DNA from: Polytrichum commune
Taxonomy: Eukaryota; Streptophyta; Polytrichopsida; Polytrichales; Polytrichaceae
Direction of reading: 5' to 3'
DNA length: 64,000 bases
Assembly: GCA_950295325.1 (NCBI GenBank)
Contig: OX485809.1
Location: 19,358,144-19,422,143, forward strand
A program made the position numbers and the translations under genes. Below are positions 1 through 64,000 of the stretch, piece after piece. The notes under the pieces were generated by a model. The model saw only the letters and a program-made list of their open reading frames with translations. It ran no database searches and was not told where the DNA came from. Every line of letters begins with the position of its first letter. The stretch's first letter is position 1.

Positions 1-2445
1 GGTAGGCAGAGAGGATGAGTTTCCCTCTGCAGTAATGTGGATCTTGGGTTCTATAGATTGTGTGCTAAGGTTCTTGCATCATGAACTCTTAAGTTTTGAC
101 CGCACTCGCTCGTTGAGTTGTTTGTTCTTTTCTTTTTGAAAAAGAAGAAGCAGGTAGAAGGTGAGCAATAGGAAGGCTGAAAAAAGGGCTTAGGAATGCG
201 GGGGCGACAATGAGGGACGGGTCGCTTTGCGGCATTGTGAATCTTGAGTGTAAACAATTGTGTGGTTGCAAAAATTGTCATGTTTTAAGGTTCTTGCAAG
301 ATCCCTTACGAGTTGATTAGTCTACCTGTCTTGGATTTTAAAAGGAAAGGGTAGAATTAGACGAACATAGGGAGGTCGTGAGATTTGAAGGTTGCAGGAT
401 GCAACAACTCAAAGGAACGGGGTGGATTTTGCCCTATGTTGGACTCTCTCGAGGTGGCATCCTTGTCACTTATGTTCTTCGACAGAGAGTACACGGGGAG
501 TTCACTCCCTCCCAAAGCCCTGCTCAGAAATCCACTTCGGGTTCACAGCTGAACTTCCGGCCACGATCAAGGTGTAGAATCCCTCTTTCACGCCAACACA
601 ACTGATTGGCGTCGTGTCTCTCTCTACACGCCCCTTTTATAAAATACTAGATCGGCTCCTTGCATTGACGTTTCGTTCTGTGAGCCATTGCACAAGGTCC
701 CCAGTTCCAAGAGTCGTGTAGAATTTTTCTGTGTAGAGGAATTCCAGAAAACCCTCAAGAATGTTGCTCTTGAATCCTTGGCCTTCTTTCTAGAACTTCC
801 CCTGCCACTGACCAAGTTGAATCCCCTGTTTTTGTAGTAACAGAGGATATAAACATTCTTTATTCTTCATCAGTGAACAACTTACAGAATTTGAACTCGC
901 AAGATACACTGAGGTGGGAAACCCCCTCTGTTGAGTCTAAAAAAGGCATCTAGAACTCTGCAAAGTACTCAGAAGAAGTCGCATCAAACATTTAGCAGGG
1001 TTTTTACAAAAGGTGAGCTAGGAATTCTCATTTGAATATGGAGGAGAGTAGTTGCGCCAGTTGATCCTCTTTACTTGGCTAGTAAATACTTGTCCAACAC
1101 ATTCCGATTCCCAAAAAGCCCTTGAGAATCAGTTCTACAATGACAAATTGCAAAACTGAATACATTGGGACCAGATTCTACCATGCCTTAGAATTTCACC
1201 GAAAACATTCTTCAAGTTTCAGCCTCTTGGAACGCTCCCTCCCTCAATTCCAAATCTCTCAACTGAAACAAGGTTAAATCAGTGGACCAGTTGAAACAAA
1301 ATCTCAAGAATCAGCACAATCAGCACAGTCCCAAAAACAATTCTTCGAAGTAAATCAGAATTAACCAATTTTTGACATTGGGAAGTCCCAAAAACGTGCT
1401 TGTGATGTGAGATTTGTTGTTTGCAAACTTTGGAAAGTGAACCCCAAAAAGCTCACCTACAGACGTGAATCCTGAGTAACGAATTCTATGCGACGCGATC
1501 CCCAATGCACAAAGTACTACACAAGTTCGGTAATAGGAATAAGTTTAGCACTTGACTGGGTGTGCTCTGAGCTGATCTCTTCCGAATCCAAACACAGTCC
1601 TCATCACCCTCAGTAATATATACTTATATTTATATTCAGATTTCCAAGAATGTCACTTGGCTGCCCTGTATTGGGCTGAAGAAGCCAAGTACAAACTATG
1701 CGTATGAATGTATGTTTTGGATAAAAATGCTTACTTATGAGTTCCCATTTGTTGCTGCTCCTAAGAGATTGACCAATCAACTCTTAGCATCTCTGAGTTG
1801 CACATTCTTATTTGTACCAACCCCCCCAATGAACCGACCGAGAACCGACTGCTAAGTTACATATGAACCTGTTGAGTTTGAGAAGTAACCGGTTGAAGTT
1901 CAAGACTTCAGGAAAATCACTGGTCGTTTAAGAGGAATCTATGGAATGTACCTCAAATTGATAAAGAAAAATCGAAAGATCACAACATGCAAGTGGTTCG
2001 ACTTGGAAACACTAGGATCTTGGCCAATTATGCTCAAAAGCCTCTCCGGACATCGAGCCCACTGGATTCTCACTCATACAAAATGTCATATTTGGATGCA
2101 GGTTCAAAAAATGCCTTGACGATGTGGGCCCTTGGAATATAACAATGGGATCCTGAGAGTATAGTATGAATTTGAGTCTCCATGCGCAGCTTTTCAAGCA
2201 TCGCGTTGTTATATTTTGAGGGTCCATAGAATGAGAGTTGACCATTGAGTAGTGTTATGGAATCACATGCATGGTAGGAATATGTGTTTGGTCAAAGCCT
2301 TTATAGAACATGTGGTACACATGATTGATTGCCCTCATAGAACATGTGTAAGTTATGTAACATGTGATGTTGTCATGACTTCAAATGTTATGCCAAAGAG
2401 CTTGTCCTCTTTAGCTGGGAATCTCAAAATAAGGTTATCACTTGA
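1..2445. other. Non-coding region, nothing recognised
   Basis: I find no long conserved reading frame, tRNA, or clear LTR or TIR structure here. The short open frames are low in similarity to anything I know and overlap on both strands. A stretch near 2000-2035 (GACTTGGAAACACTAGGATC) resembles 19593-19625, so at least part is dispersed repeat. The region ends at the TGA duplication (2443-2445) that borders the PIF/Harbinger element. Confidence 0.5.
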
Positions 2446-3061
2446 GGCCCGTACCCCATTAGGGGCAGGCAAGGCGAACTCGGCCCGCTGATTGGTGGAG
2501 GAGACCCGGTGCTAACCACACTAGGGGCACAGGGACGTGGCGGGAAGCTGAGGTGGCCGGCAGGAGCACTGCAGAGGAGTGCCGGGGGGAAGTGGCCGGA
2601 AGTGGCCGGATTCTCGGGCAATGTGGGCCCTGTCGCCCTGACGCTCCGCTCCTCCTCCCTCCTCCTCCCTCCTCCTCGCTCCGCTCCCTCCTCCCTCCCT
2701 CCTCGCTCCGCTCCGACGCTCCCTCCTGGGCTCCCTACACCGACTGCCTCCCCAACCTGCATCGCAGCGACCCCCACCTGCCTGCTCCCATCCCAGCGAC
2801 CCCACCTGCCTGCATCCCGTGTGCATACTGCGGCCACGCTGCTCCCTCGCAAGAAGGTAAGGTACCCCCTCCGATTTTAATTTTTTTGTTTGGTTTTTTC
2901 CTCTACAGTTTTGGTTTTGGTGTGTTCAGGTGGGTTTAGGTAGGTTGGGTTTTTTTTTCCCTTTTTTTTTAATTTTCTCCTTTCTCTCTTTTTCTTGGTC
3001 CTACATGCGAGGCATTCTTCCAATTGTCACAAATTGTCTTTGTTTTGGGGTGTAGTTTTCC

Positions 3062-4742
3062 ATGGAACCTCAAGGGCCTCCGCGTCCCGCACATGCTGTG
3101 AATCCGACTGCCGCACCGGAAGGGAATCCTTTCCTTGCGGGCAATGAATTCCTTGCACACCATCCTTCCATTCCTCCCGCACCAATTTATCAAGGTTATG
3201 GGAGACCAGGCAATCAAATGCCATTTTTTTATCCGCATTCATTCGTGCCTCCGATTCCAGGGTTGGGGTTCACTGCACCTGCCCACGCCGCTCCTACTGC
3301 CACAATCGATCTCACAGAGGGATCCCAAAAGCGCGGTGCTCAAGAACCCGTCACGGACCACACCACGCCAAAGAAGAAACGGAGAGCTCCTCGCAAAAAA
3401 TCGGAAGTTATCGAATTGGACGACGCCAAAGACGATGTTGATGTCTCCAAGAATGCCAACCTTTGGAAGGACCATTGGGTGATTCAACTAATTTCATTAC
3501 GAGGAGAAATGCAAAACCATTTCAGCGCCCCTCCAAAGCAAGGTAAAACTCTCTCGGATTCCCTATCTTTTTTTGCTTATTGTTGGTTTAGTTTTTCCTT
3601 CTTTTTTTGCTCTTTTCTCCTCTACATTTTTTTTCCTTCTTTGGTTATTTGTGTATGGCCAGGTTCATGTTTGCATTTCTTCCCTAGTTTTTTTGGCCAT
3701 CCTCTAGCAACATGCTTCAAGTGGCCGGCAACTGCAACTTCGGCCTACAGCACCAAAATTTGAGTTCAGACTCGAATTCATTTCACCTGTCAGCAGTCTG
3801 CATTGCACGCTGGTCTGGGAAACCAGCAGCTTCTCGGAATTTTTTCCTGCTGCAGTCTGCAGTCAACAGCTGCGACCATTTTGTGACCATTTTGCAGTCA
3901 GCAGCTGATACCATTACTGCTGCAGTTGGCCCCTGCTGCACTCTGCAGTCACCAGCCCAGCCCTGAAACCCATCTGTTTTTGATTTTTTTGCTGCACTCG
4001 GACACTGCTCCAAGTTGCAGTCTGCAGCCAGCAGATTACTGGAACTCTTTTCTGCAGACTGTGTTTTTTTTTTTGAAAAAAATTTCAGGTTGCTATCGAC
4101 ATCACGATGATTGGCATGAATGTTTTAATGTCTTTGCAATAATAATAATTTGTGCATTACTCTTTCAATGTGTTTGGTTCATTTCTTTTTGGTCAAATCG
4201 CGTGTGACATGTATTCTCCTAATTTGAGTTTGATGTGCGCGTTGTAACGATGTGCAGGTGTAGACAACTGGTCACGATTGCACACAAAGCTCGTCTCTCT
4301 TTGTCCGGACTTCACGAAGGATAGCGAGGCTTGTAGGAAGAAATGGAGTACAATCTACAACGACTACAAGGAAGACAAGTCGTTGAATATGAGGTCGGGA
4401 TCGGACCGGTCGGAGAAGTGCCGTTGGTACACCCTAGTGGACGAGTTCATGTCGGATAGGGCACATGTTGTTTCGCATGCGCATGCGAGTGCAACGAACC
4501 CGGATGGCCCGAAGAGCACAAATACTTCGAACACCCCCCCCACGGACCGCAAGAGCGGTGAGAGCACCTCAAAATCTCCGGAGGTGAAACGCAAGGACGA
4601 ATATTTTTTAGAACGTTGCATTGGTGAGATTAGAGAGAGTAGCAAGATGCTCATGGAAACTTTGAAGGAGAGTGATGACAAGAAGATGTCTTTACTCATT
4701 AGTATGCAACAAACAATGCAAGCATTGGTAGAAAAGCTATAA
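3062..4742 (+). CDS. Harbinger Myb/SANT-like DNA-binding protein (2 exons)
   Basis: Second protein of PIF/Harbinger elements, which in this superfamily binds DNA and helps bring the transposase into the nucleus. I join exon 1 (3062-3542) to exon 2 (4258-4742). The AG|GTAAAA donor and TGTGCAG acceptor keep the frame and give 321 residues. The N-terminal part is proline-rich. A strongly basic segment (PKKKRRAPRKK) looks like a nuclear localisation signal. The Myb/SANT-like trihelix part spans the splice: WKDHWVIQLI in exon 1, then VDNWSRLHTKL, CRKKWSTIYNDYKEDK and RWYTLVDEFM in exon 2. The C-terminus (about residues 270-321) is helical and charged. The first ATG is preceded by a pyrimidine-rich leader that may itself be an intron. 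No stop or frameshift is seen. Confidence 0.85.
3700..4060. repeat. CTGCAGTC-rich simple repeat in the Harbinger intron
   Basis: Part of the 715-bp intron of the Myb-like gene is built from scattered CTGCAGTC, CAGCAG and ACCATTTTG units (3790-4050). They form many short overlapping inverted and direct repeats. No coding function is apparent. Confidence 0.5.
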
Positions 4743-4754
4743 GTAAATTTGATT

Positions 4755-6161
4755 TCAATCAATGTCGGACACGAATGTTTCGGCAATACACGCTTTTGTC
4801 TTGGCCATCCAAAGACTTTTTGCAACGGCATTTCTTCTTGCGGATAGCTCTTTGAATGTCTTGCCGCATGTGTCCATTGTGATCTCGAATTCTTTTGCCG
4901 CATCTTGCTTCATGCTTTCCAATGTTTCTCGGGAGTTGTCGTCTATGCCTGCTAAGCTGTGTAAAGCCAAGCTTGCAACAGCTTGTCGTTCATGCATGGA
5001 TGCACCATGAACTCTAGCGGTTGCTAGTCCATTGTGCACTTCATCGGTTGCTTCCCTCGTCCACTCGTCCTTCCAAAAATGGTCTCCGAAAATTAAGCAC
5101 ATGTTATGCAGGACCAAGCATGTTGAAACCATGTCCGGCACATTCTTCAAGTGCACATCCAATCTCTTCAAGAGGATCCGCCATCTTCCTTTAAGCATTC
5201 CAAATGCTCTCTCAACGCACATGCGTGTAGAGCTTTGGACATAGTTCCAATGGTACTCCTCCCGCGACAACCCATCTTTGTTGCCTTTGAACGGGGCAAG
5301 CATCCAAGGTCGGCATGGGTATGCGGCATCACCCACAAGTGAGTACGGGGATAGCTTCCCTGCCTCACAATATTGTCCGATATCCGTCCGCCCCCAAAGG
5401 TTGGCATCGTGCATCGAGCCGGCCCAACCTATATCGAAATCCCAAAACAGACATTTACTACACACTACGCCCTGCAGGAGGACTGAATGGAAACCCTTGC
5501 GGTTATAGTAATCGGCAGCGTGCAGCCTTGGAGCCACGATGGGTATGTGGGAGCCATCGACGGCCCCAACGACGTAGGGAATTCCGTGCAGCTCCTGAAA
5601 CTCATGTGTATATCTCTTCATAATGACAGGTGTAGGCCACTTGATGAATTTCCTTAACAAGTGGGTTTTTACGGCAGAACAAAATTGAGAGACAGCCAAT
5701 TGACTAGATGAGAGCCCAATCCGGTACAAATCCGCAATGCATTGCATGGAATTACCTGAGGCAAATCTTGAAATCGAAACCGCAACCTTCACTTGGACGG
5801 GAATGGCTAGCCGCAAGCGCGTATCTTCTCTATGCAAATCGGATGCGAGAGTGTTGCACAAATATTCAAATGTCGATACGTTCATACGCATTCGACCTTT
5901 GAATTCCCTTTCATTAAATGAACCCAAGAGATTCTGATCGAAGAATCCAGGTGTATGCAAACCTCTGTCGTGTGCCCACAACCTCCGTGGCCGTCTCCCG
6001 CGAACGACATTCATTGCGGCTTGTGTTAATGTCATGCAACACATTTGTTGCCACTGCCACGTGAGAATGACCTCCTCCTCTCTAGACATACACTCCAAGG
6101 TAATGAACAATGAAAATTGAAAGAGGAGTAAAATTATCAGCTCGTGCACGTCGGGATCCAT
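4755..6161 (-). CDS. PIF/Harbinger transposase (DDE_Tnp_4 type)
   Basis: HARBI1-like transposase that cuts and re-inserts the element through an RNase H-fold DDE domain. The frame is open further upstream, but I start at the ATG giving MDPDVHELI (468 residues), because the upstream part is GC-rich with no family character. The three acidic residues are visible: D202 in VGAVDGSHIP, D278 in VGDAAYPCRPW and E317 in ERAFGMLKGRWRIL. The N-terminal helix-turn-helix-like part precedes them (about 90-170, with MRMNVSTFEYLCNTL and VAVSISRFASGNSMQCIADL). The spacing fits the family. It is a single exon with no stop. It faces the Myb-like gene tail to tail, the usual two-gene layout of this superfamily. 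Confidence 0.95.
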   Translation of the reverse strand: MDPDVHELIILLLFQFSLFITLECMSREEEVILTWQWQQMCCMTLTQAAMNVVRGRRPRRLWAHDRGLHTPGFFDQNLLGSFNEREFKGRMRMNVSTFEYLCNTLASDLHREDTRLRLAIPVQVKVAVSISRFASGNSMQCIADLYRIGLSSSQLAVSQFCSAVKTHLLRKFIKWPTPVIMKRYTHEFQELHGIPYVVGAVDGSHIPIVAPRLHAADYYNRKGFHSVLLQGVVCSKCLFWDFDIGWAGSMHDANLWGRTDIGQYCEAGKLSPYSLVGDAAYPCRPWMLAPFKGNKDGLSREEYHWNYVQSSTRMCVERAFGMLKGRWRILLKRLDVHLKNVPDMVSTCLVLHNMCLIFGDHFWKDEWTREATDEVHNGLATARVHGASMHERQAVASLALHSLAGIDDNSRETLESMKQDAAKEFEITMDTCGKTFKELSARRNAVAKSLWMAKTKACIAETFVSDID

Positions 6162-6466
6162 CCTCAAAAACTCTGCTCTCTGGTGCTGGATGCAGCTGAT
6201 AGCGAGCAGCTGGGAGGGATCAGCTGAGAGCAGCAGCACAATGTGAGTGAAAAGAGCTCTGCTGGAACCCGGGCTCTGTTTTGAGCTCCCTGGCCTCTGT
6301 GGCCTGCAGGCTCTGCACCCTGCGTTCCGGGAAGTTTCCCGGCCATCCACCCTCACTGCCGCCAGTCTGTCAGCGGCAGCGACCGGCAGCCCTGCTGGCA
6401 TACCAAGGCTAGGCCATAAACCTAGCCTGTGACCCCAAAAGCCCTGCCCTCAATGTGGCAAGGGCC

Positions 6467-6837
6467 TGAGTACTTGGTTCCCATAAGATCTCCGAGTTAT
6501 GGTGCCTACATGTGCTTAATTCCAACACAACAATAATTTGAACACCTATATTTGAGTTATATGTGAAGAACGGATATCAAAAAGACATGCATTTAAAACA
6601 AATTGGATTTTTGTGCCTTGGGGGTGGACTCTTCATTAGAAACCTAAATGACGTGCGTGGGTCACTATGAATAAACTTCCTAATGTTGTCTGAAGCTAGA
6701 ATAAGTTGGTTGCTTGGATTGGTGAGTCATGACCTTCCTAGCAATTGATTCCTGGTGCACCTAGGGTCCACCCAATCATAGTGGGAGTATCCAAATGAAA
6801 CGAATATTTCAACCAACCATGTGGGAACCTAGGGACT
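6467..6837. other. Spacer without recognised features
   Basis: It begins with the right TGA duplication of the Harbinger element. No gene, repeat or motif that I can support is present before the CACTA-like terminus at 6838. Confidence 0.5.
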
Positions 6838-9800
6838 CACTATAAGGAAAACACAAAAATGACAAGGATTTATGACTAAAATAAGTAAGAAAGTACATTG
6901 ATGATTAGCACCACTTTTAGTCCTCAACCCATGGGGAGGTCACTTCATTGTCCAGTTGACACCACGTGTGGACAAAGTTTGCTACCCCTATATTACATGC
7001 CATATATAATTTTAAAATTTATGATATTTTTTCTACATATACATAACCATTGATAGTATCTTTTGTATATTTTTTTGAAATTTTTAGTCATCCTTAATTT
7101 TTTAATAATTGTTTTAGTTCAATTCTGTGTCATTCTAGTTAGAAACGGTATGTTTTATGAAAAAAACAAATCATCAAATTTAATTACCACTTTTAACTAT
7201 GTCATAGGTACTGTGTATATCTACTCATGAAAAAAATTTGATAAAATTTTGACCCATTTTGGTGGTGCAACTTACCAAAAGAAGATTTTTTTGGTCGCAC
7301 GTGGTGTTCAACTTGACAATGGAGTGATCCCCCCGTGCCTCAACCTGGTCATGTTGGACTAGTTGCTCCAAACAAAATGATTATAGTTATATCGGACAAT
7401 TTTCGTTCCCCATGGGGTTTTGGGACCTCGTTTTGGGTTGTCCCTCGACGCTTCGTCATTTCTTATTATATTTAGTCATGTGTAGTTTTTTCTTTTGACG
7501 AGAATTAGTCATGATTATGTGATTAGAATTAGTCATGTTTTGTATTTACATGACAATATGATCTTCACTACGTGTAGTCATATGATAAGTTCATTCGTCC
7601 ATATATGACTACTATTAGTCATGTTGTGACTAAAAATAATTATATGATACAAGATTGTTTACTAAAATGAGTCATTTTTGGCGCTTTGCATTATGAAAAG
7701 TTAGTTATTATTTTTGGTCTAATAGTAAGCGTTTTAATTTTGATGATTAAATGTAGTCATTTCATATAACTATAAATAGTATCGTAAAAAATATTGAAGA
7801 TTACATTCATGACAATTATACTATTTGTATGAACAATATGACAAAGCATAATCATCATCTTCAAATATTTTACTTCATGATATGAATAAATCTAGTCATC
7901 ATATTTAAATAACTTACAACAAAATATGACTGAATATAGTTATCATATTCAAATAATGGACTACAAAATATGAATCCGTATATTCAATATATTGAAATAT
8001 TTTATTACAATAGATTTCAAAGCATAGTCAATATCTAAAAATATATTATTATAAAACATCTCACATACATATGTCATCCACTAAGTAAATTCAAATTATT
8101 GATTGTAGATGATCTACACTACTACCCATTATCTATCCAAAATATATTTCCTACATTCACCTACGACTCTACACATCTATGGCGTAAAAACTCGGTGGGC
8201 TACATTATAAAGTTCCTTACAATTTCTCCAATCTTATTGATGGGAGGGTTATCCAATTCTACATTTTTGAAGACTTTATATTCATCGTCATGATTTATAT
8301 GCACTTCTACACACACACAACCTTCATATATTATAACTTCATGCAATGTACTCCCTTATATGTTTGTTATTTTTTAATGTGCAACCATCTTTTCTTCCTC
8401 TCCATTTTCATAACCCATCACTTCCATAACATCCCCTATTGAAAATGTGAAGGACGGGGGGACTTCTTCATCCGTTGCGAATACATGCATTTCCAATGAT
8501 TATGTATATCAAAACCTCATGGAAAAACCATAAATATAAACATGCGGATTGCCGACATCATCTAGGATTATTTTCTTACCTTCCAAATTTGAGGCTCTAT
8601 ATTTGGTGTTTTCCTATACATATGGGTGATTCATAAGTAAGTACACAACCACTAGTGATGACCAACTGTATAACTAGTCTTGGTCATATTCTCTAAGGAT
8701 TTTGGATTTAGGGTTACGCACCTTTGCTACAGGTCGTTGACTCGACAACAATGTGCAATTTTTGTCTCATTTTGTCATCTCGTTGTTGTCGTCGTGCCCA
8801 CTGACTCTGGTGCAAAGGTCCTCCTTCCTTGGTCTAGCACTAGATCAAACATGGAATATCAAGTAGAAGTAGGTCCACAACCTCGTTTGCAACGGCCACT
8901 ATGAGGAATTCACCTTCTTTTACCTAGAATAGGGATGCCTTTGGAATTCTCAAACATGTAAAACAACAACCTTGATATTCAATAAAAAAAACAACACTTG
9001 ATATTTGTGGCATTCTAGCAATTTTTTGGAATACCTCTTCCACATGTTCACCTAGTAAATTGGCTATGGACCTCGGTATCATGTGTACAAAGGAAGATAG
9101 CGATAGTGGAGGTATTTGAACCATTTTCCTTACAATAGAAGACCAATATTAATACGACAATTGATTCAAAGGTTATAAACACCTAGAAGCAAGTTTCACA
9201 CCTCAATGTAGCAATAAAATTTCAACTAAAAAGATGAAGGAGAGGACTAAGCATGCTAGACCAAAATGAAGAACGCCGAGGAACAAAGGAAGGTCGAAGA
9301 ACAACACACTGGAGCAAAGAGGGAAGCAGACACATAAACATGTACTCAGGCACGGAAATACAAGGAAATCGTGCGGTAATAGGGTCGGTAACCCACAGGA
9401 ATAGGGTAGGCAGTGATTTTAATGAAAAAGATCTCCAATGTGCAAGGGAGATTATGAATAGTATTTTCAACAATTAAATGAACAACTTATGAGGACATTA
9501 TAGAATAATAAAGGATTAATAATTAGCATCTAATGTAAATTTTTCTTTGCTAACTCAAATCATTTTGATTATGTCATTTGCGCCCAATTTCACAATATTA
9601 GGTTACTAGACACAAAGCCTCCAACTATTGGCAATTAAGGTAGGAAATTGTGAACATGCCGATGTCGTAGTGAATGACAATGGCAACTTAAGTGGCGGTT
9701 TTGGATTTACAGTTCAGGTGTTTAATATGTGGTAGATGTATTAAGGTTTAGGGTTTTTTTTGCATGTCATCCACGTTGCACGCAGGTTTTAGGTTGTTTA

Positions 9801-10010
9801 TTCTTAATGACTACATGTAGTCATCGGTTCATAAAGAAAATAACTACATTTAGTCATGGTTGTCCTACATGTATGACTAGTCTTAGTCACAGATCCTCGG
9901 TTAGGTTTAGGTGTGCTTCTCCATTGCTTACTACATTGATTATTATTGGTAGTCATTTAGTTGCTTTATTGCTTTACTACAATTAGTCATAAGTTGACTA
10001 GGCATAGACG
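6838..10010. mobile_element. Decayed, non-autonomous CACTA derivative
   Basis: It begins CACTATAAGGAAAAC, a degenerate match to the CACTACAAGAAAAC terminus of the CACTA element at 13833. The interior has many TAGTCAT/ATGACTA motifs (7450-7660, 9800-9985), like CACTA subterminal repeats. A segment at 7385-7440 (ATATCGGACA, TTTTGGGACCTC) matches the subterminal region of the intact element near 50880-50945 on the opposite strand. No transposase reading frame survives. The right end is not clear: the last subterminal motifs are near 9985, so that boundary is approximate. Confidence 0.55.
6930..7337. mobile_element. hAT-like MITE, 408 bp
   Basis: The ends are imperfect terminal inverted repeats of about 37 bp: CATGGGGAGGTCACTTCATT on the left, CACGGGGGGATCACTCCATT read inward from the right. 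Both sides carry the identical 8-bp duplication CCTCAACC (6922-6929 and 7338-7345). An 8-bp duplication and CA..GGGG ends fit the hAT superfamily. The centre is AT-rich and non-coding. It sits inside the decayed CACTA derivative. Confidence 0.75.
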
Positions 10011-10540
10011 TGATCGACTTCATTCATAGTAGAATTATCAATAATTCCACCATCATCCCTGAATTTGTACATGTCTTGCGCAAGATTGTCGTGTACAAGA
10101 AAGAGATTGGACCCCTTTTAATTGCATAGAAACATTTGGAAATGGATCCGAGATCACGAGAGAAACTTCTGCACTTATAATTGTAGGACATAGAGGAAAA
10201 TGAAGCAGATAGATAACAACTCATAAGTTATGCATGTCCATATAAAAGATACATTGGTGCAAAAATGTTGTCAAAGAAATCCATCCGCAAACATCTTCGA
10301 GAGTACAAACGAGAGACCAAATAGGTCTTGGTCTAAGCTCAACCACTTGATCATAGGAGAGAGACAAGAAAAGATCCTCTCTCCTCACCCGAGCTTCCTC
10401 TTATGCCAAAGACACTACTTTTATTTTCTATTTTCACATATAGTAAAAATATTATATTCATAGCTTTATCTCTTAGTTCTCCTATGAATCTTCTATCTTT
10501 GATTCTTCTAGAATCTTCTTCCATCTTTTAACTCAATCTC
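7338..10540. other. AT-rich DNA without genes
   Basis: Most of this is the interior of the decayed CACTA derivative (to about 10010), followed by about 500 bp with no recognised feature. The few open frames are short, AT-rich and unlike known proteins. TAGTCAT motifs are dense at 7450-7660 and 9800-9985 and sparse between. Confidence 0.5.
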
Positions 10541-10544
10541 ATTC

Positions 10545-10700
10545 TTCTAGTTGGAATTATTTAATTCCAACTGAATTCATCCATCTCTCCTTCTAGTTGA
10601 AACTGTCTAATTCCAACTTGGTTCATCCATCCATTCTTCTAGTTGGAACTGTCTAATTCCAACTTGGTTCATCTGTCCATTTTTATAGTTGAAATTGTTT
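10545..10700. repeat. Short tandem repeat, period about 46-47 bp
   Basis: Three to four imperfect units of the type TCTAGTTGGAACTGTCTAAT followed by TCCAACTTGGTTCATC are visible. Each unit carries its own small inverted repeat (GTTGGAAT/ATTCCAAC). A related GAGTTGTCTAACTC pattern continues at 10840-10950. It may be part of the LTR of the gypsy remnant to the right. Confidence 0.55.
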
Positions 10701-10998
10701 GAATCCTACTAGATAAATCTATTCATTGAAAGTTGTATAACCCTAATAAATAGCATTCATCTTTCCAAATTTGAAGTGGTCTACCTCTAGTACACCTCAT
10801 CGAGAGATGTCTAACTCACGTGCACATGTTCTCAACATGGAATGGTATAATTCCAATGCACTGAATGCGGAGTTGTCTAACTCCATTGCACATGTTGTCA
10901 ATATGGAGTTGTCTAACTCTAGTCCATCGATCTTCAACTGGGAGTTGTCTAGCTTCCATTATCCTCTGCTTATACACTGTCACATGCAGTTAGAATAT

Positions 10999-11380
10999 TC
11001 AATCATTCATCAATATTTCTAACCGTACAATCTCCCCCTTCCATAAAAAATCATTGTCTTCAATGACAAAATTCAAATAGTCCCTTCTAAAATCAACTTG
11101 TTTTTCCCAATAAGCTTCATCCTCAGGTTCAACAAGAAATTTTTCCTCTAGAGCAACTTTTGAAAAATCAGGCAAAATATGGTTAGGATCATACACATAA
11201 ATTTCTCAACAATCCCACATGAAATACATTATGGATCTTCCAATCCTTAGGTAGCTTCAATTCATAAGCTATGTTTCCTATCCTCTTCAAAATTTCAAAT
11301 GAACCACAAAATCTAGGTGACGATTTCCTTGACTTACTAAGTTTCAGTCCATATCGATTTGGCGTTATCTTTAAAAACAT
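10999..11380 (-). pseudogene. Gypsy integrase C-terminal end, broken
   Basis: Two overlapping frames carry the integrase tail. 11189-11380 gives ITPNRYGLKLSKSRKSSPRF, then CGSFEILKRIGNIAYELKLP and IHNVFHVGLLR, the GPY/F-like module. 10999-11196 continues with YDPNHILPDFSKVALEEKFL and a WKGE remnant. The frame changes between them, so the gene is dead. Confidence 0.8.
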
Positions 11381-12132
11381 CTTATCCCTTACATCAATAT
11401 CACGAAAAAATATTTTGTTATCATTTAATAATACTTAGCTCTATTATGTGTACTCTTCATAGCCAACTTTATTGATAATCTAATTTCATTCATCTCTCTA
11501 ATCATGTCATTAATGCTTTCAAATCTTGTATTAAGAGTAGAAAATATAATGAGAGTTCTATAGTTTTTACCATATAGATTACATATGAACTTACCCCAAT
11601 ATTATTATGAATGTGATCATTGTAAGCAAATTCAATCATATACAATCACTTATCCCATGAGTATTGTTTCTTGCCAACATACATCCTCAACATGTCGTCA
11701 AGAATTATGTTTGTCAGTTTTGTTTGTCAATCAATCTCAGGATGATATACAATACTTGATATAATCTTAGTCTCACACAATTCGAACAATGTAGTCCAAA
11801 ATCCACTCACAAACTTGCAATCTCTATCATTAAAAATCTCTCGTGGAAGTCCGTGGTGTCTAAAAATTTATCTTATAAATAACTCAACTACTTCATAAGT
11901 AATTATAGTAGCAACTGTGAGAATAAGATGAGCTATTTTAGTCAATCTATCCACAACCACCATGATGTTGTCAAAGTTACTTTGAGTCTTAGGTAACCCA
12001 ACAATAAAATTCATACTAATTGATTTAAATTTTCAGTGAGACACATCAAGTGGTTATAACAACCCATGGCTTTTCATTTGCTCTGATTTAGAGACTTGGT
12101 ATTTGAGACGTCTTTCAACATATTTTTTAATA

Positions 12133-12663
12133 TCATTTTTCATTCATGGCAAAAAAATAATGGCGTTTGATTGCCATATAAGTCTTTTGAAAAACTGAAT
12201 GGCCTACTATTGGAATGTCATAAAGATTATTTATGATGTTGAGTTTGTGTTCTACAAACTTGGGAACACAAACTCTATCATTATAATAAAAAATCTCATT
12301 TTTCACTTTAGAATATTTGAATTTACCAATTTCATATGCAATCCTAGTTTCCTTAGACAAACTCTCAAATGGAGGTTTAAAAATAGAGGCATAATGTACT
12401 TTAATTTCATCTATCAAAAAAGTTTTAATGCATGAGATAGCATTTGCTAGCGGTCTTCTAGACAAGGCATCAGTAACGACGTTTTTTTTACCTTTAACAT
12501 ATTTTGTATCAAAATCTAATTTTTGTAACAATTTCACCCACATACACTGTCTCTTACTTAAGTGAAGTTGGGTTGGTAAATATGTTTTAAATTCGTGGTC
12601 TATTTGAATCTTGAACTTTACTACTAATAGGTAATGTCTCCAAACCTTTAGTGAATGGATCAC
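12133..12663 (-). pseudogene. Gypsy RNase H and connection to integrase, broken
   Basis: On the minus strand this reads WRHYLLVVKF, IQIDHEFK, LDFDTKYVKGKKNVVTDALS and RRPLANAISC, the end of a plant gypsy RNase H domain, followed by integrase N-terminal sequence with AYEIGKF and VPKFVEHKLN. No single frame covers the whole domain. Confidence 0.8.
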
Positions 12664-13830
12664 GTAAGTACTTCCTTCTCATGTACTGGATAATTCAACT
12701 TAGCAATGTTCAACTTACGAGATTTGTAAGCAATTTTTTTTATCTTGCATTAAAATTGCACCAATAACTAAATTGCTAGCGTCGGTACATAATATTATGT
12801 TTCATGTCAAGGGATCCATAATGGTTAAGACTAAAGTTTGAATTAACACTAATTTCAAAGTTTGAAAGCTCAAACACACTCAGGGTCCAATTTATCACGT
12901 TATTTTTGCATTTCAACAAGTTGCTCATAGGAGCAGCTATTTAAGAAAATTCTTTTATAATAGCTCGCAAGACCTAAAAAATTTCTCACCTCAATCTTAT
13001 CTTCTGGTATTGGCCACTAAACAACTACTTTGACATTTCTAAGATCTATTCATATTCCTGCATCTGAAAGGACATGACCAAGAAATTCAACACACGAAGT
13101 TTTAAAAAAATAAAAAACTTAGCTTAGCATATAATTTATCTTCTCTCAAAATTTTAAAAATTTGCTTAAGATGTTGTTTGTGTCCCTTCATATTCTTGGA
13201 GTATATAAGGATATCATCTATAAATATAAGTACAACATACCCAAATAATCATGAAATAATAAATTCATCAAAGTCGTAAATGTAGCAGACGCATTTGTAA
13301 GTCGAAAAGTGATTACGACATACTCGTAATGACCTAAATATGATCTAAATCAAATTTTTTAAATATCAGATTATTTATTCGAATTCAATAAGATCCACTT
13401 TTCAAATTTATTTTAGAAAATATTTTTGATTCACATACGTGATAGGAAATATCATCAATACGAGGCAAATGAAACTTATTCTTTATAGTGAATTTATTTA
13501 GACCTTGGTAATCTACACATAATTTCAACGATCCATCTTTCTTCTTTACAAAGAGGACATGAGCTTCCCAAGGTGATTTGTTAGGCCTAATGTATCATTT
13601 GCTAAAAAAATCATTTAATTGATTCTCAAGCTCAAGATTTTGAGCTAGATAATGACAATATGGTGGCTTAGCTATAGGAGCGGTATCGCCAACTAAATCG
13701 ATATTGTGGTCCACCCCTCTTATAGGTAGCAACTCATTTAACGATTCAAAAAATATGTCTTTAAAGTCATCCAAAACTACTTTCACTCCCTTAGTATTAG
13801 ATTTATTGTCTTTAGTTTCATTCTCAACTT
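12664..13830 (-). pseudogene. Gypsy reverse transcriptase region, broken
   Basis: The best surviving piece is 13595-13786: VLDDFKDIFFESLNELLPIR followed by GVDHNIDL, the stretch just upstream of the RT domain in plant gypsy elements. The rest of the RT is in several frames with many stops and is AT-rich. Confidence 0.7.
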
Positions 13831-13832
13831 CA

Positions 13833-13860
13833 CACTACAAGAAAACCAGCCCAATGTGAC
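13833..13860 (+). repeat. CACTA left terminal inverted repeat
   Basis: 28 bp starting CACTACAAGAAAACCAGCCC and ending AATGTGAC. It is an exact inverted match of 51041-51068. The preceding trinucleotide is TCA. Confidence 0.95.
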
Positions 13861-14776
13861 CGGATGTGACTAAGGGCATATGACTATGTAGTCACCTCAG
13901 TCATTGGTTTAGTCTAAAATCAGTCCTAAGAGGGTCCAATCATGGTCTAGTCATATACGTAGTCATATTTTTGAGGACCTGGGTGGGAACGTCTACGGGA
14001 ACGGGACATATGTTCTCCTGGCCGGTTCCCAGAGTCATGCTATGAGTGCTCACTATGTGTAGTCATGCTAATGTGCTCACTATGTGTAGTCATGCTAATG
14101 CTAATGCGTTATGTATGTCTTACTGTAGTAAGAGAGTTGGTTTGGGTGACTACATGACTTCCTGTAGTAAATGAACTGACTAATAGTTGTCATATATTTC
14201 AATCAGATGATTTTGAAGTCCTCTAGTCGTTGGCTCCATGGGTGAGTGTTGTGATATAGAAGTAGGTCTATAATCTTCACTTACATAATAGCTCGTCTAT
14301 TCAACACTACCATGTCTGCGCGCAAACATGATCACGTGTCATTTTAGAGGCACCCCATCATAGAAACAAGAACTAAACACACCTTCAAAAATTAGTAAGT
14401 AATTGGCTTGGGCGTCCAGAAATCATGATTCCACTTGGAATATCTTCCCACTTTCTTTTCAGATGCACGACATTGCCGTGTATGCTTAACCAGGCTACAA
14501 AATTCCCATGCTCACAACAAAGCCGTTATTGATCACCTTCCCATAGTTTTTTGAGATGCCAAAGTGTTTGCAAAATAACGTAGTCATGTGGACAGTTTTC
14601 TTTACTGGATTCAGTCATGACTGCGATATAACATAGTCACAGGCACAATTTCCTTTACTTATATTGGTAATGAACCCCCTTTGTCCATACAACTTTAATT
14701 TGTTAACTGTGCAATCTCTGTGACTACTCTTTTGCTATACCAAAATTCTACAGATAGTAGTTGGGCTCCTACAGTC
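13861..14776. repeat. CACTA left subterminal repeat region
   Basis: Non-coding sequence with repeated AGTCAT/ATGACT motifs in both orientations (for example 13930-13965, 14030-14100, 14580-14640). In En/Spm such motifs are the binding sites of the TNPA protein. The transposase stop codon follows at 14777. Confidence 0.75.
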
Positions 14777-17700
14777 CTACTGTGGTGATTCATCATTGTA
14801 GTTTGCCTCTGTATCCTCCATTTGCATAGCAAGCTGCACCTCGTTGCTAGAAAGCTCCCTGGAACTTGATAAAACAGGTGGCATTGCTACGGTATCATTA
14901 GCGACATGATGTGCCATCAATCCCTGAGTTACAACATCGTCGCATAAGCTTAGGCAGTGTAGATCTGGTCTTCCTTCAGCCATGGAAGTCACTCTCACAC
15001 TTCGTGCCTCTTTGCGTAGAACTACCTTCCATCCAGGATGTGCCACATCGTCAACAAAGAAGACTTGTTGAGCATGAAGAGGAAACGCAAACGAATCTGA
15101 TGAGTACGGAATGGTACGGTCAATGTTCACGAGAGTGAAACCGTACTCATCTCTTTTCATAGTTGCCCGTGGCCCAATCCACGTGGCGCGGACCCACTTA
15201 CAATACAGTAGGAGTATTTCGAACTTCCCATAGTCAGCCCCAATAATCTCTTCGACCCACCCCACGTACTCCACGTTCGCAAGCCTGTGATTCTTGTCCT
15301 TTCTGCTGGAACGGCAAGATTGTGAGAATGTTGCAGCTACTCCGCTGTCGCACGTTGACAAGTGGCCCTCTGCTCCTCGCACACGTATATGGTTCCCGTA
15401 TGCATACATGCTGCGATACGATTTTCCCTCGCATGAAGGTGGTAGGACAAGGCCAAGAATATCTTCATGGACCTCTGTGCCTGCTGCCACATCCCGTTGC
15501 ACCGCGATAGGAAACCACTCAGAAAACTGCTCATTCTTTGCGATTGCTGGATACTCTGCTCTTCTGCCCCGTGATCGACGACGTATCTCTGCACGCATTC
15601 TGTGCCGCGCTTCCATCTCCAAGTAGTGACGTCTGATTGGAAGCCACAGTGGATGGAAATTTTTTACATAACAAAAACAGCCGGCAGATAAATGTAAACG
15701 TCATCAACATCTAATTCCCTAGTCATGTGTTGCAATATGATGATTGAAATTAGTACGCAATAGACCTTTGTTGACTATAGAGTCACATTGTCCCTTCTAG
15801 ACAGAGTGCATGACTAAAACATGTGATGCTTACTCTCTGTATGACTGTAGAGGCTCAGCATTCGTGAGAACAAACTCGTGAATCCGTGCCCTCAGCTCTG
15901 ATGTCAAGAGTCGATATCGACCTGTACCCTCCGCGACCTCACTCTTGGCCCCTACTTCCTCCTCATCGTCCCAAGTCCTCCTGCGTGTTAGCTCACAATC
16001 TTGCATGTACTCTGTGCAAAATCCTAACGCCTCCTCTATTGTGTACCCCCTCGCCATGGATCCCTCAGGTTTTGCTCGTTGCCTAACATAGCCCTTCAGT
16101 CTCTTCAGGTACCGCTCAATAGGATACATCCATCGGGTGTGTACGGGACCACATATATCCAACTGCTGCACCAGGTGAATGGGGAGGTGCGACATGACAT
16201 CAAAGAATGAAGGTGGAAAAACCATCTCTAGCATGCATAGAGTCTCAGCTGTGTACTCCAATAATTGTTCCATGGACAAGGGATCTACGGATTTTGCGCA
16301 CAATCGTACAAACACCCGGCTAAGCCGCATTATTGCCACCCGCGTATCCCTGTCTAAGAGAGTGCGCAAACACAAGGGAAGTAATTGTTGCATCAAGACA
16401 TGGTAGTCATGAGATTTCAGCCCCTTCAAGTCCCCATCCGACGCAATGCATTTTGCAAGTTGGCCAGCGTAGTTCGTAGGAGTCTTCAAATTGCGGATAA
16501 TGTCTATGAATTTTGCCTTCTCTTCTTTCGATAGTACATATGGAGCTGTTGGAAGTACGACAGACCCAGGTTTCCTTCCTGGAAGAGGGTGCAGATATGG
16601 TCGAATGTTGGCCTCTTTTAAGTCTAGCCGGGCCTTCAAAGTGTCACGGACTCCCCAAATTGTTTTCATCACGTTCTCGCAGATGTTTTTTTCGCAGTGC
16701 ATGGGATCCAAAAGATGTCTAATGAGGAGGTCCTGCCAGAAATCCCAGCAAAGCATTCCAGCGTCAGATTTACTCACTTTCGACAAAGACTCTTAAGCAT
16801 TCATTGAAAAGATATAGGTCCATATTTTGTTTCATCCATACTGGCAGTCATGGATTTCAGAAATTGCACTATTCACAGTCACTCTTCTTACCAACCAGGT
16901 TGCTAGAGTCAGTTAACAATTATAACTGAACATACTGGAACCAGTGATTGATTTCAGAAATTGCACTATTCACATTCAACCTGCTAACCGTGTTTGTTAC
17001 TAGAGTCAGTCAACAATTCTAACTATCAGTTACTGGAACCAGTGATTGATTTCAGAAATTGCACTATTCACATTCAACCAGATAAGCGTGTTTGTTACTA
17101 GATTCAGTCAACAATTCTAAATGTCAGTTACTGGAACCAGATATTGATTTCAAAAATTGCACTATTCACATTCAACCAGATAAGCGTGTTTGTTACTAGA
17201 TTCAGTCAACAATTCTAAATGTCAGTTACTGGAACCTGTGAATGCGCTAAGCACCTGCCAATACGGAAGCTTGTACAGAGCGGAGAGCCGCTTCACTCCG
17301 GTGCGCTGAATGGGGTCGCCTTCTCCTCCACCTCTTCTTCCCTGTGACTCTTGCAGGAAGGACAATCTTTCTTGTGCATAGCCCTTGATGTCGCATCCTG
17401 TTAGAATTGGAGGGGGAGGTCGGTATTCCTGTTGACCATCAAATGAATGCCTGAGCCTACGATATGGATGCCATCTACTGAGATACCGGCGGTGACCTAA
17501 ATATACATTCTTTCCGAGAGCCTTTGACCGCCGAGTTGTAACATCTGGCCCACACTCGGTACACGCTCTATACCCTTTTGTGACTTGGCCAGATGTGAGT
17601 CCGTACGCAGGGAAGTCGTGAATGCACCAAAGAAGTAGAGCCCGTAGTTTAAAATGCTGTCTTGGGGGCTCTTCAGACACATCTATGGCTGGTACCCCTT

Positions 17701-19477
17701 TCCAAAGTTCCAAGAGCTCTTCAATCAATGGAGTAAGGTACACATCGATGTTCTCAGAGGTCACGCTCTCGCGACCTGGAATAAGCAATGCAAGCATGAT
17801 GAAAAATGGCTTTGTCACTAGTCATGCAGACAAATTATAGTAAACCTTCTTACCATGCTCGTTACTAGATGCAGTCAACAATTGTGAGTGTAGATACTGG
17901 AACCAGTGACTGGTTTCAGAAATTGCACTATTCACAGTCAACCTTCTTACCATGCTGGTTACTAGATGCAGTCAACAATTGTGAGTGTAGATACTGGAAC
18001 CAGTGACTGGTTTCAGAAATTGCACTATTCACAGTCAACCTTCTTACCATGCTGGTTACTAGATGCAATCATCAGTTCTGAGTGTAAGCAATACCTGGAA
18101 TAAGCAATGCAAGCATGATGAAAAATGGCTTTGTCACTAGCCATGCAGGTAAATTATAGTTCACCAGAAGGACCGGCCATGTCGAGTGACTGAGCGACTG
18201 GTTTCCGAACGGATTCACACCGTCCAATGCCATCCCCAAGCGTATGTTCCTATGCTCATCTGTAAAGTTGGCATCCAACGAATCAATATGCTTCCAGGCC
18301 TTCGAGTCGGGGACGCATTCCACGTTAATACCCTCCTTCTTCTGATTGGCGTGCCATTTGTTAAGTTCCGCCAATCTTTTGCACCGGTACATGCGCTTCA
18401 GACGGGGAATCAACGGAAAGTGGCGTAGGATTTTGGATGGGATTGGGTTGGACTCCGACTTGTATCTCGGGGCATTGCACTTTGGACAGGACTTCGCATC
18501 CTGCAACTCCTTCCTGAATAGGCAACATCCATTGCGGCATGCATGAATGTTGTTATAGGATAGTCCGAGCTTCACCACATACTTCCGGGCTTCATAGTGG
18601 GAACGGGGTAGGTAATTGTCGCTTGGAAGGAGAATATGCAGCAGTTGAAGTAGTTCATCAGCAAATGCATTCGATACTCCAAACACCGCAAAGCAATTGA
18701 GGAGCAGCAGAGTTGCGACCAAGTGACTTGTTGTGGCACCTGCAAAGAGGGGAGTTCGGGCATGCGCAAGTAATTCCTCCATTAAATCTGCCGTGCAATC
18801 CCCTTCCTCCCCGGGGATTGCGTCGTCCTCCTCCACATCGTCTGTTCTTCTACAATCCTCACGGTCTTCGTCCTCGAGGTTATCGTATCTAGAGAGGCAC
18901 TCCATGATCATTCTTATTGTGTCCATGCCCCCATTGTTGTTGTCCAGCTGATGAGGGCTTTCCCTAACTTCCTCTTCAACAAGGTCCTGTTCCGCATCCA
19001 CGAGTCCAACCTGAACATAGCACACCCCCGGAATTAATAGTTGAAAGTATTTTAGCACTGGAACATTACCTGATTGCATGTTCGATATGACTGGATTTAG
19101 TGAGAATGCATGACTAGTTTTGGTGGGATGTTACTTATGATAGTCAACCTTGATTAGAATCAGTCATATGTGACTAGACCTAGTCACAAATTCTAATAAA
19201 AACCAGTAATGTTGGCCATGCCATATTGAACTGTTCTAGTCATATTTCAGCTGTTCTCCTAGTAGTTATGTAGACATACCAAAATAGGCACAGTGAATTG
19301 AGGGTCTCTTCCGATGGTTCTGAGATGCTTGCGAATGGTTGCCCTTCTGATGCAACGACCTCCCATACAGTTCCTGCATGGGCAACGGTAATGCGTTAGC
19401 CCCAGTCTATCTGCTTCTCTCTCCTCCAGTTCCCAGAGGTGGAGGTCGCTTGCCCCCGTCGCTCCACGCCTAGCCAT
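14777..19477 (-). CDS. CACTA TNPD-type transposase (5 exons), intact
   Basis: Join, minus strand: 19280-19477, 18095-19010, 17255-17775, 15834-16732, 14777-15632. All junctions are GT-AG and keep phase, giving 1,129 residues without a stop. Exon 1 has the transposase-associated zinc-binding motif (YRCPCRNCMGG). Exons 2-3 carry the Transposase_21 domain, with HACRNGCCLFRKELQDAKSC, IRLGMALDGVNPFG, ENIDVYLTPLIEEL and CTECGPDV. Exon 4 has LLDPMHCEKNICENVMKTIW and the DUF4218-like HLVQQLDICGPVHTRWMYPI. Exon 5 is the DUF4216-like C-terminal part (VFFVDDVAHPGWKVV). This is the protein that cuts CACTA ends. The intron between exons 2 and 3 looks newly made by tandem duplication. It lies divergent to the TNPA-like gene. 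Confidence 0.92.
16840..17235. repeat. 98-bp minisatellite in a TNPD intron
   Basis: About four units with period 98 bp fill much of the intron between exons 3 and 4. Marker TACTGGAACC recurs at 16933, 17031, 17129 and 17227. Each unit also has TTTCAGAAATTGCACTATTC (or a close variant) and TTACTAGA.TCAGTCAACAAT. Confidence 0.85.
17830..18090. repeat. 97-bp minisatellite in the adjacent TNPD intron
   Basis: Two to three units related to those at 16840-17235 fill the intron between exons 2 and 3 (TACTGGAACC at 17895 and 17992). The array is bracketed by two copies of the exon-2 end (17776-17820 and 18095-18140). Confidence 0.8.
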
Positions 19478-19480
19478 TTG

Positions 19481-20291
19481 TCAATGTAAAGCGGTCAATG
19501 CCACTTGCTCCTGTTCAGAAAACCACGCGAAATTGAGCATATGAACTAGGTACCCTAATCACACTACAATTTCACAACTTGGAACATGTTGGACTTGGAA
19601 ATACTAGGATCTTGACTGGTTATGCCAAGAAGTCTCAATTTAACCATCAAGTTCATTGAGGACGTAACTTGTTTACATTAAACTTGCAGTCACTGCAGTC
19701 AGTTACATGAACCAACGTGCTGACTACTGAAGTCGTGCTATGATGAAGTTCTGTGACTAGTCCTAGCACCGTCACAGAAACCAAAAGTATGACTGACCCT
19801 GGTTAGATCGTCCTCGAGCAACAAGGAATGAAGAAGAAATAGTCAGAAAGGCTTGCGACCACAGGTTTACAGAATTCAATGCTTGGTTGATTGCTTGCAG
19901 TGATACGATGCAGGTATGTAATCTCTTGAATCTCTACATGCATGAAAAAAGCCCTGCTGCATCAGGTGCCAAGAAAACATCATGGTGCAGTGAAACTTTT
20001 GCTGTCTGTACAAGTGCAGTCATCCAAACACTTCCAAAGTGAATCCCTACGTCAGACTAATATTGGAGGTAACAACAAACCTAGCCTGACATGCACTTTC
20101 TCCTACACTTTATATCATGTTGGGGTGAAGAAATCCATGGCAAATCACTCTTATTAACAATGTGCCCAGCTTGAAAAACTGAATAACAAACTTAACATGA
20201 TAAGAGTGGGAAAAACACCATTCCAATGCCAATCACCCCAGCCTCATTGCACAGATCCTTGACCTACAAAGCATGCACATCAGTCAAAAGA
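19481..20291. other. CACTA central region left of the inverted repeat
   Basis: Sequence upstream of the TNPD start codon with no recognised gene. It includes dispersed TGACTA/AGTCAC motifs (19680-19800) and a stretch (19593-19625) resembling 2005-2035. Promoter elements for TNPD are expected here but I cannot point to a specific one. Confidence 0.45.
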
Positions 20292-20618
20292 AGATGGTAA
20301 TAATATAGAAGCTCACGAGAATACAATGCAATGTCTAATTTGAAAGTACAAGTAACCTGGTGTTTCAAGTACACATTTCTCTGTGCAAACAAATGACCAC
20401 AACTGTTCCATCCCCTGTCCCTAGCTTCAGTAACCTTTGTCTAACAGGTCTCATAGTTAGTCCCCTTGTATAAATTATTTTGCAGCAGGGCTTAAAGGTC
20501 TGATGCCACTAAAAATCTTCACTTGCAAGTGGTAATATGCCCAACACTACATCTGATCCCCAATATTCGCTCTTTTGTTGGTCTGTAGGCAAGTTAATTC
20601 CAGTGCAATCAATTCAAG

Positions 20619-22984
20619 CTAAAGCCTGAATCTCATCCAGTATTTCTCCATATCTGCAATCATATAGAACTTATCAAACATCACAATGCCAATCTTGGCT
20701 TTCCTATAGCAACAGCCATTACACATTTCACGCGAAAATCGAGTCTCTAGGTCAAAGTTGAAAAAACCAAGGCTAGGAATGGTGCACTGAAGACTCATGA
20801 TGGATACACAAACTATCCAAGCTAAAGGATATGTAAAGAAGAAAGGAAATCTTGTGTGTATGATCCCAACCATACATCCATGTGAACTGTGATACATGAC
20901 ATAACTTTGACAACACATCTTCAAGAAAAATTGCGACGGAAGCCAACCTCGGAGCAAATTTAGCAGCTCTAACAGGTGCATCTTCCACTGTAGGGTCAAT
21001 CTCTGCCTGCTTCCTGTAAACACATGAAGTAGAAGCATGCATCTCAGACACAAGAGAAGAGAAAACCAGCAACATTGGCTTTTAGATCCCATGTGTGATA
21101 TTGTTTAGGTGTAAATTGAAAATTATTTTGCCAAAAGTGCCACATAGTAAAAGTTCAGCTTAACGCAAAAAGAGAAGAAAAACATCAACAGGTGCTCAGT
21201 CCCATATCAGAATATTGGTGCAAGTGCTTAAAAAAACACGAAACATCTCTAAAAGAAGAGAAGCAACTGCTGCACAATATTGCCAGCTTTCTCAATGACA
21301 TCTAGCTGTTCAGATGCACAGTGCCCACTGTATCACCAGGACCATTACCATCACTTCTATTGTTTTCAGCAACAATGTTTCTCACCTTGCCAGAAGGTGC
21401 TTCAGATCTGGACTCAAAGCTTGTTGTAGACATGCCCAAAGTAGATTGTTGTTCTGCCTCTAGATAATTGAGGTGTAGGGCATGTTCTTGAATTGTTTCC
21501 CAGGGAAGAGGAGCAGGACCTGTCAGTCGTTTCATGTCAGAGGCTTCTGAATCAGCCCCAACCTTTCGAGTTACCAAGGGAAGAAGCTGTGTTGAATCAG
21601 GGGTGAAAACTTTGACAACCTCTGCATCAGTCTCAACACAGGACTCCCCACTTGGATGCTCCGAATCAAGGTGTTCGTCTTTCTTTGAGGTTTTAGCAGC
21701 CTTTAAACTATGCACAGAACCTCTATCATTTCTTTCTCTAGGTCTCACAAGTTCTGGAACACCCTTACTTATCTTCTGTGAATTTCTAGCACCAGCATCA
21801 GGTTTCTGTTTGAAGAAAACAATGCCCTTCTCATCATCTTTCTTCGTCACTGTCTCCTCATTCCTGTACTTCTCCTAGTATAATTCCTAGTATCAAAAAA
21901 CGTACCTGGACTTTAAGAGGTAGGAGAAGGGCCTTTCTACTTGAACACAGCTCCAAAAATACATGCTGAAGCAAATACAAAGACCTCAATTAGTCATCTC
22001 CTTTCAATCAAGCTGAAACCAAAACAAAAGTTGCCCACCCAATTCATAATACACATGTACAAAAAGGAAACGACCATGAGAAAACTGAGAGCATACTTGT
22101 GGCTTGACATGTTGTATGAGAGCTTGGTGGCTGTCACAAGTCCAAAAAAATTTGAGATCAAACACTTCGCGTCCACTCAGAATCTTAGGCATTATAACTT
22201 TATGGCCCATCATCACCATCACCAATCAAGTTGCAAATTTCACTGCATTCGACGAGGCTGACAACCCCCAAACCCCATCATTCCAACAATGTCAGAAGTG
22301 AAGTGCACAATTACATCAACCAGAAGCTGAAATACGCAATGCCTAACAATGTTTGTGGAACTCTGATGAGTGTTGGAGCCTCGACATAATCACAAAGATA
22401 GATATATATTCATGCAACAATGAAAGTAAGTGTAATAAATTCATGAACCAGTACTGTCTGCTTCGAAATCCTTCTTTGAAAACAACAAGGGGTTTGCATC
22501 ACAAACACAGAGTGGCAAGCCATCTCGTGATCATCATCTTACATTTTATTGGGGATTGCTTCCATATGCTTCTCACTCAAATTGCAGAAGAATTAATGAA
22601 AGTGCCAAAAACCCAGAAAAGAAGTTGACCTGCAGTCATTAAGAGGTCCTTCCCCAGGGGCTCCGGATCCCCCTCTGATGCAAGTGGACACACATTTCCT
22701 AGTACAACCTTCTGCCTTCGCAGACTTTGGGGTCTGTATTCTTTGTGCCTTATCCCCACCTGAATATCACCAAATTTGCACAACCGACTTTCTAAGTTAG
22801 TCACACAAAGACCGTCTCTTATGCAGAGATATCCCTGAACTTCCAAACGGTCTATAGACATGAAGGCACGACAATATAATCTCGAAAATGCATTCATCTT
22901 ACACAGATCTATGCAACAAGTAGTTAACATACCTGATTGGAGGGATCATTTGGTAAGAGGTTATTAAGAAGCTCCAAACAGTCC
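20619..22984 (-). pseudogene. Captured gene-like block in CACTA (copy 1)
   Basis: Several exon-like pieces bounded by plausible GT-AG sites lie on the minus strand: DCLELLNNLLPNDPSNQ (about 22933-22983), a 43-residue piece with KEYRPQSLRRQKVVLG (22630-22759), HVFLELCSSRKALLLPLKVQ, a 182-residue open piece (21302-21850), then VEDAPVRAAKFAPRLASVAI and a terminal YGEILDEIQALA. They look like fragments of a spliced gene picked up by the element. I do not recognise the gene. The first piece recalls the armadillo part of p115/Uso1-like golgins, but that is too short to name it. Confidence 0.5.
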
Positions 22985-23264
22985 TGCAGGAAAGAAAATG
23001 TGTTGTTTAAAAGCAAGAGCAAACACATCATTGAGCAAGAGGAAAACCTAAACACAATTGACCTCGAGGAGATAGAGTATCACAATAAACTACAGGACCC
23101 ACTGAACAAAGTGCCGAGAGCCTACCGACTAAGCCACAGGCGTTTCCAGTTTGCAGACAACCATAGCTGGCATCTAAATGAGATTATCCCGAAAGAAACC
23201 CAAGTTGGCCAGCAACTTTGCTGTTGTCACAAGGATTAGGTTTTAAACTTCAATGTTTAAACTT

Positions 23265-23340
23265 CACTGCCGCCAGTCACACGAACCAAACTAACCAAAC
23301 TAACCCTAAACCCTAAAAGCAGCCACATGACTGGCGGCGT
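23265..23340. promoter_or_regulatory. Telo-box hairpin between divergent genes
   Basis: Inverted arms GCCGCCAGTCA (about 23269-23279) and TGACTGGCGGC (about 23327-23337) enclose a loop with AACCAAACT repeats and AACCCTAAACCCTAA, a plant telo-box. It lies about 150-220 bp upstream of the TNPA-like start codon and upstream of the divergent captured block, so it is a plausible two-way promoter element. The same structure occurs at 52128-52203. Confidence 0.5.
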
Positions 23341-24242
23341 TGAGAGAACCGCCATGCTACTCTCTGATCTCTGTTGCATTAACTTCACGAATTGATGCAG
23401 GCAACGGCTCCTACCTGGGCTTGAAAATGGGTCTGGCAAGGAACCTTGAATGCCTCCCACGCCTCATTGCTCCTGCACGTGCGTCCGATGGAGACGCCCA
23501 CGAACGCCCCTGAAGTGCTGGCGCGGAATGAAGAGGACGAGGACGAGGAGCAATCTGGGGAGGAAGGGTCTGGGAGTGACGAGGAGTGCGAAGTGCCTGA
23601 GTACGAGCTCCAGCGTCAGGAGCACCTGCGCAAAAACGCCCTCAAGCTACAGGAGCTTGGAGTCCCCCTTCTGGCAGCGGCATTGTGCGAATCTCTTCCG
23701 ACATCCACAGAGGAAGCGGGGGGAGGAGAGGGGAATGTGGCGGGAGTGAAGACCAGTTGCCGCGCTGGCGCCAGCAGCAAGGGACACCGCCAACACTGTT
23801 TCGGATTAGGGTAAGAAACCCTAAACCCTAGCTCCTTCGGTGACCTCCTAGCCTCCTCTATATATTGCTCGAAGATTCCCTCACTGAGTTTGCTCATTGT
23901 ACTCATATCAAGCTCTCTGTTGGTACTCATATCTATCTCGCCCTCACTAACTTCCGTCCGGGCTTGAAGTGCAGAGACAATCCCAGCAAGGGTTGGGAGG
24001 TCGTGCGCCGGAGCCAGCGTCTAAACCCAAGTTGGCGTTCAAAAGTTGCAACTCCCTCGCGACCTGCAAGGAAAACTCACAGGGACTCGCTCTCGAAGGA
24101 GTCGGAGGAGGGCGATCGGAGCGCGAAGAGCACCTCCGAGGAGTGGCACAGCGAAGAGTCCTCAAGTGACACCGAAAATGACCTCGAGAACGAGGTCTCG
24201 GTAGGAGTGGTCAAGCCCCATCGAGGCAAGGAACGTCCTCAG

Positions 24243-27097
24243 GTGAGTGCTGTCACTATTGGGATTTTTTAACATGATTATTGCCATCATCAGTGCATGC
24301 TAATTATTAGTTTCCCATGCACTTCATTTGTGGTAAACGAATACTACTACTCCTTAGGCTCGATGAGTGCTTGGAATCTCCGTAGGCTACGTTGAGTGAT
24401 CGTCATCAATTTCATGACTGCTGATTGTTGACTGCCGTCAGTCTCCTGCACTAAATAATTGACTATCAAACCTCTGTATGTTCAGTTTGTGTGACAGTTC
24501 CTAGTCATTCATAGCAAGACTTCCATTATAGTAGAGGTCCTTTGCCCTGTTAATGAATTCGTTGTCCCAATGATCTCAGAGCCAATTAAATTTACTGTAG
24601 AAAGATACGATGACAATATATCACTGTGTTGAGCGAAGATTACCATGAATAAGAGTTTTGAAGGTATGTATGTGAGATTGCTTCACTGACTTATACATGT
24701 CTGCCACCATACACGACTACTGGCATACGAGTCCTTTAACACACATCTTGCACAACTCTAAAAATCCCAAATCATGCTAGATTTTGGGACTTATCCTGGT
24801 AGTGATATTAACAAACAACACCTCCAAGGTTCAATTGAATTGGTTCTTAGGAGTCTTCAACAAGTGCTTTCCATCATCTGAGCAAAATGATCATGCGGAC
24901 TCCTAGACCTAAAATCAAGCTTCTAGAGTCTGATCTTGTAAAGCATTTCCAAGAAAATTTGAATGGCCAGATTGTAAAAGATAAGATTTACTAATTGAAG
25001 CACGGAGACTCAAGATTGAAAACCTATTCCTTTGTGGTCTTGTGGTTGTTGGGAAAACCTATGGATGATCAAATAAATCTGCAGTTGGGAAAAAGCTCAG
25101 TTGACAATTGAATGAATGCTTCTAATCAAATGAAGTGCAGTAGACTCTTCAGACTGTGAATGCTTCACTTCAAAGACTTATCTAGAAAATCAGATTTACG
25201 AAACCCCTTCCCCTTCTCTTGAATCACCAGACATAGGTCTAAGAAAATCCAATTCCAACATACCTCAAAAATAATAGTCGATCAATAATCAAGCACCAAT
25301 AATGGTATACTTCATTGTTTCACTAGATCGGACTCCAGTTTATTGAATCTGTTTTGACCCCCAAAAAAGCCTTCTAAATCTCTTCAAAAAACTGTTTGCC
25401 TTGTCGGCCAGGTCATCTTCATGTATGTAATCATCCCCCTCAATTAAAGTCACCATGACTTCGTGGTCCCATTTACTGGTTTAACCCCCAAAAAATTACT
25501 TATACTTAATGGTTTACTTATACATGTCTGTTAGTACTTACATGTTTACTGGTTTACTTATACATGTCTGTTAGTACTTAAAAAGTGGTGAGACCTGTTG
25601 ACGCCCGTCTCATGACCAGTTGGCATTCATCAAATGCATTGTCCTGGGAGATTTTTGGGCACGCAACATCAAGGTACTGGAGTTATGCAAGTCCAACTGG
25701 TTACATGTTCACATATTTCAGTTTCTATATGTTAATGTATGTAAATCATTATGCATAGGTTCCTCTAAAGCGATAAGTACTTTTCCCTGAAGTACTGAAC
25801 TTCAACCACTATTTTTTTGAACAGTGACTGGTCTATATGTAACTAATGGTCAGTTCTCGCTCTTCATTGGTCAAATGCAAGACTTTATAATTTTCTCCAA
25901 GTAAGTCTTCCAAGAGGCTCTTGATAAGTTAAGCTAGAAAGAGGAGGGCCTCTGTCAAGTTATCTGTTGAATGTTAAAAGTCGAGCTTTTGTTGCAGCAT
26001 AGACTTCTCAAGTTCTAATAAATATTCAACTACAACCAAGGCACCCTGAGAATTCCCAACTATCAGATGTCAACTTCGAAGAATTTTTAGGCAGAGACAA
26101 ACAATTATCTTGAATTCAGCCTTTGCAGACAGAGACAGGCCCCAAACTTGAAAAATTTGAATGCCATCAAGAAAGGACTGGCTTTCTGTTGCATAGCACT
26201 GAATTTTTATTTGACGACATCCTCGAGAGTGTTTGTTTTTGTTTCAGATTTGAAGAGTAAGTTTGATTGAGTTTTACAATTCACATGTGAAGATTTGATC
26301 ACTTCAGAAATGTGTATCACTCTAAGAGCTTTGGCCAAAAATCATCTTAAGTGTCCAAAAGTCAGTTTCTAGTTCTACTTCAGATTTTAAAAAATAAAAA
26401 ATTAACTTTGTTTGTGTGAAAAAAATTCGGAAGCAGGGTCACCAATTAGACCCCTTGGGACTGATTTCTCTTATTCGAAACCAACAAAACTCCTCAGAGA
26501 TTTGTATTTTGAAGATAAGAAAGCATATAGATATAAAGTGGTGCTTCTGAGGCACATTTTAATTAGCAGCTCCAAATCATGTGTTAATGACACTGACTCC
26601 TGTTTTATCACAAACTCAACAGTGAACACCTTATGACGATCACAATTTTTGTCACGTATTGAAGCCTGAAATTGAGGTGTTGAAGTGTTGAGGACGTTGT
26701 TTTACGTTTATGTTATCTTGCTCCCTTTCAACGTTGAACAAAGTGACCTGAGGGAAGATCATGTCTAGAGTTGCCGGTTTCGAAGTACAGGTGCCCAATG
26801 CGATCATACTTGATCAAACGTGTGTCTTTTCCAGTGTTGCTGCTTTGGAGGGCTGCAAATTGGTTTCAAAGAGCCTCTCAATAGAGAATGTAGGGTTTAA
26901 TGGTTTAAGCCTGTTTCAATAGACAATGTAGGGTTTAAGGGATTAAGGATTTGTGACTGGTCCTAGTCACATGAACTAAAACGTTGACTATCAACCCTCG
27001 CATATGTTTCCGATTTGTGACTGGTCCTAGTCATCCGAAATGGGATAATGACTAAACCTTGACTATGACTTTGATTAGCTATGTATGTATTGTGCAG
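24243..27097 (+). other. Long intron of the TNPA-like gene
   Basis: 2,855 bp with no conserved reading frame. It contains a short local duplication (GGTTTACTTATACATGTCTG at 25510 and 25550) and, near its 3' end, dyads such as GTGACT-GGTCCT-AGTCAC (26955, 27017) resembling the CACTA subterminal motif. Confidence 0.6.
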
Positions 27098-29542
27098 GCC
27101 AGAGCACACACAACCGAGCCATTTGTGTGGGAGGTGCGCAAGCGAGGTTTTGGAGGTTGTGGAATTCCTAAACCCAGGTCAATGAGCCTCCGACCGCAGG
27201 AAACGGACCAACCACAACACGACAAACCAATCAAGATGTCAGAGGATTCACTAACAGGGGAGCCCTTCGATTACTGCAACGACATTGTACCCGAGGTTCC
27301 TCGTGTTCAGGGAGGCATCACACCTCATGCTCGTGGCCGAGCCCTTCCCCGGCATGGGGCCATTAGTACCTTGGACCTTGAAATTGCAGAAAAACAGCTC
27401 CAACTACTGCAATGGAGGCGTGCGATTGAGATGCAGGAGCCTGGGGTGAACTCCTCCACATATTTTGCATCGGAGATGACCGAGAGCTTTGGTCAACCCT
27501 CATATTCCCGAGACCAGAAATCTAGACGACGTGTTGCTTTGAAGCAACAACAGGCTCATGAGGTCACATTTCGAGACGCAGGGGGGCCCCAAAAACACCT
27601 TGTGGAGGTCGATTTGAGAGGACATCCACAAGGACCGAATCGACCGCTGTGGCTAACATGTCTTCGAGGTCATGCGCAGGATATAGATTTCAGCGAAGAC
27701 AACTACAAGAATCTCAATACTTCGATGTTGCTCGCTGTCAAGGAACGAGTGGACAACACTTTTGAGTACCATGGGGGCCTTGGCAAGGTGACAGAGGAGG
27801 CTTTCCATAGCATTTTGAAGGGCCAATTGAAGGTGAAGAGATATCAGTTGAAGAAAAGAATGCAAGAAGGGAAGGACAAGCCAAAGCACATTCGTCAGGA
27901 CCATTGGGTAAAGTTGTCAAAACTCATCTTGGAGGAGAAAAAACAGCATGAAGCAGAGAAGCTGTGATACAGCCGAGCGCAAGTGAGGAGGCCGTCTTCA
28001 GCCGGGCGCAACGAAGAATATGTTCGAGCTCAATTGGTAAGTCGGAAGTCCAATACACCCCCTGATCCAAAAGTCTAAAAGGTCTTGATGTGACTAGGTG
28101 CAGCCATCAAATTAGAGTATGTGATTGTTCTTAGTCAACACGTTCGAATTTGTGACTTTTTTTAGTCATAGAGAAGCCTACCCTGTTTTTCACTAATCAT
28201 GCAGTCCTAACTAGGGGGTCTAAGATCTTTGTGCAGGCCATTGAGCTGGAGAGAAGCCCAACTAGGGTTGAAATAGAAAGAGAGCTTGCACGGGACAAAA
28301 ATGCCCCTCGAAGACTCATTCCTAGAAGTGAAACCTCGCCGAGTAGTCGAGTGTCTGATGCACAGGCAGCGCACGACAGTGATTGGCGGAGAGCCATGGA
28401 GAAGAACATTGAACGCATAATGCAGCACTTGCAGATTCCCGTTGTCACCCCCATGAAGGCAGCAAGTGTCAAAAACAGCTCAAGCTCAGAGTCCACCGGC
28501 ACCGACACTTCACAAAAGCCAGAACAGATCGAAGAAAGTACCGAGCCACTGCAGGTACAAGTATGATATGAATGTGTGTTGTCCACCTCCTGATATTACA
28601 GCTCATGCTTGGGCACTTCTTAAAATCTTGTGCCTTAATTAGCTCTAGAAAAATTCACTATAACAAGTTCGTGACTGTTCGTTGTCATTGATATGGAAAG
28701 AGTGACCAGGCTTGACTAGATGCAGTCATGGAGTTCGATTTCGTGATGGGTAGTAGTAATGGAGTTAGCATATGTGACTAATATCAGTCATCAGTTCAAT
28801 ATGTATTACTATCCGAGGTCATAGAAGTTGAATAAGTGACTGGACTGGCCAAGAAGATGTGGCATTGTTGAACAAGTTTACAAACATTGGTCATGATTAA
28901 AAGCAATCACTGAGAGGATACTTATACTCTGTAATCAGCAGGGATTGCACCAAGTAGGGGAGGGCGAATCGCTGGCAGCAGATCCGGAGAAGGCAGCGGA
29001 CATTCCTGCAGTAGGAGATGTGAAGGACTCACGTCCATCGGGAACATCGATAAACCCTGAAGGAGGCACTCCGGATTGTGTTATAGTGACCGGGGCAGAG
29101 TCAGCCGGATGTGCCCCAGTTGTGTACTCAACTCGGAATTCGAGGGCTTCGAAGCTTGCAAAAGAGGACACTCAAGCCCCTAAGAAAATGCGTTTGACAG
29201 AGGTTGAGAAGCTGAAGAAAGACCACGACGACACGAAAAAGCAAAAAGCTCTCAGGGGGTGCAAAGCTCAACCTGAAAAGAACAAGGAAGCCAACATTGA
29301 CAGTCAGCAGAACGCGAAAGGAAAGAGGAAGAGAAACATGAACGCACCGGTAAGTGAAGATGTAAGTGTCGGCAGCCATGTATTTTCACTAGTTTTCGTT
29401 CTGAAAGCACCAATTCACTGATTCAGTCCCAACTGACCCTTGTTTTGTGTGTTTTTTATTTTTAAAGGTTGTACAAGAAACTGAGGACATGGATTTAAAG
29501 AAGGGTGACCCTGTTAGACTCAAGCAAAACTTGAACACACCG

Positions 29543-29844
29543 GTAAGTGAACATGTAAGTGCCATGAGCCACTTCCTGGAATGTTGTGCCTTAGTTCTTT
29601 GCAAGTTCTCTATGGCAAGAAATTGACTGTTTGTAAAGTAATGATATGTAACGAGCGACCACTATTGATTGGATTCATTCATGAAGTTAGAACATGTGAC
29701 TGATATTAGTAATGACATTAGCATATGTGTCTTCTCACAGTCATAGAACTTGAATAAGTGCCATGAGCCTTCAGAAAGTAAATCCTTGTATAAAAGCAAC
29801 AATTTAGTCCCAACTGATCCGTGTTTTGTGGTTTTATTATGATT
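29543..29844 (+). other. Left part of the last TNPA intron
   Basis: Intron sequence between exon 6 and the insertion point of the 19.9-kb element. Its end (TCCCAACTGATCCGTGTTTT, then GTGGTTTTATTATGATT) parallels the end of the preceding intron (TCCCAACTGACCCTTGTTTT), which supports the insertion boundary. Confidence 0.7.
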
Positions 29845-29873
29845 AACACTATATTCGGTATTTGGAGACTTTT
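29845..29873 (+). repeat. Left TIR of the 19.9-kb transposon
   Basis: Begins AACACTATATTCG and ends GGAGACTTTT. The same terminus occurs at 55177. About 410 bp of transposon sequence without genes follow before the LTR fragment. Confidence 0.85.
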
Positions 29874-30287
29874 TGTTGATTATGAGACTATATAAGGATG
29901 CACATTTCAAAATTGGACCGGTAATGACGACTAAAAATCCCATATGTATAATGGTATGCTACTATTATTATACATAAAGGCATGGAAGTGAACAAAAATG
30001 TGAGGCATACATGAAAATAGTTGCGTATGAAAGACAACTCGTTATGAATGGAAGGGAAGATGCGAAGAATGAATGGAAGTTGAATGAATTAATTGGAATT
30101 GAAATACAATTATAATGGAAATACCATCAATGTCTTGAGTAACTTGCAATAGCATAGAAAGTAAGCACTTAAATATGTTCTACACCTAAGCCCATTTAGG
30201 GAGTCCGTCCCACTAGTACGCTTCTAGTCACACTAGTCCGACCCACTATTTTTTTTTTGCGGCTAAGTCCTTTTTTTTGGCGGCCTC

Positions 30288-33200
30288 TGTGAACCCTTTG
30301 AGTGGTCCACCACTCTGCGGGATCACTTTTAGTTAGAATGTTAGCATTAAAAGTTAGAATTGATAGGGAATTTAGGAAAAATTAGTTCATTTAGCATTTA
30401 GCCTAGAAGAAGGAAGGTCAAAATGAAACTAAGTAGTGCTAGAAGATAGCAAAGTAGAAAAAATGTGCTAGCTAGTAAAAACAACTAGCTAAGCAAATAT
30501 TAGTAGATGCTAGCTATTAAGCAAATGTTAGTAGATGCTAGCTGTAGTAAGTTTTTGCTATGTCTTTTAAAACCAAAAACCCAGGGAACTAAGGTCTCTA
30601 GGAAGACTGAGCTAGTGTCTATACGGGTTATTGTCACATTGGATTAAGGATTAAGTTAACAACTTAGGACCATTCTTACTTTACTTCTTTATTATTCCAC
30701 TTGATCATTCATTCTTAAGGTTCATTTGTGCCTTTTCCGTAGTGAGTGAGTCCGTCCTATAATAAGGTAGTTTTTCTACGTCGCTATGGTTTTGACCTAT
30801 GTTAGTCGTGAAGCTCAAAAGCTTGGCAAGTTGGCATGGCAATTAGTCAGGACGTCGTCCGGGGTAGCGTCTTTGAGTAACCACATCGTCTTGAGTATGC
30901 GGAAGATAAAACTTGCAAATTCCTTAATTAATTCCTTATTACCAACTTACCCGCCTCGTACATGTCTTCATGTGCCCAAGTCACCATCTTAGTCTTCAAC
31001 CATCTGGTGACTCATCTCAACAGCCATTCACTTGTTAATACAAACATAATGCATTCACAGCTAGGCGATGTTCTTCCTTAAGGCTTTAGTCCTCTATAAA
31101 CTAATCAATCAACATACAAAGGGTAAGGTCTTACTCCAGTAAGATATTCTTTCCTTCAGGGGAAGGTACCGCCTTGACAGCCTATAGCCTGCCTCTAGCC
31201 CTTCCATCTTTCATGCTGGCCCTTGCCTAGCTTTCCTCTTCTTTCCTTCTCTGACACACTGACCAAAGACTGGAATTTTGGGCCACTCGCCCAGGCGATG
31301 GCCTCACTCTAGCCTCCCTGGCTTTCTCTCTTCCTAAGACTATTGCCCTTCTCGGCTGGCTACTAAACAGCCTCTTTAACTTCCCAGTCCTCTCTGTAGA
31401 CCATGGCCATCATCTCTCTCTCGACTTGGCCTTTTGCCTGGTCCCACTGGTCTCGGCTACTAGCCTTTGGCTAGGACGATTGCCCTTCTTGCTTCTCGTC
31501 AAGCTTTGCCTAACTTGCCTTCTTCACGACAGGCTGTCTGTGTCCGTCAAATTCTCTCTCTCTCCCTCTCTCTCTGACCAGTTGCCTTGCCACTCTCTGG
31601 CCTTCTACTAGGCTATTGCCACATTTTGATTTGGCTCTCAGTCGCTTCTTGATTCTTCAGACCATTGCCTCTCACTCTATAACTTCTCAACCTTTTCCAC
31701 TTTTCTTTAATCACCCACACCGAATCAGTCTTGCCTTGCTCAATTACAAACCTCTTCTCAGCCTATTTGCCTGATTTTGACATTACAATGCTAAGTCAGA
31801 TTACTTGCTCAAACTCACTTTCCAAATATCACTCACGACATTACACATCACTTACTTCAACAATCCTCTTCACTCATAAGACAAACAATTACACATAATA
31901 CTTCACTCATGATCATCTCATAATCATCCCATTAACACAAAAGAGATAAGTCCACTTCAGGGTCCAATTGTCTCAGCCCTATAACTTCCTAACATTGTCA
32001 TTCCAAGCTTCCTGCTTGTCCAAGACTATTGCCTGGCTCAATCACTGAGCTACAGACTTCTACGCCTATTGCTAAACTACGGTGAGACTACGTCAGATTT
32101 TGCTGTTTGCAAATAGCCTACCTTCTTTCCTGTCAGCCTCCTCCTTAGTGCCGAGAGAGACGACTAGGTGGTTAGCCGTCGTAACTAATTCTTGACGGAA
32201 ATTGCCTGCATTCATCCCTCTGGATGGCTACTGACTGCCTATTGCCGGATGAAAGACGTTAAAATTCAAGATTTGTCCTTTATAGACGGGTAATGGCCAA
32301 AAAATCGGTACTACACTAGCTAAGCAAGTGTTAGTTTATTAGTTAGTGTGAGGCACACAAGACTATTGGAGGTGTTTTACGTAAGAAGATAAAATCGGCG
32401 TGAAGAATTTTGAAGACAAAAAAGAAAGAGAGCAAGGGGGATACTTGCCCACTTGCCCCCTTGCCAACTCGATGGCGGAAAAATTAGAAAGATTTCTAAA
32501 GGTTTTTTGTCGGAGCCACCTCGGCGAGAGGGTGGCAACCTCAACCGGGAAAACCCCCGAGCCAAAATTTCGGGAAAGGGTTTGAAAAATGGATCCGGTG
32601 GAGGAGGGGTCCAACCCTTTTGTGAGAGGGTTTAAAAACCCCTCCTTCCACCTTGTAGCTCTCTTTCTTTCTCTAGTTTTTGGGCGAAGCCCTGCTTCAA
32701 TGTAGTTAGGAAAAAATCCTTTAGCATGTATTCTCAATGGTCTAAAAGAAAGACTTGAGAACCCCCTCTACTCTCTCTCTCCTAGTTAGGTTGTGTGTTT
32801 ATTAACACACCAACAAAATTATTCCTTCTTTTGTAGAGGTAGGTTGGATGGTAGAGTTTTGAGTAGAGGCATTATAGACCTCATCTGCCAATGCCCTGAA
32901 GGCTTAGTTCAAAAGCTAGAACAAGATACTTATCATTTTTCTCTTAGAGAGATTTCATATAGCTATCCATAGCCGTTTCCCATTTGTGATTTGGTTGAGA
33001 TGACAATTAGTTATGGATTTTCAAAGATGGAGTAGAAAAACTGGGTGGTCTTGTGGGTAGCGGCTGCTGGATCAGACCTGCGAGCCCAATAGGAATTTTA
33101 ATTCCAAGAAATTATATTTTTCCCAAGTAGAACTTTTGTGTAGCTTTCCAAAATGGCTTAGAACATTTGATTTGAGCATGATTTGAATTAGATTTGAATT

Positions 33201-34904
33201 GTGCAAGATGGGACACATAGTTTGAGAACTTTTGGTTGACTGCTGCATTACAGAGGACCTGCTGGGTTCACTTCGGCTTACCTTTCTAATCACATATTTT
33301 TATCAAATACATATTTTTAATATCTCTCCAGGGTCATATAGAACGTTTGATTTGACTAAGATTTGAATTAGATATGAATTGTTGAAGGCGAGATACATAG
33401 TTCAAGCCTTCTTGATTGACTGCTGTGTTACAAGGAGTCCGCTGAATTTCTATTAGCTTAACCTGCTGATGTCATAATTTTTCTAGTTAGAGCTTGTTCA
33501 TAGCTTTCCAATGGTATAAGGAAAGCCTAGATCCAAGTAGTAAGGAATGTGCTATGAATTCTTGAAGTTAGAAGGTAGATAGGTGGGTTGGAAGGGTCGG
33601 TTGAATCGACCTCACACTTCCAACCCTCATAACTTTTGCATTTCTTATCCGATTAGAGTGATTTTTAGATCATTGGAAAGATAATTTGGTGCACTAAGTA
33701 TAAATATTATGCTTAGGATTAAATTACAGGGCAGAATAACACTTTATATTTTAATTGTTAACTAAGGTACGCTTACTACCAAACTAGTTACAAAGAAGGA
33801 GGCAAGGTCGACGCTCGGAAAGTGGAGCAAGGAAGGAGGTAGCGGCTCGGCCTACATCAAGCCCAAATCAACCGAGGAAAATTGAGGTAAATTAACTAAC
33901 CTTAAGCCTTCCATTTAGGATTGGAGGGAGCACGGCTAAGGTACGCATCTCTAAACCCACTCACCTATCTCGTAAGGTCAAGTGGCTTGACCACTTGACC
34001 GCCAAGGGAGTACCCAATTCCATTGTTTTCGGGGCCCTTGGTATGTTTTGTGGTAGTAGCTTCATTTATTAGCAAGTTTCGTGTGTGGTAAGTCGGATTA
34101 ATCACCGACACGACCACTCTGAATGTTGTTGGTGGAAAGGTGGGGTTAATGACCCGCGAATCCACTATTATGTTGTTGGCCCCATAGATTGGGAGTAATG
34201 GCCCCAATTTATGAAGATTGCGCAACAGGTTGAACCTACAGGTCGCCCGTCACCCTGGTCCCATTGAGTTGCATTTCGTGGTCTATCCAGTGTAAACACA
34301 TTTAACAATCAAAACATACCAAATAAATCGTAAACCCTTGTTGGCAAGAGACCCGAGGTAAGGGGTGATGCCTAATATGTTAATGTAGTAAGTTAGGACG
34401 TGCAAACAAAAGTAAGTAATTAAGAAGGAATTTGTGTGAAGGGTGGGACTTAGGCCAAGTTCCCCCGCTTAGAAAACTAAATAGAACTAAATAAAGAAAT
34501 AGGAAGAATTGAATGGTCCATCAAATTGTCGTTATTCCGTTCGTTGAGTTAGGGTGGTATGAGTCACACCCGGTTGGGTGTATCAGAACCATCCCAATTC
34601 ACAAATTAGGATTGCCTTGGTTTCAAGGCTGGTGCGTCTGCGCGTAGAATAGGTTGTAGGTTAAGGTTAGAACTAGATATGAAATTCGTTAGTGGAGTTT
34701 AAAGCCACACTAGTAAAAAACTAAGGCCTAACCTCCGGAGGTACTACGACGCATATTTAATCTCCCTTAAAAATCTAACTACTCACGTTATACACCTATC
34801 ATCCGGGTTTGGCTTGGGCGCCTGCAAATGCAGGCCACCTTCACCGAAGGGCTTGTGTGATACTTTTAGGCTCCCTCGAAAGGGGGTGGCCCAAAAGTAC
34901 CACA
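30288..34904 (+). mobile_element. Gypsy LTR fragment with nested solo LTR (LTR-A)
   Basis: Inverted near-copy of 56168-59006 (paired coordinates sum to 91072 over most of the length, with a few-base indel near 32400). It ends CCACA at 34904, a true LTR end, but lacks the first 234 bp of the LTR, so its left edge at 30288 is a break. Without the nested insertion it would be 2,839 bp. No primer binding site follows, so it is the 3' end of an element. Neighbouring pentamers differ (GCCTC, ACCGG), so it is not a simple solo LTR. Confidence 0.85.
30543..32315. mobile_element. Solo LTR of another retrotransposon, 1,773 bp
   Basis: Starts TGTAGTA and ends TACTACA, the TG..CA inverted ends of an LTR. 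It is flanked on both sides by CTAGC (30538-30542 and 32316-32320), a 5-bp duplication. The host LTR copy at 56168-59240 lacks it and shows the uninterrupted GATGCTAGC/CTAGCTAAG type sequence. The interior is CT-rich and has no coding region. Confidence 0.88.
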
Positions 34905-35561
34905 ACCGGCGTGGACAACAAGCCTTCTAAGGTAAGGCGCTAGCGTATCGACCAAAAACGTGTCGTTCCTATCGCCGGTCCAAGTGGCGGGGAAGATGAC
35001 GTTCCCCGGGGGGTTCAAGACGCTTTTGGTGGGGCTGTCGTCGACGAGGACGGTGTTCTCGGGGGTCGGCCACCACCCGTGGGGTACCCCCTGCAACCGG
35101 GGGATGCCCCGCCACAGTCTTGACCTCAGGACCTTGAGGAATTGTTGTCCTCCGCCACGACCGCCGAACTTTGGAACCGGCAGACCCTTTTCGTCGAGCA
35201 ATTCATCGCAATCCTCTTGGCCGAGGATGAGGCAAGGGCTCGGAAGATCGCGGAAGAGGAAGTCGACGATTGGCTCGGTGTTCTCCATGACCATGGAGCT
35301 CCACACAATGACGTGAGCTACATCGAGCACCTCTCGAAGGAAGTCACGCAGGCCGGAACGGGCGCGGACAACCTTGCGGTTAATGAGAGTGTCGAGCTCT
35401 CCGTCGTAGTCCCTTTCGTCGGGGTGACGGAAGGGACGCGTGAGGACCCGGGGGATGTGTTCGGTGTGACACAACACCCCGTTCAGGTCGAACACGACGA
35501 ACGGTTTGTTTCGGGTAAGACGTCCACTGGTCGAGGGTTTCCGACCTATCTCCGGGGGATC
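34905..35561 (-). pseudogene. FCP1/NIF-type HAD phosphatase-like fragment
   Basis: A 219-codon exon-like frame, opening after a CACAG acceptor-like site and cut off by the LTR end. It has HAD phosphatase motif I as VVFDLNGVLCH, the VWSSM serine motif, and LVDDSPTKSVLNPPGN for the C-terminal acidic motif, as in NIF/FCP1-like plant proteins. Motif I reads DLN rather than DLD, so the second aspartate of the catalytic pair is replaced. The 3' end is missing and no start codon is seen. Whether it is a captured host exon or a cargo gene of the transposon cannot be decided. Confidence 0.7.
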
Positions 35562-35998
35562 CTGTGATTAACAACTCGACTAGTTTAATTCTATGATCTA
35601 ATAAACAACATTGCATTGAGGAAAAGACGATTATGCGAGGAAAATAGTGCAAGGAGAATGTGGTCAAGTGCAGACTTGCGAACGAGCGTTCGTGAATGAA
35701 GGCTGGGGTGGCGCATCATTTACGAACGCTCGTTCGTGAACGCGGATAGAAGCACATGTACGAACGCTCGTTCGTGAAGGAGGGTGAAAGTGGGCGTGAA
35801 AGTGTAATGATGCGCATGAACATACATAATACAAGATGCGATACGATATAATAAGTTTGGGAGATGCGACGCAGAGATCATCTGCTCATATATTAATTCG
35901 GTGAATATTTACAATTGTCTCACGTGATAATTTTTCACAGTTTCCTATGGCAAATACATGCCGTGTTCTACAAAATTTCTCGGGCTAAGGGTCAAAAT
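35562..35998. other. Gap between phosphatase-like fragment and companion gene
   Basis: No gene. Three dyads (about 35678, 35722, 35760) lie here, the leftmost of the array. The companion gene's stop codon is at 35999-36001. Confidence 0.6.
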
Positions 35999-38900
35999 TT
36001 ATCGGACTAAGGGTCCACGTAGAGAAGGGTCCTCGCACGCCTCGTGATGCTGATGGACAGGAACCGCCAAGAACACAACGCGCATGGGTTAGTGGTTACG
36101 AACGCGCGTTCGTCAAATGAGTGGTATTCTCAGAGGAGAGTTACCTCGTCATCGGGGGGAGGGGCAGCGGCGCTGGACCGAGCAGTTCCCTCCTCTTCGA
36201 TTAACGAACGCGCGTTCGTAATCCCCATTGGGCCAGCCGCCTCTGTCTCCATGGCGTCTGTGGCACGCTCCGACTGTGACGCCTGGGTCTGCACAATGTG
36301 ATCCGCGTCGTCGTCGTCGTCGTCGTCATCTCCGCCCAGGTCGAGAGTGTCCATGCGGACATCCTCCATCTCCGCGGATGGATGCCGTTCCAGGTCAGGG
36401 CTCTCAACGTCCATTCCTTGGACAGCTGCCGCGTCATTGGGGCTCCCCTGCGTTTCCTCCACAATGATCATGTCAGTGTGTTGCGCAGATTCATCGCCCT
36501 GCCTATGCACTACCCTCGGGACGACTGTCAAAGAGGCGGTGGCAGTGACTGAGGCCAGTCCTACCCTTGGAGGGGGAGGGGTTAGGACTGCTGGACCTGA
36601 AGATTCACGAACGCGCGTTCGTAAATCTTCGTCCTCGCGTATGGCAGCCCTTATCGCATCGTCCGAGTTGAAGGGGGTGGCAGTCAATTGAAGGGGCGGA
36701 GGACTCCCAGCTGGCGTTGGATGTGGTGTTGGTGGGTGCGAAGGTCCTCCGGGGAACAGGCCTGGAAGGGGGGTATGGGAGGGGTATCCTCCAGGGAAGG
36801 GGTAAGGCTGTTGTGCTGGCGCCGAGAAGCTCTGCATATTTCTGAGCATCTCAAATATGGCGTCCGTCTTTGCTGCGGACTCCCGCAGCGCCTCCTGCAT
36901 GTGGGCCATATTTCTTGCACTCTCCTCTGCCGCAGCCGCCATTTCCTCCTTCATTTTTTGCTCTAGCTTGGCATTCAGCTCGGCAACCGTCAACGCCTCC
37001 TCCTTCACACGCTTGTTCTTGTCGTAATCCACCCCCAGCTCCGCCATGATATCCATGTCCCCTTCGTCCTCGTCGGACACCTCGATGATTGCTCCCTCCG
37101 GCAACTCCACGTATGGCGTCTTCTTCATCCTCCTCCTCGTGTTCCGGAAGTGGTCCAAGGATGGACGCGAGCGTTGGTCGAGGAGGTCGAGGGTCTCCAT
37201 CCTCGGAACCACGACGGGCCTGGGAGACACTGACGTCGAACAGCCGCCAGGTGTGCCGAAGGGTTCCGCACCCGACACTCTAGCGGGGAGGACATCCTGG
37301 GTTGTCCCAGCCGAGGATCATGTATAGCCCCCCGGTGTCCCTTGGGGGTCAGACGGGTGACCCGCTGGCGCCAACATCCGTAAAGGAGTGATGTTGAACG
37401 ACTGCAAGATGGCGTCCACGTCCACGTCCACGGAGGGGGCGGGCTCGTCCTCGTCTGTCTCCAAGCCCGGCATGCCTTCGTCGACAGGCATGCTGAAGTC
37501 CTCCCTGGGGACACACATGTCATCGAGGTCCATTGTGGACGCTTTCACCCTGTGGACCTGGTATTCATCCTCGTCTTGGGCATCAACGTAGTTATTGACG
37601 ACCAACCCCAGCATCTGTACCAACGTTCCAAACATGTCAGCATATACGAACGTGCGTTCGTAAACATCAACATTGAGACAAGGCCAGATCAACGCAAAGG
37701 GAAAAAATGCCACAACTATTATAACATTTGAATCAATGACAATTACGAACGAGCGTTCGTAAATCTAAGAATGACAGCTTACCATGGCCGCGTATATGAA
37801 CTTGCTGCCTCCAAAGATGTTGTAGACGGTCTCTCCACTGATTGCCAAACTCTGCAACACTGACACGTAGAACTCCAACCTAAGCTCCAACGCGGGGAAA
37901 ACCGTGTACAGTGTCTCCTGCAACAGTTCCTTGGGAGGGGGGTGAGGGATGTTGTATATCTTCTTGAAAGTACTGTTTGCCTTCACAGGCGCTCTCCCAT
38001 TTCTGAGAGCATTGTACGTTAAGAAGATCAAGCTGACAGCTCCCACCTGCTTGTTGCCCCTGGCCTCGTTGATGGCCATGATCCTTTCCGTTTTTGCAGG
38101 CACGTAGGTGCAGTGGTAGATGCTGTATTCAAATTTGATGGTATTTTCGTACAGCTCAGTGACAATGGATAGCTTCTCCTGTTCCACTATCCAAAGCCAT
38201 ACGTGAGGCTCCCTCATTTCAGGCGATCTGTAGTCTTGAAACTTTGCCATGAAAGGGTTGTAGAAGGGAAAATCCTTTGCCCCTTGCCTCGCACCTCCTG
38301 GGATCCCCCTGAAATCAATCAGGGCAAATGGGCAACCCCTGCGGTCCTCCCTCACCTCGGCCCTGCTGATGGTGCCGTCCCACTTAGAAAAAGTGGTCCT
38401 CTCCAGCCCGGTGGTTACCAAACAAAACCTGGCCACTCCCTCGAATGTGGCCCTCCGCTTCCTCTCCAAAAACTTTATATACAACTCCACCTCCTGGGGA
38501 TCTGTCTCTGCTTTCTTGGTCCGCTTGTTCCCCTTCAGCTTCAAGACGGAGGCGTGTTCCTTAACTAGCCTACGCATGGAAGAGCCGTTGATGTTATACC
38601 CGACCTTGAACTCCTTCCATCCAGCCCAGTTGATGTCCCCGTCGGCCTGGAAGAGTTTGTACTCCGGGACTAGTGCGCCCAACTCCCTCATTGCGTTGGT
38701 CTTCAACTTGCGATGTTTGCACCACTCCTTGATGGAGTACGTTCCGGGCCTGTGCTTTGGCCTCTTCAAAAAAATCTTCGGGTAGGGGATTGTTCTCCCG
38801 ACGGTGTTCCCAAGAGCATGAACTGCACATCTCTGCAATTCCGACTCCGTCAACCCCTGAAGCGGCCTAAAAAATTCCCTCAGCAGCGGAGGCGCTTCCC

Positions 38901-40520
38901 CAGTCTTCTCCTGATTATATTTTTCTTCAGTGTCGGGGTTGACGAGATCCCCCGCACTGTGAGCATCAAAAAATTGGGTCCACAAATCCCAGGTGTCTCT
39001 GTTGCAACAAATAAGCCGGAGCTCACCCTTTAGCTCGAGCACTGACTTCGTTGAAGTGGACTTCATGTCGATGGAAGAGAATTTGTCCACCATCGCATCG
39101 CAAAACGCCTGCATTAGAAAGGAATGTCATCGGTCAATCAAATACGAACGCACATTCGTAAATAAAATGATCAGGAATGTTCTAAAGGAACCTGAGAATT
39201 ACGAACGCTCGTTCGTAAACTTACCTTCCATTGTGGAGACTGGTTTTTCGCATTCTCCCTCTCCTTTGGTGGGCACCCGTGTGCCACCCACACATCTCTC
39301 GCAGCCACTATGTTTGCTGCCCATGATGCCTCAAACGCTTTGATCTTATTCCCAGAATTTAAAAATGTCGAAATTTTCCGGAGTTTGTCCCAGTCGTCTG
39401 ACCACACCAGGAACACCTTCCAGTAGCGCAGGTCCCCCTTCAGCTCATGCTGGAAATTATCATCCTTGAGGATGATCTGCGATGCCTCCAGGCTGTGCTG
39501 TCCATCAATAATCCAGAACTCCCCATTCTGGATTCTTGCCCAATCTTTCTCCGTGGGACGGGAAGTGAAACCCTTTGGCATAACGCACACAGTTTGCCTA
39601 TCCCACTTCACGTTATTCATCAAGTTGTTGATTTGCCACTTCACACCTCCGCTTTCACGTGACCTCACCACCCACTTGTTGGGGGATTTCTCGCATTTGA
39701 AGCAGTCCACGTTGAAGGTGAAGTGCCATCCCATGGGCCAGCAATCCTTCGAGTAATTGTTGAAGTCGCGAAGGATACGAGTCGCCTTTGCCGCATCAGG
39801 GTTTTCCCCCTTCTTCAAAGGGGTCGGCATGACAGGCGGCGAGTTGACCTCAGCTGTCTCCGTGACACTAGACTTCTCCATATCGTCCCGAGTTCTTTTA
39901 GATGGCGTGGAGTGTCTGCTTGGCCCCTCTGACAATCTACTAGTTGAAGGCACTGGCCGCGGCGCACTTCTAGAACCTCCTGCTCCGGATGCAGTAGGTT
40001 TTTTGGGACTCTTCTTCTTCTTGTTGGCCTCCACGACGGCATTGTTATACTTGGACATATTTAGGGCCAGTGCAGTCAACTTCCTAGCTGTCCAATGCTG
40101 GCTGAGGCTGTACTTCGTGAAAAGGTTCACGAGGTCGAAATGCTTGGCATCCTCTACAACATTATTCTGTGCGTATGTATGGGAGAAAGGGTGCCTCCTG
40201 AAGTCCAGCAGGAGGTTGATGTGGTCTTTTTTGTTTTTCAAATCCAAGATAACAAAATCACCCTGTGCCTCTATGGATTCTATCTCCCATGTCTTCATCT
40301 GCACCCACTGCTCCGGCTGGTCTGGCCTTGTCTCCAACTCGTATGTGAATCTCAGGGCGAACAATCCACCCTCGATTTTCTCCGGGAGCGCCGTCCACTC
40401 CCCCATGAAGTCATCTTTGGGGACGTAATTATCGTTCCCATTGTCATCTGTCACTGACTCCGGAAGCCGATCCAACTGAACCGCGAACATTTCGATTGCG
40501 CTCCTTACTGGTCTAGCCAT
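35999..40520 (-). pseudogene. Transposon companion protein with IIDGQHS motif (4 exons), one in-frame TGA
   Basis: Join, minus strand: 39225-40520, 37783-39108, 36145-37614, 35999-36049. All introns are GT-AG in phase 0, giving 1,381 codons. I start at the ATG of MARPVRSAIEMF. Exon 1 has a basic linker (ANKKKKSPKK) and then FWIIDGQHSLEASQIIL, with a following SDDWDKLRKISTFLNSGNKI segment. This resembles the DGQHR-type motif of the ParB/sulfiredoxin-like fold by eye only. Exon 2 is a long unrecognised domain (VARFCLVTTGLERTTFSKWD). Exon 3 is acidic, then coiled-coil (ELNAKLEQKMKEEMAAAAEE) and proline-rich. TGA at 37318-37320 interrupts exon 3, though coding character continues on both sides. 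Every intron contains one or two dyads, and a dyad lies 34 bp upstream of the ATG. The short last exon (HHEACEDPSLRGPLVR) is the least certain. Confidence 0.75.
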
Positions 40521-41009
40521 CTGCAATGTAACAGACACATTCAGAATTGCATTTACGAACGCGCGTTCGTTACTGGCATTTGCAGGTCGTCAATAAATTA
40601 TTTATTATTGGCAAGACATCTGTTGGTTCTTGTTTACGAACGTTCGTTCGCAAATTTGGTTTGATTTCCAAGGTGTTATTCATTTTCAATAAATACGAAC
40701 GCGCGGTCGTATTTGAGTGCTGTGATGTTCATATGGCGTAATCAAAAGGTGTAGGGTTCGTTTTTATTTTCATTTTTTGGGCTCATTTTTATTAGTTTTT
40801 GGGTACACATATTTGTGTCCATGCCTTTGTGTAGATTTACGAACGCGCGTTCGCAAATCTTGGGTGTGTTTGGATCCCTGGTTACGAACGATCGTTCGTA
40901 AATCTAGGATATTGATGTGATTCAGTGTTTGTTCACGAACGGACGTTCGCAAATACAAGATGTTCCTTATTTAATCAATTACGAACGCACGTTCGTAAAA
41001 GTAGAAGGT

Positions 41010-41225
41010 GAGCGCGTATTTTACGAACGCACGTTCGGAAAATTAGAAGGTGAGTGGGTATTTTACGAACGCACGTTCGTAAAGGTGGAAAGTGAGTGGG
41101 TATTTTACGAACGCACGTTCGTAAAGGTAGAAGGTGAGTGGGTATTTTACGAACGCACGTTCGTAAAAGTAGAAGGTGAGTGCGTATTTTACGAACGTGC
41201 GTTTGTAAAAGTAAAGGGCTTGGTG
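41010..41225. repeat. 42-bp tandem repeat, each unit with one dyad
   Basis: About five units of TAGAAGGTGAGTGGGTATTT followed by the dyad with CA in the centre. It lies between the divergent companion and transposase genes. Because 42 is a multiple of three, both strands stay open through the array, but that is a by-product of the repeat. Confidence 0.9.
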
Positions 41226-41762
41226 TATTAGATGTATAAACGCCACATTTACGAACGATCGTTCATAAATGTGGTCGTCTGTGTATGATAATAAATGTTT
41301 TCCGTACATATACGGATATGTATACATACGTATGTATGTATGGGTTTATGAATGTTGCTATCGACATTGCTTGGATTTCTGCCTGCAACTCTTGATCAGA
41401 ATGATGAAACACAAAGTGAAATATGTAATGACAACAACATTGAGATTCAGTGATTAAGAATTCATAATGAAGGGGAAAGTCCTAATTCATACAAAACATG
41501 ACAAAGCTCATAATGCATAAAACATGACACATGGAATTCAACAAAGAACAATTTCAGATTGCAAAGAAGTGTTTTGAAAAGGAAACCTGTACTCACATTG
41601 AATTGTTGCAAACCCAAAACCTGCTGCCTGCTACTCAGAAATCCAGAAACCTCACAAATGCACTGATTTCGCTTTCAAATGCAATTTCTACCCTCGCTCC
41701 TTTCTCACACTCTCAAGCCTTCAGAATTTATTTACAAATCCTACAAATATTCTGATGTAAAC

Positions 41763-41990
41763 ACAACTCACAAGCTTTCTAAAACTCTCAAGCTCTCAAG
41801 CTTTTTGCAACACTCAACCTCTCAAGCTTTCTAAAACTCTCAAGCTTTCTAAAACACTCAACCTCTCAAGCTTTCTAAAACACTCAACCTCTCAAGCTTT
41901 CTAAAACACTCAACCTCTCAAGCTTTCTAAAACTCTAAACCTCTCAAGCTTTCCAAAACTCTCAACCTTCTCAAGATTTCTACAAATATC
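41763..41990. repeat. About 26-bp minisatellite
   Basis: Roughly eight units of CTCTCAAGCTTTCTAAAACA followed by CTCAAC, decaying at both ends. No function is apparent. Confidence 0.85.
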
Positions 41991-42209
41991 AACCTCTCAA
42001 GCGATCCTACTCTCAAGCTTCTGACAATGCGCGCCAAGAATAAACATAAAATGCGGCTATACAAATGGCCAGGGCTTCGCCGCACCTAAGCTCTCCCCTC
42101 CTCCTCTGCTCCAAATGACAAATGAGGAGGAGAGGAAGAGGCGCGGGGAGGTAGCCGGCACCGCTAGGGTTTCCTGGCGGCTGCCACGTGGCTGACAGCC
42201 ACTGGCCAG

Positions 42210-42290
42210 GGCTGGGATGGGGATGCGGATGGGGATGGGGATGGGGGAGGGGAGGGGATGGATGGGAGGGGAATGGGGATAGGGAGGGAT
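42210..42290. repeat. G-rich GGGGAT repeat
   Basis: Irregular runs of GGGGAT and GGGAGG units, with four or more G-tracts in close spacing on the plus strand. It could form a G-quadruplex. It lies between the companion and transposase genes. Confidence 0.7.
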
Positions 42291-42454
42291 GAGGGTTTAC
42301 GAATTAAGAAATACGAAATGGTGGGAGCTTAGTTCGGGGACATGAATTTTACATTCCGTATCCCCTGAATACCTCTACAGTTGGATTCCTTGTAAACATA
42401 TTTTAGAAAAGTATGTTCAGTTAATTTGTACAACACAATGCATGTCATTTAGTA

Positions 42455-42670
42455 GGTTTTCGATGAAGAATCCATCCCAATGTGTGTATGGTGTTTTGCA
42501 AAATAGAGTTTTCATGAACCACACATCCTTAAAGTTGTTCAATGGTTCCTCAAACAAATTTTACATACATAAAGGACGCATTTTGAATTGTGGAGAGGGG
42601 CTATCAGATTCTCCTCAAGAGGTGGGGGAAAATTCATTTTTCAATACGATGTCATTAATTTCATGAGGTG
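42455..42670 (+). repeat. Diverged direct repeat, copy 1
   Basis: About 220 bp similar to 43545-43770 in the same orientation; shared pieces include TGTTCAATGGTTCCT, GTATATGGTGTTTT-like and GTGGAGG.AAATTC-like sequence. The Tourist-like MITE lies between the two copies. No coding function is seen. Confidence 0.6.
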
Positions 42671-42739
42671 TTAGCTTGACCCACCCTTAATATGATATTT
42701 AGTATTAGATACTCTAAATACGAACGCATAGTACACTAA

Positions 42740-43266
42740 GGGCATGTTTAGACTTGGGGCCAAGGCCATTGTGAACAAAGGCCAATATGTCCCATGTGGC
42801 ATGCAAATGGGCCCCAAAGGCCATTAATAAGAAAGTAACCTAACTCCATTCATTGCTTTCATGTGTAAACCTATTTAGGTGGGGTTGGGGCCATTTGGAG
42901 GTTGCAATTATGAGAGGGTTATGAGAGGTTCCAACGTACTCATGAACTATTCTATGGATAATAATTAAAGTATAATAAATTTAGAATTTCTCCCCTCCTA
43001 CTCAATGCTCAAAGAATAAACTACTATAAGCGAATAAAAGCTCTAACAATGGCCTCAACAAGAGGGAAAGAGTCCACAATGTTGGGAGCTCTCTTTTCCA
43101 AGGCTTGAGGCCATTGTCATGATGAATAAAATAATTTATTTGTGATTGGCCCCAACTCATGGTGTAAACTTGAAGAGGAAAATCCTAGCCTTTCTACCAA
43201 TGAGAGGCGTGGATTTCTTTCACCCCAACCCATTTTTGAGCCTTGACTCCAACTCTAAACCCGTCC
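42740..43266. mobile_element. Tourist-like (Harbinger) MITE, 527 bp
   Basis: TAA flanks both ends (42737-42739, 43267-43269). The ends are imperfect inverted repeats of 28 bp (21 matches): GGGCATGTTTAGACTTGGGG on the left, GGACGGGTTTAGAGTTGGAG read inward from the right. TAA duplication and GGGC-type ends fit Tourist MITEs. It is non-coding. Confidence 0.75.
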
Positions 43267-43340
43267 TAAGTATCACTAACGATCTAAACCCTAAGCCCGC
43301 AAACCACATATTAGACAACTTTCACAAACCATATACACTA

Positions 43341-43373
43341 ACCCCAAACCCCAAACCCTAAACCCTAACCCTA
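43341..43373. repeat. Interstitial telomere-like repeat
   Basis: A short run of CCCCAAA and CCCTAAA units. It is too short and too diverged to be a chromosome end. Confidence 0.75.
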
Positions 43374-43544
43374 CATCTTTTTATTTTACCAACCCTTCTT
43401 AGGAGGTCAAGTCATTTAATTAGTTGTCGACTTGAACTAACAAACGAATACTAGTGCCATCAACTTTAAATTTCACCAATGATCAATTGCATTTAAACTT
43501 GTAGTTCATAATATGGTCCGATGTTTGGCGAGCCTCAAGTGTAG

Positions 43545-43770
43545 GGGGTGGATTCAAATGAAAAATCCACCCGCAAGCATGTGTATATGGTGTTTTAAAA
43601 TATAATTTTTTCATGGACAATATGTCTTTCAAGGTGTTCAATGGTTCCTTAAAAAAAAATTATTGGATAAAGGACTCAATTTCATATTGTGGCGAGCCTG
43701 CGCTATCCTAAACCTTTACAAAAGGTGGAGGAAATTCTATTTCTCATAGGACGTCAAACACATGATATTA
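43545..43770 (+). repeat. Diverged direct repeat, copy 2
   Basis: Partner of 42455-42670. From here to about 44700 the sequence is AT-rich with no recognised gene. Confidence 0.6.
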
Positions 43771-44812
43771 ATAATTGTAAGTGTGACTTCACGTAGGCAT
43801 AGTTTCAATTCTTATCATTATCGTATGCACCGTTCCAAAGTGATTGATCATTTCCAATCATGCCATTTTAATTCATTATTTTCAAACCTAGTGTTACATT
43901 TGAATGAAGACCTTACCTACATATATTGGGTATGATTACTTCAAAATGTCCTCAATTTACCTAGTACAAACCATTATGGATTAAGCGACTTTTTATTGGT
44001 ATTCATGCAGTTGGTGACCATATTACGGGCATTTTTTTTATGTAAATCATATGATACCTACAATTTTAGGGGCTTCCACAACATGTTTTTAGCTACTCTT
44101 ACCTCATTGTGTGTGTGAATATGTATTACCCTAAACCCTTCATCACTTTATTAGGTATAATCAATCATCAATTAACTTGGACTTCACACCTTAGTTGCAA
44201 ATCATTTAAATTCAATGTTAACCATAAACCTATATAGACATTATAAATCTAATATTATATATATGTGTATATATAATCTAATATTATATTATATACAATA
44301 TGAAATTCATATATACATATAAATATAGACATATATCCACGTGAGACCTTGGTGGCAACTAAGGTGTGCGACCGATTGACATATTTACAATATGTTGCGT
44401 GCATGCAAGACATGTTCCATACATAATGCTATTTATTTATTCCGCATGGATGGAATGACATATTGTTAGGTCAAAGTAGGCGGCGGGAATCCGCTTTTTA
44501 AATAGCATCCAAGGGATTTTGAACCATCAGGGGGGAGGTACTTAAAGCTCTTCCCCCCACATCAGAGCTCTTTTCTGCGGCACAACCAAGTGTGCGCTCC
44601 ACAGACCTGACTGGAACGAGCACAAACCATTTTCTTGTGCGCCCACCCTATACCTCCCAGGTACACAATAGGTTGCACATACCCGCATATACCGCCGCAA
44701 ATACCGGACTTTTACGAACGCACGTTCGTAAAGATGACTTGGTAGCGACATGTGATGCGAGTGGTTTAGACATGTAGTTTAGACGAGTGGTATAGACGAG
44801 TGGTTCAGACAT

Positions 44813-45290
44813 GTGATGCGAGTGGTTTACGAACGTGCGTTCGTAAGTAGAGCATTAGACATACTCAGCGTAGATTTACTTACAGCTAGTCATAGGCACA
44901 AAATGTTCAATTATATACGAACGTGCGTTCGTATATATTTCCTTCCAGATACAGGCGCACGTAAGTTGTTGTGATGCGAGTGGTTTACGAACATGCGTTC
45001 GTAAGTAGAGCATTGGACATACTCAGCGTAGATTTACTTACAGGTAGTCATAGGCATGAAAATATTCAATTATATACGAACGTGCGTTCGTATATATTTC
45101 CTTCCAGATACAGGCGCACGTAAGTTGTTGTGATGCGAGTGGTTTACGAACGTGCGTTCGTAAGTAGAGCATTGGACATACTCAGCGTAGATTTACTTAC
45201 AGGTAGTCATAGGCACGAAAATGTTCAATTATATACGAACGTGCATTCGTATATATAACGTGCGTTCGTAAGTAGAGCATTCGATAATAC
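44813..45290. repeat. 158-bp tandem repeat, two dyads per unit
   Basis: Three units, starting GTGATGCGAGTGGTTTACGA at 44813, 44971 and 45130 (periods 158 and 159), plus a partial fourth. Each unit has two dyads with TG in the centre. It lies 0.9-1.4 kb upstream of the transposase start codon. Confidence 0.9.
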
Positions 45291-46180
45291 TCCACGTTGA
45301 CCTACTTATAGGTAGTCGTGGGCGCTAAAATGTTCAATGATATACGAACGTGCGTTCGTTTATTTTCCTCCTAACCCTCAAAGACACCTACGCTCCCATG
45401 ACTCTGTTATGTCCAACTGAACATATGATGGTCTGGTATTCACGAACGTGCGTTCATAAATATCAATTGATATTATTTTGCCATTATACAGAAACATCCG
45501 TTCATTTATGCACATGCCTCCTACTACTACGCTATAGATGTTTCTTCTGATGGGTCAACATTTTTACAAACACGGTTAGGGCTAGAACACATGATTGATC
45601 GTTCGTATGCATACGCCCATATGTTTCGGCTAGGACTTACGAACGATCGTTCGTATACATACACCCTTGAGTTTAGGCTCTACCTTGGGTTCGGTCGTTC
45701 CTAGATACACACCCGTCAAAGACATGCCCTTCAATTACGATGCTTGTTGCATGTGGATAATGATGCAGGTGCATTTTAGGTGCTCCTGAGCAATGCACGT
45801 TGCTTATCCCTTTTACAATTCATTGTTTGTTGGGTTGATGTTCTCGTCCGCGCGTTCGTGAATATATGTGCGTATGCTCTCCTTTGTTGGTTGGCAACAC
45901 TTCCCATGTTTTATTAGCAAATCGACCCAAAACCCTTCACGGTTAATATGTACCACAATTGCATGCCGTTGTCCATTGGTGTGTGACTCCCACGTAGTAT
46001 TTGCTTGTCATGGCGTTGTTTTCGAACGCACGTTCGTCTTCATATGTGAGGTCCCCCAACGGTGCCGCGAGAGTTGTTTGTGTTTTTTTAGCCATATATC
46101 TACACAGCTCTCGTTTTCGCTTTTGTGTGCATTGCGGTGCTTCTTGTTTTGGTCATTGATTAGTGGTTTGCTTAGGTTGG

Positions 46181-49100
46181 ATGGCGCTGCCCGTGGCATA
46201 TAGTTCATTGGAGTTGTCCACAATTTCTTCCTCCTTCGATGGTGAGTGTGAACTTTCTTCCCCTTCGGCGGGTTGTAATGGTCTGCCAAACGTGATGGGG
46301 GAGTTTGTGGATACATCCTCCCATGAATCTTTAGAAGTGCACGAACAATCTCTACATTCCAGGGATGACCACGATGACATTCCGTTGTGTGCCGGTTTCG
46401 GGAGGGAGCAATGGGTTGGCCTTGATGTCGTCCTACTCAACGACATTGGTGTCCCTGTGGCAGATGGCATATGTAGAAACTCTGATCCCCGTGATTGTGT
46501 GGATGCCAACCCCCTTGGTCCGAACGATGTTGGTGTGTGCATCTTGAATTCATTGCTTCCGCTTGAGGTCCCGGTGACATGGAGATTTTCCTTGCGTCGA
46601 TGGCCTTTTTGTCGGGTTCTCCATGACGGAGTGAGCTTGTTGGACCATGAGCGGCGCCATAAGCAAACACAATTAGCTTTGTTGGCCAAAATACGTCCTC
46701 GCAAAGGCCTACGCAAATATGATTCGAACCGTGTGCCTCGAGGAGATAAGGAGCGTCGACGGGATCACATATTGGGAGACGAATTTATCCGTCTTGTGTC
46801 CGCCAAAGACTGTTGCTATCGGAAATGTTGCCAGTTTTTCCCACGGGAGAAAATTAAATCCCTACGTCAAGAGATGTGGCTGGCCGATTTCCGTATGAGA
46901 TCGGCAAAGAAACTCGAGGTCCATAGAAATGTGCACATTGACACCCATGGGCATAAGGTGGTCACACTTGAGAATGTGGATGTGTGTTGTACCGCGTGGT
47001 ATACCATCCATGCCATGTCAAAGGCTGATTTTTATAGGTTTCAAAATTATTCATCGTTGGGTCGCCGCTCACGATTTCATGGAAATTCGGGCACAAAGAA
47101 ACCTCGGGAGGCTACACTCCAAGCCTCCGCGACACTCTCCACCATCATAGTCCCATTGGCCGATGCAATGCCCCACAAGACGAGGACATTGTCGTCAGGG
47201 GAGAAAGTTGTACAAATGGTGTTGCCCACAGGTACAAAATGGAAGAACATATTAACGGACATTAACGAAGTGGGTCGCATAGCGGGATGTGGTCCCATTT
47301 CTTTGTCCAAGTTGAGTGTAATTAAAAACCAACAGTTTGCTGAATACATTTTGAAGAGACCTGGGGATAAGTTCGCTAGGTGTACGACGTGTGAAAAATA
47401 CAAAGGTCTTCGAGACGCCCACCCCATAGGCACCGAATCCCACTCCAGACACCAAGCAAAATATATTGAACATGTCAACAACCAAGAGGCTCACCGTCAA
47501 GATTACTACAAGAACCGTGCTCTATCCATAATGAGGCCTACAGAGGTTCTAACAATCATCCATGACAAAATGGACCACGCCAAGACCGCATGCCCTTGTT
47601 ATGCACGGAAAATAAAGGCCACGGATGGACTCTTCAAGTTGCCCGTAGCTGTCACAGGTTTGTAGGAAATCACAAATATGTGTTCAAATTCTATCCAATT
47701 TTACTAGATGTGTTTGCGTTAGGTTTCAACTTCACACATCCGTTTAGGGTTGTTGTTGTTATTGTTGTCATTCATGGATCGTTTGTTTTTTCCCAGGGAT
47801 GATTGCCCACGGACATGGAGACGTTAAGTATGCCCATTATGGTCTGGATTTTTACCCTGGCGATGCTAACCACACGGTGGGATCATTTGCAAAACTCTTG
47901 CGCGATCTTGAGAAGCCACCGGTACATTCATCACGTGCATTGTTTGATGGTTGTGGAACGACACCCCTTTACGAAGCACTGCTTGCGGGGAAGGAGGTTT
48001 GTATGTCGTCATTGCCGGAGCCACCCGGAGAACCTCTTTGTGCGAAACCTTTGCCTCCAACTCTCCATGTTCAACTTGATAATTGTGCGAAGGACAACAA
48101 ATGTCGATATGTATTTTGTTTTTGGTCCTTGCTTGTGGCGAAAGGAATCTTCAAGGAGGTGTTTGTGTCTTTCTTGATGGTGGGATACACACACGATGAC
48201 ATTGATGCGTCTTTCGGACGGTGGAGCATGAAGTTGCATGAAGAAGATTTTCCAACCATACCACTTCTTATGAAATCGTATATGGATTTGGACCATATGC
48301 CGGTAATTCCGCACATGATTGAGGAAGTACCAGATTTCAAGGCCTTCATCAAGCCATACATGTTGAAGGGAGGGGACCGTTTGGTGGGACATACCAAAGC
48401 ACAACAATTCTGATTCTTTATAAGGGATGATGGTCTCCCGGCCATGCAATTTAAGCTTTTGTGCACATCTCCTAATTGGGGCCCGGATGATGGTATACTC
48501 ATATGGCGTCAAGACAATGATGGGAAATGTTTGCTCCCGGATGGGGATCCAAAGCCTTGCAAACCCGACCCCATGAGGAATGGGCCGGAAATCATCAAAG
48601 GCATATCCGGATTCATTGAATATTGGAAAGAGTTGTGTGAGGAGGACATCACTAGACGTGTTAGAGATACTCATGAACCTTTTATTGCGTATTGGGATCG
48701 CATTCGCTCGGCCCTAATGACACTTGGTGGCGACACCCGTACAACTTTAACACAAGGATTTTGGCCACAAAGCCGTTTAACGGTTGTCGAGTCCGACACC
48801 ATGTTTTTTAGCAATGGAGACGTTCGTGAAGAGTTCGCAATGGACGAGCATTACGTTGGCCCTGCCCGAGATCGACCGGCACCGTCGTTTCGTGTAGGTG
48901 TTGATTGCCATGAAGGTTATTTGGTCCTCGTACGAGCAGGGGATGAGGAGCATCCCAAGCCAATTTGGTTGGTGAAAGCATTGTCTTCACCCAATTTTGT
49001 TCGAACTAGCCCCAACTTTCGTCAAATTGAGGTGGAATATTGTCGTCCAAGCACTAAAGACCAAAACGTGCTACGCACTTATTTAGGTTGGGACACCAAA

Positions 49101-49316
49101 AAGAATTTTAAGTGGACAGTGGACTCAGCGTACACACCGGTTTGGATAAACACGGATACTATACTTTGTGCTTGGAAGCCGCGCAAAGGTTCCAAAACAG
49201 AAACAATGACCATCCCCCAAAAACATATAGATTTTGCCAAAGACAACTTGGCACGTATTGCAGCTGCGGTGAATGACGCCGTGAATGGATATGAAGCGGA
49301 AGATGGAGATGTGTAA
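46181..49316 (+). pseudogene. DUF7869-like transposase (2 exons), one in-frame TGA
   Basis: Join: 46181-47657 and 47797-49316 (CACAG|GTTTGT donor, TTTCCCAG acceptor), 998 codons. I start at the ATG of MALPVAYSS; a dyad ends about 140 bp upstream. The N-terminal part has a cysteine-rich KDCCYRKCCQFF motif, MWLADFRMRSAKKLEVHRNV and VDVCCTAWYTIHAMSKADFY. The RNase H-fold core shows IIHDKMDHAKTACPC (about residue 462), LHVQLDNCAKDNKCRYVF (about 582) and VGYTHDDIDASFGRWS (about 620), the pattern I know from DUF7869 transposase-like proteins. The C-terminal third has a small beta-rich module (GYLVLVRAGDEEHPKPIWLV). TGA at 48411-48413 (codon 698) breaks it, with the frame continuing as FFIRDDGLPAMQFK. 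Without the TGA it would look functional. Confidence 0.82.
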
Positions 49317-49693
49317 ACATAACATATTAGGTGGGAGTTAATGGCGAAAAATATGGGCGCTTAGTAGACTTGGTTTTTATTAGACTTAGTGGACTTGTCA
49401 CACTCCATTGTTGTATACGTTTGGGATGTGCCATCCAAATTCATAAGAGCCTTACTTATGGGATGCGCACCCCAAATTCTATAATGACATAAACCAATTG
49501 TTTTCTCAGAGTTGATTGTTATTTTCCACAAAGAGCTCACGTTTTCATTTTAATTGAAATTCTCTATTTTTAGTAATAAGAATATGCTTTACGTGCGAAA
49601 TTTCAAATCGTCATGTTCTTGATGTTCCCAATATTCCGTATGCCCACAATATTGGCATCCCAAACCATGGGCATATTTTATTTTGAGACTTTC
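49317..49693. other. Right end of the 19.9-kb transposon, non-coding
   Basis: Sequence between the transposase stop and the right TIR. It has two related segments (GGGATGTGCCATCC at 49424, GGGATGCGCACCCC at 49459) but no dyad of the ACGAACG type and no gene. Confidence 0.6.
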
Positions 49694-49722
49694 AAAAGTC
49701 TCCGATTAACGAATATAGTGTT
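49694..49722 (-). repeat. Right TIR of the 19.9-kb transposon
   Basis: On the minus strand begins AACACTATATTCG and ends GGAGACTTTT, with three differences from the left TIR. It is followed by GATT and the intron end ATAG. Confidence 0.85.
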
Positions 49723-50039
49723 GATTATAGGTTGTACAAGAAGGTGAGGACCTGGAGTTCAAGAAGGGTGATCCTGTGAGACTCAAGGGACTTTTAGAAG
49801 GGGAGGAGGATAAAGTTGTGGCACTCGGGAAAGTGCAGAATGTAGCTGGTGCTTCTCTACACGGGAGAACCATAATTGCAGGAACCGTGTCTGTAGAAGT
49901 GTCGAAAAGCCTAGATGACGACTACGGTTTGTTTGCACCTCTAGATCTAGACGATCCACCCGTGACCTTGGTAGGACAAGCAGTAGGGCACTTTGTAATG
50001 TGGCCCACAGAGTTCATGGACATTGATTTGTCCTGCTAG

Positions 50040-51040
50040 AAAGCAGTTTAGAGTGATGGACTTCCAGTTTCAGTGCATCATGTTTCAGCACGGAATTTTC
50101 TCTTTCAATGAAATGTTGTGGCAATCATTTGCATGACCTGACGCAGTGCTTACAACCGCAATGTTGACTTGTAACAGTCAACAGAGCTCATTATCACCCT
50201 AATCTGAAACTGAAATCTATTACTACACACCGTAAGAATGGTAGATTCGACTACATGGCATACGTTTGCACTACACTACGGACAGTCAAGTCCAAGTCAT
50301 CTGCTTACGATTTAATATTAAAATTTGACTTCCAGTAGTGACAGAAACGAGTATACATTGCTATATTCTCCAAACACTCACTATAATTAGTCATGCCCAC
50401 TCATGATTTCAGCATGGCAGACTAATATCTCACCACAAGTAGTCCCAGCAGTCAGAAGCTATTTCAACATTCGTGACTATGGGTAGTCCAACAGATGTGA
50501 CTTCAAAAAGTCCTATTATCCCAACTCAATGAATGACGCATTTCAGTCATCATCTTACTACTGTTCGTAGTGATAAAACCAATCATTTATTGACTGATAC
50601 CTCACTACAATTCGTCATATCATTCAGAAACTATTTTAGTATTTGTGACTATGGGGTGTCAAATAGATGTGACTCCAAAGAGTCGTATGCTCCAACTCAA
50701 TGTATGACTACACACAGTCACCATCCCATCACTATGCGTAGTGATAGAATTAATCATGTATTGACTCATACCTCACTAAACATAGTCATGCCAAACATTC
50801 GCTATTTGCACATAGATGACTACAAATCGTCAAGGAGATATGACTATATAGAGTCATATGATCCCAAGTCCCACTGCAGGTCCCGTTTTGAGGTCCCAAA
50901 ACACTGTGGGAACGCAGCATTGGGAACAAAAAATGTCCGATATGACCCCTAGTCAGATTGTCCGAAGCGACTAAGTCGAAATGACTACAAACAGTGCTAG
51001 TCAGATATTGGTTTATGCTCTATCATAGTCATAAAACCTA
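50040..51040. repeat. CACTA right subterminal repeat region
   Basis: Dense AGTCAT/ATGACTA motifs in both orientations, concentrated at 50370-50830 and 50990-51045. A palindromic-looking GTCCCGTTTTGAGGTCCCAA segment near 50880-50905 is also found in the decayed CACTA derivative near 7415. No gene. Confidence 0.75.
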
Positions 51041-51068
51041 GTCACATTGGGCTGGTTTTCTTGTAGTG
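51041..51068 (-). repeat. CACTA right terminal inverted repeat
   Basis: Exact inverted match of 13833-13860; on the minus strand it starts CACTACAAGAAAACCAGCCC. The following trinucleotide is CAA, unlike the TCA at the left end. Confidence 0.95.
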
Positions 51069-51293
51069 CAAATAACCAACCAAATTTTATTACTCACCGC
51101 GTGTTGAGAGTTCATGTGAATATTCAAGAAGTGAACACTAAGGCAGATTTTGAAGTTTGGGATGGAGTAAGATATGAGGTGATACTAAGGATGGCGTGGC
51201 TTAAGAAAATGGACGCATGGATCGCATGCAAGGAAAGAGCAGTCCACGGAAAGCTTTACAATGATAAATTATTTTTTATAAGAGGCAAGAGAT
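51069..51293 (+). pseudogene. Ty3/gypsy protease fragment
   Basis: Reads NQPNFITHRVLRVHVNIQEV, ADFEVWDGVRYEVILRMAWL, then KKMDAWIACKERAVHGKLYN and FFIRGKRS, the protease end of a plant gypsy polyprotein. Its N-terminal side abuts the CACTA terminus and its C-terminal side abuts the inverted repeat. It is on the plus strand, opposite to the gypsy remnant at 10999-13832, although it would be the missing upstream part of such an element. Confidence 0.8.
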
Positions 51294-51980
51294 CGGTGTC
51301 ACTTGAGGACTCTTCGCTGTGCCACTCCTCGGAGGTGCTCTTCGCGCTCCGATCGCCCTCCTCCGACTCCTTCGAGAGCGAGTCCCTGTGAGTTTTCCTT
51401 GCAGGTCGCGAGGGAGTTGCAACTTTTGAACGCCAACTTGGGTTTAGACGCTGGCTCCGGCGCACGACCTCCCAACCCTTGCTGGGATTGTCTCTGCACT
51501 TCAAGCCCGGACGGAAGTTAGTGAGGGCGAGATAGATATGAGTACCAACAGAGAGCTTGATATGAGTACAATGAGCAAACTCAGTGAGGGAATCTTCGAG
51601 CAATATATAGAGGAGGCTAGGAGGTCACCGAAGGAGCTAGGGTTTAGGGTTTCTTACCCTAATCCGAAACAGTGTTGGCGGTGTCCCTTGCTGCTGGCGC
51701 CAGCGCGGCAACTGGTCTTCACTCCCGCCACATTCCCCTCTCCTCCCCCCGCTTCCTCTGTGGATGTCGGAAGAGATTCGCACAATGCCGCTGCCAGAAG
51801 GGGGACTCCAAGCTCCTGTAGCTTGAGGGCGTTTTTGCGCAGGTGCTCCTGACGCTGGAGCTCGTACTCAGGCACTTCGCACTCCTCGTCACTCCCAGAC
51901 CCTTCCTCCCCAGATTGCTCCTCGTCCTCGTCCTCTTCATTCCGCGCCAGCACTTCAGGGGCGTTCGTGGGCGTCTCCAT
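51294..51980 (-). pseudogene. TNPA-type gene, exons 1 and part of 2 (copy 2)
   Basis: Exon 1 is 51658-51980 and exon 2 survives as 51294-51493. The protein is identical to copy 1 up to EESSSDT, then runs into gypsy DNA. The downstream exons are absent on this side, so the gene is dead as it stands. Confidence 0.85.
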
Positions 51981-52127
51981 CGGACGCACGTGCAGGAGCA
52001 ATGAGGCGTGGGAGGCATTCAAGGTTCCTTGCCAGACCCATTTTCAAGCCCAGGTAGGAGCCGTTGCCTGCATCAATTCGTGAAGTTAATGCAACAGAGA
52101 TCAGAGAGTAGCATGGCGGTTCTCTCA

Positions 52128-52203
52128 ACGCCGCCAGTCATGTGGCTGCTTTTAGGGTTTAGGGTTAGTTTGGTTAGTTTGGTTCGTGTGACTGGCGGCA
52201 GTG
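52128..52203. promoter_or_regulatory. Telo-box hairpin (copy 2)
   Basis: Inverted copy of 23265-23340: the arms GCCGCCAGTCA and TGACTGGCGGC around AGGGTTTAGGGTTAG. It lies between the divergent TNPA exon 1 and the captured block. Confidence 0.5.
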
Positions 52204-52484
52204 AAGTTTAAACATTGAAGTTTAAAACCTAATCCTTGTGACAACAGCAAAGTTGCTGGCCAACTTGGGTTTCTTTCGGGATAATCTCATTTAGATGCCA
52301 GCTATGGTTGTCTGCAAACTGGAAACGCCTGTGGCTTAGTCGGTAGGCTCTCGGCACTTTGTTCAGTGGGTCCTGTAGTTTATTGTGATACTCTATCTCC
52401 TCGAGGTCAATTGTGTTTAGGTTTTCCTCTTGCTCAATGATGTGTTTGCTCTTGCTTTTAAACAACACATTTTCTTTCCTGCAG

Positions 52485-54849
52485 GACTGTTTGGAGCTTC
52501 TTAATAACCTCTTACCAAATGATCCCTCCAATCAGGTATGTTAACTACTTGTTGCATAGATCTGTGTAAGATGAATGCATTTTCGAGATTATATTGTCGT
52601 GCCTTCATGTCTATAGACCGTTTGGAAGTTCAGGGATATCTCTGCATAAGAGACGGTCTTTGTGTGACTAACTTAGAAAGTCGGTTGTGCAAATTTGGTG
52701 ATATTCAGGTGGGGATAAGGCACAAAGAATACAGACCCCAAAGTCTGCGAAGGCAGAAGGTTGTACTAGGAAATGTGTGTCCACTTGCATCAGAGGGGGA
52801 TCCGGAGCCCCTGGGGAAGGACCTCTTAATGACTGCAGGTCAACTTCTTTTCTGGGTTTTTGGCACTTTCATTAATTCTTCTGCAATTTGAGTGAGAAGC
52901 ATATGGAAGCAATCCCCAATAAAATGTAAGATGATGATCACGAGATGGCTTGCCACTCTGTGTTTGTGATGCAAACCCCTTGTTGTTTTCAAAGAAGGAT
53001 TTCGAAGCAGACAGTACTGGTTCATGAATTTATTACACTTACTTTCATTGTTGCATGAATATATATCTATCTTTGTGATTATGTCGAGGCTCCAACACTC
53101 ATCAGAGTTCCACAAACATTGTTAGGCATTGCGTATTTCAGCTTCTGGTTGATGTAATTGTGCACTTCACTTCTGACATTGTTGGAATGATGGGGTTTGG
53201 GGGTTGTCAGCCTCGTCGAATGCAGTGAAATTTGCAACTTGATTGGTGATGGTGATGATGGGCCATAAAGTTATAATGCCTAAGATTCTGAGTGGACGCG
53301 AAGTGTTTGATCTCAAATTTTTTTGGACTTGTGACAGCCACCAAGCTCTCATACAACATGTCAAGCCACAAGTATGCTCTCAGTTTTCTCATGGTCGTTT
53401 CCTTTTTGTACATGTGTATTATGAATTGGGTGGGCAACTTTTGTTTTGGTTTCAGCTTGATTGAAAGGAGATGACTAATTGAGGTCTTTGTATTTGCTTC
53501 AGCATGTATTTTTGGAGCTGTGTTCAAGTAGAAAGGCCCTTCTCCTACCTCTTAAAGTCCAGGTACGTTTTTTGATACTAGGAATTATACTAGGAGAAGT
53601 ACAGGAATGAGGAGACAGTGACGAAGAAAGATGATGAGAAGGGCATTGTTTTCTTCAAACAGAAACCTGATGCTGGTGCTAGAAATTCACAGAAGATAAG
53701 TAAGGGTGTTCCAGAACTTGTGAGACCTAGAGAAAGAAATGATAGAGGTTCTGTGCATAGTTTAAAGGCTGCTAAAACCTCAAAGAAAGACGAACACCTT
53801 GATTCGGAGCATCCAAGTGGGGAGTCCTGTGTTGAGACTGATGCAGAGGTTGTCAAAGTTTTCACCCCTGATTCAACACAGCTTCTTCCCTTGGTAACTC
53901 GAAAGGTTGGGGCTGATTCAGAAGCCTCTGACATGAAACGACTGACAGGTCCTGCTCCTCTTCCCTGGGAAACAATTCAAGAACATGCCCTACACCTCAA
54001 TTATCTAGAGGCAGAACAACAATCTACTTTGGGCATGTCTACAACAAGCTTTGAGTCCAGATCTGAAGCACCTTCTGGCAAGGTGAGAAACATTGTTGCT
54101 GAAAACAATAGAAGTGATGGTAATGGTCCTGGTGATACAGTGGGCACTGTGCATCTGAACAGCTAGATGTCATTGAGAAAGCTGGCAATATTGTGCAGCA
54201 GTTGCTTCTCTTCTTTTAGAGATGTTTCGTGTTTTTTTAAGCACTTGCACCAATATTCTGATATGGGACTGAGCACCTGTTGATGTTTTTCTTCTCTTTT
54301 TGCGTTAAGCTGAACTTTTACTATGTGGCACTTTTGGCAAAATAATTTTCAATTTACACCTAAACAATATCACACATGGGATCTAAAAGCCAATGTTGCT
54401 GGTTTTCTCTTCTCTTGTGTCTGAGATGCATGCTTCTACTTCATGTGTTTACAGGAAGCAGGCAGAGATTGACCCTACAGTGGAAGATGCACCTGTTAGA
54501 GCTGCTAAATTTGCTCCGAGGTTGGCTTCCGTCGCAATTTTTCTTGAAGATGTGTTGTCAAAGTTATGTCATGTATCACAGTTCACATGGATGTATGGTT
54601 GGGATCATACACACAAGATTTCCTTTCTTCTTTACATATCCTTTAGCTTGGATAGTTTGTGTATCCATCATGAGTCTTCAGTGCACCATTCCTAGCCTTG
54701 GTTTTTTCAACTTTGACCTAGAGACTCGATTTTCGCGTGAAATGTGTAATGGCTGTTGCTATAGGAAAGCCAAGATTGGCATTGTGATGTTTGATAAGTT
54801 CTATATGATTGCAGATATGGAGAAATACTGGATGAGATTCAGGCTTTAG
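52485..54849 (+). pseudogene. Captured gene-like block (copy 2)
   Basis: Same exon-like pieces as 20619-22984, here on the plus strand: 52485-52535 (17 residues, GCAG acceptor, GTATG donor), 52709-52838, a piece ending near 53562, an open stretch to 54166, a piece from about 54455 and a terminal piece ending at the TAG at 54847-54849. All frames are identical to copy 1. The gene of origin is not recognised. Confidence 0.5.
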
Positions 54850-55176
54850 CTTGAATTGATTGCACTGGAATTAACTTGCCTACAGACCAACAAAAGAGCG
54901 AATATTGGGGATCAGATGTAGTGTTGGGCATATTACCACTTGCAAGTGAAGATTTTTAGTGGCATCAGACCTTTAAGCCCTGCTGCAAAATAATTTATAC
55001 AAGGGGACTAACTATGAGACCTGTTAGACAAAGGTTACTGAAGCTAGGGACAGGGGATGGAACAGTTGTGGTCATTTGTTTGCACAGAGAAATGTGTACT
55101 TGAAACACCAGGTTACTTGTACTTTCAAATTAGACATTGCATTGTATTCTCGTGAGCTTCTATCTTATTACCATCT

Positions 55177-56167
55177 AACACTATATTCGGTAATTGGAGA
55201 CTTTTTGTTGATTTTGAGACTATTTAAGGACGTGGCTTTCACATTTGTAGGAAGGAAAACACTAAAAATATGCTATGTTCCCAATTTTGGAAACAAATAA
55301 GAGACTCAAATGCATGGAACTACACATTAAAAATAAGAAAATGGGATATATGAAAACATTTGCATATGGAAAATCAATATCATATTTATTGAATAGGGGT
55401 TGAAGTACAAAATGCAAGTGGAATATCCAATATTAGGCGAAAGTCCTAGAAACATAATTCCACAACTACATGTATGTTAATATAGCCTATACGTTCGGAT
55501 CATGATTACGACTCACTACTTTTGCTTTGGCAATACTATTATTAGCATTTACGGCCGTTTCACGTTCTTTTGCTTTCATGGCCTCCATGGCTCTAAAGAT
55601 CTCGGGTCCGCGGCTGTAACCTTGTTTATTTGTCGACCCCGAATATGTGTCATTTGCCCATATTTGTCGACCCCCTACCGAATAAGTGGAATACGAATGC
55701 ATTTGGGAAACCGAACGTCTTGCACTCTTCCGTAGGGCCAAACAACGATCAGACTCGCAGGAAGCAGTCTTCAGTGTTCGCCTATCCAATGACGAAGTCG
55801 AGGATGAACAGCCCACATTCATGTGTATTGGGGTCTGAAACAATGAACATAAATACATATAATGACGTGGGTTAGTATAAGTTACGGATGGAAGTCCGAA
55901 AAACCCAAGAATATGAAATCCACTAATGCACGGAAATCATGAAGGAAAAACTTGAGATTGCCAATAATTGGGCACCTTGGCCTGCGGGGCGGTGGTTTGA
56001 GCTTCTGCGACATCGAGGGGGGCCACAAGCACAACAGGGACGCTCGTAAACGCCGGGACATCAATTTGGGGTTCATCCATACAAAGGCGTCTGGTCGACC
56101 GCGGGTTTCAAACGTGCTTCTCATTGCGGAGGGGAGATGGAGATGGAGCGTAATTGAGTTTTGCAAC
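55177..56167. mobile_element. Left end of a second DUF7869-type transposon
   Basis: Starts AACACTATATTCGGTAATTG, then GGAGACTTTTTGTTGATT, matching the terminus at 29845. Similarity to that element fades after about 60 bp, so it is a different family member. It interrupts the 3.9-kb repeat and is itself interrupted at 56168 by a gypsy LTR; the rest lies outside the window. Its first 300 bp hold no gene. Confidence 0.75.
55487..56080 (-). CDS. Small two-exon protein of the second DUF7869-type transposon
   Basis: Join, minus strand: 55952-56080 and 55487-55834, phase 0, 158 residues from ATG to stop. Exon 1 is MDEPQIDVPAFTSVPVVLVA and so on to VPNYWQSQ; exon 2 begins TPIHMNVGCSSSTSSLD and has a basic LRKSARRS patch and a helical charged end (FRAMEAMKAKERETAVNA). 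I do not recognise it. An in-frame stop upstream of the ATG supports a real start, but a further 5' exon beyond the LTR insertion cannot be excluded. Confidence 0.5.
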
Positions 56168-59100
56168 TGTGGTACTTTTGGGCCACCCCCTTTCGAGGGA
56201 GCCTAAAAGTATCACACAAGCCCTTCGGTGAAGGTGGCCTGCATTTGCAGGCGCCCAAGCCAAACCCGGATGATAGGTGTATAACGTGAGTAGTTAGATT
56301 TTTAAGGGAGATTAAATATGCGTCGTAGTACCTCCGGAGGTTAGGCCTTAGTTTTTTACTAGTGTGGCTTTAAACTCCACTAACGAATTTCATATCTAGT
56401 TCTAACCTTAACCTACAACCTATTCTACGCGCAGACGCACCAGCCTTGAAACCAAGGCAATCCTAATTTGTGAATTGGGATGGTTCTGATACACCCAACC
56501 GGGTGTGACTCATACCACCCTAACTCAACGAACGGAATAACGACAATTTGATGGACCATTCAATTCTTCCTATTTCTTTATTTAGTTCTATTTAGTTTTC
56601 TAAGCGGGGGAACTTGGCCTAAGTCCCACCCTTCACACAAATTCCTTCTTAATTACTTACTTTTGTTTGCACGTCCTAACTTACTACATTAACATATTAG
56701 GCATCACCCCTTACCTCGGGTCTCTTGCCAACAAGGGTTTACGATTTATTTGGTATGTTTTGATTGTTAAATGTGTTTACACTGGATAGACCACGAAATG
56801 CAACTCAATGGGACCAGGGTGACGGGCGACCTGTAGGTTCAACCTGTTGCGCAATCTTCATAAATTGGGGCCATTACTCCCAATCTATGGGGCCAACAAC
56901 ATAATAGTGGATTCGCGGGTCATTAACCCCACCTTTCCACCAACAACATTCAGAGTGGTCGTGTCGGTGATTAATCCGACTTACCACACACGAAACTTGC
57001 TAATAAATGAAGCTACTACCACAAAACATACCAAGGGCCCCGAAAACAATGGAATTGGGTACTCCCTTGGCGGTCAAGTGGTCAAGCCACTTGACCTTAC
57101 GAGATAGGTGAGTGGGTTTAGAGATGCGTACCTTAGCCGTGCTCCCTCCAATCCTAAATGGAAGGCTTAAGGTTAGTTAATTTACCTCAATTTTCCTCGG
57201 TTGATTTGGGCTTGATGTAGGCCGAGCCGCTACCTCCTTCCTTGCTCCACTTTCCGAGCGTCGACCTTGCCTCCTTCTTTGTAACTAGTTTGGTAGTAAG
57301 CGTACCTTAGTTAACAATTAAAATATAAAGTGTTATTCTGCCCTGTAATTTAATCCTAAGCATAATATTTATACTTAGTGCACCAAATTATCTTTCCAAT
57401 GATCTAAAAATCACTCTAATCGGATAAGAAATGCAAAAGTTATGAGGGTTGGAAGTGTGAGGTCGATTCAACCGACCCTTCCAACCCACCTATCTACCTT
57501 CTAACTTCAAGAATTCATAGCACATTCCTTACTACTTGGATCTAGGCTTTCCTTATACCATTGGAAAGCTATGAACAAGCTCTAACTAGAAAAATTATGA
57601 CATCAGCAGGTTAAGCTAATAGAAATTCAGCGGACTCCTTGTAACACAGCAGTCAATCAAGAAGGCTTGAACTATGTATCTCGCCTTCAACAATTCATAT
57701 CTAATTCAAATCTTAGTCAAATCAAACGTTCTATATGACCCTGGAGAGATATTAAAAATATGTATTTGATAAAAATATGTGATTAGAAAGGTAAGCCGAA
57801 GTGAACCCAGCAGGTCCTCTGTAATGCAGCAGTCAACCAAAAGTTCTCAAACTATGTGTCCCATCTTGCACAATTCAAATCTAATTCAAATCATGCTCAA
57901 ATCAAATGTTCTAAGCCATTTTGGAAAGCTACACAAAAGTTCTACTTGGGAAAAATATAATTTCTTGGAATTAAAATTCCTATTGGGCTCGCAGGTCTGA
58001 TCCAGCAGCCGCTACCCACAAGACCACCCAGTTTTTCTACTCCATCTTTGAAAATCCATAACTAATTGTCATCTCAACCAAATCACAAATGGGAAACGGC
58101 TATGGATAGCTATATGAAATCTCTCTAAGAGAAAAATGATAAGTATCTTGTTCTAGCTTTTGAACTAAGCCTTCAGGGCATTGGCAGATGAGGTCTATAA
58201 TGCCTCTACTCAAAACTCTACCATCCAACCTACCTCTACAAAAGAAGGAATAATTTTGTTGGTGTGTTAATAAACACACAACCTAACTAGGAGAGAGAGA
58301 GTAGAGGAGGTTCTCAAGCCTTTCTTCTAGACCATTGAGAATACATGCTAAAGGATTTTTTCCTAACTACATTGAAGCAGGGCTTCGCCCAAAAACTAGA
58401 GAAAAAGAGAGAGCTACAAGGTGGAAGGAGGGGTTTTTAAACCCTCTCACAAAAGGGTTGGACCCCTCCTCCACCGGATCCATTTTTCAAACCCTTTCCC
58501 GAAATTTTGGCTCGGGGGTTTTCCCGGTTGAGGTTGCCACCCTCTCGCCGAGGTGGCTCCGACAAAAAACCTTTAGAAATCTTTCTAATTTTTCCGCCAT
58601 CGAGTTGGCAAGGGGGCAAGTGGGCAAGTATCCCCCTTGCTCTCTTTCTTTTTTGTCTTCAAAAGTCTTCAAGCCGATTTTATCTTCTTACCTAAACCAC
58701 CTCTAATAGTCTTGTGTGCCTCACACTAACTAATAAACTAACACTTGCTTAGCTAGCATTTACTAACATTTGCTTAATAGCTAGCATCTACTAATATTTG
58801 CTTAGCTAGTTGTTTTTACTAGCTAGCATATTTTTTCTACTTTGCTATCTTCTAGCACTACTTAGTTTCATTTTGACCTTCCTTCTTCTAGGCTAAATGC
58901 TAAATGAACTAATTTTTCCTAAATTCCCTATCAATTCTAACTTTTAATGCTAACATTCTAACTAAAAGTGATCCCGCAGAGTGGTGGACCATTCAAAGGG
59001 TTTACATATGTCGGCCATCAGGGGAGCTGCTCGTTCGAGCGCTACGAACACCAGCTCTTGCTCGCACGCCAATCCTGGGTACACGGTCACCTGCATGCAC

Positions 59101-59240
59101 ACCACCACTTACACATATATTTTTTTTTTGTTTTTTCTTATTATTACTTGCACTTTTATCCGTTTAAAGATGTGAAGAGGAGAGAGAAAAGAAGAAGATA
59201 GTACTATACTAAAGCCAAAAAACACTTCAAAGCCGCCACA
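56168..59240 (-). repeat. Gypsy LTR-B (3' LTR), 3,073 bp
   Basis: On the plus strand it starts TGTGGTACTTTTGGGCC and ends CCGCCACA, so the ends form TGTGG..CCACA. The end is fixed by the adjoining polypurine tract. LTR-A at 30288-34904 matches it except for the last 234 bp. Confidence 0.85.
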
Positions 59241-59250
59241 CTCCCCCACC
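59241..59250 (-). other. Polypurine tract
   Basis: On the minus strand GGTGGGGGAG lies directly before TGTGGCGG, the start of the 3' LTR. It primes plus-strand DNA synthesis in LTR retrotransposons. Confidence 0.7.
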
Positions 59251-59536
59251 GGACTGGGTTTGTGTCTATCTAGGACACCCCCTCCGCCTTGCGGGAGCAA
59301 CTTGGAGCTATAGAAGAAAAAACTTTCAACCCGCTTCCTTCCTCTTCGGAGAGAGTTCGGACTACAAGAGCAATTCCCAGGCGCTGAAGAAAGAAGGTCC
59401 CCCTACTGGTTTCCTTCAAACAATGACCACGGAGGGCCGACCTCTAACCTAGCACCTATTGCAGGAATTTGAAACCCTCCGCCTTTGCTTTGGGTCTAAA
59501 GGTATCACATCGCATTTAATCCGCTAGTTGCACCTG

Positions 59537-62500
59537 TCACACATTATACAACTTACACCGACCCCCGTTAGTTCGCGTAGGGAAATATGTGCCATCAAGT
59601 GTAGCCAATTGAACCGAATTATTGTCATACACGTTCGTGACCCAAAAAGGGCCCAACCACAAGGCGTGAGACTTACCTGGGAACTCCAGTTTCCTCGCAT
59701 CTTGGAGCATTACCGACGTCCCGGGTTGCAAAGTTCTTACCTTGTGTCGTTTGTTGAAGACGGCCTTGCGCCTCCGTTTCATCGCCTCGAGATGTTGCAC
59801 ACTAGCTCGTCGTCGCTCGCTAAGACTCTCTAACATTAGCAACCTATCTGATAGTGACTCGGCTACCGTAAGTCGTGAATCAACTGCAATTCGCAAAGAG
59901 GGGATCTCCAACTCGATTGGGAGCACTGCTTCAATCCCGTATACAAGGGCAAACGGCATTTGGTTGGTTGGACCTTTATACCAATCGTTTGGCACCGAAG
60001 GATATGACGCGAAATCATGGCCTACCTGAATTCCGGTAGAGGTGTTCTTGAAATGCAAGGATGGAACAATATCTTCTTCGAGCACGAGGTCCTCTAGGAC
60101 TATAGGTTGCGTGCCATCAATCTCAAAGGAATAAATTGACTCAAGCGGTAGGTCATCGGCTATGAGCACGAATCCGGTGTGTCCACGTGACGTGTCCTCG
60201 GTGGCGGTGATCGCATATACCTGGGTGTGGTTGGGAATTTCTTCCGGGTTGAGTTCCATCCATGCTGTGAACTCACCTGTGTCCTCCCAGCCATAGAGGC
60301 CAGGACCCATGTCCTTTACTGGGCCTAGATGGGTCTTAGTGCCCAATGTTTGGTTGGCTAAGTCTACCGAAACTATGTTGGGTTCTGGCTTCGACTTGGG
60401 TAGGTCGGATTCCGTGAATTCTGTCGAAGGCTTACGGAGTGCAATTCTTGTCGTTGTTCTGTTGTGAGGGGGCCCAAATGTTATTTGGGAGGTACCCGTA
60501 GACCACTCGGTTGTGGCATTTGCTCTCCGAAGCCAGTCTCTACCTAAAAGTATCGGATAACTTTTGGATGTTACAGGGAGCCTCAAAACTTGAAACGTGA
60601 TCGTATAGACTTCTCCCCCGACTTTCATCAAGCAATCCTTTACCTGTCCAAGGGGGGTGACTTGTCTTTGGTCCGCGACATTGATAACAAAGGGTGAAGG
60701 GCCAGTGAGCTCGAGGCCAAGTTTTTCCAACGTTGAGAGTGGCATAATATTGATCCCACTACCCCCATCAACCAGGGTGTGCGGGATTATTTTGTCCATA
60801 ATCTCAACCTCCACCTCGATTGGTCCTTCGTCCCCTAGGGGGGTTCTTCGGACCTCAACTGCCATCGTTGGGATTTTAGCCTTCCTAACCTGGGTGGCTC
60901 CTTCCTTGAATTCCTTTCTTAAGGCGGGAGCTACTTGAATTAGTTGTGCCAAAGAAATGTTGGCTCGTAGGCTACAAAGGTCTGACCAAAGGTCGTAGTC
61001 CTCGGCCGGGTTAAAGGCGCGACTAGGCCGGGGTTTCGGTGGGAAGTTAGCGGGCAGGCCATTGCCCCATGTGTCTCGTCTATCCACAAATCGGAAGAGG
61101 TCTTCCTCTTCCTCCAGTAATGGTTCCTCTACCGGTTCGTCATCAGGGTTAGGCTCTAGGGAAGTTGTGGGAACCTTAGCCTTAAGGGCTGCGTTCTGCA
61201 AGAACTCTGGAAGTTCTGCAAATTTTGGTGACTTTTCAGACTCATTCGACTTCTCGGAACCTTCACCCATCACGGTTTGTGCCCTCTTCTGAGCCCTAGT
61301 GACCACTGCCACGTCTATTTTCTGCTTTAGTTTTTTAGGGGGAACCATGATAGCCCGTAAAGAAGAATCGGCTAGCTCGTGAGAGATGAAGTTGCTATGA
61401 CTATCATTTGGGATAGGAAGGAATGGAGCTGAACAACTTGTGCTCGCCCTATTGTTATCAATGAACCTCGCGTCTTGGGTTTGTGCATGACCAAGGTTAA
61501 GGGGACCTTGGGATGTTGGAGGCCCATTCATGTTTTGCGCCCATTGTTGGTTAGTATCCTGTCCACTCCCCATAAGATGTTGAGGAGGGTTGTCGGTATA
61601 CTGACCGTTAAGACCATAAGCCTGACCTTGGTTCATTTGGTACCCATAGAATGGGTTGCCTTCATTAGGGGAGTTATTGAAGGTATTACCTTGTTGTGCA
61701 ACTTGGGGTCCATTGTTGAACCTATTTGGTTGGTTCCGGCCCATCTGAGGGACATACTGTTGGCTTACCATTCCTACCAAGTTCGAGTCGGCTTGCCTAC
61801 CACCGGCTGGGGGGTTTTGAGGGTACAAATTTTGTGGACCTTGATAGTTGTTCCCCCTATTACCTTGGTTTTGGTGGTTGGGTGGACCGTAGTTTTGTTG
61901 GCCATTGCTTTGAGGGTTACCTTGGTGATAATTAACCGACATTCCTCCTTGGTTCTGTTGATTCCTATCATAGAAGAATGCCGGAAGTTGTTGATTCAGC
62001 TGAGAGTAATGGGAGGGTCGCTCCGCGAGAATCCTACGACAATTATCGACCGGGTGATTACCCCCACAATGGTTGCAGACCACCCCCGTCTCGATCCAAC
62101 ACTTACCTGGCCCCAAAATGTGAACCTTGCCGCAAGTGGGACAAACTCCTTTACCGTTGTTCCAGGCTTGAGTCTGGGAGTGGCCTTGTTGTGGACGGGG
62201 GGGTGGGGCTACTAGGTTACCTGTGAACCTAGGCTCCGTGCAAAATTGATTACTGTGGCCAGGTTTGTTGCAATTACGACACCAAATGTTGGTGCCATAA
62301 TTACCTGCCTCCGAGGCCGGCGGAACTGGTTGTGCTAAGGGCCTAGACGTGATTGCCATTGTTAGCTGCTCTGTGAGGGTCTTGAGCGACTGCATGACAT
62401 CGCTCCTCAACTCGTCGTTGGCCTTCTTAACTCTAAGTTCTAGCTCCTCGATCGTGGTGTGGCTCGGAGGGCTAGGGAGTGCTAAGAGCTCAGGGGGTGG

Positions 62501-63442
62501 CCTCGTAGCCAAAGGAACCGGGGCCGCTCGGTGGACTGCGTATGCATCCGGTCGGGATGGCTCCAGCTGAGGAGGCTTACTCTGCTCGGGAGGAATGTAG
62601 GTTGTAGGTAAGAAGGCTGGCACAGGTGCAATAGTGCAATTCCACATCCGCTCATTTTGTTTGTCTACACCTTCGATCCTCCTAGCCTCGGCTTTAGCTT
62701 CTTCCAAATCCTGAGGGTTGGAGTTAAGAATTTCTCGGATTGTACCTTGTTTGTTGAACCCTTGTATGAAGTAGAATTTAATCGTGTCATTTGTGAGAAG
62801 AGTTCCTACATAACGAGTTACCACCGTCTCGAACCGTCGGATGTATGATGTAATACCCTCGGATGGGCCTTGCCGCATGTTCGTTAACGCCACGAGTGCG
62901 CTTTGTTGGCCCATTTCCGGTCTAAATTGTCTAAGGAATGCCGTCTGCAATGCTCGCCAGTCCCTAAATGTCCCCTCATCGTGGGATCGGTACCACTCAT
63001 ACGCTATACCCTCTAGCGTAGTAGAAAACCAAACGAGTTTGTACGTGTCTTCGGCTATCACGTTGGCCAACATTACCTCAATATATCGTTCAATGTGGGT
63101 TGAAGGATCCTCATGCGGGAGGCCACCGAACTTCGGAAAATAACTCGGCATCGCCCTTGGCGCTAATGCTTGTGGCATTACAATGGGAGGCCCTCTAGGA
63201 GCCATCATTGCATCCAAAGGATTCGCCATGAGTTGGGGTCGTGCCACCCTAACCGGACTTTGTGGGGTGGGGGATTTCTCCCTCTCGCGCTCGGACTCTG
63301 GACCTAGACCTTGATATTTATTTTCCTTAGTCTTTCCGGGTTTTGGTGGTTCGTTCTTCGACCTCTTACCTGGTGTTGCCTCCGATGCAAATGCGGTTGT
63401 TGTTGTTGGGGTGTCGTACGATCGTCCCCTAGTACTAACCAT
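59537..63442 (-). CDS. Gypsy gag-protease fused to integrase C-terminus, RT/RNase H absent
   Basis: One open frame of 1,301 residues from the ATG giving MVSTRGRSYDTPT; 296 bp separate its stop from the 3' LTR. Gag comes first (FPKFGGLPHEDPSTHIERYI, EWYRSHDEGTFRDWRALQTA), then a CCHC zinc knuckle (CRNCNKPGHSNQFC, about residue 387) and more cysteine motifs (CPTCGK, CNHCGGNHPVDNC), a glutamine/asparagine-rich linker, and the protease (LVDGGSGINIM, D892; ILLGRDWLRRAN). After DWYKG the sequence passes directly to PTNQMPFALVYGIEAVLPIE (from residue 1158), the C-terminal part of integrase, and ends RCKLYNV. The RT, RNase H and catalytic integrase core are missing, and the frame stays open. It would need enzymes from a related full element to move. 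Confidence 0.92.
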   Translation of the reverse strand: MVSTRGRSYDTPTTTTAFASEATPGKRSKNEPPKPGKTKENKYQGLGPESEREREKSPTPQSPVRVARPQLMANPLDAMMAPRGPPIVMPQALAPRAMPSYFPKFGGLPHEDPSTHIERYIEVMLANVIAEDTYKLVWFSTTLEGIAYEWYRSHDEGTFRDWRALQTAFLRQFRPEMGQQSALVALTNMRQGPSEGITSYIRRFETVVTRYVGTLLTNDTIKFYFIQGFNKQGTIREILNSNPQDLEEAKAEARRIEGVDKQNERMWNCTIAPVPAFLPTTYIPPEQSKPPQLEPSRPDAYAVHRAAPVPLATRPPPELLALPSPPSHTTIEELELRVKKANDELRSDVMQSLKTLTEQLTMAITSRPLAQPVPPASEAGNYGTNIWCRNCNKPGHSNQFCTEPRFTGNLVAPPPRPQQGHSQTQAWNNGKGVCPTCGKVHILGPGKCWIETGVVCNHCGGNHPVDNCRRILAERPSHYSQLNQQLPAFFYDRNQQNQGGMSVNYHQGNPQSNGQQNYGPPNHQNQGNRGNNYQGPQNLYPQNPPAGGRQADSNLVGMVSQQYVPQMGRNQPNRFNNGPQVAQQGNTFNNSPNEGNPFYGYQMNQGQAYGLNGQYTDNPPQHLMGSGQDTNQQWAQNMNGPPTSQGPLNLGHAQTQDARFIDNNRASTSCSAPFLPIPNDSHSNFISHELADSSLRAIMVPPKKLKQKIDVAVVTRAQKRAQTVMGEGSEKSNESEKSPKFAELPEFLQNAALKAKVPTTSLEPNPDDEPVEEPLLEEEEDLFRFVDRRDTWGNGLPANFPPKPRPSRAFNPAEDYDLWSDLCSLRANISLAQLIQVAPALRKEFKEGATQVRKAKIPTMAVEVRRTPLGDEGPIEVEVEIMDKIIPHTLVDGGSGINIMPLSTLEKLGLELTGPSPFVINVADQRQVTPLGQVKDCLMKVGGEVYTITFQVLRLPVTSKSYPILLGRDWLRRANATTEWSTGTSQITFGPPHNRTTTRIALRKPSTEFTESDLPKSKPEPNIVSVDLANQTLGTKTHLGPVKDMGPGLYGWEDTGEFTAWMELNPEEIPNHTQVYAITATEDTSRGHTGFVLIADDLPLESIYSFEIDGTQPIVLEDLVLEEDIVPSLHFKNTSTGIQVGHDFASYPSVPNDWYKGPTNQMPFALVYGIEAVLPIELEIPSLRIAVDSRLTVAESLSDRLLMLESLSERRRASVQHLEAMKRRRKAVFNKRHKVRTLQPGTSVMLQDARKLEFPGKSHALWLGPFWVTNVYDNNSVQLATLDGTYFPTRTNGGRCKLYNV

Positions 63443-63557
63443 AGCACAAGTGGCCCATGACGTATGACTAATTTCTATTGGACTAAACTCTTCTTCTCTT
63501 AGTCTAAACGTATAAGTACTCAAAGAAATATCATTCGAGCATGGCAGGGGCATCCAC

Positions 63558-63580
63558 CCTCCCGGCAGACGCACCAATTA
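63558..63580 (-). other. Primer binding site region
   Basis: Just inside the 5' LTR the minus strand reads TAAT then TGGTGCGTCTGCCGGGA, which has the TGG start and layout of a tRNA-complementary primer binding site. I do not identify the tRNA. Confidence 0.65.
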
Positions 63581-64000
63581 TGTGGTACTTTTGGGCCACC
63601 CCCTTTCGAGGGAGCCTAAAAGTATCACACAAGCCCTTCGGTGAAGGTGGCCTGCATTTGCAGGCGCCCAAGCCAAACCCGGATGATAGGTGTATAACGT
63701 GAGTAGTTAGATTTTTAAGGGAGATTAAATATGCGTCGTAGTACCTCCGGAGGTTAGGCCTTAGTTTTTTACTAGTGTGGCTTTAAACTCCACTAACGAA
63801 TTTCATATCTAGTTCTAACCTTAACCTACAACCTATTCTACGCGCAGACGCACCAGCCTTGAAACCAAGGCAATCCTAATTTGTGAATTGGGATGGTTCT
63901 GATACACCCAACCGGGTGTGACTCATACCACCCTAACTCAACGAACGGAATAACGACAATTTGATGGACCATTCAATTCTTCCTATTTCTTTATTTAGTT
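63581..64000 (-). repeat. Gypsy LTR-C (5' LTR), partial
   Basis: Starts TGTGGTACTTTTGGGCC. All 420 visible bases appear identical to 56168-56587. The remainder is outside the window. Confidence 0.92.

Follow-up and report, generated by a model that had tools for sequence, protein, structure and literature searches.

The stretch analysed here (the window: 64,000 nucleotides on contig 7 of a Polytrichum commune genome of 407.8 Mb in 64 contigs) raises the question of what kind of mobile element lies at 29845-49722, and of what the large companion protein encoded beside its transposase may do with the palindromes (dyads) arrayed in the same element. The limits of the element are marked by four features:

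29845..29873, plus strand: left terminal inverted repeat (TIR), 29 bp, beginning AACACTATATTCG
49694..49722, minus strand: right TIR, 29 bp, inverted match to the left end
29841..29844, no strand: target site duplication GATT, left copy, flanking the element
49723..49726, no strand: target site duplication GATT, right copy, flanking the element

The two ends share 13 exact base pairs, AACACTATATTCG, at 29845 (plus strand) and 49710-49722 (minus strand), and an ungapped comparison over the 29 bp gives 26/29 identities. The TIR alignment score of 48 was reached by 4 of 5000 random 100-bp pairs from the window, the 99th percentile being 32. Removal of the element restores an intron end that resembles the sister intron, as the first-pass annotation had claimed along with the matching repeats and the flanking duplication. 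The interval 29845-49722 is thus a DNA transposon, delimited by inverted ends of 29 bp and flanked by a 4-bp duplication, whose empty site can be rebuilt. The size of 19.9 kb given in that annotation does not hold for the family, since it is inflated by nested LTR sequence, and ten relatives read whole measure 15,756-18,084 bp. The nested sequence is the following:

30288..34904, minus strand: nested LTR sequence, outside the transposon proper, matching the LTR at 56168-59006 with 98.4% and 99.6% identity

It has an extra 1.8-kb stretch (30544-32315) that is absent from the LTR at 56168-59006, and by eye no obvious 5-bp duplication is seen at its borders (flanks GCCTC and ACCGG). With this insertion and two stop codons, the window copy is dead.

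The exact length of the duplication has been fixed by another member of the family in the window:

55177..64000, plus strand: left part of a second family copy, with an ATCT duplication, continuing past the window and with an LTR element nested inside

The third exact TIR of the window, at 55177, is the left end of this copy 2, which extends to about C7:19440122; its right end lies beyond the window and ATCT is found there too (L034). The flank at 51293-55176 is an inverted copy of 20292-24175 (3,884 bp, 99.97% identity), and empty sites exist on the 20292 side of the window and on contig 4 (L036), so that filled and empty states are directly comparable. Since the flank match stops exactly one base before AACACTA, the element includes the AA, which leaves a duplication of 4 bp. 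A 6-bp duplication TGATTA with a TIR starting ACACTA is allowed by the first copy alone, but the breakpoint of copy 2 rules it out.

Across the genome, the exact 13-bp end occurs 776 times forward and 807 times in reverse, against 3 and 10 for the control. Both ends were read in 28 copies, comprising ten full-length pairs, a further ten pairs, another six, the window copy and copy 2; the pairs were picked by orientation and spacing among the hundred places listed first for contig 1 (the full-length ones by a spacing of about 16-18 kb, from the first listed places) and are not a random sample. A 4-bp duplication of variable sequence flanks 26 of the 28 (9/10 of the full-length pairs, 10/10 of the next ten and 5/6 of the next six), being absent in copies D and V; the sequences include AAGT, ATAA, GTAA, TATA, ATCT, ACCT, TTTT, CTAT, CCTA, GATT and, in copy W, ATGT. 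Terminal inverted repeats with a duplication of fixed length, the mark of a cut-and-paste DNA transposon, are therefore present in these 26 copies. The near-identity of D and H (98.9%), E and J (98.0%) and F and I (97.9%) indicates that movement has been recent, and in copies A, D, G and H the aligned parts of both genes contain no stop codon. Of the outcomes that the first-pass annotation had named as fatal to its reading, copies with different ends did not appear, and neither did a lack of linkage between the two genes: transposase, companion and NIF domain occur together between the TIRs, in divergent arrangement, in all ten full-length copies fetched.

With regard to classification, CACTA/EnSpm elements are large plant DNA transposons that encode a transposase and a DNA-binding companion, TnpA, which binds repeats; they (CMC) make 3-bp duplications and have ends starting with CACTA. 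Membership in that group has been rejected on account of the 4-bp duplication and of ends that start with AACACTA, as fixed by the breakpoint of copy 2. Kolobok and piggyBac produce TTAA-specific 4-bp duplications (PMC9587614) and are ruled out by the variable duplications found here, which are not TTAA.

The transposase gene occupies the right part of the element:

46181..47657, plus strand: transposase exon 1, putative gene model from an open frame and splice signals; relatives 92-93% identical (P0087, P0088)
47797..49316, plus strand: transposase exon 2, DUF7869 (PF25273 match), in-frame TGA at 48411-48413

The DUF7869 assignment of the first-pass annotation was borne out by the PF25273 model (E 3.6e-35, 121.7 bits versus a cut-off of 26), and named relatives were found in Ceratodon, Physcomitrium and Riccia. 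The protein is predicted to be a DDE/D-type transposase, with conserved acidic residues in a core of predicted RNase H-like fold. The C(2)C or H(3-4)H signature (taken from PMC12730594), which would be expected between acidic residues two and three of a CACTA/EnSpm transposase, occurs in 0 of 52 rows, a count that depends on a putative third catalytic residue. A PDB sequence search with the transposase profile returned only chance-level rows. An intron explaining the in-frame TGAs of both genes has been considered and set aside: the transposase of copies D, H and K has no stop at the position of 48411-48413, and the companion of D and H is likewise stop-free. DUF7869 is named in no paper retrieved by the literature search, and the present element gives this family a concrete function, that of a transposase whose ends are defined.

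The companion gene is transcribed divergently and would consist of four exons:

39225..40520, minus strand: companion exon 1, with the IDGQHS motif of a predicted ParB/sulfiredoxin-like domain
37783..39108, minus strand: companion exon 2, no family match
36145..37614, minus strand: companion exon 3, low-complexity linker, in-frame TGA at 37318-37320
34866..35561, minus strand: companion exon 4, NIF/FCP1-like phosphatase domain (PF03031, E 6.5e-15), end removed by the LTR

Across predicted splice joints, the ParB/sulfiredoxin-like domain is apparently joined to the NIF/FCP1-like domain. In the latter, DLNG replaces the usual DxD motif, which makes phosphatase activity doubtful because N stands for the second D. 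Moreover, a Met upstream of the DLNG motif is missing in 9 of 11 elements, and the NIF exon is for this reason probably part of a longer gene. The ParB/sulfiredoxin-like fold of the DGQHS domain is a prediction, and the structure model of the companion is poor overall (mean pLDDT 50.9). Of the 50 rows that Foldseek listed for this model, none reached E <= 0.001 and none was a ParB; HMM libraries gave sub-threshold matches only, with weak PADLOC and PHROGs scans; Pfam gave no named match for exons 1 and 2; a PDB sequence search with the companion profile gave chance-level rows; and viral contigs searched with both proteins and with A2 contained no relatives. The ParB-parS, Noc and KorB systems resemble the present one in short palindromic sites set in arrays, and would do so in fold if the prediction for the DGQHS domain is right, although here the setting is a eukaryotic transposon and the motif is GQHS, the ParB-type motif being of the GERR type. 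DndB carries a DGQHR motif.

The palindromes lie mainly in four regions of the window element:

40521..46180, no strand: intergenic region of the divergent genes, 25 of 35 dyads, partly tandem
39109..39224, no strand: companion intron 1, 2 dyads
37615..37782, no strand: companion intron 2, 2 dyads
35562..36144, no strand: companion intron 3, 4 dyads

The 35 dyads, of the form TTACGAACG-NN-CGTTCGTAA (at <=4 mismatches), compare with 0 in the rest of the window and 0 in each of 20 simulated elements; dyads avoid exons, two of the 35 being exonic and eight lying in companion introns. Each full-length copy carries 29-42 palindromes, most of which lie either in the introns of the companion or in the intergenic region. 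Copy X (7 kb) retains 22 dyads together with gene fragments. The type TTACGAACG is found in the window element and in copies D, H and K, and the type TTTGGGTCG-NN-CGACCCAAA in copies A, C, E, F, G, I and J, so that one type per element is seen and never both (11/11). Exact sites number 3,737 and 9,731 in the genome, respectively, with controls of 0; in viral contigs only single dyads occur, in four contigs and at one place each, which is background. Within 3.6 kb of each of four other DUF7869 loci of the same genome (L039-L042), repeated palindromes are absent. The claim of the first-pass annotation that the two genes and the dyads form one mobile system has been upheld, since all ten full-length copies carry both genes, the NIF domain and the array. 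Tandem dyad units of about 42 and 159 bp (40979-41217 and 44812-45363) look as if spread by repeat expansion.

The repeated arms differ by subfamily (TTACGAACG, TTTGGGTCG and TTACGG[AC]CG) but all share the frame TTNNGNNCG. Base pairing, too, would be expected to give perfect dyad symmetry and arms that vary in concert from one subfamily to another; the palindromes could then be hairpins in RNA or single-stranded DNA serving in splicing, in replication or as small-RNA targets, with no protein reader. This explanation is very improbable, given that the arm sequence itself is kept within a subfamily (columns 2, 5, 18 and 19 of sub2 are invariant in 279/279 sites, admitted at <=4 mismatches), that the frame recurs across subfamilies, and that the array accompanies a gene with a predicted DNA-binding-type fold.

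The reading that we favour, and hold to be probable, is that of a cut-and-paste family whose companion binds the dyads of its own subfamily, marks the copies that carry them, and probably keeps the element expressed. The DUF7869 transposase would act on the AACACTATATTCG ends and produce the 4-bp duplications. The companion would be a sequence-specific DNA-binding protein, with a ParB/sulfiredoxin-like domain and a NIF/FCP1-like C-terminal domain; we infer that it binds the dyads in its own introns and between the two promoters, and this binding would mark the copies of its own subfamily. The likeliest use, by analogy with VANC proteins, would be to keep the element expressed through anti-silencing or transcriptional self-activation. 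According to PMC5735166, the Arabidopsis VANDAL elements encode a second protein, VANC, whose short target motifs have built up as tandem repeats within introns of the element's genes as well as upstream of the transposase, and vary from one related element to another; here too, dyads are arrayed in introns of the element's own gene and upstream of the transposase. In contrast, the motif here is palindromic, 20-21 bp long and built on a constant frame, the companion has predicted ParB/sulfiredoxin-like and NIF domains, and the transposase is of the DUF7869 type with 4-bp duplications. Some fungal transposons carry, according to PMC12730594, an additional gene for a TET/JBP dioxygenase with a proposed role in DNA methylation; these are likewise DNA transposons with an added gene, but the companion is a different protein and such an enzyme is absent from the elements described here.

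The correspondence between dyads and companions extends to environmental proteins. The environmental companions (13 plus 40 new) often translate into introns and thereby encode peptides that are explained by dyads only, and typing peptides read from these translated introns occur in 36 of the 53, compared with summed shuffle means of about 1.5, although chance alone yields some of the peptide patterns at rates of up to 0.6 per shuffled set. Among 120 transposase relatives (89,508 residues) there were no typing peptides. In a tree of 38 companion exon-1 sequences, 27 typed rows fall into three clean groups and 11 rows are untyped; the arm type changes twice on this tree, which is the minimum, the shuffled mean is 13.0, and 0 of 200 shuffles were as low. 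The third arm, TTACGG[AC]CG, was deduced from the proteins and then found in the genome at 1,385 sites (control 0), the listed ones including runs within L, M and Q, three elements from the second set of ten pairs. A companion exon next to the run that heads this list is 73-74% identical to P0125, of the third clade, and 40% and 31% to the others, a comparison that concerns one place (L085 and L086 overlap). Dyad type thus matches companion clade at the level of sequence; this agreement alone cannot tell which protein would be the binder, because transposase and companion are inherited together.

Further evidence comes from a second source (assembly G001), in which the contig L005 (CADCWO010000071.1), from a record named as a cyanobacterium, is probably plant DNA judging from its content. 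It encodes a DUF7869 protein (54% identity), with dyads TTTAGCTCG-ANT-CGAGCTAAA on both sides and no companion. An alternative for which this contig speaks is that the DUF7869 transposase itself binds the dyads for transpososome assembly, as happens at the subterminal repeats of many transposons; the linkage of transposase and dyads is also constant in the ten copies read. We regard this as unlikely. L005 is only 4.3 kb long and a companion could lie outside it. Moreover, the dyads are internal, the nearest to a TIR being at 2.4-5.3 kb in D and H; for A, E and G, just one dyad is as near as about 0.5-0.65 kb to one end. Copy W (3.6 kb, transposase sequence only) has both ends and its ATGT duplication with zero palindromes.

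In two contigs of the same assembly, C269 and C243, dyads TTCAGCTCG-ANT-CGAGCTGAA surround companion genes; both contigs have a dyad in the first companion intron, between exons 1 and 2, as in the window, and another just past exon 2, and C243 has a NIF domain downstream of the companion (35.6% identity, E 1.5e-28). Against the favoured reading, such dyads are absent from the part seen of a further companion contig, C74 (L083, L084). A single palindrome TTATCCTC...GAGGATAA occurs there (L083), with an arm that violates the G at position 5.

If the companion binds the dyads, its effect could also be the opposite of activation. In Salmonella, the promoter of DndB contains two palindromes TACGN10CGTA to which DndB itself binds (PMC4507180), so that its palindromic targets, too, lie in its own gene region; the dyad type of the window fits this pattern exactly. 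A DndB-like autorepressor, limiting its own expression and that of the transposase through the dyads, is quite unlikely nevertheless, as the subfamilies with TTTGGGTCG and TTCAGCTCG have other arms, without TACG, the dyads fill introns in dozens of copies and so exceed what promoter operators need, and the NCBIfam HMM scan of the companion gave no match at E <= 5. A more specific version of companion binding, which we regard as possible but doubtful, is that of a ParB-like, possibly nucleotide-gated clamp that would load at its own palindromes as a eukaryotic counterpart of parS and spread over the element, the C-terminal NIF/FCP1-like domain sustaining transcription against silencing, in a new superfamily. 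Under the clamp version, companion and palindrome would change specificity together at arm positions 3, 4, 6 and 7 inside the fixed frame TTNNGNNCG, and a single genome would, if this were true, contain several codes that tell self from non-self.

None of the papers listed by the literature searches concerns such an element, those on ParB-like and sulfiredoxin domains dealing, by their listing, with prokaryotic systems or conflicts, and Repbase and Dfam being outside the comparison. As a DNA transposon the element is of a known kind; the companion, its NIF fusion and the palindrome code are new, and the family is possibly a new superfamily. Its members provide a set of proteins and palindromes matched by nature, to which this genome contributes three arm types or more and the second source another two. 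With hundreds of copies and sites, the self-marking of a transposon and the joint change of a protein and its target become testable, as does, in a plant, whether a ParB-like fold works on chromatin.

Several minor observations concern the surroundings in the window. The host of the first insertion resembles a CACTA element, with CACTACAAGAAA on the minus strand at about 51068, the one end found, and a TNPA-like gene (27056-50040). The copies at 29845 and 55177 both lie close upstream of a likely 3' splice site, perhaps by chance (n=2). The duplication 20292-24175/51293-55176 and the near-identical site on contig 4 (L036) reflect either segmental duplication or an assembly effect. Finally, the LTR retrotransposon nested in copy 2 has LTRs at 56168-59006 and from 63581, and an open frame of 1346 aa at 59537-63577.
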